From Aureococcus anophagefferens (lineage: Eukaryota > Sar > Pelagophyceae > Pelagomonadales > Pelagomonadaceae), in contig NW_008705572.1 in assembly GCF_000186865.1 (NCBI RefSeq), positions 641,384 to 705,383 on the forward strand: a DNA stretch of 64,000 nt, written 5' to 3'. The position numbers and the translations under genes are program-made. Each line of letters opens with the position of its first letter. Positions within the stretch are counted from its first letter, which is position 1. Under the pieces are notes generated by a model. It did not search any database and was not told the origin of the DNA. It worked only from the letters and a program-made list of their open reading frames with translations. Of the stretch, positions 1 through 64,000 are shown in pieces.

Positions 1-2824
1 GCGGCGGCACGAGCGGCGGCTTGGACGCGTCCCAGGCGCCGCCCGGGAGCGCGAGGCGGTCGCCGGCGACGACGGCGTCGTAGGCCGTGCGGATGGGCCG
101 CTCGCGGCCGGAGTTCGTCGCCGCGAGGCTTCGCGCCGCGTTGATCTTCAGCGCGCGGCACGCGAAGTCGACGGACTCGCCCTCGCGCGCCGTGTAGCGC
201 CAGCCCCGCCCGTCGTAGAAGAAGGCGACCTCGCCCGCGCCGCCCGCCGCGCGCCGCAAACCGTCGCCGGCGACGACGGCCTCGACGACGGCCGCGGCGT
301 CCGCGGGCCGCGGCGCGGGCGGCTCGGGCCGCCGCCGCTTCCGCGGCGCCGCGCCGCCGGCGTCCATGCGCCGCGCGCCGAGGTTCGCCGCCCGCGGCCG
401 CGCGGGCGGCCACTCGGCCTCGTCGGCGAGGATCGCGCGCAGCGTCCGCCGGGGCACGTGCGCGCGGCACCAGAAGCACGTAAAGTCGAAGTCCTTGAGC
501 CGCTCGAGGCAGGGCCCGCAGGCCGTCTTCCCGCAGCAGCGCAGCGTCGCCAGCGGGCGCTCCTCGGCGCAGACCTCGCAGACGCCCGCGGCCCGGCCCG
601 TCGGGATCTCCGCGTCGCCGAGGAGCCGCGCGAGCTCGTCGTCGCCGCCGAAGTCGCCCGCGCGCGGCGACCGGGGCCGCGCGCGCTCGCAGGTGTGGCG
701 CTCCTTCTTCCCGCGGCACGCGCGGCACGCGGGCTCGGGCGGCGGCACGAAGGTGCCCAGCAGCTCGTGCGCCGGCGGCGCCGGCGCCGGCGCCGGCGCC
801 GGCGCCGCGGCCGCGGCCGCGCCGGCCGCGAGCGTCAGCCAGAGGCGGCTCGCGGCCTCGTAGCGCTCGAGCTTCGACCCCCAGACGTCGCCCGCGCCGG
901 GCGGCGGCGCCTCGTCCGGCGCCGGGGCCGCCGCGGGGGGCTCCGCGCGCGGCGAGGGGGCGGGCTTGCCGGGGAAGCGCCACGCCGCCGCCGCCTCGGG
1001 CGCCGCGCGCCGCGCGGCGAGTTCGGCCTCGTAGATGAGGTCGAAGAAGTGGTAGGGCCGCCGCTCGGGCAGGACGAAGGACCCCGCCGGCAGCGGGAAC
1101 GGCTCCGGCACCGCCTCCGCCTTCGGAGCCTCCTCCGCCTCCGGCTCCGCGTCCGCCTCCTCCTCGGGCTCGGGCTTGGGCCGCTTCCGCGGGGACCGCG
1201 GCGCCTCGGCGCGGTCCCGCTTCGCCGCCCGCGCGAGGCGGAGCTCCTCGTCGTGGAGCTGCGCCGCGAGCCGCGCGTCCTCCGTCGCCACCGCCGCCGC
1301 GCGCCGCGACGGCCGCCGCGCGCGGCCCGCGGCCTCGACCTCGCGCGCCAACGCCGCGTCGTCCTCGTCGGCGTCGTCCTCGGCGTCGTCCTCGTCGGCG
1401 TCGTCCTCGTCGGCGTCGGCGGCGTCGGCCTCGGCCTCGGCGTCGGCGACCTCGGCGTCGCCGGCGGCGTCGCCGGCGGCGTCCGCGGGCGCCGCCGCCA
1501 CGACGGTGACGCTCGCGTCCGGGAAGTGCACGGTCTCCTCGTCGCCGTCGTCGTAGACGATGCGCGCGCGGTTCGGGCCGAGGCGCTCGGCGACGGTGCC
1601 CGCGTAGCGGACGCCGTCGTCGAAGCGCGTCTCGACCCGCGCGCCCGGCGGCGGCGCGGCGAGTCGCGAGCTCCGCCGCGAGCCCTCGCGCCGCGGCCGG
1701 CCGCGGGGCGGCAGGCGCGACTCGCCGCGCCGCGCGGCGGCGTCGGCGAGGGGATTGCCGCTCGCGCCGGCGCGCCGCGAGAAGCCGCGCTCCTCGAGCT
1801 CCTCGGGCGCGGCCGAGCGCTCGACGAACGCGTCGCGCGCCGGCAGTTTCAGGCCCGCGCACGCGACGCGGACCTCGACGACGCCGTAGCCAAAGGGGCA
1901 GACGCGCGGCTTGGTCTCCAGGACGCGCCGGCGCCGCGAGTAGGGCCGCCGGCTCAGCGCGCCCGCGAACCAGGGCACGCCGTCGTCCTCGGACGACGAC
2001 GACGACGACGACGCCTCGGCGGTTTCGCCCGCGGCGAGGACGTGGCCCGCCTCGGGCGGCGGCGGCGACCGACTCGTGGCTCGGAGCGCGCGGAAGTCGT
2101 CGCGCTTCTCCGGCTTCCTCGGGCGCGGCGCGCGCCGCGGCGGCGGCGGCGGCGCCGCGGCCTCGGCCGCGCCGCGCGCGCGCCGCCGGCCGCGCGACGT
2201 CACGCCCGCGGGGAAGGGGTCGTTGAGGCCCGTGGCGTTGCAGTCCGCGAGCTGCGTGAGCATGCGCATGCCGCGGCGCGCGGAGGTCGACGCCTTGGGC
2301 GCCTCGTCGGCCCCGCGCGTCTCCGGCTCCGTTTCGCCGGGGGCTTCGGCCTCCGGCTCGGGCGCCTGTTCCTGCTTGAGGCGGGCCTCGATGCGCCGCA
2401 TCTCCGCCAGCGCCGCCTGCATCGCGTCCTGCGCCGGCGCCGGCTCGAGCTCCGGCGCCTCGGGCTCCGGCTCCTCGGACTCCGACATGGGCTCGGGCTC
2501 GACCTCGGGCTCGGGCTCGGGCGCGTCGGCCGCCTCCGGCTCCGAGGGCGTCTGAGACCGCTGCGAAAACAGGACGACGTGGCGCGCGCTCTCCGCCAGC
2601 CTCGATTTGGCCTCGGCGTCGAGCTGCTGCCACTCGGTGCGCGTGAAGCGCTCCTTGATGAGCCGAAACTCGACGAGAGCCCTCTCGTCCAAGCTCAGCG
2701 CGCGCGCGGTAGGGTCGTAGAAGGACGCGGCGTCCTTCTCCTCCGACGGCGAAACGGGGATCGCGCTGCGCCGACCGCGTTCGTCAGCGCGATCTTCTCG
2801 GAAACTTGCACCGAGCTCCGTCAT
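1..2824 (-). CDS. RING finger protein with Tudor-like and LysM-like domains (3' end beyond window)
   Basis: Open from an ATG at 2824 to the window edge with no stop, so at least 941 residues are visible and the C-terminus is missing. The N-terminus is acidic and Glu/Pro-rich. Around residues 395-435 there is a Tudor-like strand pattern (VETRFDDGVRYAGTV, then RIVYDDGDEETVHFPDA). Around 747-790 a RING-type cysteine cluster is visible (CEVCAEE, CCGKTACGPC, CFWC). Around 872-920 a LysM-like stretch follows (YTAREGES, then RSLAATNSGR and VVAGDRLALP). RING domains usually give E3 ubiquitin ligase activity, and Tudor-like folds bind methylated Lys or Arg; a chromatin-linked ligase role is inference. 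Third codon positions are almost all G or C on this strand, which supports it over the opposite-strand ORFs. The 5' leader runs into degenerate CCAACCTA-type repeats. Confidence 0.75.
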   Translation of the reverse strand, partial: MTELGASFREDRADERGRRSAIPVSPSEEKDAASFYDPTARALSLDERALVEFRLIKERFTRTEWQQLDAEAKSRLAESARHVVLFSQRSQTPSEPEAADAPEPEPEVEPEPMSESEEPEPEAPELEPAPAQDAMQAALAEMRRIEARLKQEQAPEPEAEAPGETEPETRGADEAPKASTSARRGMRMLTQLADCNATGLNDPFPAGVTSRGRRRARGAAEAAAPPPPPRRAPRPRKPEKRDDFRALRATSRSPPPPEAGHVLAAGETAEASSSSSSSEDDGVPWFAGALSRRPYSRRRRVLETKPRVCPFGYGVVEVRVACAGLKLPARDAFVERSAAPEELEERGFSRRAGASGNPLADAAARRGESRLPPRGRPRREGSRRSSRLAAPPPGARVETRFDDGVRYAGTVAERLGPNRARIVYDDGDEETVHFPDASVTVVAAAPADAAGDAAGDAEVADAEAEADAADADEDDADEDDAEDDADEDDAALAREVEAAGRARRPSRRAAAVATEDARLAAQLHDEELRLARAAKRDRAEAPRSPRKRPKPEPEEEADAEPEAEEAPKAEAVPEPFPLPAGSFVLPERRPYHFFDLIYEAELAARRAAPEAAAAWRFPGKPAPSPRAEPPAAAPAPDEAPPPGAGDVWGSKLERYEAASRLWLTLAAGAAAAAAPAPAPAPAPPAHELLGTFVPPPEPACRACRGKKERHTCERARPRSPRAGDFGGDDELARLLGDAEIPTGRAAGVCEVCAEERPLATLRCCGKTACGPCLERLKDFDFTCFWCRAHVPRRTLRAILADEAEWPPARPRAANLGARRMDAGGAAPRKRRRPEPPAPRPADAAAVVEAVVAGDGLRRAAGGAGEVAFFYDGRGWRYTAREGESVDFACRALKINAARSLAATNSGRERPIRTAYDAVVAGDRLALPGGAWDASKPPLVPP

Positions 2825-3307
2825 ATCTGTAGCGGCTCAGCCCATGCTCTCTCCACAACCTGCCCTTCCTACAACCTACATCCTCACCAACCTCGCCAAC
2901 CTACCCAACCTATCCAACCTACAGTGCCCCGATCAACGTACATCTAGGTGCACCCATAGGAAATTAATTAATAAAGATCAATCATCGAATTCCGGCCGGC
3001 GGAGCCAGAGTCATTAGTCGTCCATAGAGGCTGTACGTCGACCGCGCGCGCGGGCGCGGTGTCGCGGCGGTCCGCGGGCTGAAATCACGGCCAAAATTGG
3101 GTTATGGTCGTATCAAAGCAAGTTTGATGATATTCGCGCGTTAATTGCACGTTTGCGATGGCTTTTTGCGCGCGGTCGCTGGTTCGGGTCGCGAAATCGC
3201 AAGATTTAACTTCAACAAATGTGCTGAAGTTCAACAAAAATGTTGACTTTTAAATCCAGGCTATCAGAATCTGAGTTTTGATCGGTGCACTGCCAACCTA
3301 CCACGCT

Positions 3308-3394
3308 CCTACCCAACCTACCCAACCTACCCAACCTACCCAACCTACCCAACCTACCCAACCTACCCAACCTACCCAACCTACCCAACCTACC
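3308..3394. repeat. 9-bp minisatellite (CCTACCCAA)n, about 9.7 copies
   Basis: Nearly perfect head-to-tail copies of CCTACCCAA. The 9-bp period keeps all frames open, giving low-complexity Thr-Gln-Pro or Gly-Trp-Val runs that should not be taken as protein. The unit is only loosely telomere-like. A diverged version lies about 400 bp to the left, next to the 5' end of the RING gene. Confidence 0.9.
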
Positions 3395-3399
3395 CCGCC

Positions 3400-3472
3400 C
3401 AGAGAAGGCGCCGAGCTCGAAGTAGGTCGCGCCCTCGTGGAAGCCCGCGGCCTTCGGCCACCACACGCGCAA
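3400..3472 (-). pseudogene. possible orphan coding fragment beside the minisatellite
   Basis: About 24 codons (MRVWWPKAAGFHEGATYFEL, then GAFSG) have almost pure G/C third positions and a natural residue composition. The reading then enters the 9-bp repeat with no start or stop context of its own. It may be an exon remnant cut by repeat growth, or an exon of an unresolved gene. No family is recognised. Confidence 0.25.
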
Positions 3473-3539
3473 TGTACATGTCTCAAGTTAGGACTGGGGC
3501 TCTTCGGGTTTGAAAACTTCTCTTCGTTCGGGCGGCTGC

Positions 3540-4400
3540 TCACAGTTCGGCGACGTTGGCGTAGTCGCCGTTCTCCTCGTCGCCGTCGCTCGCCGGCGCG
3601 CGCGCCGGCGGCGCCAGGGGCGTCGACGGCGTGTAGGGCGGCTGCGCGCTGTACGTGGTCTCGCTGTCGCGGCGCGGCGCGAGACGCGCCTCCTTGACGG
3701 AGATGTGGAGGACCTGGATGATGGGCTGGCCCGCGTTCCAGCGCGAGTGCGCGTCGAGGGAGTTGCGGTAGAAGACGACGGCCTTCATCGAGTAGGTCTC
3801 GGCGCCGATCGGGTAGTCGGACGACGCGTTCTTCTTCTCGAAGCCCGGCGGCGCGGGCTGCTTGCCCGAGGCGTTGCGCCACTCCGTGACGCGCAGGTCG
3901 CGGCTCGCGTCCGGCGGCGACGGCGCCCGCTGGCTCGGGTTCCGGCCGACGACGACGTAGTAGCCGGGCTTGTAGGCGCGCGTGAACGTGGCCGTCCAGG
4001 GCTTGCCCTTGACGTAGCACCCCGTCTCCGGCAGGGCCGCGATGGGGCACTCCGCGGGCACGTAGTCGGCGTGGAGCGGGATGCAGCCGTGGTACCGCCG
4101 GCCGAAGATGTCCTCGACGATGCGGCGGCAGCCGGCGAAGTCGCCTGTCTCCGCGGCTTCGAGGATCTTGCTGCGGTAGATGTCGAGGTCGACGCAGATC
4201 GGAACCGCGTTCAACTGATTCGAGACCTCCATCGGGTCTTTCTCACGGGCGGAACGAGTCGCGGGCGAGGCGTCGGATGGGAAACGTCGCACGTGCAGGT
4301 GCTGCGACGGTGGCAGAGCAGTACGTGCCGCGCGAGAGTCGGCGAAGTCGTTGAACGCGTCGCGCAATGTGGGTCGCGGCGGAGCGATCGAGTCGCCCAA
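3540..4400 (-). CDS. hypothetical protein
   Basis: 286 codons from the first ATG. An internal ATG at 4232 (MEVSNQLNAVPICVDLDIYR) may be the real start, because third-position GC is clearly lower upstream of it. The body is a mixed alpha/beta-like sequence with segments such as SKILEAAETGDFAGCRRIVE, resembling a single helical repeat, then GKPWTATFTRAYKPGYYVVV, TYSMKAVVFYRNSL and GQPIIQVLHISV. The C-terminus is a low-complexity Pro/Ala/acidic tail. There is no signal peptide or membrane segment. No family is recognised. It is tandem on the minus strand with the oxygenase gene upstream. Confidence 0.6.
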   Translation of the reverse strand: MGDSIAPPRPTLRDAFNDFADSRAARTALPPSQHLHVRRFPSDASPATRSAREKDPMEVSNQLNAVPICVDLDIYRSKILEAAETGDFAGCRRIVEDIFGRRYHGCIPLHADYVPAECPIAALPETGCYVKGKPWTATFTRAYKPGYYVVVGRNPSQRAPSPPDASRDLRVTEWRNASGKQPAPPGFEKKNASSDYPIGAETYSMKAVVFYRNSLDAHSRWNAGQPIIQVLHISVKEARLAPRRDSETTYSAQPPYTPSTPLAPPARAPASDGDEENGDYANVAEL

Positions 4401-4552
4401 GGTAGGCGCGAGGCGGGGTGGGGTGTGTCGCCTAATGCGCTAGAGAGAGTCGTTCTCAGCCGAACTGACGTTCGATCACAAATTTGACCCGGGCCGATTG
4501 TGCGAGAGTCGCCACAAGGCCTGCCACACAACACATGAGCTTAGCCGCGACC

Positions 4553-5605
4553 TCAGAACTCGGCGACGAACGCGATGTAGAGCACGACGGGCACCACCGC
4601 CGCCACGACGAGGCTCGTCGCGAAGGTGTCGAACGCGGCCTCCGCGTCGGCGCATCGCCGCTCGTCGAAGAAGAACGCGAGGACGAAGCGGTCCCCGCCG
4701 GTGACGGCCTCGGCGCCGTGCTTGAGCCGCGCGCCGTGGACGACGGCGCCGCCGACGTCCGGGAAGAAGGTCGCGTCCCGGAGGCTGCTGAACCGCGTGC
4801 CGCCGCCGTCGATGTAGCCGTCGCCGGCCCGCGGCGGGCCGAGCTCCGCGAAGCCCGCGCAGGTGGCGCAGTCGCAGCCGCGGCGCTCGAGGTCCGCGCG
4901 GCTGTGGACCGCGAGGAGCGCGTCGCAGGTCTCGCCGGCGCACGTCGGCGGGCAGAGGCCCCGCTGGCGGATCGAGCCCTCGTACTCCCAGAGAGGATGC
5001 GCGAAATCGAAGGACTCGTTCGCGAACCTCCGCTCCGGGTGGGCCGCCGGGTCGACGCAGGTGGCCCGCGGGTCGCCCGCGGCGCGCCGCGGGCACGTCT
5101 GCGGCGGGAGCGCGGCGTAGGCGGGCACGGCGACGCCCGCGCGGCGCGGCGGGTTCAGCGCCACCGTCGACGAGTAGCGGCCGCCGTCCGCGTGCTGGCC
5201 GAGGGCCGCCTGGCCGGCGTCCGCGGCGTATTTGATGACGAAGCCGTCGACGAGGACCGGCTCCTCGGCGCCGCAGCGGGCGACGACGGCGCGGGCCGTC
5301 GCGGCGATCGCCTTCTTCGCCGCGGCCTCGGCGGCCGCCGAGCCGCCGCGCGCGTAGACCGCCTCGAGCGGCAGGTCGCGCGTGGCAAAGTGCTTGTGGC
5401 GCGTATGCGTGTAGCCGCCGAGCGCCGCGGCCGCCGACTCCGCGGCGGCGACGATTGTGGCTGCTTCCGCCGGGCTGATGATGCCGGCGCTCATCGACGG
5501 CGCGCAGAGGCCGCGCTCGTCGCGGTCGCGGCTCGGGCAGTTACTCAGCCCACGGAGGCCTTGCTGCATATGGCTCAACCATCCGAGCAGCAGCGTCCGC
5601 AGCAT
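4553..5605 (-). CDS. prolyl 4-hydroxylase-like 2OG-Fe(II) dioxygenase with C-terminal membrane anchor
   Basis: 350 residues. The double-stranded beta-helix motif is clear: an iron-binding His-x-Asp at residues 138-140 (GQHADGGRYSSTVALN), the distal His near 296 and the 2-oxoglutarate-binding Arg near 306 (LKHGAEAVTGGDRFVLAFFF). This is the prolyl 4-hydroxylase type, which hydroxylates protein prolines using Fe(II), O2 and 2-oxoglutarate. Unusually, the two halves of the core are separated by roughly 120 residues rich in paired Cys (CPPTCAGETC, CDCATCAGF). A hydrophobic C-terminal segment (about 330-350) could be a tail anchor, and the N-terminus is weakly hydrophobic. Secretory or ER location is inferred. 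Downstream on the same strand is an unknown gene. Confidence 0.8.
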   Translation of the reverse strand: MLRTLLLGWLSHMQQGLRGLSNCPSRDRDERGLCAPSMSAGIISPAEAATIVAAAESAAAALGGYTHTRHKHFATRDLPLEAVYARGGSAAAEAAAKKAIAATARAVVARCGAEEPVLVDGFVIKYAADAGQAALGQHADGGRYSSTVALNPPRRAGVAVPAYAALPPQTCPRRAAGDPRATCVDPAAHPERRFANESFDFAHPLWEYEGSIRQRGLCPPTCAGETCDALLAVHSRADLERRGCDCATCAGFAELGPPRAGDGYIDGGGTRFSSLRDATFFPDVGGAVVHGARLKHGAEAVTGGDRFVLAFFFDERRCADAEAAFDTFATSLVVAAVVPVVLYIAFVAEF

Positions 5606-5719
5606 TCTCAGTGTACCTAGGCAGATTCACTCAGCTGGGTCCACATCGACACAAGCTCGAGTGCAACCGAGTTCAACTTGCCGTCAGCATGCGTAAACGC
5701 CGTTAAAAACGCAGCATCA

Positions 5720-7300
5720 TTACGCGTCCCCGCGCCGGAACCAGCCGCCGACGCGGCCCGCGACGCGGCCCACGAGGCCCGGCGCCTCCGCCGCGGGCTC
5801 GGGCTCCGCCGGCGCGGGCTCGGGGGGCTCCTCCGCGGCGGCGGCGGCGGCGGCGGCGCGGTCCGCGGCGGCCCTGGCGCGCTCGGCCGCCAGGTCCGCG
5901 CACGCGCCCTTGTGCGCCTTGAAGTCGCTCGTCTGGCAGGCGCGGCCGCAGTAGTAGACGCTCCGGCAGCGGCCGCAGCGGAGGAGCTTCGCGCCGGCGC
6001 TCGGCGGCGCGGCGCAGCGCGCGCAGCGGTCCTCGAAGCCCACGGCGCCGGGCCCGTCGTAGGTTCCGCGCTTCGCGACGGCGTCGTCGCCCGCGGGCCG
6101 CACCTCGACCGTGCACGCGTCGCCGGTTTTGACCGCGACGCGCACGGGCGCGCGCGGCAGCGCTACCGACGCGCCGTCGCGCTTCAGGCACGAGGTCGCG
6201 AACTTCGCGACGGCGTAGGCGACGAGGGCGAGGTCGCGGAGGGCCGCCGCGGGCGGCGCGTTGGCCCACATGGCCCGGAGGTCGCTCTCGCTCGGGTCGG
6301 GCAGGAGGGGCCCCGTCTTGCGAAAGACGAGCGGCACCGCGCCGCCGTCGACGGGCAGCTCGAGCTCCGCGACGTCGTCGAGGGTCCCGAAGGGCGCCTC
6401 CGCGAAACTCTGGTACTGGAGCGCGTCGCAGGTGCAGACGTCGGCGCCGCGCGCGCGGCACAAGTCCTCGAACGACTCGTAGACGAACAGCCCGCGCGCG
6501 TGCGCGTCGCCCCGGCCCGCGACGAGGACGCACTTGGGCTGTGTGCGCCGCGGGAGGGTCACGAGCAGGGGCTCCATGGTCGTCAGCGCGTCCCAGGGCG
6601 CCGCGGCGCGCAGCGCCCTCGCGGCGTCGAAGAGGCGGCGCACGTCCGCCGCGGAGAGCTCGGGCCGCGACTCGGGCAGCGACGGCCGCAGCGACGCGGC
6701 CCGCGACCGGCCGGGGAGGCCCGCGTCCATGTTCTCCATGCGGTAGTCGAGCACGTTGGCCAGCGCCTGCCAGAGGACGCACTCAACGTCGCGGTGGAGC
6801 ACGAGCCGCGCCGCCGAGCCGGGCGCGTCGTCGTCGCCGTCCTGGCACTTGACCGCCGCGACGTCGAGGGGCAGCCGCGCCCGCAGGGCCGCGGCGAGCG
6901 CCTTGGCCGACGACGCGCGCAGCGCGCCGCCGGCGCCGGGGCAGACGCGCACGTCGCCGGGCACGTCGCCCGCGAGCGCGCAGACGGCCGCGACGCACGC
7001 GGCGACGTGGGGCGCGACGGCCGCGACGCCGTCGGCGTCGCCGACGGGGAAGCAGTCGAGCCGTTTCGCGGCGGGCCGGGCGACGGCGACCCACCAGCCG
7101 CGGTGCGCGCCGCCGTCCGCGCTTTTCAACCAGGCGCGGCGCCGCTTCGCGAGCACGTACCAGGTGTCCGTCTCCTTGCCGACGAGCGCCTCGACGGTGC
7201 CGCGCGGGTCCGCCGCGGCGTCGGGCGGCGGCCGCACCTCCATCGCGTACGTCCGGTCCACCTCGTCGGACATGTGCGACACGTCGAGGCGCCGGTCCAT
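5720..7300 (-). CDS. MYND-type zinc finger protein
   Basis: 526 residues from the ATG at 7300. That start is chosen because further upstream the frame only runs opposite the kinase gene. The MYND finger lies near residues 425-466 with the expected Cys/His order (CARCAAP, LRCGRCRSVYYCGRACQ, DFKAHKGAC). MYND fingers mediate protein-protein contacts, often in transcriptional regulators. Before it lies about 400 residues with no family I can name; one segment (CVLVAGRGDAHARGLFVYES) looks like a folded alpha/beta domain. After it comes an Ala/Glu/Pro-rich tail. It is divergent from the AGC kinase, with only about 106 bp between start codons. Confidence 0.8.
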   Translation of the reverse strand: MDRRLDVSHMSDEVDRTYAMEVRPPPDAAADPRGTVEALVGKETDTWYVLAKRRRAWLKSADGGAHRGWWVAVARPAAKRLDCFPVGDADGVAAVAPHVAACVAAVCALAGDVPGDVRVCPGAGGALRASSAKALAAALRARLPLDVAAVKCQDGDDDAPGSAARLVLHRDVECVLWQALANVLDYRMENMDAGLPGRSRAASLRPSLPESRPELSAADVRRLFDAARALRAAAPWDALTTMEPLLVTLPRRTQPKCVLVAGRGDAHARGLFVYESFEDLCRARGADVCTCDALQYQSFAEAPFGTLDDVAELELPVDGGAVPLVFRKTGPLLPDPSESDLRAMWANAPPAAALRDLALVAYAVAKFATSCLKRDGASVALPRAPVRVAVKTGDACTVEVRPAGDDAVAKRGTYDGPGAVGFEDRCARCAAPPSAGAKLLRCGRCRSVYYCGRACQTSDFKAHKGACADLAAERARAAADRAAAAAAAAEEPPEPAPAEPEPAAEAPGLVGRVAGRVGGWFRRGDA

Positions 7301-7406
7301 CGTGGCGCTGCGGGTTGGGCCGCGCTTTGCCGTTTCGTGTGTGTTGAGGTGAGATCGATTGCCTTCCCGGCCCAAGTAGACGCCTCGCGCGTCGCGCGCC
7401 GTCGCG

Positions 7407-8481
7407 ATGGCGCCGGCGAAGGATGCTGACCTCGAGCCGGAGAACTGGGTCATGCCCGAGGTCCTGAAACCCGACGAGAAAGAGCTCATGGAGACGATCA
7501 CGCGGTCGGCGCGTCCGCCCCCCGGCGTGAGAAACGGTTCCCCCTCGTTCCCTCTCGAAACCCACGCGTCCACCCGTCCAACCCCGCTCCCCACCCCAGG
7601 CCGGAACACGTACGACAACGCGAAGAAGGAGACCAAGGGCAAGCGCATGAGCGCGCGCGAGGAGGGCGACGCGGCCGCGGCCGAGGCGGAGAAGATCGCG
7701 GCGGACGCGGCGCGGCGGCGCAAGAAGAAGGGCGGCTGCTGCGGCGGCGGCGCCGACGACGTCGTCGCGCGGAAGAAGTTCGCCAAGCCCGGCGACCTGC
7801 CCGGCGCGTCGCGCGGCGGCGGCGGCGACGACGGCGGCGGCGACGACGAGCGGGTCTTCGGCGCCGAGGACGACGCGGTGCTCAAGGACCCGAGCGGGGG
7901 CGCGTCCTACAAGATCAAGAAGGTCATCGGCGAGGGCGGCTTCTCGCGCGTGCTCCTCGTCGAGGCCCTGGGCGGCCACGCGAAGGCCGGCCTCTTCGCG
8001 GCGAAGATCATCCCGAAGTCCCACCTCAAGCTCGCGGGCGACTCGTTCATCAAGGCGACGATGCTCGAGCGCGACCTGCTCGCGGGCATCGCCCACCCCT
8101 TCGTCCTCGGCCTCTACCACTCCTTCCAGGAGAAGGACCGCCTCGTCATGGTCGTCGACTTCTGCCAGGGCGGCTCCGTGCACTACCACGTGAACATCGC
8201 CGTCAAGGCCACGGGCCGGGGCCTCGACGAGAAGCGGAGCAAGTTCTACGTCGCGGAGATCGCCCTGGGCCTGAGCCAGCTCCACCTCTTCGGCATCGTC
8301 CACCGCGACCTCAAGCTCGAGAACGTGCTCGTGAAGCGGTCCGGCCACATCGCGATCTGCGACTTCGGCACCTCGAAAACGCTCAAGCGCACGGCGACCG
8401 ACGGCGCGCCGGACCGGAGCAGCATGGGCGACGACACGCCGGGCCGCCGCGACGCCGGCCGCCAGCCCTTCACGCGGTCGA

Positions 8482-8513
<32 letters not shown>

Positions 8514-9002
8514 ATGCTCCTCGAGCAGCCCTACAACTACAGCGTCGACTGGTGGGCGCTGGGCGTCGCCTTCTTCACCATGCTCCGGGCCAAGCTCCCC
8601 TTCGACGGCGGCCGCAACCACGAGGAGGAGAAGATGCTCTGGCGCATCGTCAAGAGCCGGCCGCGCTACGACGCGTCGTGGTCCCCCGACACGCGCGCGG
8701 CGCTCCAGTACCTGCTCCAGAAGCTGCCCAAGACGCGCGTGACGTCCCTGGACCAGCTCAAGCAGCTCGACCTCTACGCGGGCTTCGACTGGGCCGCCGT
8801 CGAGACCGAGCGCGCGCGGCCGCCGTTCGTGCCGGCGCTCAAGTCCAAGGACGACATGGCCTACGTCCCCGTCAAGTACGCCAACGCGCCCCTCCCGAGC
8901 CGCGCCGACACGCCCTACAAAAAGGGCGACTCCATGCGCAAGCTCTTCCGCGACTTCTCCCACCGCGGCGCGTTCGCCAAGGCCCCCTCCGCGCCCTTCT
9001 AG
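7407..9002 (+). CDS. AGC-family serine/threonine protein kinase
   Basis: Proposed exons 7407-7524 and 7600-9002, giving 506 residues. The kinase core is complete: glycine loop (IGEGGFSRVLLVE), catalytic Lys (FAAKII), HRDLKLEN, a DFG (CDFGTSK) and GTPAYMAPEM, with an insert in the activation segment. A hydrophobic-motif-like FRDFS near the C-terminus fits AGC kinases. The N-terminus is Ala/Lys-rich with GGCCGGG. Intron: the C/T-rich tract ending CCCCACCCCAG at 7599 is a strong 3' splice site. The GT at 7527 breaks the frame, while the GC at 7525 gives a 75-nt GC-AG intron that joins in frame. The frame is also open without splicing, so intron retention is possible. Confidence 0.85.
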
Positions 9003-9040
9003 GGCCCCCTCCCCCCCGCTCGCCCGCGAAGTAGCACCTA

Positions 9041-11278
9041 CTATGACCCGGCCGCGCCGCGCGTCGCCTTCATGGTCGAGTGGGTCGTGTCGAGCTTGCG
9101 GCGCTGGAGCGGGTTGAGGTGCGGCGCGAGCGCGGTCCGCGCGGTCTTCAGGCCCCGGAGGATCGCGTCGTCGCGCGCCTCGCGGTGCGCGTCCGCGAGC
9201 GCCATGAGCACGTCGAAGGCCCGCGACGCGAAGGGCGCGTCGGCGAGCTCGAGCGCCGCCGGCGCGTCGACGCGCCGGTCTTCCGCCGCGCGGCGCTTCT
9301 TCGGGTGCGCGGCGAGCGCCTCGAGGATCGCGTTCATGCGCCGCGCGACGGCGGGCACGTCGCCGGCGGCGCACGTGAGGTTCCGCAGGTCAGGCCGCGC
9401 CGCGTCGCCGAGCAGCACGTTGTAGGGCCCCACGGCGGACCAGAGCGCGAGCTCGCCGACGAGCTGGTGCGGGAACCGCGGCAGCTTCTCGAGGACCGCG
9501 TCGAAGAGGTCGACGTAGTGCGCCCGCAGCTCCTTCTTGTGCAGCACCTCGCTCCGCCCGCCGTTGAGGGCCACGGCGAGGGCATCTCTCAAAGCGCCGG
9601 CGTCGCCGAGCTTCGCCGCGGCGTCGCGCGCCTTGTCCGCGGCCGTGCGCCCCGCCGGCTCGAAGCTCGCCTTCCGCAGGAGCTTCGCGAGCACGCCCGC
9701 CGCGCGGCCGAAGCGCTTCTCGGACCGCAGGTGCGGCAAGAGGCGCGCGAGCGTCGCCGCGACCGTGGACTCCCGGGGCGCGTCGCCCGCGGGCGCCGCC
9801 TGGCGCGGCTCCGCGCCGTCGCCCTTTGGTCGCGGGCTCGCGGGCGGGCTCTTGAGGAGCTTGCCGCGCCAGCGCGCGACGACGGCGTCCATCTCCTCGG
9901 CCTCGGCGGCCCTCTTGCCCGCGAAGCCCGCCGCCTCCGCGGGCCCGGCGCCGACGGCGCGCGCGTAGCCGAGGCCCTCGAACTCCCAGCACTCCGCGAG
10001 GGCCTCGGCGAAGCGCAGCTTCTTCTCGCTCGGCGCCGACGACGCGTCGGAGAGGCTCCGCTTCTTCTTGAGCGACGACCGGGGCGCCGCGGCGTCGGCG
10101 CGGTAGTCGCGGCGCGGCGTCGGCGCCGGCGTCGACGACCGCCGCGCCGCCGCGTCGAGGTCGCGCCGCAGCTTCGCGAGCGACTCCGAGAGCTGCGACT
10201 CCAGGGACGCGTGCGCGACCTCGAGCGTCGCGAGCGTCGGCGCCGACGCCCACTCGCGCCAGCAGCCCGGCGCCTCCGGGCCCAGCAGCTCCAGCAGCGC
10301 GTCGTAGTCGGGCGCCTCCGCGAACCCCAGACGCCGCGTCGCCGCGAGGAATCTGCCGACGCGCGGGCAGTCGGCGCAGAGCTCGTCGGGCGGGAGCCGC
10401 GTCTTCGCGCGGTGGATGTCGACGTCGGGGTAGGGGTACTCGGCCGTGGGCTTCGAGGGCAGCCGCGACCAGGGCAGCGCGCCCCTCCTGCAGTAGAGCG
10501 CGACGTAGGCCACGGCCTCCAAGTCGCACCGCCGGCTCCGGCTCGCGAGCTTCGCGTCGCCGTGGGCCTCGATGGCCCGGTGCGCGTGGACGCTCAGGTA
10601 CTTGACGGAGCCGTGGACGCGCCGCGACGCCGCGGGCTGTCGGTCCGCGAGATCGACGTGCGCGCCCTCGTCGCCGCGGAAGCCGTGCGCGAGCCCGAAG
10701 TCGACGAGGAAGAGCTCGCAGTCGTCGCGCGGGAGCGCCGGCGCCGCGGCGACGCAGACGTTCTGGGGCTTGACGTCGCGGTGCGCGTGGCCCGTGCGCT
10801 CGTGGAGCTCGCGGAGCGCGACGACCAAGCGCCGCGCGACGCCGCGCGCGGCGTCGTCGCTCAGCGGGCCCCGCGCGGCGACGACGTCCGCGAGGTTCGG
10901 CCCGAGGCGCTCCATGCAGAGCACGTTGACGTCGTGGACCGCGTCGGCGTCGCCGGCCGGCGCGCCCTGGCGCGCCACCGCGCCCGCGAACGCGCCCGTG
11001 TCGTACGCGCACCGCGCGACGCCGACGCCCGGCGGCAGCGGCGCCGACGCGCGCGACGCCTCGAGGCGCCGGTAGACGGCGACCTCGCGCTGCATCTGCT
11101 TCTTCGGCGCGGCGCAGGCCTCGATCTTCAGGACCGCGTCGACCCAGGACCCGTCGCGCTGCAGCCAGCGGCCGTAGTGCACGACGCCCGTCGCGCCGCG
11201 CCGCAGCAGGCGGCCGACCTCGTACTTGCCCGCGATGATGCAGGGTTTGTCGTCGTTTTTGGCATCGGCGGCCTGCAT
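9041..11278 (-). CDS. CK1-like protein kinase with long C-terminal extension
   Basis: 745 residues. Residues about 15-330 are a casein-kinase-1-type domain: catalytic Lys51 (DAVLKIEA), HRDVKPQN at 166-173 and DFG at 193-195. The CK1 signature follows as SVKYLSVHAH, then RRCDLEAVAYVALYCRRGAL with PWSRL. CK1 kinases phosphorylate acidic or primed Ser/Thr sites. The extension (330-745) has a short coiled-coil stretch, a basic Ser-rich patch (SSLKKKRSLSD), a KKLRFAEA segment resembling a PP1-docking RVxF motif, and an alpha-helical C-terminal third ending LKTARTALAPHLNPLQRRKL. No family is recognised for the extension. It is convergent with the AGC kinase, 38 bp between stops. Confidence 0.85.
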   Translation of the reverse strand: MQAADAKNDDKPCIIAGKYEVGRLLRRGATGVVHYGRWLQRDGSWVDAVLKIEACAAPKKQMQREVAVYRRLEASRASAPLPPGVGVARCAYDTGAFAGAVARQGAPAGDADAVHDVNVLCMERLGPNLADVVAARGPLSDDAARGVARRLVVALRELHERTGHAHRDVKPQNVCVAAAPALPRDDCELFLVDFGLAHGFRGDEGAHVDLADRQPAASRRVHGSVKYLSVHAHRAIEAHGDAKLASRSRRCDLEAVAYVALYCRRGALPWSRLPSKPTAEYPYPDVDIHRAKTRLPPDELCADCPRVGRFLAATRRLGFAEAPDYDALLELLGPEAPGCWREWASAPTLATLEVAHASLESQLSESLAKLRRDLDAAARRSSTPAPTPRRDYRADAAAPRSSLKKKRSLSDASSAPSEKKLRFAEALAECWEFEGLGYARAVGAGPAEAAGFAGKRAAEAEEMDAVVARWRGKLLKSPPASPRPKGDGAEPRQAAPAGDAPRESTVAATLARLLPHLRSEKRFGRAAGVLAKLLRKASFEPAGRTAADKARDAAAKLGDAGALRDALAVALNGGRSEVLHKKELRAHYVDLFDAVLEKLPRFPHQLVGELALWSAVGPYNVLLGDAARPDLRNLTCAAGDVPAVARRMNAILEALAAHPKKRRAAEDRRVDAPAALELADAPFASRAFDVLMALADAHREARDDAILRGLKTARTALAPHLNPLQRRKLDTTHSTMKATRGAAGS

Positions 11279-11460
11279 CGTTTTTCACCACTGCTGGACC
11301 CGGCCTTTTACGCGCTCATTGCGCGCCAAGACCAGGTCGACCTTGCGGCAAAATTGCACAAGCACCGGCTTTGCCACAAATCGCAAGAGATCTCAGGCCA
11401 GCCGTCCAGCACTGCCGCCGTGCCGAACAGCCGTGCAGCAACGCAGCAGCAGCGACGACC

Positions 11461-12749
11461 ATGAAGTTCACGGACGCCGTGGGCGAGGCCTGGGAACAGC
11501 TCAAGGACGACAAGAGCGACGTGACCTACGTGTTGGTGGGCTACGACGACAAGAAGACCATCGGGCTCAAGAGCAAGGGCCCCGGCGGCCGCAAGGCGTG
11601 CCTGGCCCTCTGCGGTAGCGACAGCGACATCGTCTTTGGCGGCTTCCGCGTGACGGCCGTCGACGACCGGTCGAACACGACGAGCCGGCGGACGAAGTTC
11701 GTCTTCTTCCACTACCAGGCGCCGAACGCGCCGATCAGGGCAGGAAAAGGGTGATTCAACGTCGCTTCAACGTGAGTGTTCCGCGCGCGCGCGTTTCGGA
11801 AACAGCACCTACGCTTCGAGAGCGCTCCGAGAGATGATCGCTCGTCCAAAAATCAGCCGAAACGAGCGGAAAACGACCGAGATAGGAGCCTTTGAAATTG
11901 AGAATTTCGCACCCTTTTCCTGCCCAGGCGCCGATGATGGCCAAGGCCAAGGCCGGCAGCCACCGCGCGGAGTGCGAGCGCGTCATGTCCGGCTCGCACG
12001 TCCAGTTCCAGGTCGACGGCCTCCACGAGCTCTCCGAGGCCGAGATCGTCGCCAAGCTCCGGCGCTGCGGCGGCGCGCACCAGCCCACGGGCTTCGACTT
12101 CGGCGAGGGCGACGTCGGCGAGGGCAGCGCCGAGGCCGCGCCCGAGGCCGCGCCGGCCATGAACGCCCGCGACTTCGCCCAGGACAACGTCAAGGCGCCC
12201 CTCGACGCGGCCGCGGAGCACGCGGCGCGCGCGAAGGAGTACCAGACGGCGAACGTGCTCAACTCCAGCGCGAACGCCGCCGCCAAGGCCGCCGCCGCGC
12301 CGGCCGCGACGCCGCCGCCGCCGCCGACGGCCGCCATGGCCGCCGCGACCATCGCCGCGCCCGCGGCGCCGCCGGCCGCGGCCGCGGCCGCGGCGCCGCC
12401 GGGCGGCGACGGCGTCGTGCTGCTCGTGACGTCCATGCCGTCGACGTCCGTCATCGACGGCGCGCAGAACTTCCTGCGCAACATCTTTCGCGGCAAGAAG
12501 ATCCCCGTGGAGGAAATCGACGGCTTGAAGCCCGAGAACAAGGAGGCGCGGTCGGAGCTCTTCGCGTGCAGCGGCCTCCGCGGCCAGTACCCGCAGGTCT
12601 TCACGCGCGCCGGGGGGGCGTTGGCCTTCGTCGGCGACTTCGAGAAGATCCAGTCCCTCAACGACTGCGAGGACCTCCCCGCGGACGTCCTCGCCGCGAA
12701 CCCGGCCATCGAGACGTTCTCCGCCGTCTTCAAGGCCTACATGGGCTAG
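11461..12749 (+). CDS. coactosin-like ADF-H domain fused to an SH3BGR/glutaredoxin-like domain
   Basis: Two exons, 11461-11727 and 11928-12749, giving 362 residues. The intron is an introner element. Residues 1 to about 140 are an ADF-homology domain of the coactosin type (MKFTDAVGEAWEQLKDDKSD, then RRTKFVFFHYQAPNAP, GSHVQFQVDGLHELSEAEIV), expected to bind actin filaments. A helical, Ala-rich linker follows. Residues about 247-355 resemble SH3BGR-like thioredoxin-fold proteins (GDGVVLLVTSMPSTSVIDGA, GLRGQYPQVFTRAGGALAFV). Excision of the intron rebuilds ...YQAPN-APMMAKA... exactly; without it translation stops nine codons past the junction. I know of no standard family with this domain order, so the fusion deserves transcript support. 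Confidence 0.8.
11736..11927 (+). mobile_element. introner element copy 1 (192 bp), acting as intron in sense orientation
   Basis: Perfect 16-bp terminal inverted repeats GGGCAGGAAAAGGGTG (11738-11753) and CACCCTTTTCCTGCCC (11910-11925), flanked by an 8-bp target duplication GCGCCGAT at 11728-11735 and 11928-11935. The predicted intron is 11728-11927: its 5' GC comes from the left duplication and its 3' AG from the element end. The interior, starting GATTCAACGTCGCTTCAACG, is shared with three other copies in the window. It is far more AT-rich than the exons, has no coding capacity and is therefore non-autonomous. Confidence 0.93.
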
Positions 12750-13223
12750 GCGGGGGGGGGCGCGTCGCTTCGCTAGTCACACATTGCATGCTACGGCTGT
12801 GTCAATTGCGCTTCGCGGGGGCAGCACTTGGGGCTTGTGCGCGCTTACGAGGCGTCTTGCGATCTCGAGGCGCCGCGGCGTGTTTTTGCTCCGACGACGT
12901 CGGCGCCGGGAGGCGGCGGAGGCGATTTTAACTTCCTCAAATTCCGCCTTGCCCCGCCTGCCACAGGCGTTCAGGCCCCCACCACCCCGCTGGACCCAGG
13001 TGGGATGAAGATGGTGAGGCCGATCATGAGGACCGGGTCGATGCCCGGCGCGATGGTCACGTCGTAAACGTGCTCGCGAACGTAATATACAGGTGGCCCG
13101 ATGCTCGGCGAGCAGAGGCGACTTCAAGATGCACGGCACGGCGCACCGAGCGACGCATGCCGTGTGCCGCCTCACTCGCAGCGCCCCCCCTCCACCCGGT
13201 AGACCCCGACGAGACGCGCAGCG
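12750..13223. other. intergenic region between convergent genes, with a possible gene remnant
   Basis: 474 bp between the stops of the coactosin fusion and the VOC-like gene. Apart from the short minus-strand coding-like segment at 12971-13075, no feature is seen. Confidence 0.5.
12971..13075 (-). pseudogene. short coding remnant or unassigned terminal exon
   Basis: Minus-strand codons read REHVYDVTIAPGIDPVLMIG, then LTIFIPPGSSGVVGA and a stop. The central part has pure G/C third positions and a natural hydrophobic pattern. The D-V-x-I-A-P-G-x-D-P-x-L-M pattern is loosely reminiscent of the end of LURP-one/tubby-like domains. There is no start codon or convincing upstream exon, so it may be a fragment of a lost gene. 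The family hint is weak. Confidence 0.3.
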
Positions 13224-14797
13224 TTAGGTCGGGTGGCAGAACTCGAACTTGGGGACGTCGGTGAGGCAGGACGCGTCGAAGCGGCCGTGGAGCTCGACGC
13301 CGAGGCCGCCGAAGCCCGCGGTCCAGACGGAGCCGTAGCTCGCGTCGGACCCGTCGCTGTCCGTCTCGCGGTGGGGCATGTAGGGGACGTCCGCGGCGTC
13401 GAGGAGGGGCGCGAACTCGTCGAGGGCGTCGGCGTCGTCGACCGCGAGCCCGACGTGCGAATCGAGGTACGCGTCCCATCCCGCGCCCTCGCCCATGAGC
13501 TTGCCGTGCGCCTCCTTGACGTAGGTCTCGTAGGCCGCGACGCCGCGCGGTCCCGGCCGCGCGCCGGCGTTGCGCACGGCGACGATCTCGACGAGGGAGC
13601 CGTTGGCCGCGCCGTACGCGGCCGCGCCGGGCACCTGGGCAGCAAAAGGGTGATTCAACGTCGCTTCAACGCGAGCGTTCCGCGCGCGCGCGTTCCAAAC
13701 AAAACATCCACGCTTCAAGACCGTTCCGAGAGATGATCGCTCGTCCAAGAATTAGCCAAAACGAGTGAAAAATGGCCGAGATATGAGCCTTTGAAGTTGG
13801 GAATTTCGCTCTCTTTTGCTGCCCCGCCGGGCACCTCGACGGCGCGGTAGCCGCAGTTCCGCTGCGCGCCGCCTTTGACGTCGAGGTCGAGCCGCGCCGT
13901 CGCGACGAAGGCGTCGAGCTCCTCGGGCCGCGTCGCGGGCACGGACACGCGCACGAGCTGCATGGGGTAGCGCGCGGAGCCCTGGGCCTCGTCGCCCGCG
14001 GTACTCGTGAGCCACCGCGTCATGTCGGCCGTGGAAAAGTGGAGGCGCGACGCGACGGCGCACTCGTCGGCGCCGAAGGGCGCGTAGTCGAAGCCGTAGA
14101 AGCGGTCCTCCTTCAGGGACCGCCGCGCGAGCGACGAATAATCGGAGTGGACCTCGAGCACGCCGCCCGTCCGCTCGTCGACGACGTAGGCCGCGTAGGT
14201 CGTCACGTTGTCCTGCGGGTTGGCGTAGGTGCGCTGCAGGTAGGGCACGCCGTAGCGGTCGAAGGCCTGGGTGAACTTGGCCAGGTCCTTGACCCAGAAC
14301 GCGAGCGAGAGGTGCATCCACGCGTCCCAGCCCTCCCAGGTCGCGCCGCCGAGCACGCCGTGCGCCTCCACCCAGGACGCGACCCAGTCGTCGACGGCGA
14401 GCGGGCCGCTCAGCGCCTTGGCGGTGCGCACGGAGTGGATCTGGTACGCGAGCGGCGTCCACGTGCACCGGGACGCGCAGACGTGGCCGGACGACCACGT
14501 GCCGTCGTCCGGCGACCGCTTCGACGCGTCGAGCGTGAAGTTCGCGGCGGAGGCCGACTCGTCGAAGAGCTCGTTGATGAAGGCGCACTCGCCCGACGGG
14601 CTCGTCGAGAAGCTCGTGCGCTTGTAGTAGGACACCTTGTACCGCTTCGTCGTCGCCGGCTTGCACGTCGACGTCGCGGCCAGCGACGCCGCGAGCGGCG
14701 CCGCGCCGCGCTGGTGCCGCAGGGCGCCCAGGATCGCGAAGGCGATGGCAGAGGCCGCGACGGGCGCCCATCGTCTCCGGTGGGGCTGCCCCATCAT
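13224..14797 (-). CDS. secretory VOC/glyoxalase-fold-like protein, interrupted by an introner
   Basis: Exons 13835-14797 and 13224-13634 (minus strand) give 457 residues. An N-terminal hydrophobic segment (about 12-25, APVAASAIAFAILGAL) suggests a signal anchor. Two stretches look like halves of a vicinal-oxygen-chelate fold: HLSLAFWVKDLAKFTQAFDR with YGVPYLQRTY, and near the C-terminus SHVGLAVDDADALDEFAPLL with DAADVPYMPH. Paired Cys residues fit an oxidising compartment. Metal ligands cannot be assigned, so activity is unknown. Intron 13635-13834 starts with GT from the target duplication; the join restores ...AVE-VPGAAAYG... in frame. Confidence 0.72.
13635..13826 (+). mobile_element. introner element copy 2 (192 bp), spliced in antisense orientation
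   Basis: Ends GGGCAGCAAAAG (from 13637) and CTTTTGCTGCCC (to 13824), with an 8-bp target duplication CCGGGCAC at 13627-13634 and 13827-13834. The host gene is on the minus strand while the element interior reads on plus. On the gene strand the duplication reads GTGCCCGG, providing the 5' GT, and the element end provides ...CTGCCCAG. The intron is 13635-13834, 200 nt. Confidence 0.93.
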
Positions 14798-14945
14798 CGT
14801 CGGTGAAAATCGTCACGCTCGGCTTCACTCACTTTCTAATAACTTCAGCTTAGGCCGCCCCGCCTCAAGTCCCGCCTCATGTGACCGACCGGCCTGGGCC
14901 AGTTCCCCTCGGCTTCACCGCGGCCACGACGGACCTCAAAACACA

Positions 14946-17900
14946 TTACAGGTCGTTCACATGCGCGTCCGAGTCGGGCTCCTGGCTCGCGCGCCGGTCC
15001 GGCGACTTGGGGCTCGAGGACCCCGCGGCCTTGACGGACTCGGTGCCCGTCATCGCCGCGTTCTGGAAGCGGATGCCGCGGCCGCGCTGCCGCGCGGGCG
15101 AGCCCGTCGGCGACGCGTCGGGCGACGCGCCGTCGCCGTCGGGCGGCGGCGGCGGCGGCGGCGCGTCGCCGCGCTTCGCGGCGCCGCCGAAGAGGGACCG
15201 GAAGGTGCCGCGGGCGCCGGGCGTCGGCGCGGACCTGGACGCGGCCAGCTCGCCGATTGGCGCCGGCGACGGCGACCGCGACTTGGCGCTCGCGGGCCGC
15301 GACCGGCCGCTGCCCGGCCGCGGGAGGAAGGAGAGGCGGCTCCTGCGGGGCGTGGGCTCGCCGTCGCTCTCGGGCGCGTCGGGCGTCTTCGGCCGGCGGC
15401 TCGACGCGAACGGCGACGTCGGCCGGAACTTGGCGAAGGGCGACGACGGCAGCGCGAAGCGGCCGCTGCCCTTGCCGAAGGCCGGCGGCGCGGACTGGGA
15501 CTCGGGCAGGGGCGTCGCCGACGACGGCAGGGGCGCCGTCGCGCCGAGCATCTCGAGCGACGTGCGCCGCGCGCGCGGCGCGGGCGCGGTCTGCGACATG
15601 CGGCGGTCGCCGAGGAGCAGCGCGCCGTCGGACTGGGCCTTGCCGAGCAGGGGCAGCACGGAGCTCCGGCGCCGGCTCGGCGCGGGCGCGCCGAGGTCGC
15701 TCTCCTCCTCGAACATCTTGCCGATCTTCCCGGAGGACCGGCCGAAGATCGACGACCGCCGCGGCGCGGTGCCGCCGAGCTGCTGGAGCCGGCGCCCCGC
15801 GGCCGTGTTCGCGCCCTTCTCGAAGCCCGAGGTGATCGCGAGGGCCGCGGCCTTGGCGCGGCTCTCGAGAAGCGCCTCCTCGCGCTTCTCGCGCTTCTTC
15901 GCGGCCTCGGCCTCGCGCTGCTCGCGCGCCTTGATCCGCGCGGCGCGCTTCGGGTTCACCATCTCCAGGAGCTTGAACTGCTCCGCGTCGAAGGTCGTCA
16001 CGAAGGACATGTGGCGCTGCATCTTCCGGAGCTTCGCCGCCTCCTTGCGCGCCTGCTTCTCGCTCAGGTTCTTGGCCCGGGCCTTGGCCTCCTTCTCCTT
16101 CTGCGCGTGGATGACGAGCGCGGCTAAATTGTCGCGGATCTCCTGGGGCGACGGCGGCGGGAACGGGCCCGCGAGCTCGACGCCGACGCCAAGAACGTGG
16201 AGCGCGCCCGCGTCGGCGTCGTCGTAGGGCCCCGCCCTGTGCCACAGGTCCTCGAGCGGCGAGTCGTCGACGGCGTCGTCGTCGCCGCCCGGCGTGTCGG
16301 CCGCGGCGGACGCGTCGTCGTCCTCCCGCTCGTCGTCGCTGCTGCTCGACGACGAGCTCGAGTCGCTGTCCGCGTCCTCGTCGCGCATGGCGCTGAAGCG
16401 CCGGTTCAGCGCGTCGAGCCGCGACCGGCCCCGGTCGGAGACGCACGCGTAGCACGCGACGCACTTGGCGTGGTTGCCGTCGCGGCGGTCCGACTCGCGC
16501 TCGTCGGGCGGCTCGCCGACCTCCTCGAGCATGACGAGCTCGTTGGCCAGCAAAATGCAGAGCACGAGCATCGCGTTTTCGTGGCGGTCGGACCGGATGT
16601 CGGGCCGCGGCGGGCCGGGCACGCCGCGCGCCGCCTCGGCGCGGCCGCTGAAGCGGTCGCGCCGGAAGCCCTCGAGGGACTTGGCGATGGCCTCGAGGCG
16701 CGCCTCGATCGCGTGCTTCCGCTCCTCGCTGTTCGGGTCCTCGGCCGATAGCTTCGCGGCCTCCGCGGACAGGAGCTCCATGCGCCGCGACCGGTCCAGG
16801 TCCGCCTTGGCGAAGCCCGACGCGACCTTGGCGAACTCGGCGTCCCACGAGTCGACGCGGGCGAGGTACTCGCCCCAGAGCGCGCGCGTCGCCGCGACGT
16901 CCGCGGCGAGCGCGTCGCCGACCGCGCGCTCCGCGAGCCGCGCGGCCTGCTTCGCGCGCTTCGCCGCGTCCTCGAGCTGGAGCGTGCTCTTGGACGCGCG
17001 GCCCCGGATGGACACGAGCGCCGCGGCGTTGCCGACGGCGAGCGCGTGCGCGAGCGACGCGGGCCCCCGGCGCTCGGACCGGAGCGTCGCGAGGCGCTCG
17101 AACTGCTCCTCGGCCTCGAGGCGCTTGCGGTCCGCCGTCGAGTCCGCCGGGCCGAACTTGGCCGCCGCGCGCAGCGCCGCCTTGCAGCACTTGGCGCCCT
17201 TGCCGTAGAGCGTCGCCTCCTCGACGAGGTGCGCGCGCGCGCGGCGCCGGTTCGCGGCCATCGCGCCCTGCGCGGCGGCCTCGGCCTCCCGGGCGATCCT
17301 GGCCTTCTCCGCCTCGTTCTTCCGGTGCGCCTCGTGGATGCGCTCCACGGCGTTGGCGTGCGTGCCGTCCTCGTGCGCCGCGAGCGCCGCGGGCTCGCCG
17401 CGGCCCTCGGGGCACGCGCGCGCGCACGGCACCGCGTCGAGGAAGCCCTCGAACTCGCCGCGCAGGGTCACGGTGCCCGTGCCCGCGCCCAAGCCGCAGG
17501 CGCCCCGGCACAGGTCCCGGCAGCCGTCGTAGGCCCGCACGAGCCGCGCGAGGCCCAGGAACGCGCGGCGCTCGAGCGCGCGCGTCCGCACCTCGAGCTC
17601 GCGCGCGCGCGCGGCCTTGCGCTGCTCGAAGGCCGTGCGGTGCCGCCGCGGCAGCGACTTCTTCGCCAGGTGGCCGTCCAAGACCTCGATCTCCTCGCGC
17701 AGGAACGCCGCGCGCGCGGTCGCGCCCGCGCCGACGAGCGCCGCGGACCCGGGCTCCTCGAACTCTTCGTAGGCCGCCTCGGCCTCGAGCTCCTCGGGCG
17801 TCGCCTTGGACGGGTCCAGGGGCCCGCGCTTCAGCGATTCGCCCTCGTCGCCGAGGCCGTAGTCGCCCTCCATGACCTCGTGCTCCTCGATCTCGCGGTC

Positions 17901-20900
17901 GTCGTCGGAGTCGCCGCCGCAGAGCAACCGCCCGAAGTCGCGGTCGTAGTCCTCCTGGTCGTAGAGCATGGGCTCGCCGTCGTCGTCGCCGCCGTCGTCG
18001 TCAACCTCCGCCGGGGGCGGCGCCGCCGCCGGTGTGTCGCCGCCGGCCGACAGCGCGAGCGCGCGGACGCTCGACCGCCGCCGCGCGACGGACCTGGGCA
18101 GCAAAAGGGTGATTCAACGTCGCTTCAACGTGAGTGTTCCGCGCGCGCGCGTTCCGAAACAAAGCATTCACGCTTCGAGACCGTTCCGAGAGATGATCGC
18201 TCGTCCAAAAATCAGCCGAAACGAGTGGAAAACGGCCGAGAAAGGAGCCTTTGAAGTTGGGAATTTCGCTCTCTTTTGCTGCCCTGCGACGGACGCGCGC
18301 TTGACCTGGAGCGCGCTCCCCCGCGCCGTCGCGCGCTGGAGCGTGACCGTCGAGATGCCCTTGAGGTCCTCCATGTAGTCCCCGGCGCCCTTGGACATGG
18401 CCCGCCGGAGCACGCCCGCCTCGGCCTTGGCCGCGGACATGACCTCGCCGTCGGGCTCCGCCGCGTCGTCCGCGACCACGCCCAACGGGTCCCGCACGAG
18501 CTCGTCGTCACCGAAGGACGCCGCCGCGCCGCCGTAGTCGTCGACGTCCTCCCAGCGGTCCCCGAAGTACTCGGACACGGCCGTCCGGAGCGTCGGGACG
18601 AGGCCGCGGTCGCCGTCGGCGAGGAACTCGCGCGCGGCGTGCGCCGCGTAGAAGAGCCACGCGGGCGCGACGAGCCAGTTCGGCGCGGCGCCCGCGGGGA
18701 AGATGTCCGTGCACCGCGCGTAGACGCGATCCACGAAGCAGCCCTTGACGAAGCGCAGCAGGAACGCGCGCTTCTCGTGGCCCGCGGCCTCGCGGCCGCT
18801 CGCCGTCGCCGGCGCCAAAGCCCGGAGCGGCCAGAGGGACTTGAGGCGCGCCAGCACGGAATTGCGGCTGTGGGCGACGAGGTGGGCCTCGAGCTTCTCC
18901 GCGACGTCGGCGTCGAGCTCGACGGTGAGCGTGACCTGGCCCTGGAGCGCGTCGTCGAGCGACCCGGCGCCGAGCGCCTGCGCGTCCGCGCCGAGGCGGC
19001 CGCGGCGCTCGTACTGCTTCACGAAGCCCCGCTGGGACACGCCGACGGTGTGGGTCACGGTCGTCTGCTTCACCTTGTCCTTGACCTTGTCGACCTTCAT
19101 GTGGACCTGCGCGTCGCTCGCGTTGCGCTTGTATTCCGCCGCGTCGCCCGGAGGGACCTCGCCGAGCTTCCGCGCGAGCGCCGCGAAGCGGTCGTAGTCC
19201 AAGCCGCCGCGCTCGTCCTCGTCGAAGCGCTTGAAGATGGCCTCGGCGATGGACGCCCCGAAGGCGCTGAGCTCGCCGAAGCCCACGCGCGCGGCCTTGC
19301 GGAGCAGCACGGCCTTGAGCCGCGCGCGCGCCTGCGTGCCGCCTAGCCCGCGGCCGTCGGGGTCCCGCGCGAAGGCGCCGACGGACGTCGACCCCTCCGC
19401 CTCCAGCAGGTCGCGCAGCTCCTCCGAGGGCATCGTGTCGACGCGGTCCGCGAGGTCCAGCGTGTCCCGGCGCCGCCGCCGCGCGTCCAAGCGGAACGTC
19501 CGCGGGTCCGCGCCGCCGTCGCCGAGCTCCGCCTCCTGGGGCCCCCAGAGCCGCGCGGCCATGTCGTGGAACTTGGCCGCCTCGGAAGTCAGTTCGGCCA
19601 GCGTCGACCCGAGCTCGAACTGGGCGCTCACCTTGCCCAGGAGCTTCGAGGGCCGCGCGGCCTCGGGCAGTTCCGCCTCCGCGTCCGCGACGGGGTCCGC
19701 GCGGCGGAAGATCTGCAGGCGCAGCACCGGCCGCTCGACGAAGCGCTCGCGCCGCCCCGCGGCGCCGCCCTTTTTTTTCCCGCCGCCGCCGACGGCGCCG
19801 CCGCGCGCGGGCACGCGCGCGACGACGACGTCGCACCGTACCCGGTCGAAGTAGGCCGCCCCGTAGTCCCGCGGCACGAAGCGCGCGCAGGCCTCCATCT
19901 CGCGGCTCAGGTCGACGACGGCGCGCGCCTCCGCCGACTTTTCGATGGGCAGGTCGACCCAGAAGACGGACTTCATCTCCGCGACGCCGGAGCCGCGCTT
20001 CGGCGGCGGCGGCGCGTCGTCGACGCTTCCTCGCGTCGACGGCCGCGCGCTGCCCGACGTCGACGGGCGCGCCGACGCCGCCGTCGACGGGCGCGCCGAC
20101 GCGGCCGTCGCCGGCCGCTCGTCGTCGCCGCCGCCGCCGTCCTCGCCGGGCGACACGCCGCGCATGACGTCGAGGAGCGCGCGCCGGTAGTCGAGCGAGA
20201 TGAGCTCCGACGCCGTCACGTCGAGCCGGCACGTGTCCTTCTGGGCCTTCTCCACGTGGTCGCTCAGGTCGTCGAGGTCCTCGTCCTCGCGGATGCCCAG
20301 CGCCGGCGGCGGCGTCTTCAGCGCGTCGACCTTGAGCGTGCCGCGCGCCGCGGCCAGGCGCCCGACCGTGAGCGTGAGGTTCCCGACGCACGGCGGCGTC
20401 GGGTCCTCGGAGCCGTGGTCGAGGTCCGCGTTCGCGCCGTCGGGCGGGGCCGGGGGCGCCGCCCCGCCGGCGACCGCGGCGCCGACGAGGCCGTCGCCCG
20501 CGCGGTGGCCCGCGAGCCGCTTCACGACCGACGAGTCGACGGACGCGAGGTCTTTAGCGTCGCTCCCGTCGCTCAGCTCGCTCGCCTCCTCGTCGAAGTC
20601 CTGCTCGCCCACGCGCACGTCGCCGCGGCCCCGGTCCAGGCCGAGCTGCGACGACGCGAGCGACGACTCGTCGTCGACGACGCGGCTGTCGCGGAGGTGG
20701 TGCCGCGCGGCGCGCTCCTCGACCGTCGCGCGGCTCCGGTCCCCGAGGCGCCGCCGCAGCCCCAGGAGCTTCGCCTTCCAGCCGTCGGCGACGGTCCGCA
20801 GGCTCCGGATGCGGTCCCAGGCCGCGAGCGCGGACGGCACGCCCCGGGGCTTGATCTTCGCGGCCTCGCGCGCGCGCCACCAGCCGACGACGTCGTCGAG

Positions 20901-22606
20901 CGCGTAGGCCCGCACGGCGTTGCGGGGTAGGGCCGCGAGCGCCGCCTCGGCCTCGTCGTCGCGGATGAGCACGTTCCCCAGCGCCTCGAAGACGTCCTCG
21001 AACATGTCGACGTCCAGCCGGACGAGGCCGTCCGCGCCTGGGCAGGACAAGAGAGATTCAACGTCGCTTCAACGTGAGTGTTCCGCGCGCGCGCGTTCCG
21101 GAAAAAGCATCCACGCTTCGAGACCGTTCCGAGAGATGATCGCTCGTCCAAGAATCAGCCGAAACGAGTGGAAAATGGCCGAGATATGAGCCTTTGAAGC
21201 TGGGAATTTCGCTCTCTTGTGCTGCCCTGGTCCGCGCCCTGCGGGAACGACGCCCACTTGTGCGCCATGAGGCTCCGCTCCGCGTCCGCGGACGTCGCCG
21301 CGTCCTCGCTGGAGCTGCCGACGTGCTTCTTCGCGCAGCGCCGGAAGACGTCGCCGCTGTCGCCGCCGCGGCCGCCGCCGCGGCCCGCGAGCGCCTTCTT
21401 GCGCCGCGCGCGGCGCTCGAGCTGCGCGTTGAGCATGACCGCGTCGTCGTCGCGGACGCCGTCGTCGCCCTCGCGCCGCGGCGCGTCCTTCTTCGTCTTG
21501 CGCAGCGCGAGCAGGTCCTCCTTCTCCTTCTGCATTCTTTCGTTCTCGCGCTGCGCCGCCTGGCGGTTCCGCGCCGCGGCCTGGAACTGCGCGCCCGACT
21601 GGCGCCGCGCGTAGTAGCTCGCGAGCGCCTTCTGGTCCGACCGCGCGGACTTGCGCGAGTAGCCCGCCGTGTCGCTCTTCTTCACCATGGCCGTGCCCTC
21701 GTCGTGCGCGCGCTTCCGCGCGGCCGCGGCCGCGCGCGACTCGCCGTCGCCGTGGACGACCTCGGCCTCCTCGTCGGACGACGCGTCGTCGTAGAGCCCG
21801 CGCATGGGCAGCACGACCATGCGCTTCACGTCGCCGCCGCGCTCCGCCTCGTAGGCCCGCGCGTCCTCGGCCTCGCGCGCGCGCTTCCAGTCGATCTCGT
21901 TGAGCCGCGAGTCGATCTGCGCGAGCTCGAGCATGAGGTCCGCCTGCTGCTTGTAGAGGTCCTCCGCGTCCGCGGACGCGGCCCGCTCGAGGGACGCGAG
22001 GTAGCGCCGGATCGCGTCGTCGGCCTTGAGGAAGAGGATGAAGTTGTAGAGATCCAGCAGGTCCTTCGTCAGGGCGAGCTCGCTCTTCAGGTGCTTCGCC
22101 TGCGCGAACGCGCCGCGGACGACGCCCTCGACCACGTCCATGGGCGGCGCGGCGATCTGCTTCATCCGCGCGACGCCCTTGCCCACGGCGTGGAGGAGCA
22201 GCGTGAGTTCCACCCGGTTCAGAGCGCCGTCGCGGTCCAGATCCATCAGCCCGTAGATGAAGCTCACCTTGGGCTCCTCGCGGTCGCTGCAGCAGAGCGC
22301 GAGCGCGCCCCAGATCTCCGTCGCCGACACGCGGCCGCGGCGCGTCTGGTCGAAGTAGGAGAAGTGCTTGTGGCCCACCTCCGGCGTGAGCTCCAGCACC
22401 TTGGCGAACTGCTCCTTCGTGAGGAACATACCTTTAGAATAAAATTTACACAAAGTCAACAATCCTCGTCGCGCACCATTATTCTCCCATTCGGTGTCGC
22501 AGAGAGCTTTGAATTTGGAATGCAGCTGTGTGACTCGCGCCAGCGAGAAGTCCTGGTAGTGCTGGAGCTCCTGCGGCACGAAGCCGCTCGAGTAGCTCGC
22601 GCCCAT
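14946..22606 (-). CDS. giant predicted N-myristoylated EF-hand protein (about 2,404 residues)
   Basis: Exons on the minus strand: 22477-22606, 21238-22431, 18295-21037, 14946-18093. Total length is divisible by three and each join is in frame. The N-terminus MGASYS fits an N-myristoylation site. Residues 30-150 hold EF-hand-like units: a loop before FLTKEQF, SYFDQTRRGRVSATE, and a canonical DLDRDGALNRVE. A later one reads KRFDEDERGGLDYDRFAAL. The rest alternates coiled-coil or charged helices (KEKEAKARAKNLSEKQARKE, repeated Arg/Ser phosphosite-like motifs) with disordered Ser/Pro/Asp stretches, including an RPSTAASARPST repeat. The C-terminal 400 residues are Ser/Pro/Arg-rich. A calcium-regulated, membrane-associated scaffold is a reasonable inference; no enzymatic domain is seen. 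Two introns are introners, one is a 45-nt AT-rich intron. Confidence 0.8.
18094..18286 (+). mobile_element. introner element copy 3 (193 bp), spliced in antisense orientation
   Basis: Ends GGGCAGCAAAAG and CTTTTGCTGCCC, with an 8-bp target duplication CGACGGAC at 18086-18093 and 18287-18294. On the host (minus) strand the duplication reads GTCCGTCG and gives the 5' GT; the AG is the element end. The intron is 18094-18294 (201 nt). Removal restores ...VKRASVARRRSS... across the junction. The interior is very close to copies 2 and 4. Confidence 0.93.
21038..21229 (+). mobile_element. introner element copy 4 (192 bp), spliced in antisense orientation
   Basis: Ends GGGCAGGACAAGAGAG and CTCTCTTGTGCTGCCC (one mismatch), with an 8-bp target duplication GTCCGCGC at 21030-21037 and 21230-21237. 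On the host (minus) strand the duplication reads GCGCGGAC, so the 5' splice site is GC; the 3' AG is the element end. The intron is 21038-21237. The join restores ...FPQGADGLVRLD.... Confidence 0.93.
22432..22476 (-). other. predicted 45-nt spliceosomal intron in the EF-hand gene
   Basis: On the minus strand it starts GTGCGCGACG and ends TTCTAAAG. It is strikingly AT-rich against about 70% GC exons. Removal turns ...ENNG-ARRGLL...SKG-MFLTKEQF into the expected EF-hand-like ENNGMFLTKEQF. It is a multiple of three without a stop, so gene finders may keep it as coding. Confidence 0.65.
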
Positions 22607-22708
22607 CGGCTGCGCGCGACGGCGCGCGGCGCCGCCGGGGCAGCGCTCGACGCTTTGTAATTCAGCTTCAATAAAAACAGCAACGACTAGATTTGCTCCA
22701 AGCTTTCA
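22607..22708. promoter_or_regulatory. shared divergent promoter interval
   Basis: Only 102 bp separate the start codons of the giant EF-hand gene (minus) and the P/T/S-rich surface protein (plus). The interval must carry 5' leaders and promoter elements of both. It includes an AT-richer stretch near 22660-22690; no recognised core element. Confidence 0.4.
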
Positions 22709-25453
22709 GTGACCGCGCCGATGGGCGGCGGCGCGATGGGCAGCCCGCCCTACTACGGGGGCACGCCCCACGTGGACAACCCGCTCCTCCGGGGCGGTGG
22801 CGGCCACGCGAGACACCAGAACAGCTGCAGCCGCTCGTGCCGAGTGATGACGGCCGCGACGCTGCTATCAACCGCCCTCGTCTGCGTCGCGCGCCTCGCG
22901 CCCGTCCACTACCAGCACCACGCCGTCGATCAGTCGCTGGCGCTCCTCGACGACGACGCGGCGGCCGCCGCGGCGAACGCCGGCGACGCCGACGGCGCCG
23001 GGGACGCCGACGGCTCGCGGACGACCGCGGACGTGAACGGCGACCACCCGTTCGGCGCCGCGGGCGCGCCGGACGCGAGAACAGCGGACGAGGACTCGCC
23101 GACGGCGGCGCCGAGCGAGGACCCGTCGGCGCCCCACTACTGCAGCTGGACGAACTACCTCGAGGTGCCGCCCGTGAACTGCATCCCCCAGCACAACGTC
23201 GGCGCGTGCGAGTGGTGCGCGCTCAACTGCGGCGAGGCGAAGAAGGAGGGCAAGCTGCTCCGGGGCACGTGCCACTACTGCGAGGACAAGTGCGACACGC
23301 GCTACGAACCGTCCAAGGCGCCGTCGGCCGCGCCGTCGTCGTCGACGGCCGCGCCGACGACGGCGACGGCCGCGCCGACGGACGGCCCGTCCGCGGCGCC
23401 GAGCTACGCGCCGACCTACGCGCCGACGGGCATCCTGACGCCCAAGCCGACGTCCGAGGGCCACGGCTCGAGACCGGGGCCGCCGCCGCCGCCGCCGGAC
23501 CCCTACGCGCCCACGGCGAAGCCCACGCGTCGGCCGAAGCCGACGTACTCGGCGGCGCCGACGAGCCTCTACGCGCCTACCGCCGCGCCCGTCGCGAAGA
23601 CGGACAAGCCGACGTCCGAGGGCCACGGCTCCAAACCCGGGCCGCCGCCGCCGCCGCCGGACTACGGGCCCACGGGCCCGCCGACGAGCGCCGCGCCGAC
23701 GACGGCCGCGCCGACGGCCGCGCCCTCGTACGAGCCCACGCGGCGGCCCACGAAGATCCCGACGTCCGCGCCGTCGGAGGCGCCGTCCGCCCTCCCGACG
23801 CGGCGACCGACGAAGCTCCCGACGACGGCGAGCCCGTCCTACGAGCCCACGACGGCCGCGCCGTCCGGCGGGCCGAGCTCCGTGCCGTCGCCGGAGCCCA
23901 CGCGGCGGCCCACGCGCCACCCGAAGCCGACCGCGTCGTCCTCCCCGACGACGCTCTACGCGCCCTCGCCCGCGCCGTCGTCGATCCCGACGACGAGCGC
24001 CCCGAGCACGTACGCGCCGACGACGCGCGCGCCGTCGGCGGGCCCGAGCGGCGCGCCGTCGGCGTTCCCGACGCTCACGCCCACGGGCGCGCCGTCCTAC
24101 GCGCCGAGCCCGGCGCCGTCCTTCTGCCCGTCGACGACGCCCACGGGCGCGCCGTCGAGCGCCCCCAGCTCGGACCCGAGCCCCGCGCCGTCCTACGCGC
24201 CGAGCCCCGCGCCGTCTTTCAACCCGACGCCGTCGCCGTCGCCCGCGCCGTCCTACGCGCCGAGCCCCGGGCCCTCGACCTTCCCGACGGCGGGGCCCAC
24301 GAGCCTGCCGAGCGGCGCGCCGAGCCCGCGGCCGAGCTACGCGCCGACGCCGCTCCCGTCCGGCGGGCCCACGGTCCCGCCGTCGCCCGCGCCGTCGTCG
24401 ACGCCCTCGGCCGCGCCGTCGGACCGACCGACCTCGACGCCGACGCCCGCGCCGTCGCTCGCGCCGTCGACGAGCGAGCCCAGCGTCGGGCCGTCGTTCG
24501 CGCCGTCGTTCCCGCCGACGCTGGACCCGACGGCGAGCCCGACGACGCCCGCGCCGACGTCCGCGCCGTCCTACCCGCCGACGTCCGCGCCGTCCCTCTC
24601 GCCGACGACGTCGTCGCCGTCCGTCGTCCCCTCGCCGCTGCCGACGAAGGCGTGCGACGACGACTCCTACGGCCACTACCACATCACGCTCTGGGGCCTC
24701 AACGAGGACTTCACGGACCGGGGCGACGCGAACTGCCTGATCACGAAGGCGACGAACGGCGAGGTCGTCTACGACGTCACCTACCCGACGGACCACGAGC
24801 AGATGGAGGACGACCTGTGCGTCAAGGACGGGTGCTACGACATCGTCCTGACGCGGGGCATCGCGACGGTCCACGACAGCAAGGGCCAGCGCTTCCACGT
24901 GCGCAGCGACCAGGCGACGTCGGCGACGTTCTGCGCCATGAACTTCATCGGCGACGGCAGCGCCCTCTACGAGCAGCCGTCGTCGTCGCCGACGACGTAC
25001 TTCCCGACGGTCGCGCCGACGAGGACGTTCGCGCCGTCGACGGCCGCGCCGTCCCTGCGGCCGACGGCGGCCTGCGCGGACACGGAGTGGGGCTACCACG
25101 TGCTGCTGACGGCGGCCTCGGCCGTCGTCGACGACGAGGTCGTCTTCGCGCTCGTGTCGACGGGCGACTCGACGACGAAGACCCTGATCGACGCGAGCTT
25201 CGACATCGCGGGCCGCGGCAGCGCCTTCTTCTGCGCCATGGACGGCTGCTACACGCTGCTGCTGGCGTCCACCGAGGGCACGCTCGTCAAGGTCACGGAC
25301 CACGACGGCGAGGTCATGCGCTGCGCGGGCACGTGCGAGGAGCACGTCTGCCTCGCGGAGGGCGACCTCGCGACGCGGCCCTCCGCGGCGCCGACGTCGC
25401 TCTGGGGCGTCGACGCGACGTCGGACGCGCAGCTGTTTAACGACCACAGGTAG
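22709..25453 (+). CDS. Pro/Thr/Ser-rich membrane or cell-surface protein with Cys-rich modules
   Basis: 914 residues. A hydrophobic segment at about 46-66 (MTAATLLSTALVCVARL) suggests a signal anchor with the bulk outside the cytosol. Residues about 145-195 form a Cys-rich module (HYCSWTNYL, ACEWCALNCGEAKKEG, GTCHYCEDKCDTRY). Residues about 200-650 are mucin-like (APS, PT, SYAPSPAPS) and should be heavily O-glycosylated. The C-terminal region carries two related folded modules (GHYHITLWGLNEDF...CVKDGCYDIVLTRG, and GYHVLLTAASAVV...CAMDGCYTLLLAS), separated by another P/T/S linker. Such Pro/Ser/Thr surface proteins are common in stramenopiles. A wall or extracellular-matrix role is inferred. 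The DNA of the middle part is internally repetitive. Confidence 0.75.
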   Translation: MTAPMGGGAMGSPPYYGGTPHVDNPLLRGGGGHARHQNSCSRSCRVMTAATLLSTALVCVARLAPVHYQHHAVDQSLALLDDDAAAAAANAGDADGAGDADGSRTTADVNGDHPFGAAGAPDARTADEDSPTAAPSEDPSAPHYCSWTNYLEVPPVNCIPQHNVGACEWCALNCGEAKKEGKLLRGTCHYCEDKCDTRYEPSKAPSAAPSSSTAAPTTATAAPTDGPSAAPSYAPTYAPTGILTPKPTSEGHGSRPGPPPPPPDPYAPTAKPTRRPKPTYSAAPTSLYAPTAAPVAKTDKPTSEGHGSKPGPPPPPPDYGPTGPPTSAAPTTAAPTAAPSYEPTRRPTKIPTSAPSEAPSALPTRRPTKLPTTASPSYEPTTAAPSGGPSSVPSPEPTRRPTRHPKPTASSSPTTLYAPSPAPSSIPTTSAPSTYAPTTRAPSAGPSGAPSAFPTLTPTGAPSYAPSPAPSFCPSTTPTGAPSSAPSSDPSPAPSYAPSPAPSFNPTPSPSPAPSYAPSPGPSTFPTAGPTSLPSGAPSPRPSYAPTPLPSGGPTVPPSPAPSSTPSAAPSDRPTSTPTPAPSLAPSTSEPSVGPSFAPSFPPTLDPTASPTTPAPTSAPSYPPTSAPSLSPTTSSPSVVPSPLPTKACDDDSYGHYHITLWGLNEDFTDRGDANCLITKATNGEVVYDVTYPTDHEQMEDDLCVKDGCYDIVLTRGIATVHDSKGQRFHVRSDQATSATFCAMNFIGDGSALYEQPSSSPTTYFPTVAPTRTFAPSTAAPSLRPTAACADTEWGYHVLLTAASAVVDDEVVFALVSTGDSTTKTLIDASFDIAGRGSAFFCAMDGCYTLLLASTEGTLVKVTDHDGEVMRCAGTCEEHVCLAEGDLATRPSAAPTSLWGVDATSDAQLFNDHR

Positions 25454-25477
25454 CAACGGGAGCCGTGGTTGTTGCGG

Positions 25478-25522
25478 TAACATATCCCGCCGGTGGGATA
25501 TGTTAAAGCAATGCGCATTGCT
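25478..25522. other. two adjacent perfect hairpins 3' of the surface-protein gene
   Basis: The first is TAACATATCCC (25478-25488), a 6-nt loop, then GGGATATGTTA (25495-25505). The second is the 16-bp palindrome AGCAATGCGCATTGCT at 25507-25522. They start 25 bp after the stop codon and are much more AT-rich than the flanking gene. An RNA 3'-end or stability element, or a small insertion footprint, are both possible. Confidence 0.6.
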
Positions 25523-25644
25523 AAAGAAGCACGCTACGATGGAACTGACGCGTGGACTCGCGATCGGCCTCCGAGCGTTTGTGGCCCCGGAGAGGCCTCC
25601 AGAGCTCTGTTTGAGGTCAACATGACTGAAAGCTGAGCCCCGCA

Positions 25645-26928
25645 ATGGGCATCCCGGCAGCTGAGCGCCGCATGGGTGCGCTGCTGGCGACGCCGTGGTC
25701 GTGGACAAAAACTCGACTGCCAGAGTGGCGTGAGCTTCTGACCTGCCGCGGCCAAAAACTGTGGCAAATACGTCGCGCCTTACCGGCGAAAAATTTGTTG
25801 ATCCTCGGGCCCGTCTGCCTCGTCCGCGACGCGGCGACGTTTCTCGACCTCGAGAGGCGCGGGCTCATCGACGCCAAGGGCAAGCCGTGGGCGAACGGAT
25901 GCCCCCCGCTGACGGCCGCGTCCGAGGACGTCTGGCGGCGGCAGCGGCGCGCCATCGTCCGCGAGCTCCCGGCGGCGCTCGCGCGGTCCGTGGCCTGCGG
26001 CGAGGCCGCCGCGTCGCGGATCCTCGCGGCGGCGCCGGGCGCCGCGGACCTCCGGGCGGTGCTCGAGGCCGAGATCTCCGCGTGGGCCGTCGACCTCTTC
26101 GCCGGGTCGCTCGACGACCGCGCGTCGAAGGAGCTCCTCGAAACCCTGGGCCCGCACTGGCGTTGCATCCGCGGTCGGTCGCCGAAGGAGGGCGGCGCGG
26201 CGGCCGCGCGGGCCCATCGCGCCGCGCTCGCGGCGGCCGTCGCCGACCCGCGCGTGGCGGGCGTCATCGGCGCGCTCCGCGACGCGGCGCGCCGCGACGA
26301 CGCCGACGAGAGCGCGCTGCGCGCCGACGAGGTCGTGCCGAACGCGTCGAACGCGCTCGTCGCGGCCTTCGAGACGTGCCTCGGCCTCGTGCTCTGGACG
26401 CTCGCGGGCCTCGCCGACCGGCGCGAGGCCCGCATCCGGGCGCGGGACTGGTGCCGGGCGGCGGACGCCGCGACGGCGCGCGACGAGCGCGCCGCGCTCG
26501 CGGCGTTCAAGCAGGCCGCGGCCGCCGGCGACGACGCGTCCGTGCCCCAGCGCTTCGTGCTCGCGCGCTGCCTCGAGGAGACGCTCCGCGTCGCCCCGCC
26601 GGTGTGGACGCTCGCGCGCGACTTTTCGGGGCCCCGGCGGTTCCTCAAGCTCGACGTGTTGAGCGTCAACTCGGACGACGCGCGGCCGGGCGCCTGGGAC
26701 CCGCTCGCGCCGCGGAAGGCGCGGCCCTGCGCGTCCTTCGGCCTCGGCCGGCGCGCCTGCCCCGCGGGCGCCGCCGCGCTCCAGGCCGCGCACGCCATCC
26801 TCGCGCCCCTCGTCGCCGCGCTCGACTTCCGCCGCCGCGGCCCGGAGCTCGCGGACCGGGCCTACCTGGGACCGACGCTCTGCGTCCGCGGACCTGTTGC
26901 TTTTGACGTTGCACCGTGGCCCGGCTAA
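25645..26928 (+). CDS. cytochrome P450-like protein
   Basis: 427 residues. The haem-binding Cys is in FGLGRRACPA (Cys near residue 372), matching F-x-x-G-x-R-x-C-x-G except for Ala at the last position. An ExxR motif (CLEETLR) lies about 60 residues before, and an I-helix-like NALVAAFETCLGLVLW further upstream. P450s use haem and reductase electrons to oxidise lipids, sterols or secondary metabolites; the substrate cannot be told. It is shorter than a typical 480-520 residue P450 and begins with only a weak N-terminal hydrophobic segment. Its last codons and stop lie in a 52-bp tandem duplication. Confidence 0.78.
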   Translation: MGIPAAERRMGALLATPWSWTKTRLPEWRELLTCRGQKLWQIRRALPAKNLLILGPVCLVRDAATFLDLERRGLIDAKGKPWANGCPPLTAASEDVWRRQRRAIVRELPAALARSVACGEAAASRILAAAPGAADLRAVLEAEISAWAVDLFAGSLDDRASKELLETLGPHWRCIRGRSPKEGGAAAARAHRAALAAAVADPRVAGVIGALRDAARRDDADESALRADEVVPNASNALVAAFETCLGLVLWTLAGLADRREARIRARDWCRAADAATARDERAALAAFKQAAAAGDDASVPQRFVLARCLEETLRVAPPVWTLARDFSGPRRFLKLDVLSVNSDDARPGAWDPLAPRKARPCASFGLGRRACPAGAAALQAAHAILAPLVAALDFRRRGPELADRAYLGPTLCVRGPVAFDVAPWPG

Positions 26929-26986
26929 CTCCGGCGCTCTGCGTCCGCGGACCTGTTGCTTTGGACGTTGCACCGTGGCCCGGCTA
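26876..26986. repeat. tandem duplication (two 52-bp copies, period 59) over the P450 stop codon
   Basis: Copies at 26876-26927 and 26935-26986 differ at one position. The first encodes the last residues and contributes to the TAA stop; the second repeats the same coding tail downstream and leads to TAG. The near identity suggests a recent event. Confidence 0.88.
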
Positions 26987-27085
26987 GTTTAGCAAGCGAA
27001 GCGGCTAAGGTCAACTTCTGGCAAAGTGAACCGGCTCTTTTTGCGATGGATGATTGTGGCTGAGGTGAGGTAGGCTGCTGGCTCA

Positions 27086-28384
27086 ATGACGCAATTGCAG
27101 AAGACGCAATCGATGCTCACGTGGCTCGCGCAGAACGGCGCCGAGGGCCTGGAAAACGTGCGCGTCCAGGAGACGTCCTACGGCGGCCTCGGCGTCTTCC
27201 TCGCCACGGAGACGCCAGCGATCAAGCCGTCGCCAGCACCAGCGCGCTCGCCACCGCAGCGACCAATCGTGCTCGCGCGCGTGCCCGCGCGCTGCTGCGT
27301 GACGGCCGAGGGCGCGCTGGCGCGCGACGTCGGCCGGGCGGCGCGGAACGTCTTGCCGGAGTGCGCGGACGAGTTCGTCCTGTGCCTCGACGTCGCCGCC
27401 GGTCGGCAGGACCCGGCGCATCCGCAGCACCCCTACCTCGCGTCGCTGCCCGCGGGCGGCTCGCAGCACGCGCCGACGTACCCGGCGCGGCTCCGGCGGC
27501 GGCTCGACGGCACGGAGCTCGGCGCGGCGGCCGAGAAGGAGCGCGCGGAAGTTCGCGCGGCGACGAAGGCGCTGCTGCCGCGCCTGCGCGCCGCGCGGCC
27601 GGACCTCTTCGGCGATATGGCGGAAGCCGACGTCGTCTGGGCGCGGGAGATGGTCGTGACGCGCGCGTTCCAGAGCAGCCTGCTCGGCGGGGAGCCCGGC
27701 GGCTGCGGCGTCCTCGCGCCGCTCCTGGACCTGCGGAACCACGGCGCGGACGCCGCCGAGGCCTACGGGTTTTCGGACGATTTCGTCCACTTCGCGCAGG
27801 CGCCGCCGCTGCCGCGGGTCGGCGACGAGCTGCTGACGAATTACGGGAGGAAGACGAACCTCGCGCACATGATGAGCCACGGCTTCGCGCTCCGGGACGA
27901 CGCGCGCGACGTCTTCCGGCTGCGGCTCGGCGACGACGCGGTCTTCGACCTCCGCGCCGCGGGGCCGCGCCAGTTCCCGCGGTCGCTCTGGCGCGCGCTC
28001 GCGGACGACGAGCGAGCGGCGAGGGGCGCCGCCGCGCGCGCGAAAGACGCGCTCCGCCGGCCGCCGCGGCGCTGGCGGCGGCTCGGAGGCGCGGAGGCGG
28101 CCGCGACGGAGATCTTGTACAAGATCCTCGGGTGTTGCGCCGTGAGCGCGCGGCCCTTCGACGCGACGGCCGAAGCCGACGCGCGCCTCGCGAACGCGTC
28201 GCTGCCGAGCGACGCCGTCGACGCGCGGGACGTCTTCGTCGCGCGCTACCGCCACGGCCAGCGCCGCATCCTCGACGACGCGGTCCGCGTGCTCGAGGCC
28301 GCGTGCCGCATCCCGCTCGAGGCGAGGCGCGGCGGCGCGAAACGCTGGCGGCTGCGGCGCGCGCAGGCGCGGCGGCGGTTCTAG
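27086..28384 (+). CDS. SET-domain protein of the Rubisco-LSMT/SETD type
   Basis: 432 residues. Diagnostic C-terminal SET motifs are LAPLLDLRNHG and GDELLTNYGRKTNLAHMMSH followed by GFALRD, as in plant Rubisco large-subunit methyltransferases and animal SETD3/4. These transfer methyl groups from SAM to Lys (or His). The N-terminal SET half is recognisable (YGGLGVFLATET, ARVPARCCVT) but is interrupted by about 14 Pro/Ser/Ala residues that may be a retained 42-nt intron. The C-terminal substrate-binding region is helical and ends in an Arg-rich tail. Substrate unknown. Confidence 0.8.
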   Translation: MTQLQKTQSMLTWLAQNGAEGLENVRVQETSYGGLGVFLATETPAIKPSPAPARSPPQRPIVLARVPARCCVTAEGALARDVGRAARNVLPECADEFVLCLDVAAGRQDPAHPQHPYLASLPAGGSQHAPTYPARLRRRLDGTELGAAAEKERAEVRAATKALLPRLRAARPDLFGDMAEADVVWAREMVVTRAFQSSLLGGEPGGCGVLAPLLDLRNHGADAAEAYGFSDDFVHFAQAPPLPRVGDELLTNYGRKTNLAHMMSHGFALRDDARDVFRLRLGDDAVFDLRAAGPRQFPRSLWRALADDERAARGAAARAKDALRRPPRRWRRLGGAEAAATEILYKILGCCAVSARPFDATAEADARLANASLPSDAVDARDVFVARYRHGQRRILDDAVRVLEAACRIPLEARRGGAKRWRLRRAQARRRF

Positions 28385-28432
28385 TGGTGTTTTGTCCAGG
28401 CGGTGTCTTCCCCGCCGAGTCCTCGAGCAAAG

Positions 28433-29092
28433 TTAGAGGGTCTGGAAGGGCCCGGGGAGGTAGGTCCTCCGCGTGACGGGGGCCGCGGCCTCGCGCGGCG
28501 CCACGGGCGCGTCGGCGACGACGCCGACGCGGCCGAGGAAGCCGACGAGGATGGTCAGCGACGTGCCGTACTGCGCGAAGGCCTTGTCGAAGTCGCCGAC
28601 GTTGTAGGACGCGCGCGTCATGCTCGTCGCGTCGAGGAAGGCCTTGCCGGCCTTGCGCACGCCCTTGGGCATGGTGTCGTCGCCCGTGACGCCCTGCACG
28701 GACCGCGCGAGCCGCTCGTAGGAGCCGCCGGGCGCGAAGAACTTTTGGATTTGCGCCGCGCCGCCGCCGTCCTCCTCCGCGAACGCCGCGCCGATGTCCC
28801 CAAAGTCGTTGGCGTATTTCGACAGCGGCTCGAGCACGGCGTTGTCGAGCACGACGTCCGGTTGGGTTTTTGCCTCGGGCGCCGTGATCTTGTCGTTGAT
28901 GCGCAGGTTCAGGCTGTTGGAGGAGCCGCCGGCGATGTTTGCCCCAGCGATGGACGGCGTGACGAGCGTGGCGCAGCCGCCGCCGAGCACGAGCTGTCGT
29001 CTGGTCGGGGCGAGGGCGGTTGTTGTCGTGGCCAGTAGCAGCAGCAGCGCGACGCAGCGCGGCAGCGCGACGCAGCGCTTGACGAGATCCAT
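28433..29092 (-). CDS. probable plastid thylakoid-lumen protein
   Basis: 219 residues from the ATG at 29092. The N-terminus is bipartite: a signal peptide (about 1-26, CVALLLLLATTTTALAP) whose cleavage end ALAP resembles the A-x-A-x-P motif of plastid proteins in algae with secondary plastids. A twin-arginine hydrophobic segment then follows (TRRQLVLGGGCATLVTPSIA), as in Tat-routed lumen proteins. The mature part is acidic and helical (LEPLSKYANDFGDIGAAFAE, FFAPGGSYERLARS, YNVGDFDKAFAQYGTSLTIL). No family is assigned. It is divergent from RPL10. Confidence 0.7.
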   Translation of the reverse strand: MDLVKRCVALPRCVALLLLLATTTTALAPTRRQLVLGGGCATLVTPSIAGANIAGGSSNSLNLRINDKITAPEAKTQPDVVLDNAVLEPLSKYANDFGDIGAAFAEEDGGGAAQIQKFFAPGGSYERLARSVQGVTGDDTMPKGVRKAGKAFLDATSMTRASYNVGDFDKAFAQYGTSLTILVGFLGRVGVVADAPVAPREAAAPVTRRTYLPGPFQTL

Positions 29093-29426
29093 GCCGCGAT
29101 GAGCTGGGCCCGGAGATGGCCGGACCGGTCCGACCCCCGGCCAAGCGAACCGGCTCGCTGCTTCGCTCTCCTCGCTCTTTTTGCGCGAGCTGCTGAGCCT
29201 GTGCGTCGCGGCGCCAATTGACGCGGTGTTTTGACGCGGGTGTGAGCTCGGAGGCGCGGCTGAGAGCTGAGAGTGTTGGGCGAACGCTAGACGAGCACGG
29301 CGATACAAAAAAATCGCGGTAAAAAGCCTCGCCGACGCGACGCACTCCGAGAGCGCCGACGACGCGCCGCGCGACGACGGACGCGCCGACGCGCGCTCAC
29401 CCGCCCTCTTTTCCCGTAGGCCAACC
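29093..29426. promoter_or_regulatory. divergent promoter region between lumen-protein gene and RPL10
   Basis: 334 bp between start codons. It holds an A-rich stretch (AATACAAAAAAATCGCGGT complement context) near 29305-29325. No defined core element is recognised, but both flanking genes must be transcribed from here. Confidence 0.35.
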
Positions 29427-30095
29427 ATGGGTCGCCGCCCCGCCCGCTGCTCGCGCTTCCAGAAGAACAAGCCCTACATCAAGTCGCGGTACTGCCGCGG
29501 CGTGCCCGACCCGAAGATCCGCATCTTCGACTGCGGCAACAAGAAGGCGTCCGTGGACCAGTTCCCCTTCGTCGCCCACCTCGTGTCCGACGAGAAGGAG
29601 CAGATCTCGTCCAACGCCCTCGAGGCCGCGCGCGTCGCGTGCAACAAGTACCTCATCAAGAACTGTGGTAAGGAGGCGTACCACATCCGCACGCGCGCGC
29701 ACCCGTTCCATGTCATCCGCCAGAACAAGATGCTTTCGTGCGCCGGCGCCGATCGCCTCTCGTCGGGGATGCGCCACTCCTACGGCAAGCCCATGGAGCG
29801 CGCGGCGCGCGTGTCCATCGGCCAGGCCGTGCTCAGCGTCCGCGCCAAGGACGCGAACGCGGACGCGGTGCTCGTCGCGCTCCGCCGCGCCAAGTTCAAG
29901 TTCCCCGGGCGCCAGAAGATCCTCAAGTCCGCCAAGTGGGGCTTCACCAAGTTCGACCGCGAGACGTACGTCAAGGGCCGCCAGGAGAAGTGGCTCGTCG
30001 CCGCGGGCTCGTCCGTCAAGTACATCACGCCCCACGGCCGCATCGGCGCGTCGCCGGACGTGCGCTTCATCAACGAGCACATCACGCCCTACTAG
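29427..30095 (+). CDS. RPL10: 60S ribosomal protein L10 (uL16)
   Basis: 222 residues, near-complete match to the eukaryotic uL16 pattern: [91 protein letters not shown] and KFDRETYVK. It is a structural protein of the large cytosolic subunit near the peptidyl-transferase centre. No intron. High third-position GC fits a strongly expressed gene. Confidence 0.97.
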
Positions 30096-30322
30096 GGCGG
30101 CTCGCCGAGGCACCGCGCGGCCGGCGGGCCGCCCCCCGAGCGGGGGCGTCCGCCGTTCGCGCACCTAACCAACCGTTCCCATATCCGCGCAGCGCGAGGG
30201 GTCCCGACCGTGCGAGCGACGGGCGCCGACAGGTGCGAGGACAACGGGCGAAGTTACAACAGACAGGAGGCGCGGCCGCCGCTCGCGGACGGCGGGGCGG
30301 CGCCGCGCGGAAACGAACTCGA

Positions 30323-30860
30323 CTACATCTGGATGCAGTGGCGGAAGTAGTTGATGTCCCTCTGGGCGATGGCGTCGCGCATGCGGTGCTTCTGGCCCGG
30401 CGTGAGGTGGTGCTCGTCGACGAGCAGGATCTCCGCGATCTCCTCCTTGAGCGGGTTGCTCCGCCGGAGGAAGAGGTTGTCGTCGAGGTTCTCGGAGATG
30501 CCGTAGGACGCGAGGGTCATCTCGTCCTCGAGGTAGACGCCGTGCATGGACGAGTCGCGGAACTGGCGGATGAGCAGGATCTGGTCGCGCGGCGGCACCT
30601 GCGTCGGGCCGGACGTCGGCCGCCGCGCGCGCGGCGCGCCTCGCGAAAAATTCCCCGGCGCTGGCGGCACGCACGATGACCTTGGAGTCCTCGGCGCCGA
30701 CGCGCGGCTTCTCGCCCGTCGACAGGAGCCGCTGGCGCTTCGCGATGAGCTCCTTGAGCTGGCGCACGGTGAAGTCCTCCTCGTGGTACTCGACCACAAG
30801 CGGTTCGTAGATGGCCGTGCTGTCGTACTGGATGCGCGGCCGCGTGATGAGGAGCCGCAT
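30323..30860 (-). CDS. small ubiquitin-like domain protein
   Basis: Exons (minus strand) 30675-30860 and 30323-30598 give 153 residues. The 76-nt GT-AG intron (30599-30674) splits the domain and shifts the frame, so unspliced reading fails. Once joined, the order looks like a ubiquitin-like fold: FTVRQLKELIAKRQRLL (strand then helix 1), PPRDQILLIRQ (middle strand), GVYLEDEMTLASYGI (L-x-D-x-x-T-L-x-x-Y-x-I) and DDNLFLRR (last strand). The C-terminal tail is helical (NPLKEEIAEILLVDEHHL, KHRMRDAIAQRDINYFRH) and has no terminal Gly-Gly. It is therefore unlikely to be conjugated; an adaptor role is inferred. Confidence 0.7.
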
Positions 30861-31316
30861 CGGCGGCCGCCGCGCCGCGCCGCGCCGCGCGCCGGCCGCT
30901 GCGGAGCGGGCTGCCGCTGGGCTGCTACGGCAACGGCACGTCAAATCAAGATTGCATTTTCAAACGGAAGCTGTAGTTGCTGCATGGACGGTGGTCGTCT
31001 ACGCTTGCAAGCGCACACATGTGACTACCGTGTCCCGGCGCGACGACGTCCCCGGGGTCCAACGCGGCTACCGGCGCCACCTGCTCCGGCCCGAGCGATC
31101 CCCCACGAGAGGGACGGGCCGCGCGGGCTGCGACAAATGGGTGCAACTGTGGCAACCCACGCACGTTGCCTCGCTTCGGCGCCTCTGCAATGCATTGAGT
31201 GTGAGCGAAGAGTCATGATGTCCCCTCGCTGGCGCACCCGCAAACGCTGAGCTAACATACCACTTCGTAGATCACCCAAGCACCATACATACCAGCGCGT
31301 AAACCACCAAAGCACC
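30861..31316. promoter_or_regulatory. divergent intergenic region between UBL and IWR1-like genes
   Basis: 456 bp containing promoters of both neighbours. Near 31266-31318 a short phrase (ACCACTTCGTAG, CACCCAAGCACCATA, CACCAAAGCACCATGG) shows small direct repeats just before the IWR1 start codon. No other feature seen. Confidence 0.35.
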
Positions 31317-33244
31317 ATGGCGGTGCTCGTGCGCGTGAAGCGGAAGCGCGACGAGCTCCCGAGCGACACGCTCATCATCGCGGCGCCGCGGATGAAGCGC
31401 GAGCGGTCGACGAAGGAAAAGCTCCTGGCGGACTTCGGCGGCATGGGCCTCGAGGCCGGCGCGCGGCCCGACGCGTCGGAGCCCGTGGAGCGGCGCTGCT
31501 TCCGGCGCCTCGAGACGCTCGACGCGGCGGCGGCCGAGGACATGGAGCGGCGCGTCGACGGCGAGACCGCGCAGCGGCTGCTGCGGGAGGCGCGGCGCCT
31601 GCGGCGGAAGCGGCGGCCCCACGACGACGGCGGGCGGCCGTCGGAGGAGGGCCGGGCGCGCGACGACGGCGCCGCGGCCGCGCCGCCGCGGCGGCGGCGG
31701 CGGCAGACGCAGCAGCTCCGCGAGGAGCCGCCGGCGGGCGGCGGCGGTCCGAAGATCTGGGTGGACCTGCGGGACGGCGCCCTCGAGCGGGCGGCCCCCG
31801 GCGCGCCGCCGCGGTCCGGGGGCCTCAAGAAGAACAAGACGTCTCGGTCGCTCCAGGACCTCACGGAGGCGGACGCGGGCGACGACGCGACCCTGCGGCC
31901 GTCGGCGACGACGCCGGATCTGGGGCAGCTCCACGCGGCGACGCGGCGCATCCTCAACCCGGCGGAGCGGCGGCTCGACGAGGCCGTCTTCGCCGCGTTC
32001 CAGGCGCCGCCGGGCGAACCCGCGGCCCGCGCGCTCGCCGCGGTGCGGGACGCGCTCGACCGCGGCGCGGGCTTCGCGCGGGCCGACTTCCGGCGCCCGA
32101 GCGACGGCACGACGCCGCTCATGGCCGCGGCCTGGCACGGCGCCGACGGCGACGTCGCGCGGCTGCTGGGGTCGGGCGCGGACCCGCGCGTCGTCGACGC
32201 GCGCGGCAACGACGCGTCGGCCCTTGCGCACGCGCGGGGCCACCACGGCACGCGGAACCTCCTGTTGGCGGCCCAGCTCGAGCGGTCGAGCGCGCTCCGG
32301 AGCGGGTCGCGGCGCCGGAGCGAGGTCGACTTCGGGACGGACGTCGACGTCCGGGGCGCGCCGGACGACGACGACGCGTGCGTCGGGCTGCCGTTGGACG
32401 ACTTCGTCTACGACGTCTACGCCTACGACGCGCGCGCCGACGACGGCGACGCCGGCGACCGTCGGCCGCCGAGCCCCAAGGACGCCTGGGCGCCCGAGTC
32501 GCTCGCCGCGTTCCCGTCGATGGGCGACCTCTCAGCGGGCGGCGCGTCGACGCAGCTCGCGCCGCCGGCGCCGGCGCCGCCGCCGGGCGAATTCGCGTCC
32601 GCGGACGACGACGACGACGACGACGCGCTGTCGACGCGCTGCGTCGTGTCGCCCCACCCGGACGGCCGGGCGCGCACGCTCGCGAACCGCGCGGCGGCGG
32701 CCGCGTCGCGCGCGAAGCGCGCGCCCCTCGTCGTCGGCATCCGCCACCCGCTCCGCGACGCCCTCCGCCTGCCCCACCCGCGCGTCGACGAGCGCCTCGG
32801 CGGCGACGACAGCTCCGTGTCGTCGCTCGACGAGCGCGACGCGGGCCTCTCCGACAGCGACCGGTCCTTCGACTCGAACGACGAGCAGCACGAGGCCAAC
32901 GACTACCCGGAGGGCCGCGACTCCGACGACTCCGACGACGGCCTCCACGCGCCCAACTTCGACGACGACGACGGCCGCGACCACCGCGCCTACGGCTCCG
33001 ACGGCGACGACGACGACGACAGCGACGCGGACGACGGCCGCTTCCGCGCGCGGCCCATCGACGTCGCCGACGACGACGACATGGACGACACGCCCCTCGG
33101 CGTCGGCGCCGTGCGGCCCGCCGGCGTCCCTCTTTTTGTTTTTCGCGGCGCGCGACCGCTCGTTCGTAGGTCGGCTTCGGCGCGCTCCGCGCGGCGCGCA
33201 TCTCGCAGGACGACGGCTTCGACGACGACGAGCTGAGCCTGTGA
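31317..33244 (+). CDS. IWR1: IWR1/SLC7A6OS-like RNA polymerase II nuclear import factor with ankyrin repeats
   Basis: Exons 31317-33110 and 33170-33244 give 622 residues. The N-terminus MAVLVRVKRKRDELPSDTLI matches the Iwr1/SLC7A6OS start. Later DDFVYDVYAYD and SFDSNDEQHEANDYPEGRDS match the conserved C-terminal Iwr1 region. In yeast Iwr1 escorts assembled Pol II into the nucleus. Inserted at about 260-325 are ankyrin-like repeats (GTTPLMAAAWHGADGDVARL, GADPRVVDARGNDASALAHA), not part of known Iwr1 proteins. The tail is strongly acidic. The 59-nt intron GTGCGGC...TTCGTAG replaces a spurious Arg-rich end with GFGALRAARISQDDGFDDDE and LSL. Confidence 0.8.
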
Positions 33245-33350
33245 TGTGGCCCACCCCCGCGCCGCGTGTTCGGCGGTAATTTCTGCCTCCTCCGACTCGG
33301 AGTATTCTTTTGGTGGTTGAAGGGCACATTTTTAGCGACGATGGGCTGCG

Positions 33351-33480
33351 GCGCTCGTAGTGGGTTGAGGGTGGTGCTCTCGTAGCTGCATGGCTACCCT
33401 GGCGGAGCAAAACCTGCGCTCGTAGTGGGCTGAGGGCAGTGCGCTCGTAGCTGCATGGCTGCCCTGGCGGAGCAAAACGC
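33351..33480. repeat. 65-bp tandem duplication over the FSH-hydrolase start codon
   Basis: Copies at 33351-33415 and 33416-33480 differ at a handful of positions. Each contains GCATGGCT. The second copy carries the start codon of the hydrolase gene, the first an upstream decoy ATG. Confidence 0.88.
33390..33425 (+). promoter_or_regulatory. upstream ORF created by the duplicated start region
   Basis: The first repeat copy reads MATLAEQNLRS and then TAG, 11 codons plus stop, ending 29 bp before the main ATG. Its first residues copy those of the real protein (MAALAEQN). If transcripts begin upstream of 33390, it could lower translation of the main ORF. Confidence 0.5.
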
Positions 33481-34108
33481 TCGTCCCCGCGTGCTCTGCC
33501 TCCACGGCATGCATGCCTCGACCGCTGCGTTCTTGCCCGAGGCTCGGGCGCTCATGGGAGACCTGCCGGTCGACTGCGACGGCCCGGACCACGATGGCAT
33601 GTGGTGGTGGCCGTCGCTCGACCACGTGCGACCCGACCCGCGCGGCGCGCTCGGCTGGGAGGAGAGCGCCGCGGCGCTCGCGCCGGCGCTGGACGCGCAC
33701 GACGCGGTCCTCGGCTTCTCGCAAGGCGCCGCGATGGCCGCGGTGCTCTGCGCGCTGCACCCGCACCGCGTGCGCTTCGGCATCTTCGCGTGCGGCTACA
33801 CGGCCGTGGGCACGGGCCTAAAGGCCCTCGCGGAGGGCGACGAGGGCCTCGGCGCGATCGACGTGCCGTCGTTGCACATCGTCGGCGAGCGCGACGGCGC
33901 GGTGCCGCCGGAGGCCGGCGAGCACCTCGCATCGCGGTTCAAAGACCCGGTGATCGTCCGGACCTCGGCGGGGCATTGGCTGCCGCGGGACGACCCGGAG
34001 GTCGCCGCCGCGCTCCGCGCGTTCCTCGCCGCCGCGCCGGCGAGGCCGCGCGCCGCCGCCGCGGAGGCGGCGCCGCGGAGGAGGCGAAGGAAGAAGAAGG
34101 ACGGCTAA
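33455..34108 (+). CDS. FSH1/OVCA2-type serine hydrolase
   Basis: 217 residues, alpha/beta-hydrolase fold: RVLCLHGMHAS (oxyanion region), nucleophile elbow GFSQGAAMAAVL, acid in HIVGERDGAVPP and catalytic His in SAGHWLPRDD. All three triad residues are present. The family includes yeast FSH1-3 and human OVCA2, small esterases or thioesterases. The C-terminus has a basic tail (RRRRRKKKDG) that could be a nuclear targeting signal, unusual for the family. The start codon is in the second copy of a 65-bp duplication. Confidence 0.85.
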   Translation: MAALAEQNARPRVLCLHGMHASTAAFLPEARALMGDLPVDCDGPDHDGMWWWPSLDHVRPDPRGALGWEESAAALAPALDAHDAVLGFSQGAAMAAVLCALHPHRVRFGIFACGYTAVGTGLKALAEGDEGLGAIDVPSLHIVGERDGAVPPEAGEHLASRFKDPVIVRTSAGHWLPRDDPEVAAALRAFLAAAPARPRAAAAEAAPRRRRRKKKDG

Positions 34109-34202
34109 GTTACGAGCACGCTAGGTTGCTCGGCGATTCGTAGAAGCGAATAGGTTGTGCGGCTGGGCGCGCCGCGCGCGGCGAACGCGGGCGCGGTCGA
34201 GC

Positions 34203-34364
34203 CTACGCCGCGGGCGACGCCGCGCTCGGCGCGGGCGCCGCCGCCGCCTTCTCCGCGGCCTCCTTCTTCGCTTGCTCCTCGGCGTCGCGTGCGAGGCATC
34301 GCTTCATCTGCTCGATCTCCTCGTTGGAGAGGCTGCCCAAACCGCCGCCGGACCCGCAGCCCAT
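34203..34364 (-). CDS. 53-residue protein with N-myristoylation/palmitoylation-like start
   Basis: Begins MGCGSGGGLGSLSNEEIEQM and continues KRCLARDAEEQAKKEAAEKA, ending in an Ala/Pro/Ser tail. G2, C3 and S5 fit dual lipid modification of the MGC type. The rest is one charged helix. Third positions are largely G or C. An in-frame ATG two codons upstream (34370) would bury the glycine, so the MGCGS start is preferred. Convergent with the FSH hydrolase. Membrane tethering is inferred; partner unknown. Confidence 0.6.
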   Translation of the reverse strand: MGCGSGGGLGSLSNEEIEQMKRCLARDAEEQAKKEAAEKAAAAPAPSAASPAA

Positions 34365-34659
34365 GATCATGATGCTGTTGGCTCTCTGTGCTTTGGCAGC
34401 TGGTGCTTTGGGAAAGCGATGCGTTGCTTTTGTGCTGTGTTAAATCTTCCGACCACGGTTATGATGCGATGCGCACGACGCAAGGCATGCGCACGGAACT
34501 CTCCTAAGCGCAAAGCCGCAGCATGGGTGCAACATCTCTCCGCCGTTGTTCAATTTGAAGATGAACCCAGCGCGGCTCAGGTGTTCGGCCGATCGGGCTC
34601 ACGTCGTGTCGGGGAGAGCAGTTTCTGCTCCGCGGGTGCGCCGTGACCGTCGCTGGAAC

Positions 34660-35214
34660 ATGGGTCGGCCGCGCGCGGACTCGCAGGAGCTCGTGGTGTA
34701 CAACCCGCGCGAAGCGACCTGGCGCAGGCGCCTCGAGGCGCTCGTGTTCGGCGGTCAGAACGGGGCGGCTCGGAACGAGGCCTCGGCCTGCGGCGGCGGG
34801 CGCGCGAGGGCGGAGTCGAACGAAATTATCCTCTACGACCCGAGCCTCATGGCGCGCATCAACCACCTCGTCTTCGGCGGCATCCTCACGCTCTTCTCGC
34901 CGGGCGAGCCGGCGCTTTTGGAGGACAACGTGCCGACGCTCGTGTCCTACTTCGACTCCGCGAGCCTGCTGGCGGCCGGCGTCGTCTCGCGCCACTGGCA
35001 CTCGATCGCGACCGCGGACCAGTTCTGGCGCGTCATCGTCCGCGAGGACTACTCGCTGGACCCGGCGTGCATCGATCCGCCGCCGCGGCCGGTCAAGGCG
35101 CTCTGGCTCAAGATGCGCCGCGCGTTCCGGAGCCTCCTCGCCGCGGACGCCGCGCCGCCGCCGGCCTGCGCGCAGCCGCTCCCGGTCTTGCCCGACCGCA
35201 TCGTCGTGCACTGA
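34660..35214 (+). CDS. F-box-like protein with a duplicated N-terminal motif
   Basis: 184 residues from the ATG at 34660. An earlier in-frame ATG (34546) is less likely because codon bias drops there. Residues about 90-135 (VPTLVSYFDSASLLAAGVVS, RHWHSIATADQFWRVIV) fit an F-box, the Skp1-binding motif of SCF ubiquitin ligases. Before it, a roughly 26-residue motif occurs twice: ADSQELVVYNPREATWRRRL with EALVFGG, and AESNEIILYDPSLMARINHL with VFGG. There is no recognised substrate-binding domain. Confidence 0.65.
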   Translation: MGRPRADSQELVVYNPREATWRRRLEALVFGGQNGAARNEASACGGGRARAESNEIILYDPSLMARINHLVFGGILTLFSPGEPALLEDNVPTLVSYFDSASLLAAGVVSRHWHSIATADQFWRVIVREDYSLDPACIDPPPRPVKALWLKMRRAFRSLLAADAAPPPACAQPLPVLPDRIVVH

Positions 35215-35307
35215 ACCCACCAAGCGGGCCCGCCCGGACGGCGCGTCGCCCCGTGGCCGGCCCCCCAAATCGAACATAGACTAGAAGTACAAAGCAACCG
35301 TGCACAG

Positions 35308-35949
35308 TTACGCTTCCAGACTGCTCATGTAGTCGTCGGCGGCGTAGCTCGACGGAAGCGGCGCGCCTTTTTCCGCGGACGCCTCCATGCGAATCAGCAG
35401 GCGCGCCCTCGCGGCCTCTCCCCGCTTCCTGTCCTCGAGCTCCTGCGCCTCCTCGGCGGACATGGCCGCCGCGGGCGGCGCGGCGGCGGGAGCGGTTTCG
35501 AGCGGCCCGGCGGCGTCGGCCTCGCTCATCGACGTCATGAAACTGACGTAGTCGGGAGCCGGCTCGCCGCGCGCCTCGGCGTCGTCGCACGCCGCCTTGT
35601 AGGCCTCCTGTCTCTTCCCGGCGCCGAGCGCCCTGCTTTTGATCACGTCCCTGCTCCGCTGGACCCGCGCCGACGGCCGGGCCTCGCCCGTCGAAACCGC
35701 GTCGGCCTGCGAGAAGTTATCGTCGGCCTGCGAGGACAAGTCCGCGCCATCGTCTAACGCCCGTGGCATCGTCCACGTCGTCTCGCCCGTGTCCGTGTCG
35801 TAATAGTATGGCGTGCCCGCGTCGTCGTGGTAGGTCTGCCACGCCAGCCTGCGCAGCTGCTGCCTGGCCGGCGAATGAGGTGGCAGCACCAGCGCCTGCG
35901 CGCCGAGCAGCAGCAGCGGGAGCGAGCGTCGCAACATGATCTGCGCCAT
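35308..35949 (-). CDS. WW-domain protein with signal/plastid-type presequence
   Basis: 213 residues. The N-terminal hydrophobic segment (about 3-20, LPLLLLGAQALVLPP) resembles a signal peptide. It is followed by an Arg-bearing stretch like a plastid transit region, though the cleavage motif is not certain. Residues about 36-65 form a WW-like module (WQTYHDDAGTPYYYDTDTGE, TTWTMPRAL), which binds proline-rich peptides. The rest is Ala/Glu/Ser-rich, ending SSYAADDYMSSLEA. No other domain. Confidence 0.65.
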   Translation of the reverse strand: MAQIMLRRSLPLLLLGAQALVLPPHSPARQQLRRLAWQTYHDDAGTPYYYDTDTGETTWTMPRALDDGADLSSQADDNFSQADAVSTGEARPSARVQRSRDVIKSRALGAGKRQEAYKAACDDAEARGEPAPDYVSFMTSMSEADAAGPLETAPAAAPPAAAMSAEEAQELEDRKRGEAARARLLIRMEASAEKGAPLPSSYAADDYMSSLEA

Positions 35950-36080
35950 ATCGCGTCACCGCGGTGCACAGCTCAGCAGCCGAGCCACGCAAAGCGAGCT
36001 TCTAGGTTGATGACCTCCTTGAGGTCTCGTTGAAGCGGAGGCCGGGCGTCACCTTACGCAAGAGTCCAGCCATAAGAACC

Positions 36081-37480
36081 CTAGGTTCGAAACCCGCCCG
36101 GCCGCTCGAAGGGCCGCCGCCGCTTCGACGCGTCGACGACCACGTCGGCCCGCTTCCGGAAGAACGCGGACGCGAGGTCGACGCGGACGAGGTCCTCGGG
36201 CAGGCCCTGGTCGGCCTTGAAGTCGAGCCAGCAGCGCATGACCTCCGGGTGCGTGAAGACGACGAAGCCGCCGACGGGGACGCGGTCGTAGAGGCCGTAG
36301 AGCGCGTCCTGGTAGGACCCGCAGAAGTTGGCGTCGACGCGCAGGACCGCGACGCCGCGGCCCGTCGCGCGGAACTCCGGCACCGTCTCCGCGAAGCGCC
36401 CCGCGTGCAGCGCGACGGCCGAGGCGCCGGCCGCGCGGAGCGTCGCCGCGGCGCCGGCCTCCCGCCGTGCGGCCGTAGCCGCCGATGCGCCCGAAGGCGT
36501 CGAACGCGCGGACGACGCGCGCGCCGCCGCCGACGGCGTCGAGGACGCGGCGCGCGAAGGCGGCCGCGCCGCAGCGCCAGGACCCCAGCTCCACGACGTC
36601 GCCGGCGACCCGCTCGGCCTCGACGACGCGCAGGATCGCCGCGAGCGACGCGAGGCGCGCGACGCCGACCATCGTCGCCGCGCCCGCGCAGGGCCAGTCC
36701 TCGCCGCAGAAGCGGAGGCCGGGGACCATGGGCCGCGTCCGGACCTGGCCCGGCGCGGGGCCCGGCCGGCACTCCTCGCCGGACGCCGCGCCCGTGAGGT
36801 TGAGGACGAGGCGCGCGATCCCGGGGCCGTAGGTCCCAAAGTGCGCGTCGACGGCGGCCTCGAAGGTCTCGGCGTCCATGCGCGGCGCGCGGCGCTCGCC
36901 GGTCGGCGACGCGACGCAGAACGTCGTCCAGGACGGCGGCGGCCGCCCGTCGTCGGCGGGCGCCGACGCGCCGAGCGGCCGCGGCCGCAGCATGGCCTCG
37001 GCGGCCGCGGGCAGGCCGTCGCAGCCCGTCGCGCGGCCCTCGCGGCGGCCCTCGGCCCGCGAGTGCTGCCGGAGCTTGGGCGCCGAGCAGTGCTCGAGGT
37101 CGCCGTTGCAGAAGGCCGCGAAGAGGTCCGCGTACCGCGCCGCGTAGCAGCGCATCGACGTCGCGTTGGTCCGCGGGGCGGNNNNNNNNNNNNNNNNNNN
37201 NNNNNNNNNNNNNNNNNNNNNNNNNNNNNNNNNNNNNNNNNNNNNNNNNNNNNNNNNNNNNNNNNNNNNNNNNNNNNNNNNNNNNNNNNNNNNNNNNNNN
37301 NNNNNNNNNNNNNNNNNNNNNNNNNNNNNNNNNNNNNNNNNNNNNNNNNNNNNNNNNNNNNNNNNNNNNGCAGCCCCGCGACGACGACCGGCCGCAGGGC
37401 GCCTCGCCGTCCTCCGCCGCCGCGAGCGCCAGCGCGGCGGCGACGACGCACCAGAGCTCATGCCCGAAGCGCATGAGCAA
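36081..37480 (-). CDS. TylF/MycF-like SAM methyltransferase, secretory, broken by a gap and a frameshift
   Basis: The signal peptide MLMRFGHELWCVVAAALALA is in one frame. After the N gap (37182-37369) the reading continues in a second frame (TNATSMRCYAARYADLFAAF, NGDLEHCSAPKL; AGDVVELGSWRCGAAAFARR). Near 36460 it must move by one base to a third frame (EAGAAATLRAAGASAVALHA, AVLRVDANFCGSYQDALYGL, VGGFVVFTHPE). The GDVVELG-x-W-x-G and VLRVDANFxxSxxDAL motifs match TylF-type O-methyltransferases. One extra G on the coding strand near 36459-36463 explains the shift, either assembly error or true mutation. The gene ends at 36081 in the third frame. Confidence 0.65.
37182..37369. other. assembly gap (188 N)
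   Basis: Run of N inside the TylF-like gene. Flanking frames do not agree, so the gap length is not exact. Confidence 0.99.
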
Positions 37481-37616
37481 TTATTTCCATAAGCTCACCA
37501 TGCTCGATGCGGGCAGCGGCACCTTCGTTGTTTCCCCAACGTTGCAGTGGCCACAGCACGAGCGAACCGATGTGCGTTAGGGGCGAGGCGACGGCGGAAG
37601 CGACGCGGCCCTTTGC

Positions 37617-38846
37617 TCAGGGCTCGCGCTCGTCGCGCCACTGCCGCGCGAGCTGCGGGTCCGCGTCGGGCCGCGCGGCGAGGTCGTCGCCGGCCTGGAC
37701 GAGCTCGAAGAGGTTCGGGGAGGCGAGGAGGCCGTCGACGAGGTGCACGAGGGTCTTGAGGGGCACGCGCGACGCGAAGGTGTCGCCGCGGAGCGCCGCG
37801 TGGAGCGCCGCGTCGACGTCCGGGAAGACGAGGTCCGCCGCGGGCCGCGGCGTCTCGAGCGTCGCGCGGAGCAACGGCGACGCCGCCGCCGTCGCGGGCA
37901 TGACCTTGACGAAGTCCGCCAGGAGGCGCACGCCCTTGGGCAGGCCCATGAGCGCGGAGAAGACCGCGCCCGACTCCTTCGTGTGCGCGACGGGCGCCGC
38001 GCCCGCGCACGGCGGCGGCGGGCCCTTGCCGAGGAGGTGGTCCACGTAGGTCGGCGACACGTCCAACGGGTGGGGGTCGCATTTGGCGATGGCCCGCGCG
38101 ACGCGGCCCAGGAGCCGCGCGCACTCCTCGCGGAGCGCGGCGAACCGCGCGTCGCCCGCGTCCGTCGCGTGGCCCAACGACCGGCACTCGCCCAAATCCA
38201 GCAACGCGACCTTGCCGCCGTCGACGGCGTCGCGCGCGACCCACATGGCCGACGTGAAGGGCCGCGACCCGCTCTCGCCCACGAGGCCCGCGGGCACGGA
38301 CATCAAAGCGCGCGCCGTCTTCACGTCCTGGCGGACGACGTGGCCCAGGACGCGGTTGCCCTCCTCCCACTTCTGCGTGACGTTCTTGAGGTCGTTGGAC
38401 ATGTGCGCCGCGCGCGCCTTCGTGTGCTCCTTCGTCTCGACCCAGACGGGCGCGACGAGCGACCCGCCGTCGTCGCCGCCCGCGAGCCGCCGCTGCGCGT
38501 ACTTGTGGTTGTAGTAGTCGTCGGTGTAGGAGTCCGCCGTCTCCAGGGGGCGCATGTGGCTCCGCACGACGTAGGCGACGTCGCGGCTGCTCATGCACGA
38601 CGACCCGGGCATGCGAGGCAGCTGCGCGTGCGACGTGATCGGCCGCGGCGCGGGGGTCGCGGGCCGCGCGCGCGGCTTCGGGTCGAGGCTCGCGGCCTCG
38701 AGGGCCGCCGACGCCTCGGCGAGGGCCTGCGACGCCTCGGCCTCGAGGGCCAGGGACGCCGCGACGGGGTTCGGCGGCGGCGGCGGCGGCGGCGCGGGCT
38801 GCGACGGCGGCGGCGCGCGCGCGACGAGGTCGCTGAGCAGCATGCC

Positions 38847-38877
<31 letters not shown>

Positions 38878-39227
38878 GCGGTCGTCTTCGGCGGCGCGCG
38901 CCGGGCCATGCCCGGCGGCGGCGGCGCGCCGAAGCCGGGCGCGGGCGGCACGGCCGACGGCGCCGCGAACTGCGCCGCGAGCGACGACCCGCCCGCGCGC
39001 TGGTTGGCGAAGGGCATGAAGCTCGGCGGCGCCGGGGCCGACCGCGGACCGAGCGCCGACGCCGACATGGCCGCGAGGGCGTCCGCCGAGATCTGGAGCG
39101 GCGGCGACGACGCGCCGCCGCCGCCGCCGAGGCCGGGCGGCGGCGCGCCCATGCCCGGCGGCGGCGCGCCCATGCCCGGCGGCGGCGCGGCAGAAGGCCG
39201 CAGGCCGGGCGGGAGCTGGAAGGCCAT
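37617..39227 (-). CDS. PAT1: PAT1-like mRNA decapping activator
   Basis: 536 residues. The N-terminal 190 residues are Pro/Gly/Ala-rich and disordered (PPPGMGAPPPGMGAPPP), like P-body proteins. Residues about 205-260 carry the Pat1 signature region (SSCMSSRDVAYVVRSHMRPL, ETADSYTDDYYNHKYAQRRL). The C-terminal half is helical, as the Pat1 C-terminal fold (KVALLDLGECRSLGHATD, ALMGLPKGVRLLADFVKVMP, VPLKTLVHLVDGLL). Pat1 links deadenylation to decapping through Dcp2 and Lsm1-7 in the cytoplasm. The start is the first ATG in good codon bias. Confidence 0.8.
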
Positions 39228-39469
39228 CGTTTGCGTCGGTGTTGGTGGTGCTGCCGGCGCTCTCGGTGCTGGAGCTGCTCGAGGCCGCGAGCTGCTCGGC
39301 GCAGCGCGCCGGTCCGGCGATCGATCCGAGCGCGCGCGTCGACGGCGTCCGCGCTCGCAGCAGCCGATCTGGTACTCGACTCCGCGGATATAGGGCAGCT
39401 TCTCCTCGCGGTTCGCGCGGGCGTCGATAGCCTTCTTGCGGGTTGTGGACGACGTCGATGCCCTTGTCG

Positions 39470-39952
39470 TTAGGCGAGGTCGCCGAGGCGCGCGGCGCAC
39501 GCGATGCAGAGGAGCCCGAAGGGCCCGTCGGCGAACTCGAACGGGTAGCAGAGGCCGCCGTGGGCGTAGCACATGAGGGCCGGGCCCCCGGGGACGCCGA
39601 TGGGGTCCGCGGCCGTGCCCGCGGCAAACGTGCCCGGCTCCTCGCGCTGCGGCGCCGCCTCCTCGTCGCCGCCATGCCCCGCGCCGACGAGGCGTTCATG
39701 ATCTTCAAAGTGGTCTTCGACGGGCGGCTCAAGGCCGCGCTCACCGTCGACGACGACGGCGCGTCCGTCAAGGCCGCGCTCCGCGGCTGCTACGCCCACA
39801 GACGCGTTCATTGAAGGCTCGTTCGCGCGTCTGCCGGAACCGGGTCTGCTCGTGCCCGGCGCAGAGCGCGGACCGCTCCGTCGCGAGCGGCGTATTGGAG
39901 CGAGCGTGGGTCCATCCCGGTCGACGCCCAGCGCGCGGCAACATTGCTGCAC
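39470..39952 (-). CDS. uncertain minus-strand ORF with Cys-rich C-terminus
   Basis: The C-terminal part reads DPIGVPGGPALMCYAHGGLC, YPFEFADGPFGLLCIACAAR and LGDLA with pure G/C third positions and a natural residue mix, so that segment is likely coding. The upstream part to the ATG at 39952 is less convincing; the real start or an upstream exon is unknown. No family recognised. Confidence 0.35.
   Translation of the reverse strand: MQQCCRALGVDRDGPTLAPIRRSRRSGPRSAPGTSRPGSGRRANEPSMNASVGVAAAERGLDGRAVVVDGERGLEPPVEDHFEDHERLVGAGHGGDEEAAPQREEPGTFAAGTAADPIGVPGGPALMCYAHGGLCYPFEFADGPFGLLCIACAARLGDLA
39674..39814 (+). CDS. uncertain 46-codon plus-strand ORF
   Basis: MPRADEAFMIFKVVFDGRLK, then AALTVDDDGASVKAALRGCY and AHRRVH. 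G/C third positions and hydrophobic patterning are good until the last few codons, which suggests a first exon cut by an unseen splice site. It overlaps the upstream part of the minus-strand candidate; both cannot easily be fully right. Confidence 0.3.
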   Translation: MPRADEAFMIFKVVFDGRLKAALTVDDDGASVKAALRGCYAHRRVH

Positions 39953-39997
39953 CGTTCCCTAAACTCGGCTAAAATCGGCGACAGCAGCCGAAGCAGC

Positions 39998-41254
39998 ATG
40001 GCCGTCGAGCAGCCGAGCCCGGTGAAGGAGGATGCACCCGTCGAGGAGCCGTTCGTGACGCAGCACGACCGCCAGCAGGTGCAGCGGTCGACGCAGCAGA
40101 CGCGCGACGACTGCCTGCGGCAGCTCGAGTTCTACCTCTGCGACATCAACCTGCCCTACGACGCCTTCCTCAAGGGCGAGATGGGCGCGGACGGGTCCCT
40201 CGCCTGCGAGACGGTGGCGAACAGCGGGCGCATCAAGCAGTACGCGCCGCTGCTGACGCCGAAGCAGCGCGCGTTCCTGCTCTGGGACGTCGCCGAGGCG
40301 AGCGACTCCGTCGCGCGCGTCGGCGACCGCCGCGTCAGGCGCGCGTACCCGCTGCCCGCCGACGACGAGAAAAAGCCCGTCTGCGTCTACGCGCGCCTGG
40401 CGCCGACGGAGACCGCGCGCGAGTACCTCGGCGACGACGACGCGTTCGAAAGGGCGCTCGCGGCGCGCGCCGACGCCGAGAGCTTCGGGCCCGTCGTCTC
40501 GGCGCGGCGCCGCCGGGACCTGCGGAAGACGCGCGACCTCACGGGGGAGGTCGTCGTCGAGCTCGAGGACGAAGCCAAGGCCACGGCGCTCCTCGCCGTG
40601 CTGACGGAGGCGACGAGGCTCGACGGCCGCAAGCTCGTCACGGACCGGCCGGACGTCGCCGTCGCGGCCGCGTCGACGGCGGCCGACTTCTACGACCAGT
40701 TCGGCGCGGACTGCGAGGCCTTCGCCGCCGAGGGCAAGCGCCGCGCGGCGGAGCGCACCAACGGCGGCTCGGGCCAGAAGCGGCCCCGCGAATCCGTCGA
40801 GCGCGCGTCGGGCCTCGTCCTCGCGTTCGACGGCGCCAAGGAGGACTGCGACCGCGAGGCCCTCGAGGCCGCCTGCGCGGCCCACGGCAAGGTGGCCTTC
40901 GTCGGCTTCCAGCGCGGCGCAGAGTCGGGGACCGTGCGCTTCGACGACGCGGCCCACGCGGCCGCCGCGCGCGACGCGCTCTCGGCCGCGGGCGCGGACG
41001 CGCCCGCGGGGACCTGGCGCCTGCTCGAGGGCGCGGAGGAGGCCGACTACTGGCGCGACGTCGACGACTACCTCGAGCGCAAGCGCGCGCGCGCCGGCGG
41101 CAAGGGCGGCAAGGGCGGCAAGGGCGGCAAGGGCTTCGGCCGCGGCAAGGGCGGCGGCAAGGGCCGCGGCGGCGGCTTCGGCAAGGGCCGCGGCGTGGGC
41201 AACTTCGGCAAGGGCGGCGGCCGCGGCCCGCGCCGCTCCGGCCGGGGCTTCTAA
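39998..41254 (+). CDS. La-type RNA-binding protein
   Basis: 418 residues from the ATG at 39998. A La motif spans about 35-125 (CLRQLEFYLCDINLPYDAFL, RIKQYAPLLTPKQRAFLLWD, RVGDRRVRRAYPLP). A divergent RRM follows, then a second RRM-like domain near 265-340 (SGLVLAFDGAKEDCDREALE, GKVAFVGFQRGAESGTVRF), matching the La xRRM arrangement. The tail is Gly/Lys/Arg-rich (GGKGGKGGKGGKGFGRGKGG), an RGG-like RNA-binding region. Genuine La proteins protect the 3' oligo-U ends of Pol III transcripts in the nucleus. A La-related protein is the alternative. Confidence 0.82.
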   Translation: MAVEQPSPVKEDAPVEEPFVTQHDRQQVQRSTQQTRDDCLRQLEFYLCDINLPYDAFLKGEMGADGSLACETVANSGRIKQYAPLLTPKQRAFLLWDVAEASDSVARVGDRRVRRAYPLPADDEKKPVCVYARLAPTETAREYLGDDDAFERALAARADAESFGPVVSARRRRDLRKTRDLTGEVVVELEDEAKATALLAVLTEATRLDGRKLVTDRPDVAVAAASTAADFYDQFGADCEAFAAEGKRRAAERTNGGSGQKRPRESVERASGLVLAFDGAKEDCDREALEAACAAHGKVAFVGFQRGAESGTVRFDDAAHAAAARDALSAAGADAPAGTWRLLEGAEEADYWRDVDDYLERKRARAGGKGGKGGKGGKGFGRGKGGGKGRGGGFGKGRGVGNFGKGGGRGPRRSGRGF

Positions 41255-41304
41255 TATGCTTCTACGGACCTTGATGGCAGGCAGAAGATGCCTTAGGGGG
41301 CGCC

Positions 41305-41793
41305 CTACTCGGGCGGCGCGTCGGCCGCGAGCGCGGCGACGTCCGCGGTCCTGAGGCTCTCTCGTCGCGAGCGCCTCCGCTCGGCCGTGCGCACGCCGTC
41401 GGGGCATTGCTCGAGGAAGGCCGCGGCGACCGCCGCCGCCTTGGGGCCGCCGGACGACGCGACCGCGCGGAGCGTCTCGAGGCCGCCCGCCTCGACGACG
41501 GACTTGGTGACGGACTTGTCGCCCTTGGAGAAGATCTGGACGAGGTCGCCGACCGCCAATTCCGCGGCGTCGTCGTCGTTGCCGCGCGCCATGCCGGAGA
41601 GCGCCTCGACGCCCCCGGCCTTGACGATCTGGGCCAACATCTTGGGGCCCGTCTTGTCGCTCTCGATCTGCTCGTGCAGCGCCGCCGCGGCCTCGGCGCG
41701 CTCGTCGCTGTTCTCCGAGCTCACCCCGGTGATCGACGCGGAGATGGACCGCCGATTCCGCCGCAGGGACCCGCCGCTGCCGCGCTTGACCAT
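41305..41793 (-). CDS. small armadillo-like repeat protein
   Basis: 162 residues from MVKRGSGGSLRRNRRSISAS. An in-frame ATG 19 codons upstream is less likely. The core holds ARM/HEAT-like helices with a typical G-G-V/L-E-A/T-L spacing: AQIVKAGGVEALSGMARGND, then SVVEAGGLETLRAVASSGGP. About two to three repeats are present, too few for a full superhelix. Basic Ser-rich ends. Convergent with La, 50 bp between stops, and divergent from the next small gene. Protein-binding role inferred. Confidence 0.6.
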   Translation of the reverse strand: MVKRGSGGSLRRNRRSISASITGVSSENSDERAEAAAALHEQIESDKTGPKMLAQIVKAGGVEALSGMARGNDDDAAELAVGDLVQIFSKGDKSVTKSVVEAGGLETLRAVASSGGPKAAAVAAAFLEQCPDGVRTAERRRSRRESLRTADVAALAADAPPE

Positions 41794-41906
41794 GGCGAAC
41801 GCCGAACAGAGCCGGAGATGCCGCAGCCCGTCTTCTGATTGCATTCTCAACGGCTATCCTATTTGCGAGAAATCTAACTTGACGATTCAAAGGGGCTGCC
41901 CCGAGC

Positions 41907-42218
41907 ATGAGCGCCTCGATGGGCGACCTCGTGGACGACGCCCAGCGGCAAATGGAGACGCTCGAGCGCGCGCGCCAGGGCTCCGACGCCGCCGCCGTCG
42001 ACGACGTCGCGTGCGCCTGGCTCCGGAGAAACGGCAAGGGCGGCTACGTGAAGGCGTTCCTGGTCATGCGCCGCAAGACGGACACGCTCTCCTGGTGCGA
42101 TCTGGAGGACCTCATCGCCATCTTCGAGCCCCTCCCGCTGCAGCCGGAGGGGCAGGGCAACGACGACGACGCGCTCGCCCAGATGCTCTCCGGATTAGGC
42201 CTCGACGCGACCCGATGA
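41907..42218 (+). CDS. small conserved-looking hypothetical protein
   Basis: 103 residues, largely helical: MSASMGDLVDDAQRQMETLE, then ACAWLRRNGKGGYVKAFLVM and SWCDLEDLIAIFEPLP, ending DDALAQMLSGLGLDATR. High G/C third positions support coding. No signal peptide or known domain. Its stop is only 18 bp from the stop of the convergent methyltransferase gene. Confidence 0.6.
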   Translation: MSASMGDLVDDAQRQMETLERARQGSDAAAVDDVACAWLRRNGKGGYVKAFLVMRRKTDTLSWCDLEDLIAIFEPLPLQPEGQGNDDDALAQMLSGLGLDATR

Positions 42219-42236
42219 CGCGCGAAAGAAACGCGC

Positions 42237-43346
42237 TTAGTCGTCGGTGATCCGGTACGCGGAGTGGCGGAGCTGGGGGTCGCCGAGGCTGCAGTTCGCC
42301 CAGACGCCGTAGCGGGGCGTGCCGCGCGCGGCGCGGTCGCCCAGGGTGGCCATGAACGCGTCGTCGTCGACGGTCGTCGCGAGGACGCCCGGCGGTCCGT
42401 CCGGCGCGACCTTCCAGAGGCCCATGAACGCGTCGAAGCCGTCGTCGCGGTAGAGTGCCAGGGGATCCGCGGCGCAGTAGGGCTCGGCGAACAGGTTCGC
42501 GCAGTGGCCGAAGGCGAGGGGGAAGTCCGCGCCGTCGTCCTCGTCGTACGGGTTCGCGCCGCGGAGGTACGTCTTCATGAGCAGGTACTTGGGCGCCGCG
42601 CGCGCGAGGTTCGCCAGGAACTGCGCGTTGTCCCGGGGCCCGAGGTGGCCCATCATGTCGCGCACGATGACGAGGTCCGCGCCCTGGGGCAGTTCCTCGG
42701 AGACCGCGTCGAGCACCGCGAAGCGCACGGAGGGGACGCGGCCGCGGAGGCGCGCGCCGACGCCGCCCGGCGCCGTGTTCCGCTCGAGGATCGGCGCGCT
42801 GATGTCGACGCCGAGGTACTCCTCGACGCCCGCCAGGTCCGCGGCGTCGACGACGGACGCGTCGCCGCAGCCGACGTCGAGGATCGAGAGGACGCCGTAG
42901 CGCCGCACGACGGCGCCGAGCGTCTCCGCGAGCCGCGCGGCGGCCCGGCCGCTGCCGATGCCGCTCGGCGGCACGTCCGGGTTGTTCGAATTCCAGACGC
43001 CCGCCTCGTAGACGTGCTCGAAGAGCTCGCGGCGCCGCGCGCGGCAGCTCCCGGCGTCGCCGCACGTCCGCTCCTCGTGGCGCGCGCTCACGCGCAGCAC
43101 CCGGCCCCGCGCGTCCAACTGCGCGCGCAGCGCCTCGCAGTCGGCGCCGCCCCAGGCGCGGTCGATGGCCGCGCAGGCCTCCCGGAGCACCTCCTCGTTC
43201 GTCCTCGCGAGCGGGTTGTCGATGTCCCACTTGATGTCGCCGACGGACTCCCTCGTCTGGTCATCGATCAAGGGCACCCACGCGCTCCGGCCGGCGGCGA
43301 AGGAGACGAGCGATGCTGCGATGAGCAGAGCGCGCAGCGACGCCAT
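42237..43346 (-). CDS. secreted SAM-dependent methyltransferase-like protein
   Basis: 369 residues. Signal peptide MASLRALLIAASLVSFAAG. Class I methyltransferase motif I is clear (VLSILDVGCGDASVVDAADL), followed by an acidic motif (YLGVDISAPILE), a motif IV-like DLVIVRDMMGHLGPRDNAQF and a post-motif strand (KYLLMKTYL). A preceding VWNSNNPDVPPSGIGSG segment is typical of a group of protist and metazoan secreted methyltransferase-like proteins. Substrate unknown; location in the secretory pathway inferred. Confidence 0.78.
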   Translation of the reverse strand: MASLRALLIAASLVSFAAGRSAWVPLIDDQTRESVGDIKWDIDNPLARTNEEVLREACAAIDRAWGGADCEALRAQLDARGRVLRVSARHEERTCGDAGSCRARRRELFEHVYEAGVWNSNNPDVPPSGIGSGRAAARLAETLGAVVRRYGVLSILDVGCGDASVVDAADLAGVEEYLGVDISAPILERNTAPGGVGARLRGRVPSVRFAVLDAVSEELPQGADLVIVRDMMGHLGPRDNAQFLANLARAAPKYLLMKTYLRGANPYDEDDGADFPLAFGHCANLFAEPYCAADPLALYRDDGFDAFMGLWKVAPDGPPGVLATTVDDDAFMATLGDRAARGTPRYGVWANCSLGDPQLRHSAYRITDD

Positions 43347-43356
43347 TGGGGCTGCT

Positions 43357-43517
43357 CCGAAGTTTCACTTCAACAAAATTAGTTGCTTGGGGAGCAAAAG
43401 AGGCCGACGCTAACTTCGACGCTAGCCTCGTCCCCATCGTCCGAAGTTTCAGTTCAACAAAATTAGTTGCATGGCCGCACGGGGAGCAAAAACCGACGCT
43501 AGCCTCGTCCCCATCGC
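43357..43517. repeat. tandem duplication (84 and 77 bp) between two minus-strand genes, covering a stop codon
   Basis: Copy one 43357-43440, copy two 43441-43517. Shared phrases include GAAGTTTCA, TTCAACAAAATTAGTTGC, GGGAGCAAAA and GACGCTAGCCTCGTCCCCAT. The last phrase contains the stop codon and final codons of the PUB-like gene, so the duplicated unit spans the 3' end of that gene. Confidence 0.88.
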
Positions 43518-44527
43518 CCGTTCGACGACGGCGCGGATCCCGGCGGCGGCGGCGGCGGCGCGCGGCCCCGGAACCCGGGGCGGTTCCAGCGCGCGTCGCT
43601 CTGCAGGAAGCCGCCGCGGCCCTCCTCGCCGGCGCCCGGCGCGCACTTCGCCCAGGGCGGGTCGGCCTCCGGGTGCGCGCGGAGCATCGCCGCGACGTCG
43701 CCCAGCAGGTCGAGCCGCCGCCGGTCGGCCCCGTCGAGTCGGATCGTCTCGCCGTCGACGGCGCGGAAGCCGAGCGCGAAGAGCAGCGCCCGCGCGCCGC
43801 GGCTCGGCGCGACGGCCCGCGCAAAGTTCGCGTTCGCGACCCTGACGGCCCGCCGCTCCGGCCGCGCGGCGTTGGCGACGTACGTCGCGAGCAGTTTCGC
43901 GTCGCAGAGCGCGGCGGCCTCGTCCGCGAGGGCCCAGTGCAGCGCGCCGTAGGCGCCGTCGCGCGGGTCGAAGAGGGCCCGCACGCGCGTCGTCGCGTCC
44001 GCGGCGGCCAGGCGCGCGACGGCGTCGGATAGCACGGAGACGAGCAGCACGTGCGGCGAGAGCGTCGGGTCGAGGCGCCGCGGCACGTAGCACGCGACGA
44101 CGGCCGCCGGCGGCAGCGTCGCGCACGGCACGTCGTGCTCGCCGAGCGGCGTCGCGAGCCGGTCGAGGTCGAGCACGACGTAGAGGTGGCCGACGCGCGA
44201 CGTCTGGCGGACCTCGCCGTTGACGCGCAGCGGGAACACGTGCGTGCGCGGAATGTGGCCGCTCGGCGAGACCCAGCAGAGCGCGTGGCGGCGCGCGCCG
44301 CCGGGCAGGCTCGGTTCGGCATCCATGCACGTGAAATTGATCTCGACGGACGCGCCGCCGTGCCCGCGATGCGACGACAGGGCCTCGAAGGCCTGGAGGC
44401 CATGCGTGAGCTCGCCGAAGGGCGCCTCCTCGAATGCGAACGCGTCGCGGTGCGGAAAGGCCGCCATGTGCGAGATGTCCTCTTGCCTGAGGAGTGGTGC
44501 GAAGACCGAGCCCGCGTCGCAGAGCAC
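43499..44527 (-). CDS. PUB-domain-like protein
   Basis: 342 residues. Residues about 240-295 (RVANANFARAVAPSRGARAL, LFALGFRAVDGETIRLDGAD, RRRLDLLGDVAAML) match the PUB/PUG fold, which binds the p97/VCP C-terminus in ubiquitin and deglycosylation adaptors. The N-terminal 230 residues look like a folded beta-rich domain (ASVEINFTCMDAEPSLPGGA, GHIPRTHVFPLRVNGEV, PHVLLVSVLSDAVARLAAAD) without a family I can name. The C-terminus is Pro/Gly/Arg-rich and ends within a tandem duplication. Confidence 0.65.
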   Translation of the reverse strand: MLCDAGSVFAPLLRQEDISHMAAFPHRDAFAFEEAPFGELTHGLQAFEALSSHRGHGGASVEINFTCMDAEPSLPGGARRHALCWVSPSGHIPRTHVFPLRVNGEVRQTSRVGHLYVVLDLDRLATPLGEHDVPCATLPPAAVVACYVPRRLDPTLSPHVLLVSVLSDAVARLAAADATTRVRALFDPRDGAYGALHWALADEAAALCDAKLLATYVANAARPERRAVRVANANFARAVAPSRGARALLFALGFRAVDGETIRLDGADRRRLDLLGDVAAMLRAHPEADPPWAKCAPGAGEEGRGGFLQSDARWNRPGFRGRAPPPPPPGSAPSSNGRWGRG

Positions 44528-44679
44528 CGCTTCTTGCCGGAGAGCTGGACCCAGCTGGGCGTCTCGCGCGCTCGTCGGGAGTTAGGCCGACGTTGAGCCA
44601 TCCGTTGACGCTGCCCAACATGGACGTCGCATCCAGGCCGTAGCCGCGTGGCAGCCCTCGACGTTGCAAAAACCAAACC

Positions 44680-47600
44680 ATGCCGCGACCCGACGACGAC
44701 GACGCGCAGGCCGTGGCGCTGCTCGACCGCATCATCGGCGCGGACCCGGACAACGCCGGCGTGCGCGCCCAGCTGCAGGGCACGATGTGGGCCTCGCCGC
44801 GGCTGCTGCTGACGGCGATCCACGAGCAGGCGACGACCCTGGGCATCGACGACGAGGACTTCCACTGGATCGCCGCGCGGTCCCTGCTGTCGCCGCTGCC
44901 CGACGGCTGGGCCCAGTACAAGGACCACGAGGGGAATCCGTACTACCTCAACGAGAAGACGCACGAGTCCAAGTGGGAGCACCCGCTCGACGAGCACTAC
45001 ATGGCGCTCTACCGGAGCTACGTCTCCCAGCGCCGCGACGCGCCGGAGGTCGTGCTGCCGACGACGCCGCCGCGCCGCGACCGCGGCTCGCGCGCGTCGT
45101 CGCCGCCGTCGCCGCCGCGCGAAGTTTCCCGCGACGCCGCCGCCGCCGCGCCGCCGCCGCCGCCGCAGCGCTACTACGCCGACGCCGAGCCGCGCCAGGC
45201 CTACGAGGCGGCGCCCTACGAGGCGCCGCGAGCGCACCGCGACGCGCCCTACGAGGCGCCGCGCGCCGCGCCCTACGAGGCGCCGCGCGCCGCGCCCTAC
45301 GAGGCGCCGCGCGCCCGCGACGCGCAGCCCTACGAGCGCGCCCGCGACGCGCAGCCCTACGAGCGCGCCCGCGACGCGCAACCCTACGAGCGCGCTCGCG
45401 AGGCGCCGCGCTACGACGCGCCGCGCTACGACGCGCCGCGCTACGAGCCGGAGGCCCACGGCCGCTCCGAGCGCCGCGAGTCGCCGCCGCGCCGCGAGTC
45501 GCCGCCGCGCTACGCCCACGACGCGGCGCGCCCGGAGCGCCACGACGCGCCCCCGCCGTCGCCGAGCCGCGGCGACGACCGGGGCCGCGCGCTGGGCCTG
45601 CTCGACGAGGTGCTCGCGCGCCGGGACGGCCTCGACGCGGAGACGGCCGCGCGGTTCAACAACCAGCTCATGGGCGTGCTCGAGATGCACGCCGTCTTCG
45701 CGGCCCACGACACGCGGCTCCGGGGCGCCCACGACCGCGCGAACCGGAGCGAGCGCGAGGCCGGCGAGCTCCGGGAGCGCGCGGACCGCGCCGAGGGCGA
45801 GCTCCGCGCGGCGCTCGCGGCGACGGCCGAGGAGCGCCGGGCCCAGGGCGGCCTGCGGCGCGAGCTCGACGCGGCCGTCGCCGACGTCGCCAAGCTGCGG
45901 GCCGGCGAGGAGCGCGCGCTCGCGGCGCGGCGCCGCCTCGAGGGCGAGCTCGACGCCGCGGCGCGCCGCGGCCGCGGCGACGGCCTCGCGACGCGCGTCG
46001 AGGCGCTCGAGGGCGAGCTCGAGCGCGCCGAGGCGCGCGCGCGCGCCGCCGCCGAGGAGCTCGGCAAGCGCCTGAAGCTCGACGACGGCGCGGGGACCCA
46101 GGTCGCGGCGCTCGAGGCCGACGCCGCGGCCAAGGAGCGGACGATCGCGGACCTGGAGGCGAAGCTCCACTGCGCTCTCGTCGCCGGCGAGGCGCTCCAG
46201 CAGGAGTGCGACGACCACGCGGCGCGGGCCGCGGCGGCCGTCGACGGGGCCGCGGCGGCGGCGCGCGGCGACCGCGAGGCGTTGGAGGCGGCGCTCCGGG
46301 AGGCGCGCGCGGTCGCCGAAAGCGCGGCGGCCGCGAACGAGGACGGGGCCGCGCGCGTCGGCCGCCTCGAGGCCGCCTGCGCGGCGGCGCGGCGCGAGCG
46401 CGACGCGGCGCGCGAGTCCGTCGCCGAGACCGCCGAGGCGCTCCGCGCGGAGCGCGACGCGCGCGACGGCGCCGCAGGCCTCCTCGAGGCCGCCGAGGCC
46501 GAGGCCGCGGCGCTCCGCGAGGCCGCGAAGCAGGCCCGCGTCGACGCCGAGGCCCTGGCCGTGGCCGAGCGCGCGAGGCACGAGGCCGAGGCCGCCCTCG
46601 CGGCCGCGGAGGCCCGCGCGGGCCGCCTCGAGGGCGCGGCCGAGGACGCGGCGCGCGCGGTCGACGACATGGCGCGCCAGACCGAGGAGACCTACCGGCG
46701 GGAGACGCGGCGCCTCGAGGCGAAATGCGCCGAGCTCGACGACGCGCGGCAGCGGGAGCGCGCGCGCTGCGAGGACCTCGACGGCGTCGCCGCGGCGCGC
46801 CTCGAGGACGCGGACGCGCTCCGCGCGTCCCTCGCCGCGGAGCGGGCCGCGCGCAAGGAGGCCGAGGACCTCGTCGCCGCCAAGGGCGACGAGGTCGCGG
46901 CGGCGCGCGGCGACGTCGAGGCCGCGCGGCGCGACGCGGCGGCGCTGCTCGACGCGAGGCACGCCGAGGCCGAGCAGGACGCGGCGAGCCTGCGCGCGGA
47001 GCTCGACCGCGTCGCCGCGGCGAACGCGGGCTTCGTCGAGGCGAGCCGCCTGCGCTGCGAGCGCGCCGAGTACCACGCCGCGGAGTCCGCGCGCGCCGAG
47101 GCGGGGCTCCGCGCGGAGCTCGAAGCCGCGGCCGCGCAGCGCGACGCGCTGGAGGCGCGGATCGCCAAGGCCGACGCCGACCGCGGCGACGCGGCGCGGA
47201 GGGTCGACGAGGCGGCGCGCGCGTCGGAGGATGCGAGGGCGGCGGCGGACGAGCTAGTCGCGGCCGCGGCCGCGCGGGCGACCGCCGCGGAGCGCGACCG
47301 CGACGCGGCGCGGCGCGGCGGCGACACGGCGAGGAAGGACCTCGAGGACCGCCTCGCGCTGGCCTTCGCGGACCTCGAGGCCGCGCGGGGCGACCTCGCG
47401 CGCGCCGAGGCCGACGGCGCGGCCGCGCGGCGCGACGCGGACGCGGCGAGGGCGCGCGGCGACGGCGCGAAGACCGTCGCCGAGGAGGCGATCCGCGACG
47501 CCAAGGTGCGCCTCGAGGAGGAGCGCGCGTCCTTCAAGCGCCAGCTCGACGACGAGCGCGCGGGGCGGCGCGAGGACCGCGCGGCCGTCGACGCGGCGCG

Positions 47601-49198
47601 CGCGGAGCTCGCGGCGGCGGAGCGGGCCGCGGCGTCGCTCGAGGCCGCGCGGGCCGACGCCGCGGCGCGCGTCGAGGGCGCCGAGGCGCGCGCGAGCGCG
47701 GACCGCGAGCGGCTCGGCGCCGAGGCCGAGGCCGCGCGGCGGGACGCGGACGCCGCGCGGGCGGCGCTCGCCGCGCGCGACCGCGAGGCCGGCGAGAGCG
47801 CCGGGGACCTCGCGCGGGTCCGGGCCCAGCTCGCCGCGGCGCGCGAGGACTGCGACGCGACGCGCGACGACCTCGAGCGCGCGCGCGACGACCTCGCGCG
47901 GAGCCTCGAAGAGGCGCCGCGCCGAGGGCGACTTCGCGGCGGCGCTGAGCGACGCGGCCGCGCTGCGCGAGCAGCTCGCGGCGAACCAGAAGCTGCGCGC
48001 GCTGGACCCGCCGGACGTCGAGACCCTGCGCCGGGCGGTGGCGGAGGCCGCGGAGGCGCGCGAGTCGTACGCGCTCGAGCGCGCGCGGCGCCGCGAGATC
48101 GGCGAGAAGCTCGCGGTCCTCCAGGGCAACATCCGCGTCATCGCGCGCTGCCGGCCGCCCGTCGCCTGCGAGACGGCGTCCGGCGCCGACGTCTGCGCCG
48201 TGAGCTTCCCCGCCGGCTGCGACGGCGACGTCACGGTCACGAACGACGCGGGGCTGAAGCAGCGCTTCGAGTACGACGCGGTCTTCAGGCCCGGCTCGAC
48301 GCAGGCCGAGGTCTTCGAGGCCATCTGCCCGCTGGTCCAGAGCGCCTTCGACGGGTTCTCCGTGTGCATCTTCGCCTACGGCCAGACGGGCAGCGGCAAG
48401 ACGCACACGATGGAGGGCCCGCCGGACGACCGCGGCGTCTACTTCCGCGCGCTCCGCGAGCTCTTCCACGCGCGGCCCCCGGGCGCGGCCGTGGCCGTGA
48501 AGCTGAGCATGCTCGAGGTCTACAACGAGACCATCGTCGACCTGCTCGCGGACGGCGGGAGCAGGCCGAAGCTGGAAGTGAGGCAGACGGGCGCGGGCCA
48601 CTCCGTCCCGGGCCTCACGTCGCTCGACGTGGAAAGCCTCGACGAGGTCCAGCGGCTCACGGAGCGCGGCGGCGCGAACCGCTCCGTCGGCGGCCACGAC
48701 CTCAACGCGCGCAGCTCCCGGAGCCACCTCATCGTCGCGCTCGACGTATCGACGACCGTCGACGGCGCCGAGCGCCGCGCGCGGCTCAACCTCGTGGACC
48801 TCGCGGGCTCGGAGCGCCTCAGCCGCACGGGCGCGACGGGCGACCGCCTCAAGGAGGCGCAGAACATCAACAAGTCCCTCTCCGCGCTCGGCGACGTCAT
48901 CGCCGCGCTCGCGAAGAAGAACGCCGCGCACGTGCCCTACCGCAACAGCAAGCTCACCTTCCTGCTCCAGGACTCGCTGAGCCGCCACGCCAAGGTCCTC
49001 ATGTTCGTCAACATCTCCCCGGCGGAGTCCAACGCGTCCGAGACGATCTGCTCGCTGGCCTTCGCGAGCCGCTGCCGCGACGTCGCGCTCGGCGCGGCCT
49101 CGAACAAGCCCGACGCCATCGAGCTCGCCAAGGCGAAGCAGGAGATCCGCGCCCTCAAGGCGAAGCTGGCCGCGGCGGCTCCGGCAAAGGGGCGATAG
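44680..49198 (+). CDS. C-terminal-motor kinesin (kinesin-14 type) with N-terminal WW domain; one-base frameshift
   Basis: About 1,505 residues if one extra base near 47914-47920 is ignored. A WW module is at about 70-105 (LPDGWAQYKDHEGNPYYLNE, KTHESKWEHPLD). Then a repetitive linker (YEAPRAAPYEAPR, RDAQPYERA), a coiled coil from about 300 to 1,145, and a C-terminal motor: NIRVIARCRPP, P-loop AYGQTGSGKTHTMEG, switch I NARSSRSHLIVAL, switch II LNLVDLAGSERLSRTGATGD, NINKSLSALGDVIAALAKK. A motor behind the coiled coil is the kinesin-14 layout, typically minus-end directed. The frame shift separates tail and motor: EEAPRRGRL becomes EEA-RRAEGDFAAALSDAAAL. Confidence 0.85.
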
Positions 49199-49263
49199 CA
49201 TCGAAGGCGTGAAGCCACTTCAAGTTGATCTGCAAGGTGCACCAGTCGTCAGGGCCTCGCGAT

Positions 49264-50130
49264 ATGGCAGGCTCGTCGTCAGGCGACGCGCTCCTGCGCA
49301 GCCTGCGCTACTCGTACCGCTGCGTCGTCGCCGCCGTGGGCGCGGCGTGCCGGCCCGGCGGCGCCGCGCGCTGCGACGCCGCCGGCGCCGACGGCCAAGC
49401 GCCCGAGCTCCTGTCGCGCGTCGTCGACGACGCCGCGGCGGGCCGCGTGGACCGCGTCCTGATCGGCGCGGAGACGCTCGAGGTCTGGGGCGCGGACGCC
49501 AAGCTCTACGACGCGGCCATGGTGCCCTGGCTCGACGTGAGCTGGCTCGCGGAGCGCCTGGGCAGCCACGGCGTGGGCTTCGGCGCGCTGAAGCAGGCGC
49601 CCGCGGCGCCGGACCCCGCGGAGCGGCGCGCGGCGGCCCTCAAGGCCATCGTCGCCGTCGTCGCGCCCTGCGCCTACCTCGTCTTCGCCTACAAGGTGCT
49701 CATGCGCGCGTCGCGGGGGCCCGTCGACGAGTCCGTCGCGAAGCGCTACCGCAAGAAGCGCGAGCTCGCGCCGACGGCGGGCTTCGCGGGCGTCGCGGGC
49801 GTCGACGGCGCGCGGCGCGAGCTCGAGGAGATCGTCGCCGTCGTCCAGGACCCGGGCCGGTTCCGGGCCATGGGCGCCAAGTGCCCGCGCGGCGTCCTGC
49901 TCACGGGGCCTTCCGGCACGGGCAAGACGCTCCTCGCGCGCGCGGTCGCGGACGAGGCCCAGTGCGCCTTCCTGAGCTGCTCGGCGTCGGCCTTCGTGGA
50001 GCTGCTCGTGGGCCGGGGCGCCGCGCGCGTGCGCGACCTCTTCAAGCGCGCGCGGAGCATGGCGCCCTGCGTCGTCTTCATCGACGAGATCGACGCCATC
50101 GCGAAAGCCCGGGGCCTGCTGGGCCAGAGC

Positions 50131-50164
<34 letters not shown>

Positions 50165-50550
50165 GCGAGCTCGACGGCTTCGACGCCAAGGCCGACGACT
50201 CGGAGCTCGTCATCCTGCTCGCGGCGACGAACCGCCCGGAGATCCTCGACGCGGCGCTCGTGCGGCCGGGCCGCCTCGACCGCTGCGTCACCGTGCCCCT
50301 GCCCGACGAGGACGGCCGCGAGGCCATCCTCCGCGTCCACGGCGCGACCGTCCGCCTCGACGCGGCCGCGGACCTCCGCGCCGTCGCCCGGGCGGCGACG
50401 GGGTTCTCCGGCGCGGACCTCGCGAACGCCGTCAACGAGGCCGCGCTCCTCGCCGTGCGCACGGGCGCGCCGTCCGTGGGCACGGCCCACCTCAAGCGCG
50501 CCGTCGCCAAGGGGAAGGACGGCAAGGCGGCCCTCCGCCGCAACGTTTAA
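49264..50550 (+). CDS. FtsH-like AAA+ ATPase lacking the M41 protease domain
   Basis: 428 residues from the ATG at 49264. A membrane segment lies near 128-147 ([20 protein letters not shown]). The AAA module is complete: [20 protein letters not shown], Walker [14 protein letters not shown], Walker [17 protein letters not shown], second region of homology [20 protein letters not shown], and [20 protein letters not shown]. FtsH proteases continue with a zinc peptidase HExxH domain; this gene stops soon after the AAA lid. It may be an inactive subunit that unfolds substrates, like plastid FtsHi proteins. It has no evident transit peptide. Confidence 0.82.
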
Positions 50551-50663
50551 TCTCGAGAGACCCCCGGGGCAAGTCGTCTCATGGGCGACGAGGACGCCGT
50601 AAACGCGCTCCGGCAGGTCAGCGACCTCGAAGACGCGCTCCATAGTCTAACGCGCTTACTCAA

Positions 50664-52721
50664 CTACCCGTCCGCCGCGGGGCCGAGGTCGTCGTCGTCG
50701 GGCCACTCCGGAGGCGTGTCGAAGGCGAAGCGCACGCCGTCCGGGGACCGCGCGGGCGCGGGCGTCATCTCCGCGCGTTCGGCCGCGAGGAGCGCCGCGA
50801 GCGCCGCGCGCCGCTCCGTGAGCGGCGCGCGCCGCGCGGCCCCCGCGAGCATGGTCTCGCGCGCGCGCGCCGCCTCGGGCGTCAGCGACAGCGAGACGTC
50901 GGGCGACAGGGACAGCGACACGCGGCCCGACGACGACGAGTCGGCCGGCGGCGGCGCGCGCGCCTCGCGGAGCGGCGTCGGGAGCGGCGGCAGGTCGTCG
51001 TCGTCGTAGTTGTCGAAGAGGTCGTGGCGGAACTCGCCCGCGGCGCGCGACGAGTAGGGCGCGGACGGCGGCGGCGCGGCGCGCGCGGCCGCGGGCGTCT
51101 CGCGCGGCGCGGCGCCGCCGCCGAGGCTCGACGTCTCGCGCGCGGGGCTCCGGAACGGCGCGGCCGCGCCGCGCGCGCCCGTCGGCGAGTGGAGGAGCTG
51201 GAAGCGGAGCTGGACGACCTGGCGCAGCGCGACGACGAGGCGGCGCGCGGCCTCGGCCGAGTGCTTCTGCTCGACGTCGACCTGCTCCGAGAGCGCGGCG
51301 CGCAGCGTCTCGAGGTCGGCGACGCGCCGCCGCAGCGCGCCGGGCTCCGCGGGGCCCCGGGCCTCGAGGCGCGCCGCGAGCGCCGCGGACCGCGTCCGCT
51401 CCGCGTCCAGGGCCCGCGCGAGCTCGTCGCGCGCGTCGCCGGCCGCGCGGAGCTCCGCGACCTCGCGCTCGAGAGCGCCCGCGGCGGCGGCGGCGGCGTC
51501 GCCGGCCGCGCGGAGCTCGGCGACTTCCCGCTCCAAGGCGGCGCGCGCGCTTCGTTCCGCTTCGAGCGCCGCGAGCGCGGATTTCGCGGCTTCGGCGTCG
51601 CCGCGCGTCGTCGCCGCGGCGTCCTGGAGGTCCGCGGCGGACCGGCGGATCTCGCTCGCGACGGCCTCGTTCGCCGCGCGAGTCGCGGACCAAAAGTCCG
51701 CGGCCGGCGGCGCCGCGCGCCGCGCCGCCGCGAGCGCGCTCGCCGCCTCGCGCTCGAGGCCCGCGGCCTTGGCCTCCGCGGACACGAAGCGCTCGCGCCA
51801 CTCCGCGGCCGCGCGCCGCTCGCGCTCGAGCGCGCGCCGCGCGTCGCCCTCGCGCGCCACGGCCTCGTCCATTTGCCGCGCGAGGTCCCGCGTGAGCGTC
51901 GCCCGGAGCGCGTCCGCCGACGGCGACGGGGGCGGGGCCTCGTCGTCGCCGCCGGGCGCCGCGGCGCGCTTCGCGTCCCAGGTCCGCCGCCAGGGCGACG
52001 CGTCCGCGGGCCGCGGCGCGGGCGACGGATTCGCGCGCGGTCGCGGCGCGGGCGACGCGTCCGCGGGCCGCGGCGCGGGCGACCGCGACGGCGGCGTCGG
52101 CGAGGCCGGCGGCGACGCCGCGGCCGCGCTCCGGAGCGCCTCGACCTCGACGCGCGCCGCGGCGAGCGACGCGTCCTTGGCCGCGAGGGCCGCCGCGGCC
52201 TCGGCGCGCGCCTCGGCCGCCGACGCCCGTAGCTCGTCGCTTTCGCGCGCGAGGGCCTCGCGCGACTCGCGGAGCGCGTCGCTCCGCCGCCGCTCCGCCT
52301 CGAGCGCCGCCGCGCTCCGCCGCCGCTCCTCGTCGTCCGCCGCCGCGCTCCGCCGCCGCTCCTCGTCGTCCGCCTCGCGCCGCGGAGGGCTCGGCGTCGA
52401 CGCGACGGACATGGGCGAGAGCGACTTGCGCCGCTCCGCGGCCGCGCGCGCGTCCGCGTGCGTCGCGAACATCATCAGGGACGGATCCTTGCGCAGCGGC
52501 GGCGGGGTTTCGCGGAAGCGATGGGGCGCGTGCTGGCGCTCCTCCTCGAAGGAGATCGACGTGCGCCGGCCCCCAAACATGGAGAGTGACTCAACGAAGC
52601 GGGTCTGCGGCGAGAAGGACACGCCCCGGTCGCTTCCCGGCGTGGACATCGTGCAGGCGACGGGTGTGAAATCCTTGCGGCCTATTTCACTCGCCACCGC
52701 GCTGAAATCGGGTCGTCGCAC
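50664..52721 (-). CDS. coiled-coil protein with disordered ends, unknown function
   Basis: 685 residues from the first ATG; an ATG at 52649 (MSTPGSDRGVSFSPQTRF) is an alternative start. The central part is heptad-rich coiled coil (DDEERRRSAAADDEERRRSA, LEREVAELRAAGDA repeated, LRRRVADLETLRAALSEQVD). Pro/Ser/Ala linkers include a repeated SPAPRPADAS motif. The C-terminus is acidic and Pro-rich (DLFDNYDDDDLPPLPTPLRE). No membrane segment. A structural or cytoskeletal role is inferred. Confidence 0.65.
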   Translation of the reverse strand: MRRPDFSAVASEIGRKDFTPVACTMSTPGSDRGVSFSPQTRFVESLSMFGGRRTSISFEEERQHAPHRFRETPPPLRKDPSLMMFATHADARAAAERRKSLSPMSVASTPSPPRREADDEERRRSAAADDEERRRSAAALEAERRRSDALRESREALARESDELRASAAEARAEAAAALAAKDASLAAARVEVEALRSAAAASPPASPTPPSRSPAPRPADASPAPRPRANPSPAPRPADASPWRRTWDAKRAAAPGGDDEAPPPSPSADALRATLTRDLARQMDEAVAREGDARRALERERRAAAEWRERFVSAEAKAAGLEREAASALAAARRAAPPAADFWSATRAANEAVASEIRRSAADLQDAAATTRGDAEAAKSALAALEAERSARAALEREVAELRAAGDAAAAAAGALEREVAELRAAGDARDELARALDAERTRSAALAARLEARGPAEPGALRRRVADLETLRAALSEQVDVEQKHSAEAARRLVVALRQVVQLRFQLLHSPTGARGAAAPFRSPARETSSLGGGAAPRETPAAARAAPPPSAPYSSRAAGEFRHDLFDNYDDDDLPPLPTPLREARAPPPADSSSSGRVSLSLSPDVSLSLTPEAARARETMLAGAARRAPLTERRAALAALLAAERAEMTPAPARSPDGVRFAFDTPPEWPDDDDLGPAADG

Positions 52722-53001
52722 GTGAGTGCGGTCGATTTTGAGGCTCCGCCAGTGAAGCGAACTGCCTTGTGGATCTCGGCGATCCCCGAAGCTCGAACTT
52801 CACGGCCAACAACGTCGTGCTCGCGCCGCTTGGTCTTGCGACGCAGCAAGAGTCGGCGTTTCGGAAACGCTCTTGAAAATGCGGGAAACTTAAGTACCGG
52901 TAGCGGGGAGCGGTGGGCGCGGTGGCCGGGCTAGAGGGGACTTTGGCCGGGGGTCGCCCGGCCCAAATTTGTGCCGAGCCGTCTGCCGTCGACGTCGCAG
53001 T

Positions 53002-54141
53002 ATGACGACGATAAATGCTCGCCTCTGCGACGCGCTGCGCGCGGCCCAGTCGAACCCGGCGGCGGCCGCCGGCGGCCTCTGCGCCGTGGCCATGGTCGCG
53101 CCGATCTGCGCCAACGGGCTGAAGCTCACGGTGCGCTTCCTGTCGTCGCTGTCGACGTCGAAAAAGCACGGGCGCATCGACGGCTACAACAAGCTGCAGG
53201 AGGGCGACGACGCGGGCGAGCGGAACACGGAGTACGCGGCCCTCGTCGACTCCTACTACGACCTGGCGACGGAGTTCTACGAGTGGGGCTGGGGCGCGTG
53301 CTTCCACTTCGCGGACCGCCGGGGCGGCGAGACGTTCGCGCAGAGCCTGCTGCGCCACGAGTACTACCTCGCGAGCCGCCTCGCCGTCTCCGCCGGCGCC
53401 AAGGTGCTCGACTGCGGCTGCGGCATCGGCGGGCCCATGCGCAACATCGCGCGGTTCACGCGCGCGCAGGTCACGGGCATCACGATCAACCAGTTCCAGG
53501 TCGACCGCGGCAACGCGCTCTGCGCGTCCGAGGGCGTCGCCCACCTCGCCAAGAGCGTCCAGGGCGACTTCATGGCGCTGCCCTTCCCCGAGGCGTCCTT
53601 CGACGGCGTCTACGCCATCGAGGCGACGTGCCACGCGCCGGACCGCGCCAAGTGCTACGGCGAGATCTACCGCGTGCTCAAGCCCGGCGCGACCTTCGCG
53701 TGCTACGAGTGGTGCCTCACGGACGCCTACGACGGCTCCGAGCGCCACAAGAAGCTCAAGAAGGACATCGAGGTCGGCGACGGGTTGCCGGACCTCTGCC
53801 ACACGTCCGTGTGCACCGCGGCGCTCGAGGCCGCGGGCTTCGACGTCGTCGAGGCGCGCGACTGCGCCGCGGACGGCATGCTCGACGGCGGCGACCCCTG
53901 GCACATGCCCCTGGTGCCGTCGTGGCACCCGCTCAAGTGGCCCCGCTTCCAGTTCAACCCCGTCATGTACTTCCTCATGCCCAAGATCCTCTCCTTCTTC
54001 GAACTCATCCGCCTCGTCCCCGCGGGCACGTCCAAGACGCAGGTCATGCTCCAGGCCGGCGGCGTCGGCTGCGCCGAGGGCGGCATCACGGGCGCCTTCA
54101 CGCCCATGTGGCTCATGGTCGCGAAGAAGCCCCTGAAGTAG
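53002..54141 (+). CDS. ERG6: sterol 24-C-methyltransferase
   Basis: 379 residues. Family signatures: SYYDLATEFYEWGWGACFHF, RHEYYLASRL, SAM-binding motif I VLDCGCGIGGPMRNIARF, VYAIEATCHAPDRAKCYGEI, YEWCLTD and a C-terminal hydrophobic region (FNPVMYFLMPKILSFFELIR). It transfers methyl from SAM to C24 of a sterol such as cycloartenol or zymosterol, in the ER. An N-terminal hydrophobic segment (about 20-35) may anchor it. The SMT pathway gives C24-alkylated sterols typical of pelagophytes. The 5' flank carries a G-rich tract. Confidence 0.93.
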   Translation: MTTINARLCDALRAAQSNPAAAAGGLCAVAMVAPICANGLKLTVRFLSSLSTSKKHGRIDGYNKLQEGDDAGERNTEYAALVDSYYDLATEFYEWGWGACFHFADRRGGETFAQSLLRHEYYLASRLAVSAGAKVLDCGCGIGGPMRNIARFTRAQVTGITINQFQVDRGNALCASEGVAHLAKSVQGDFMALPFPEASFDGVYAIEATCHAPDRAKCYGEIYRVLKPGATFACYEWCLTDAYDGSERHKKLKKDIEVGDGLPDLCHTSVCTAALEAAGFDVVEARDCAADGMLDGGDPWHMPLVPSWHPLKWPRFQFNPVMYFLMPKILSFFELIRLVPAGTSKTQVMLQAGGVGCAEGGITGAFTPMWLMVAKKPLK

Positions 54142-54173
54142 GGCGCGACGCTCGACCGCGCCCCCTCGCCGAT

Positions 54174-54298
54174 GCTAAAAGTAGCCCGAGGGTCCCGCCC
54201 GCCGATGCTCCGACACGGCGACGCTGCCTCTTCGAAGGAGCCCGAGGGCCCCGATGCTCCGACACGACGACTCCGACTGCTAAAAGTAGCCCGAGGCC
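54174..54298. repeat. imperfect local duplication at the sulfotransferase 3' end
   Basis: TGCTAAAAGTAGCCCGAG occurs twice (about 54174 and 54279), and CCGATGCTCCGACAC twice (about 54202 and 54251). The right copy of the first phrase contains the stop codon of the sulfotransferase gene on the minus strand. Confidence 0.75.
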
Positions 54299-55134
54299 CG
54301 GCGGACGTAGGGCGGCGTCGCGCGCGTGAGCGCGAGGATCGTCTCCGGCCGGAGGTGCTCCGCGTAGGCGCCCGGGTGGACGTAGGCCGTGTGCGTCGCG
54401 TTGTCGACGGTGACGTCCGCCGCGCGGGCGAACTCGCCCCGGAGCCGCGCCAGCGGCCTCGCCTCGGCGACGTCGAAGAAGGCGACGAAGCGCGCGTCCC
54501 ACGCCGGCGCGCGCTCGACCTAGATCGGCGGTTTCGGGCGAGGACACATCCGTCGGGGACGCGGGATCGAAGAGACCATGTCCTCGTAGCGTGAGTACCA
54601 GACGTCGCAGACGTCGGCGACGGCGTCGAGGCCCTCGAGCGCCGCGGTCATCCTACGGACCAGCTCCGGCAGGTGCGCGATCGCGTAGGCGTCGACGCCC
54701 GCGGCGTGCTCGCGCGCGCGCTCCGCGGCGATGCGCGCCCGCTCGGCGTCGCTCGCGTCCGGCGGCAGCGGATGCGTCAGCGTGAAGCTCTGGAACTGGC
54801 TCACGAGCACGTCGAACGGGTGGCGCAGCTGCACGAACGCGCGGCACGACCGCGGCTTCCGCGGGCCGGAGCTCCACCAGCTGTAGAGGGACGACGGCGG
54901 CCCGTCCGTCGCCAGCGCGCGGTCCACGAGCTCCTTCGTGAGGCCCGTCCGCGAGAAGAGCACGGCGCCGGCGTCGCCGCAGCGCGCGTCGCACTGCGCA
55001 TCGCACTCGCAGGCGGGCCGGCGCAGCGCGTGGAGCAAGGTGCTCACGTAGAACGAGCCGCATTTGTGCAGCGTGACGGCGAAATAGAGCACGTTTGAGG
55101 CTACCATCGTCAACGAGCAGCCCTTCTCATGCAC
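54280..55134 (-). CDS. sulfotransferase-like protein
   Basis: Exons (minus strand) 54577-55134 and 54280-54519 give 265 residues. The 57-nt intron (54520-54576, GTCTCTTCG...GATCTAG) is phase 0 and restores SRYEDM-VERAPAWDARFVAF, a typical sulfotransferase continuation. PAPS-binding regions are visible: a 5'-phosphosulfate loop-like LHKCGSFYVSTLLHAL and a 3'-phosphate loop LRHPFDVLVSQFQSF. Likely transfers sulfate from PAPS to a small molecule or glycan. A second ATG ten codons in is also possible. It is divergent from the lactonase gene with 36 bp between start codons. Confidence 0.75.
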
Positions 55135-55170
55135 GTTTCACTGCAACATGAATTCCTGAAGTAAAGCAGC

Positions 55171-56319
55171 ATGGCTGCCCCGCTCGCCTTCTTTGGGACG
55201 GAGTCGTGCTACGTGCGGTCCCTAAACTTGAGCGACGGCTCGTCGACGTGCTACGCCGTCGCCGAACCTACCAGCAAGTACGTCGCCGTCGAGTTCGTGA
55301 TCAGCGATGGCAGGCGGATGGTCTACGCGCTGGTCTGCCACTGGGACAAGAAGGACGGCGAGCTCGTCCAGTGCGAGGTCGAACGCGGCACCCTCGTCGA
55401 GCGCGCGCGAGTCAGCTCGGGAGGCAGGCAGCCCTGCCACGCGGCCTGGCGGCCGGGCGCGACGGCGCGGCTCGCCGTGAGCCACTACTTCGGAGGCGCC
55501 GTCAGCCTCTTCGCCTGCGCCGAGCGGCCGACGCTCCTCGCGACGGCGCGCGTCGGCGAGCACGCGCACGGCGTCGCGTGGTCCCCCGACGGGGCCTACG
55601 TCGTCGTCGCCGTCGCGGACGTCGCGGGGTCCGTCGCGTCGCTCCACGGCGACGACCTCGCGCTCGCGCGGACGCGCGCCGAGGACTTCCTCGCGCCCGA
55701 GGCGGCGACGGCGGGCATGGTGCAGCACCACATTAACCGGAAGATGGGCCACCGGCCGCGGCACCTCGCCTTCGCGTCGCCGTCGTCGCTCCTCGTCGTC
55801 CACGAGTGCGCGAACAAGCTCACGCTCCACGGCTTCGACGTCGGCACGGGCGCCGTGTCGCCGCCCCTCCACGTCGTCTCGACGCTCTTCGACGCGCCGC
55901 CGCCGTCCTGGCTCTGCGGCCTCGTCAGCGCCGCGGGGCCCGAGCCGCTCCACGCGGCCGCGGAGCTCGTCGTGAGGGAAAGCGCGACCGGCGCGACGGT
56001 CGCCTACGTGTCGAACCGCATGCTCTACTGCGGCGCCTCCTCGTCCATCGCGGCGTTTGTCGTCGAGGCGGGGCGGCTCGCGCCCCTCGGCGCGCCCGTC
56101 GAGACCTTCCGCAACCCGCGCCACGTCCTCGTCGACGGCGACCGGCTGCTGGTGGGGTGCAAGGAGAAGGTCATGGTGTTCCCCGTCGGCGCGGACGGCG
56201 CGCTCGGCGACGCGACGACGCTGGACCTGCCGGCGGACGAGTTCCCGGCGGGCTCCCGCGAGCTCGACTGCGCGGCGTTGGTCCACGTCGAGACCCGGGG
56301 CGACGCGGGGCTCGCATAA
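55171..56319 (+). CDS. lactonase-type seven-bladed beta-propeller protein
   Basis: 382 residues with the layout of bacterial-type 6-phosphogluconolactonase (YbhE/Pgl) propellers: YVRSLNLSDGSSTCYAVAEP, GGRQPCHAAWRPGATARLAV with SHYFGGAVSLF, EHAHGVAWSPDGAYVVVAVA, MGHRPRHLAFAS, ATVAYVSNRM and ETFRNPRHVLVDGDRLLVGC. Such enzymes open 6-phosphogluconolactone or related lactones; related propellers have other substrates. No targeting signal is seen, so cytosolic by default. Confidence 0.78.
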   Translation: MAAPLAFFGTESCYVRSLNLSDGSSTCYAVAEPTSKYVAVEFVISDGRRMVYALVCHWDKKDGELVQCEVERGTLVERARVSSGGRQPCHAAWRPGATARLAVSHYFGGAVSLFACAERPTLLATARVGEHAHGVAWSPDGAYVVVAVADVAGSVASLHGDDLALARTRAEDFLAPEAATAGMVQHHINRKMGHRPRHLAFASPSSLLVVHECANKLTLHGFDVGTGAVSPPLHVVSTLFDAPPPSWLCGLVSAAGPEPLHAAAELVVRESATGATVAYVSNRMLYCGASSSIAAFVVEAGRLAPLGAPVETFRNPRHVLVDGDRLLVGCKEKVMVFPVGADGALGDATTLDLPADEFPAGSRELDCAALVHVETRGDAGLA

Positions 56320-56334
56320 AAGCCTAGGAGGAAT

Positions 56335-56513
56335 GTTGTTGAAGACATTGTTGAATCAAAATTACTTACCGCGAGCCAATCACGACGCTGTGCCAGAATA
56401 AGAAGGCGAGGGCTCGCGAAGGCTGATATACGAGTTGTTGAATATAATGTTGAACCAAAATTACCACAGCATCCGAGTCGGTCGCGGCGGCGCAGAATCT
56501 GAGAAGGCGAGGG
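56335..56513. repeat. imperfect tandem duplication upstream of the ceramidase gene
   Basis: Units 56335-56412 and 56434-56513. Shared parts are GTTGTTGAA, TGTTGAAxCAAAATTAC and AGAAGGCGAGGG in the same order and spacing. They sit between the lactonase stop and the ceramidase start. Confidence 0.8.
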
Positions 56514-56545
56514 AAACCTGTGCGTCGAGCGCGGGAAGACCTACT

Positions 56546-58696
56546 ATGAAGCTCCTTTCCGTCCTCTTTGCGGCGTCCTGCGCCGCGCGCGCGGGCGCCG
56601 AACGCACCCAGGAAGCGCACAAACTGAAACCCGGCGCCGCCGACGCCTCGCTCCTCGTGGGCACGGCGACGCGCGACTGCACGGGCCCGTCGACCGAGTA
56701 CCTCTTCATGGGCATGGCGAACCCGTCGCAGCACGGCCAGGGCCTCTGGACGCGCCAGTTCGCCCGGGCCTTCGTCTTCGTCGGCGACGGCGGGGGCCGC
56801 GCGGCGTTCGTGTCCGTCGACAACGCGATGATCGGCCACGTGCTCAAGTCCAGGGTGCTGGCCAAGGTCGGCGACGCCCTCGGCGACAACGCGACCTACA
56901 CCTACGAGAACGTCGTGCTGAGCGGGACGCACACGCACAGCGCCGCGAGCGGCTTCCTCCAGCACATGATCTTCCAGCTCGCCGGGAGCGGCTACCTTCC
57001 CGAGACCGTCGAGGCGCTCGCGTCCGGCGTCGCCGAGGCGCTCGTCGCCGCCCACGCCGACGCCACCAATAAAACGGCGACCATGCGCGTCGCGACGTCC
57101 CAGCTCCGGAACGCGTCCGCGAGCCGGTCGCCGTCGGCGTACCTGCTGAACCCCGCGGACGAGCGCGCCGCGTACGACGGCGACGTCGACACGGACTTTA
57201 CGCTGCTGCGCGTCGACGACGCGGCGACGGGCGACCTGCGGGCCGTCGCGACGTGGTTCGCCGTGCACCCGACGTCCATGAACAACACGAACGGCCTCGT
57301 GAGCTCCGACAACAAGGGCCTCGCGTCCGTGCTCCTCGAGCGCGTTTTGAACCCCGGCGCGGCCCCGGGCCGGGGCGCCGTCCCCGCGGCGTTCTGCTCG
57401 GCGAATCTGGGCGACGCGACGCCGAACATCGTCGGCGCGTTCTGCCGCGACACGGGCGAGCCCTGCGACGTCGACACGTCGACGTGCCCCGGCGCGTCGC
57501 CCTGGCCCTGGTCCAACGCGACCCTGATGCGCAACGAGCAGTGCTCGTCCGTCGGGCCGGGCCGGGACATGTTCGACTCCTGCGCGATCATCGCGGGGCG
57601 CCAGGTCGACGAGGCGGCGGCGCTCCTCGCCGGCGGCGGGTTCGCGGACCTGTCGTCGCGGATCCGCGTCGCGCACGCCTTCGTCGAGATGCCCGGGCGC
57701 GCGGTCGTCGACTGGAAGACGGGCGCCCCGCTGGGAAAACTCTGCGACGCGGCCATGGGCCAGTCGTTCGCCGCGGGGACGATCGACGGCCCGGGCCAGT
57801 TCGACTTCTCGCAGAACTCGACGTCGCCGAACCCGTTCTGGAAGCTCGCGGCCCGCGTCCTGCACAAGTCGACGCCGGAGCAGGCGGCGTGCCAGGCGCC
57901 GAAGACGATCCTCATCCCGACGGGTTCGATGTCGACGCCGCACGCGTGGGCGCCGTCGGTGCTCCCCGTGCAGCTCCTCGACCTCGGCGGCCTCGTTGTG
58001 GCCGCCGTGCCGACGGAGATGACGGCCATGGCGGGGCGGCGCGTGAAGCGCATGCTCCGGGCCAAGTTCGGCGAACACGCGGCCGTCGTCGTCGCGGGCC
58101 TGAGCAACGAGTACGCCGACTACACGGCGACGTTCGAGGAGTACCAGGCCCAGCGCTACGAGGGCGGCTCGACGATCTACGGGCCGCACCAGCTCGACGC
58201 CTACCTCGCCATCCTCGCGGACCTCGCGGACGCCGTGCTCGGCGGCGACCCCGTCGACCCCGGCCCGATGCCCGCCGACTTCTCCGCGGACATCTGGGCC
58301 TGGGGCGAGAAGCAGCCGTCGGAGGAGACGCCCCCGGACGGGGCCAACTTCGGCGACCAGCTCGCGGCGAGCTGGGACGCGGCCGCGCGGAACCTGACGG
58401 CGTCGTTCGTCGGCGGCGACCTCAAGCACGACCTCAAGCACGGCGGCACGTACCTCGAGGTCCAGCGCGCGGCGGGCGACGGCTGGGCGACGGTCTTCGT
58501 CGACGGCGACCCGGAGACGCGCATCCGCCTGGCCGTCGTGAAGCACGGCTTCCTGGACCGCCACCACTACCTCAACGCGACGATCTCCGCGGAGCTCGCG
58601 GACGCGGGCACCTACCGCGTCCTCTACCACGGCAACGCCTACGTCGACGGGAAGGTCGTGGCCTTCACGGGCACGTCCGCGAACGCGACGGTCTAG
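56546..58696 (+). CDS. neutral/alkaline ceramidase, Thr in place of the usual nucleophile Ser
   Basis: 716 residues. Signal peptide MKLLSVLFAASCAARAGA. Conserved ceramidase blocks in order: GTATRDCTGPSTEYLFMGMA, SGTHTHSAASGF (zinc ligands), WFAVHPTSMNNTNGLVSSDN, SANLGDATPNIVGAF, GLSNEYADYTATFEEYQAQR with YEGGSTIYGPHQL, and a C-terminal Ig-like domain. The family motif is usually GD-x-S-P-N with Ser as the active residue; here residue 292 is Thr (GDATPN, codon ACG at 57419). Ceramidase hydrolyses ceramide to sphingosine and fatty acid in secretory or surface compartments. Other metal ligands look intact. Confidence 0.9.
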   Translation: MKLLSVLFAASCAARAGAERTQEAHKLKPGAADASLLVGTATRDCTGPSTEYLFMGMANPSQHGQGLWTRQFARAFVFVGDGGGRAAFVSVDNAMIGHVLKSRVLAKVGDALGDNATYTYENVVLSGTHTHSAASGFLQHMIFQLAGSGYLPETVEALASGVAEALVAAHADATNKTATMRVATSQLRNASASRSPSAYLLNPADERAAYDGDVDTDFTLLRVDDAATGDLRAVATWFAVHPTSMNNTNGLVSSDNKGLASVLLERVLNPGAAPGRGAVPAAFCSANLGDATPNIVGAFCRDTGEPCDVDTSTCPGASPWPWSNATLMRNEQCSSVGPGRDMFDSCAIIAGRQVDEAAALLAGGGFADLSSRIRVAHAFVEMPGRAVVDWKTGAPLGKLCDAAMGQSFAAGTIDGPGQFDFSQNSTSPNPFWKLAARVLHKSTPEQAACQAPKTILIPTGSMSTPHAWAPSVLPVQLLDLGGLVVAAVPTEMTAMAGRRVKRMLRAKFGEHAAVVVAGLSNEYADYTATFEEYQAQRYEGGSTIYGPHQLDAYLAILADLADAVLGGDPVDPGPMPADFSADIWAWGEKQPSEETPPDGANFGDQLAASWDAAARNLTASFVGGDLKHDLKHGGTYLEVQRAAGDGWATVFVDGDPETRIRLAVVKHGFLDRHHYLNATISAELADAGTYRVLYHGNAYVDGKVVAFTGTSANATV

Positions 58697-58727
58697 TGGA
58701 TGCGGGTAATAGAGCGGGTAACATACA

Positions 58728-58742
58728 ACATGCGTTGCATGT
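58728..58742. other. short hairpin 3' of the ceramidase gene
   Basis: ACATGC, loop GTT, GCATGT, within an AT-richer stretch that begins GCGGGTAACATA, similar to the GCGGTAACATA preceding the hairpins at 25478. Possible 3'-end element. Confidence 0.4.
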
Positions 58743-58859
58743 GAAGTTGACGGTAATTTAGAAATATGTTGAACTCCGAGCGGCTTCTCATTCCATCGGG
58801 GCCCCTCTTCGTCTTCCGGACGGCAGCCGTCGTTCGTCGCGTCGGGCACCGAAGGCCCC

Positions 58860-60719
58860 ATGTGGTGGCGCGCGCTCGCCGTCGCGGCGGTCGCGCGCGC
58901 GTCGACGGCGCCGCGGGCGCCGAAGCCCTCCGTGCTGCCGAGCTTCGACGTCGGGCCGCCCGTGGAGCTGCCCGAGGAGGCGCCGCACGTGGAGGAGGCG
59001 GCGCCCGCGGCCCCGCCGCCGGAGGCGACGCGCGCGTGGCAGCCCGGCGACGCGCTGTCGCACCTCGCGGAGCGCGCGCAGCTCGCGTCGGCGTTCCGCG
59101 CGCTCGCGAGCCGCGGCCTCTCCGCGGCGTCGGGCCTCGGGAACCACCTGACCATGTCCGTGGGCCCGGACTACGAGTGCTTCCTGCTAAACCGCTACGG
59201 GCTGCACTGGATGGAGGTGACGGCGGAGAATCTACTATTAGTCGACGGCAACGGCGAGATCCTCGAGGGCGAGGGCCCGGCGCAGGGCGCGGCGATCGCG
59301 CTCCACGCGCCGATCCACCGCGAGCTCGGCGCCAAGGCCAAGGTCATCTTCCACACGCACCAGCCCTGGTTCACGGCGCTGAGCTGCATCAAGACGGGCG
59401 GCCTGCGCATGTTCCACCCCGACGCGTGCATCTACGAGGGCCGCGTGGGCTTCGATCCCGTCTACACGGGCAACTGGCCCGAGGGCAGCCTCCAGGGGTC
59501 GATGATGGAGGGCGAGCGGCTGTTGCGCGTGCCCGAGCTCGTGGGCAAGGATTTGTGCTTCCTGGGCAACCACGGCACGCTCCAGATCGCGTCGTCGATC
59601 GAGGAGGCGCTCTTCGACTGCTTCAACGTCGAGCGGCTCTGCAAGGCGCAGGTCTACGCGATGCAGTCGACGCGGTTCCGCGAGCTCGGCCGCGACAAGG
59701 CGTTGAATCTGAAGGCGCGCTACGAGAAGGTGCGGGACCGCAGCGTCATGAACTACTACCAGCAGCACATCGCCAAGGACGCGAGCATCACGCCCGTGCC
59801 CGGCGCGTGGGACGGCGTCGGCCCCATCCCGCGCGGCGCGGAGTTCCTGCCGACGCGGCGCCACGACGCGGCGCCGCTGCCCTTCGCGGCGCGGTCCCTG
59901 TCCACGGAGGAGTGGGAGCTGCGCTGCGACGTGGCCGCGGCGTGCCGGCTCATCAGCCGCCTCAACGGCCACGTGACGCACGAGGGCTCCTTCGCGCACA
60001 TCTCCGTGCCCCTGCCGGGCACGGAAAACTCCGAGGAGCCCCTCTTCCTCGTGACGCCCTCGGACGTGCCCTTCGCGGCCATGCGCGCGTCGCTGCTCGT
60101 GGTCTGCGACGCGCGCGGCGCCGTCGTCCGGGGCACGGGCTACGTCGACGGCGAGACGTTCCGCGCGTTCCACCGCATCCGCGACGCGGGCACGCCGGGG
60201 CGCTACGGCGCCGTGCTCTTCAGCCACACGGAGTTCACGGACCGCCTCGCGGCGCACGGCCGCCGCATCCGCATGGTCTCGCAGTCCGCGTTCAACTTCG
60301 CCTTCGACTACTTCGGCTACTTCGACGCCTGGGGCCACAGCCTCATCGAGGCCTGCGAGGACGCGGACGGGGACAAGTTCCGGGAGAATCTCGTGGACTA
60401 CGTCGCGGAGGACGACAAGGTCTTCGTGATGCTCTCGCACGGCGGCTGCCTCGCGCGCGGCGACGACGTCGCGCACGTCTTCTCGCTGCTCCACGGCATC
60501 GACGCGGCGGCGGAGATCCAGGTCTACGCGGAGATGACGGGCTTCCCCGTCATGGAGCTCGACAAGGACGAGGTCAAGACGTTCCCGACGCACGGCTACG
60601 GCGACTTCCGGTCCAAGTCGAAGCGCATGGGCCTCAACTTCGACGCCAACAAGCGGCTGCTGCTGTGCGACTTCAACCACGGCTTCCGCGACACGGGCGA
60701 CTCCGCCTTCGTGCTTTGA
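58860..60719 (+). CDS. double class II aldolase/adducin-domain protein
   Basis: 619 residues. A short hydrophobic N-terminus (MWWRALAVAAVARAST) may be a signal. Domain one (about 65-290) has the class II aldolase/adducin pattern with zinc-type ligands H165-x-H167 (VIFHTHQPWFTAL) and LGNHGTLQIASSIEEALFD (His near 238). Domain two (about 355-560) repeats the fold: GSFAHISVPLPG, VLFSHTEFTDRLAA, VFVMLSHGGCLARGDDVAHV. Its second metal His is replaced, giving HTE instead of HTH. Domain one may be catalytic while domain two is probably structural. Substrate unknown. Confidence 0.8.
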   Translation: MWWRALAVAAVARASTAPRAPKPSVLPSFDVGPPVELPEEAPHVEEAAPAAPPPEATRAWQPGDALSHLAERAQLASAFRALASRGLSAASGLGNHLTMSVGPDYECFLLNRYGLHWMEVTAENLLLVDGNGEILEGEGPAQGAAIALHAPIHRELGAKAKVIFHTHQPWFTALSCIKTGGLRMFHPDACIYEGRVGFDPVYTGNWPEGSLQGSMMEGERLLRVPELVGKDLCFLGNHGTLQIASSIEEALFDCFNVERLCKAQVYAMQSTRFRELGRDKALNLKARYEKVRDRSVMNYYQQHIAKDASITPVPGAWDGVGPIPRGAEFLPTRRHDAAPLPFAARSLSTEEWELRCDVAAACRLISRLNGHVTHEGSFAHISVPLPGTENSEEPLFLVTPSDVPFAAMRASLLVVCDARGAVVRGTGYVDGETFRAFHRIRDAGTPGRYGAVLFSHTEFTDRLAAHGRRIRMVSQSAFNFAFDYFGYFDAWGHSLIEACEDADGDKFRENLVDYVAEDDKVFVMLSHGGCLARGDDVAHVFSLLHGIDAAAEIQVYAEMTGFPVMELDKDEVKTFPTHGYGDFRSKSKRMGLNFDANKRLLLCDFNHGFRDTGDSAFVL

Positions 60720-60856
60720 GCCGTACCTACTTATGTTCATCTTAACTTCAACTACTCGCCAACGGCGGGTGTGCCTGCCTGTGGAGCTGCGCCGGGCACC
60801 GCCAGGGTTCACACTCGCTGCGGCACCGCCAGCCTTCGCACGTCGACGACGCGAGC

Positions 60857-61239
60857 ATGAGCGCGATGGACGAGCTCAAAGCGCTCGAAGCGCGCGTCAA
60901 GGCCCTCGAGACGGACGACGACTTTGGTCTCCAGACCAAGGTGGCGCCGCCGGCCGCGCCCGCGCCCGCGTCGAGCGCCGCGAGCTCCGCGGACACCGAG
61001 GCCGTACGCGCGCGGCGTCCTTCTCCGAATGTCTTCGTCGCGCGCCGCGCCCTCGCCGCGCGTCGCGCGCCGAGCCGCTCGCCGCGCGTCGCCCGCCGAG
61101 CCGTCCGTCCCCGCCGCAGCTCAAGAGCGAGAACGAGCGGCTCAAGAAGGAGAACGAGACCATGGCCAAGCTCCTCGCCAAGGAGAGGTATCGCATCACG
61201 CACCTCATCAGGACCGTGGAGTCGCTGACGCCGGCCTGA
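60857..61239 (+). CDS. small coiled-coil protein
   Basis: Exons 60857-61003 and 61120-61239 give 88 residues; intron of 116 nt (GTACGCGCGC ... CCGCCGCAG), phase 0. The protein starts MSAMDELKALEARVKALETD, has a Pro/Ala linker, then LKSENERLKKENETMAKLLA and KERYRITHLIRTVESLTPA. The final Y-R-I-x-H-L-x-R stretch looks conserved-type, but I cannot name the family. Without splicing the first exon runs into Arg/Ser nonsense. Convergent with the RS/CCCH gene. Confidence 0.7.
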
Positions 61240-61285
61240 GGCGGAGGCGTTAACGACCCCGTTTGCGTCGTTCGAAGGAACAAAA

Positions 61286-62067
61286 CTAGGGCGGCTTAGG
61301 CACGGGCCTGCAGACGTTCGTGGAGTACCAGACGAGGGACTGGATGCGCGGCTTCGTGTGGCCCGCGCGGCACTTCTCCCCGAAGTGGCACCGCTCCGAG
61401 ACGACGTGCGCGTTTTCGCACTGCGCCCCGAAGGCGCAGAGGCCCTGGAGGAAGAAGCAGCAGGACGGCGGCTGCAGCCTGGGGAGCTGCGCCGCGTCCG
61501 CGATGGACTCCGCGAGCGGGGGCGCGTCGTCGCCGGACGCGCCATCGCGTCGCGCGCGGAGCGCCTGGAGCGCCTCGAGGGCCTGCTGCANNNNNNNNNN
61601 NNNNNNNNNNNNNNNNNNNNNNNNNNNNNNNNNNNNNNNNGGCTGCTGCCGGAGAACGTCGGGTGCGCGCGCATGACCGCCGACAGCGACAACTCGTCCC
61701 CTTCCGTGGTGCCGGCGGCCGCGGCGTCGCTCGCCGAGCTCGACGACGGCGACGGCGACCGCCGCCGCCGGCCGCGCCGCCGCGACCGCGACCGCGACCG
61801 GCTCCGCCGCGGCGGCGCGCGCCGCGGATCCCGGCGGCCGTCGCGGTGCGGCTGCGACGGCTCGTCCCGGCGACCGTCGCGGCGCGGCTGGTCCCGGCGA
61901 CCGTCGCGGCGCGGCTGCGACGGCTGGTCCCGGCGACCGTCGCGATGCGACTGCGGCGGTGCCCAGCGCTCGAAGCTCGGCGACCGGCGCCGCTCGTAGC
62001 GCGGCGGAGGCGAGCGCGAGCGCCGCCGTCGCGGCGCGCGCGACCGATGCGACGGCTCGGCACGCAT
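61286..62067 (-). CDS. Arg/Ser-rich CCCH zinc-finger protein, interrupted by an assembly gap
   Basis: Start at the ATG at 62067 (MRAEPSHRSRAPRRRRSRSP). It has an RS-like region and an RDGRRDQPSQP-type repeat encoded by tandem DNA units at about 61850-61960. After the gap (61591-61640) a different frame gives LQPPSCCFFLQGLCAFGAQC, ENAH, a CCCH zinc finger, then CHFGEKCRAGH as a partial second finger, ending VWYSTNVCRPVPKPP. The N-run does not match the true gap length, so frames disagree. RS plus CCCH suggests RNA splicing or processing in the nucleus (inference). Confidence 0.65.
61591..61640. other. assembly gap (50 N)
   Basis: Placeholder-length gap inside the RS/CCCH gene. Confidence 0.99.
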
Positions 62068-62192
62068 CGATGCTCGCGCCGCGACGGCGCGCCGGCGGCC
62101 AAGCAGTGCACAGTGCACAGCCGAGCCGAAGCCTCGAAGCGCGGCGCCGCCGCACGCCGTACGTAGGCAGTCGGCGCTTACCGCACGCGCCC

Positions 62193-63281
62193 CTATTGCC
62201 GCTTGAGCGTGTTGAGGAAGTTGAGCGTGTCGCCGTCGAGGCAGAGGGACGTGCCCGAGGCGGAGACGGCCATGGTCCGCGGCTGCGTCGCGACGCCGAG
62301 CGCGGGCAGCGACGCGGCGCGCGCGGGCGACTCCGGCGGCGGCGCGGGCTCGTCCGCGGCGTCGTCGGCCGCGGGGAACATGAGCTCGCCGAGGAGCTGG
62401 AAGGTCTCCGGCGGCACGGCGTGGGTCCGCGTCGTCGTGCGCTTCGCGTTGTGGCGCTCCAGGTCAGCGACGCAGCGGCCGAAGAACTCCTGGAGGTCGG
62501 TCATGCGCGTCCGCTCCGCGACGAGCACGCCCCGGAGGCGCACGGCGTCCTCGGACTTGACCTCGAGCTCGCGGCGCAGCTGCGCGACCTCGCTCGCGAG
62601 CTGGCGCTCGACGGTGAGCGCCGCGGGGTCCAGCGCGGCGTCGCCGCGCGACGACGCGTCGTCGCCGGCGCCGCCGAAGAGCGCCGCGGCGCCGCCGAGG
62701 GCCGCGGCGCTCCGGTGGCCCCGGTCCGTCTTGCGCCGGCCGCCAACCCCAAAAAGGCCCGGGGCGCTCGCGGACGCGGACATGTGGCGCGCGTGGTCCG
62801 CGCCGCGCCGGCCCTCGCGCGCGCCGCGGCGCCGCGACTCGGGCTTCTCCGCGTCCGGCGCGGCGTCCTCGACGATGTTCCGCGCTTTCAACTCGGCCTG
62901 GAGGAGCTTGTGCTGCTTCTTCGACGCCTTGAGCTGGCGGCTGAGCCACCGGCGGTCCGCCTCGAGCGTCTCGTACTTGCGCCGCATGTAGCTCCGGTCC
63001 TTGTCCATCGCGGCGATGTAGGCCGTCTGCTGCGCGGCCTCGTTGCGGTACCAGGCGCCGTCGCGCTCGAGCTGCTGGATGTGGTCGTCCTTGAGGATGC
63101 TCGACTCGGCCTCGCTCAGCTTGTCCCGCAGGCCCTGGAGCTCGCGGTGCACCTCGACCATGTGGGCCCGGTAGGCCTGGAGGAACTCGGCCTCGGCCTT
63201 GCTCAGGCACTCGGACACCGACACCTGGAACGTCGACATCGTGTCCTTGAGCTCCGCATACTGCGCCCGCACGTCCTCCAT
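62193..63281 (-). CDS. coiled-coil protein, possibly cytoskeletal
   Basis: 362 residues. Mostly helical coiled coil in the N-terminal half (AEFLQAYRAHMVEVHRELQG, LERDGAWYRNEAAQQTAYIA, LEADRRWLSRQLKASKKQHK) and again near 240-290 (LTVERQLASEVAQLRRELEV). Gly/Ala/Arg-rich linkers separate them. The tail ends SGTSLCLDGDTLNFLNTLKR. The style resembles basal-body or flagellar coiled-coil proteins, but no family is assigned. Codon bias is strong throughout. Confidence 0.7.
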   Translation of the reverse strand: MEDVRAQYAELKDTMSTFQVSVSECLSKAEAEFLQAYRAHMVEVHRELQGLRDKLSEAESSILKDDHIQQLERDGAWYRNEAAQQTAYIAAMDKDRSYMRRKYETLEADRRWLSRQLKASKKQHKLLQAELKARNIVEDAAPDAEKPESRRRGAREGRRGADHARHMSASASAPGLFGVGGRRKTDRGHRSAAALGGAAALFGGAGDDASSRGDAALDPAALTVERQLASEVAQLRRELEVKSEDAVRLRGVLVAERTRMTDLQEFFGRCVADLERHNAKRTTTRTHAVPPETFQLLGELMFPAADDAADEPAPPPESPARAASLPALGVATQPRTMAVSASGTSLCLDGDTLNFLNTLKRQ

Positions 63282-64000
63282 GGCGGCGCGGGGCCCGAGC
63301 GGGGCAGCGCGCTATCGGCTATCACACCAAGGGGTAATAAATAGTATGGGGTGGCAGCTCAACGAGATTATGTTGCGCGAGCTCCTCGTACTGCAACCCA
63401 TCGTTTTGGGGCAATGTTGACGACTTTTGGCCGGGGACTTTTCGACGCCGCCGTCGTCGACGCGGCCCCAGACGGACCGCAGCGGTATTCGCTCCCCCGC
63501 GAAGGCGCCCGCGACAAGACTTACGCGTCCGGGCGGTTCGGGTCCGGTGGAAGGAAACCGAGGCGCGCTGGAGGGCACCGTGTCCGGTTTGGCGCCACGC
63601 GAGGAAGGGGGTTTTGGGGCAGCTCTTGGACGTGTTCGCGATGATGATGGTCGTGGACCGTCTGCTGGCGCTGCAGAGCCCTTCGTTGGTACCTATGGAT
63701 GGGCTCGAGCATCTCAGGACACGAAAAGTTCTCGACCTCGAATGCCCGCACGCTGCCCGAGAAACTGTGTTGCGACACCGTCGGCGCCGGGGCTGCGCAG
63801 GCTCTGAGATCGTGGGAAAAGTGTGTCCTGAAGGTTTCGAGCCCCCCGCGGGTACCCATAGGGCGCCTCCAACCTCTAAGGACAAGAAAATATCGCACAC
63901 TCGACTCACACCGCCGCCCTCTCGTCCCGCCGCCGAACAACCGTCGCGCTCGCGAGCCAACGCAATGATCTCAGCAGCCCAAATTCGCTGCCCCGCCCCG
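63282..64000. other. right-edge region with no convincing gene
   Basis: Lower GC and no third-position bias on either strand. ORFs up to 212 codons exist but show random composition. It includes the 5' flank of the coiled-coil gene. Nothing else recognised. Confidence 0.5.

What the first reader, a model, noticed from the sequence alone, without database searches (positions are those of the whole stretch)
11728..21237. Four near-identical 192-193 bp TIR elements act as introns (introner family)
Copies at 11736, 13635, 18094 and 21038 share ends GGGCAG...CTGCCC and the interior GATTCAACGTCGCTTCAACG. Each is flanked by a perfect 8-bp duplication, and precise excision of element plus one duplication restores an uninterrupted protein at all four sites. 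Introner elements with transposon features are established in Aureococcus; this window shows a clean subfamily with visible target sites.
Basis: partly seen in the sequence, partly recalled or inferred. Interest (0 to 1): 0.92.

Follow-up and report, generated by a model that had tools for sequence, protein, structure and literature searches.

The report
Jumping DNA that splices as introns
Four copies of a small jumping DNA element sit inside genes of the brown-tide alga Aureococcus and appear to be cut out of the message as introns; the element belongs to a large, already known kind, and one base at its end appears to set the strand on which it can be spliced.

Summary
Four 192-193 bp elements (11736-11927, 13635-13826, 18094-18286, 21038-21229) have perfect 8-bp duplications. 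Removing each with one duplication restores an open frame in each host gene. Homologous proteins run through three of the four junctions without extra residues. The genome is Aureococcus anophagefferens or a close strain and has 1,523 exact interior matches.

These are introner elements with hAT-like ends: the 3' splice AG comes from the element, the 5' splice GT/GC from the duplicated target. In 97 of 97 copies with enough flank, codon usage puts the gene on the strand predicted by the AG-bearing end. Frame is restored in 94 of 97, against 0 of 97 if only the element is removed.

This kind, in this species, is already known (Huff et al. 2016, seen only through later papers). Not met in what I read: copy 1 and copies 2-4 splice on opposite strands of the same interior; the pattern with AG at neither end has 0 matches; the donor shows no consensus beyond GY. 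No RNA or empty-site DNA was examined, and no transposase was found.

The parts
11736..11927 (+). Copy 1, introner body (192 bp), gene sense +; ends CAGGGCAG...CTGCCCAG
11728..11735 (+). Upstream target duplication of copy 1 (GCGCCGAT), supplies the GC donor; repeated at 11928-11935
11461..12749 (+). Host gene of copy 1: 362-aa cofilin/ADF-domain protein, two exons 11461-11727 and 11928-12749
   Evidence: coordinates read (Pfam PF00241, E 5e-16)
13635..13826 (-). Copy 2, introner body (192 bp), gene sense -; ends CGGGGCAG...CTGCCCAG
13827..13834 (-). Upstream (gene-sense) target duplication of copy 2 (GTGCCCGG), supplies the GT donor
13224..14797 (-). Host gene of copy 2: 457-aa protein without a Pfam match; exons 14797-13835 and 13634-13224
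   Evidence: coordinates read
18094..18286 (-). Copy 3, introner body (193 bp), gene sense -; ends CAGGGCAG...CTGCCCAG
18287..18294 (-). Upstream (gene-sense) target duplication of copy 3 (GTCCGTCG), supplies the GT donor
21038..21229 (-). Copy 4, introner body (192 bp), gene sense -; ends CAGGGCAG...CTGCCCAG
21230..21237 (-). Upstream (gene-sense) target duplication of copy 4 (GCGCGGAC), supplies the GC donor
14946..22606 (-). Host gene of copies 3 and 4: one 2,419-aa protein (its homologue P0021 carries EF-hand domains), three exons

Best explanation
These are introner elements: short non-autonomous DNA transposons (MITEs, hAT-like by end sequence and 8-bp duplication) that insert into coding exons and are removed as spliceosomal introns. 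Insertion duplicates 8 bp of exon. Splicing uses GT or GC at the first two bases of the upstream duplicate as donor and the last two bases of the element (CTGCCC-AG) as acceptor, so 200-201 nt are removed and the protein is unchanged. The inverted-repeat arm, read on the strand where it is the 3' end, also supplies a pyrimidine-rich stretch before the AG. Because the arms are inverted repeats, only the penultimate base decides which end is an acceptor. Copies with AG at one end serve genes on one strand, and copies with AG at the other end serve genes on the other strand. Shown here: anatomy, duplications, frame restoration, coupling of end state to gene strand, copy number. Inferred: that RNA is really spliced at these sites, that a hAT-type transposase moved the elements, and that selection removed insertions that could not be spliced.
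For: Precise ends, 8-bp duplications and restored frames at all four sites. 1,523 interior matches and 1,049 left-end matches genome-wide, 0 in controls. Of 163 distinct copies read, 152 have exactly one AG end and it abuts GY; of the 11 others, 6 have AG at both ends (2 of them with the duplication shifted by a base), and the remaining 5 are L016, L040, L108, L109 and L136. In the interior-defined sample, chosen without regard to ends (the first 76 of 1,523 places), 71 of 76 fit, and L108 also fits by eye with a one-base shift. Codon usage calls the predicted strand in 97 of 97 and the same frame on both sides in 94 of 97; controls 0 of 97 twice. One of the 97, L001, lies in a gene used for training. 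Duplicate positions 1-2 are GY in 142 of 143, against 612 of 3,146 (19%) in adjacent exon; positions 3-8 show no strong preference. Homologous proteins run through junctions 1, 2 and 3.
Against: No transcript was examined. P0020, an A. anophagefferens gene model, leaves our protein at junction 3 and rejoins further on, and junction 4 lacks a clean homologue alignment; such models are predictions. 2 of 97 joined flanks contain a stop (95 of 97 are open). No transposase or longer element with these ends was found: two hAT Pfam searches and one KDZ search gave nothing, but their control genomes were silent too. A search for the same ends with another next base gave 16 matches: 15 introners and one lone match, the same as the chance control of 1. 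L109 and L153 break the GY rule, and L136 and L141 are too worn to judge. One paper says that introners of this species always show canonical splice motifs (PMC7789003, passage), while half of the donors inferred here are GC.
Confidence: 0.95

Rival explanations
1. The copies are RNA-propagated introns that moved by reverse splicing into transcripts followed by reverse transcription, as proposed for fungal introner-like elements.
For: In 97 of 97 testable copies the flanks look like coding sequence in the sense direction, which reverse splicing would give directly. Only 68% of window tiles (861 of 1,266) look coding by the same model, so an excess in genes is not trivial.
Against: Each copy has its own 8-bp target duplication (8 of 8 bases match in 126 of 163 copies, 7 of 8 in 21 more) and inverted-repeat ends. 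A reverse-spliced intron would carry the donor's first bases, not a copy of the new target. The same interior is used in both orientations.
Confidence: 0.03
2. They are ordinary MITE insertions that disrupt pseudogenes or are translated, not introns.
For: No RNA was examined.
Against: 96 of 97 testable copies would break the frame or add a stop if retained. Restored frames, codon bias on both sides and 98%-identical uninterrupted homologues argue for working genes.
Confidence: 0.02
3. The two end states (CA...AG and CT...TG seen along one interior) arose once each and then each spread on its own, so there is no repeated switching of splice strand.
For: On the interior-only trees the strongly supported branches force only 1 or 2 changes, and holding all CA...AG copies as one clade is not rejected (AU p 0.057 with 151 copies, 0.136 with 171).
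Against: The best trees need 9, 6 and 8 changes (bootstrap ranges 6-9 and 7-9 in the last two). Some CA...AG copies are 98.7% identical inside to a CT...TG copy, and L064 (CT...AG) carries the same arm sequences as the CA...AG copy L117 save the one end base.
Confidence: 0.4

Closest known systems
Introner elements of Aureococcus anophagefferens (Huff, Zilberman and Roy 2016, Nature, doi 10.1038/nature20110; text not held, content recalled and seen through citing papers)
   Same: Same species; characteristic intron length about 210 bp against 200-201 bp here (PMC9481584, passage); constant-length direct repeats and terminal inverted repeats (PMC7789003, passage); one splice site carried and the other taken from the duplicated target (recalled); insertion in both orientations (review PMC10228655, passage).
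   Different: Nothing found that places it outside that family, though no sequence from the 2016 paper could be compared. PMC7789003 speaks of canonical splice motifs; half of the donors inferred here are GC. The coupling of end state to gene strand, the absence of CA...TG copies and the lack of donor consensus beyond GY were measured here; whether the 2016 paper reports them could not be checked.
Introner family 4 of Aureococcus sp. TARA_AOS_82_MAG_00129 (Gozashti et al. 2022, PMC9860276, passages)
   Same: Introner in the same genus with an 8-bp duplication.
   Different: It is described as carrying both splice sites and adding 12 bp to the transcript; the elements here carry one site and, by inference, add nothing.
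hAT-superfamily MITEs (recalled)
   Same: 8-bp target duplications and CAGGG-type ends.
   Different: No hAT transposase or autonomous partner was found (controls silent), and one end reads AG instead of TG so that it can work as a splice acceptor.
Symbiodinium microadriaticum introners (PMC9860276 Fig. 2B legend)
   Same: Inverted repeats; element carries the 3' splice site; 5' splice site co-opted from the duplication.
   Different: 4-bp duplications there, 8-bp here; no sequence comparison was made.

Membership tests
Introner (introner element) | Near-identical sequence present as introns in many unrelated genes | tested here: met
   1,523 exact interior matches; 97 of 97 testable copies sit in coding-like flanks
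Introner (introner element) | Insertion followed by excision leaves the coding frame intact | tested here: met
   Same strand and frame in 94 of 97; 0 of 97 in each of two shifted controls
Introner (introner element) | Transcripts spliced exactly at the element boundaries | not testable with these tools
   No RNA reads; only homologous proteins continuous at junctions 1, 2 and 3
Aureococcus introner elements (Huff type) | Terminal inverted repeats and target duplications of constant length | tested here: met
   Inverted arms C(A/T)GGGCAG...; duplication 8 of 8 in 126 of 163 copies and 7 of 8 in 21 more
Aureococcus introner elements (Huff type) | Element carries one splice site, the other is taken from the duplicated exon | tested here: met
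   AG in element, GY in duplicate: 152 of 163, 71 of 76 in the interior-defined sample
Aureococcus introner elements (Huff type) | Canonical splice motifs (as PMC7789003 puts it) | tested here: inconclusive
   Inferred donors: 75 GC, 67 GT, 1 CG of 143; whether GC counts as canonical there is not stated in the passage
Aureococcus introner elements (Huff type) | Insertion between nucleosomes | not tested
   No nucleosome data
Aureococcus introner elements (Huff type) | Empty sites with a single 8-mer in other strains | not testable with these tools
   No genome of another strain could be read; homologues are proteins only
hAT MITE | 8-bp target duplication and CAGNG-type ends | tested here: met
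   the consensus for hAT ends is recalled
hAT MITE | Mobilised by a hAT transposase with matching ends | tested here: inconclusive
   PF05699 and PF14291 gave no match, but no control genome rang either; same-end search found only introners and one lone match

The most novel reading that the evidence does not exclude
A strand-switching introner: because its pyrimidine-rich arms are inverted repeats, a single base at each end (T or A) decides which end is the splice acceptor. The family has changed that base repeatedly, through rare copies with AG at both ends, and so colonises genes with its interior in either direction. The donor carries no sequence signal beyond GY, so its choice may be set by the geometry of the element (the donor always 8 nt outside the arm) rather than by ordinary U1 pairing.
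Probability: 0.25. Interest if true: 0.6.

Novelty: already known. Interest (0 to 1): 0.35.

Why it matters
Introners are a leading explanation of how many introns can appear quickly. This family is large and has young members (the 40 scored matches of each query are 96-100% identical to it, the query itself included) with duplications intact, so the rules of intron birth can be read straight from sequence. The near-absolute coupling of AG end, GY target and gene strand suggests that surviving copies are limited to those that can be spliced. A donor that needs only GY would be a clean test of what the spliceosome requires.

Tried and rejected
Search for an autonomous partner: hAT dimerisation domain PF05699, DUF4371 PF14291 and KDZ PF18758 gave no match in the genome, but none rang in the control genomes either, so this shows nothing. 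The same ends with a different next base gave 16 matches; 15 are introners with a mutated base and one (L082) stands alone, as many as the reversed control. No exact copy of the interior 20-mer in IMG/VR viral contigs. No Rfam match in the window at gathering thresholds.

Hairpin idea: copy 1's transcript folds with the two arms paired (z -2.07; 6 of 200 shuffles fold as well), but copy 3's lowest-energy fold does not pair the arms and its z-score is +0.30. Two of the four copies were folded. Folding therefore does not support a general arm stem.

Repeated switching of end state was tested on trees and is suggested but not established. The 10 pattern matches with AG at both ends shrank on reading. 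Four (L062, L063, L067, L070) appear to be ordinary CT...TG copies where the pattern ran into the duplication. Two (L068, L069) have the duplication shifted by one base. Four (L061, L064, L065, L066) remain, and of these L061 has an imperfect duplication.

Rows dropped: copies with AG at both ends or neither, or with short flanks, were left out of the strand test (97 of 163 kept); copies with AG at both ends or neither, and element lengths outside 185-200 bp or 185-203 bp, were left out of the trees; the base table uses 143 of 163 (one AG end, at least 7 of 8 duplicate bases matching). The samples L001-L060 are the best matches to two query copies and so favour young copies; L087-L146 and L152-L166 were picked by an interior 20-mer, in order along contig 1. 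The 10 loci that exist because of the both-ends pattern also enter the 163. The CT...TG class was not counted genome-wide.
Full report
OBSERVATION. Written in the direction of the host gene, each reads exon - GYNNNNNN - C(A/G)GGGCAG ... CTGCCCAG - GYNNNNNN - exon, with the two 8-mers identical at all four sites. GC content of the bodies is 53-55% in a 73% GC window. Copy 1 is in a + gene; copies 2, 3 and 4 are in - genes, yet all four interiors point the same way.

HOST GENES. With the elements removed, the + gene encodes a 362-aa protein with a cofilin/ADF domain. The first - gene encodes a 457-aa protein without a Pfam match. The second - gene, which holds copies 3 and 4, encodes one 2,419-aa protein. 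Homologues cross junction 1 without extra residues: P0001 at 98% identity, P0002 at 82%, and P0003, which carries a transcriptome (MMETSP) name. P0016 at 98% crosses junction 2. P0019, from Aureococcus anophagefferens (JL720), crosses junction 3. P0020 (JL721) leaves our protein at junction 3 and rejoins further on; P0019's alignment begins only at residue 459, past junction 4 (residue 456), so junction 4 has no clean homologue. Matches of 92% over residues 459-1732 (P0019) and 100% over 2355-2419 (P0020), with differences that look in part like gene-model differences, place the window in A. anophagefferens or a very near strain; the tools give the genome no name.

FAMILY. The genome (49.05 Mb, 86 contigs) contains 1,523 exact matches to an interior 20-mer and 1,049 to the left-end pattern; the reversed patterns match nowhere. 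I read 163 distinct copies. Of these, 152 have exactly one end with AG and that AG abuts a duplication beginning GT or GC. In the sample picked by interior alone (the first 76 of 1,523 places), 71 of 76 fit; one more (L108) fits by eye with a one-base shift, two (L109, L153) do not, and two (L136, L141) are too worn to judge. The duplication is GY at its first two positions in 142 of 143 copies (75 GC, 67 GT, 1 CG), against 612 of 3,146 (19%) in neighbouring exon. Positions 3-8 show no strong preference (the largest is G 48% at position 3, against 36% in exon), and none of the 143 matches GTRAGT. GT is commoner relative to GC than exon composition alone would give (T 12%, C 38%).

STRAND RULE. 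I trained a codon model on two spliced window genes. When trained on some window genes and tested on others it called strand and frame correctly in 16 of 17, 11 of 13 and 92 of 95 tiles. For the 97 copies with enough flank and one AG end, the model put the gene on the strand predicted by that end in 97 of 97 (L001, one of them, lies in a training gene). Both flanks shared strand and frame in 94 of 97 when element plus one duplicate was removed, and in 0 of 97 when the element alone or one base more was removed. The joined 300 bp are free of stops in 95 of 97; 96 of 97 would break the frame or add a stop if retained. Intron phases 0, 1, 2 number 49, 13 and 35.

END STATES. Taken along the interior, copies come as CT...TG (as in copies 3 and 4; copy 2 has CT...CG), which splice on the reverse strand, or CA...AG (as in copy 1), which splice on the forward strand. 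Exact CA...AG copies number 276. CA...TG, with no acceptor on either strand, numbers 0. CT...AG gave 10 pattern matches, of which four seem genuine on reading. CT...TG was not counted genome-wide. Among 177 length-filtered copies of 183 read, the end letters are T/T 81, A/A 63, T/C 17, G/A 6, T/A 6, T/G 3 and C/A 1. In gene sense the non-splicing end is therefore nearly always CA or CG. The simplest reading is an ancestral hAT-like element with CAGGG at both ends in which one end changed to AG. Interior-only trees need 9, 6 and 8 changes between the two states, but branches are weak and a single clade is not rejected (AU p 0.057 and 0.136). L064, with AG at both ends, has the same arms as the CA...AG copy L117 save one base, as a stepping stone would. 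This is suggestive only.

GENES VERSUS SPACE BETWEEN. By the same model 861 of 1,266 window tiles (68%) look coding, against 0 of 211 shuffled tiles. If insertion were random and only unspliceable exonic copies were lost, copies between genes should be common. Instead all 97 testable copies are in coding-like sequence, and rule-breakers are few. Insertion bias towards genes, fast loss elsewhere, or both are needed. A gene bias is reported for 161 of 175 introner-bearing genomes (PMC9860276, section 9). This is inference; no gene annotation of the genome was available.

LITERATURE. Huff et al. 2016 is not held. From citing papers: introner length in A. anophagefferens is about 210 bp (PMC9481584, passage); its introners always show direct repeats and inverted repeats of constant length and canonical splice motifs (PMC7789003, passage), the last of which sits uneasily with the GC donors inferred here; and introners of Micromonas and Aureococcus insert in both orientations (PMC10228655, passage). 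Gozashti et al. 2022 (PMC9860276; abstract, passages, sections 8-10) describe co-option of the 5' site from the duplication in other lineages. Eight library searches were made. 'Introner' with 'both orientations' gave one paper, the review just named, and with 'either orientation' none. Of the 7 papers holding both 'Aureococcus anophagefferens' and 'introner' I opened four; three were seen in the listing only. I found no statement of the end-state rule in what I read, which does not include the 2016 paper or its supplement.

VERDICT. The kind is already known, in the same species. What is added here is a quantitative strand rule, the near-absence of copies with no or two acceptors, and a donor with no clear signal beyond GY.

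Noticed in passing
L016 (G000:C13:941448-944638), element at locus position 1501-1691: The 8-mers on the two sides are nearly reverse complements of each other instead of direct repeats, as might follow from a local inversion.
   Followed up: no
143 copies across L001-L146: Half of the inferred donors are GC rather than GT (75 against 67), and none of the 143 matches GTRAGT.
   Followed up: partly
L153 and L109 (contig 1): Copies with a perfect 8-bp duplication whose AG is followed by GA or CG instead of GY; they may lie outside coding sequence or be unspliced. Wider flanks could not be fetched.
   Followed up: partly
window 3296-3400: Tandem array of a 9-bp unit (CAACCTACC) in a low-GC stretch.
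   Followed up: no
window 23300-24620: Long stretch of short, GC-rich imperfect repeats in steps of 12 bp, probably coding for proline-, serine- and threonine-rich units.
   Followed up: no
window 45208-45416: Tandem repeats with 24- and 27-bp steps inside a long + strand frame.
   Followed up: no
window 37182-37369 and 61591-61640: Two runs of N (188 and 50 bases), assembly gaps or masked bases.
   Followed up: no
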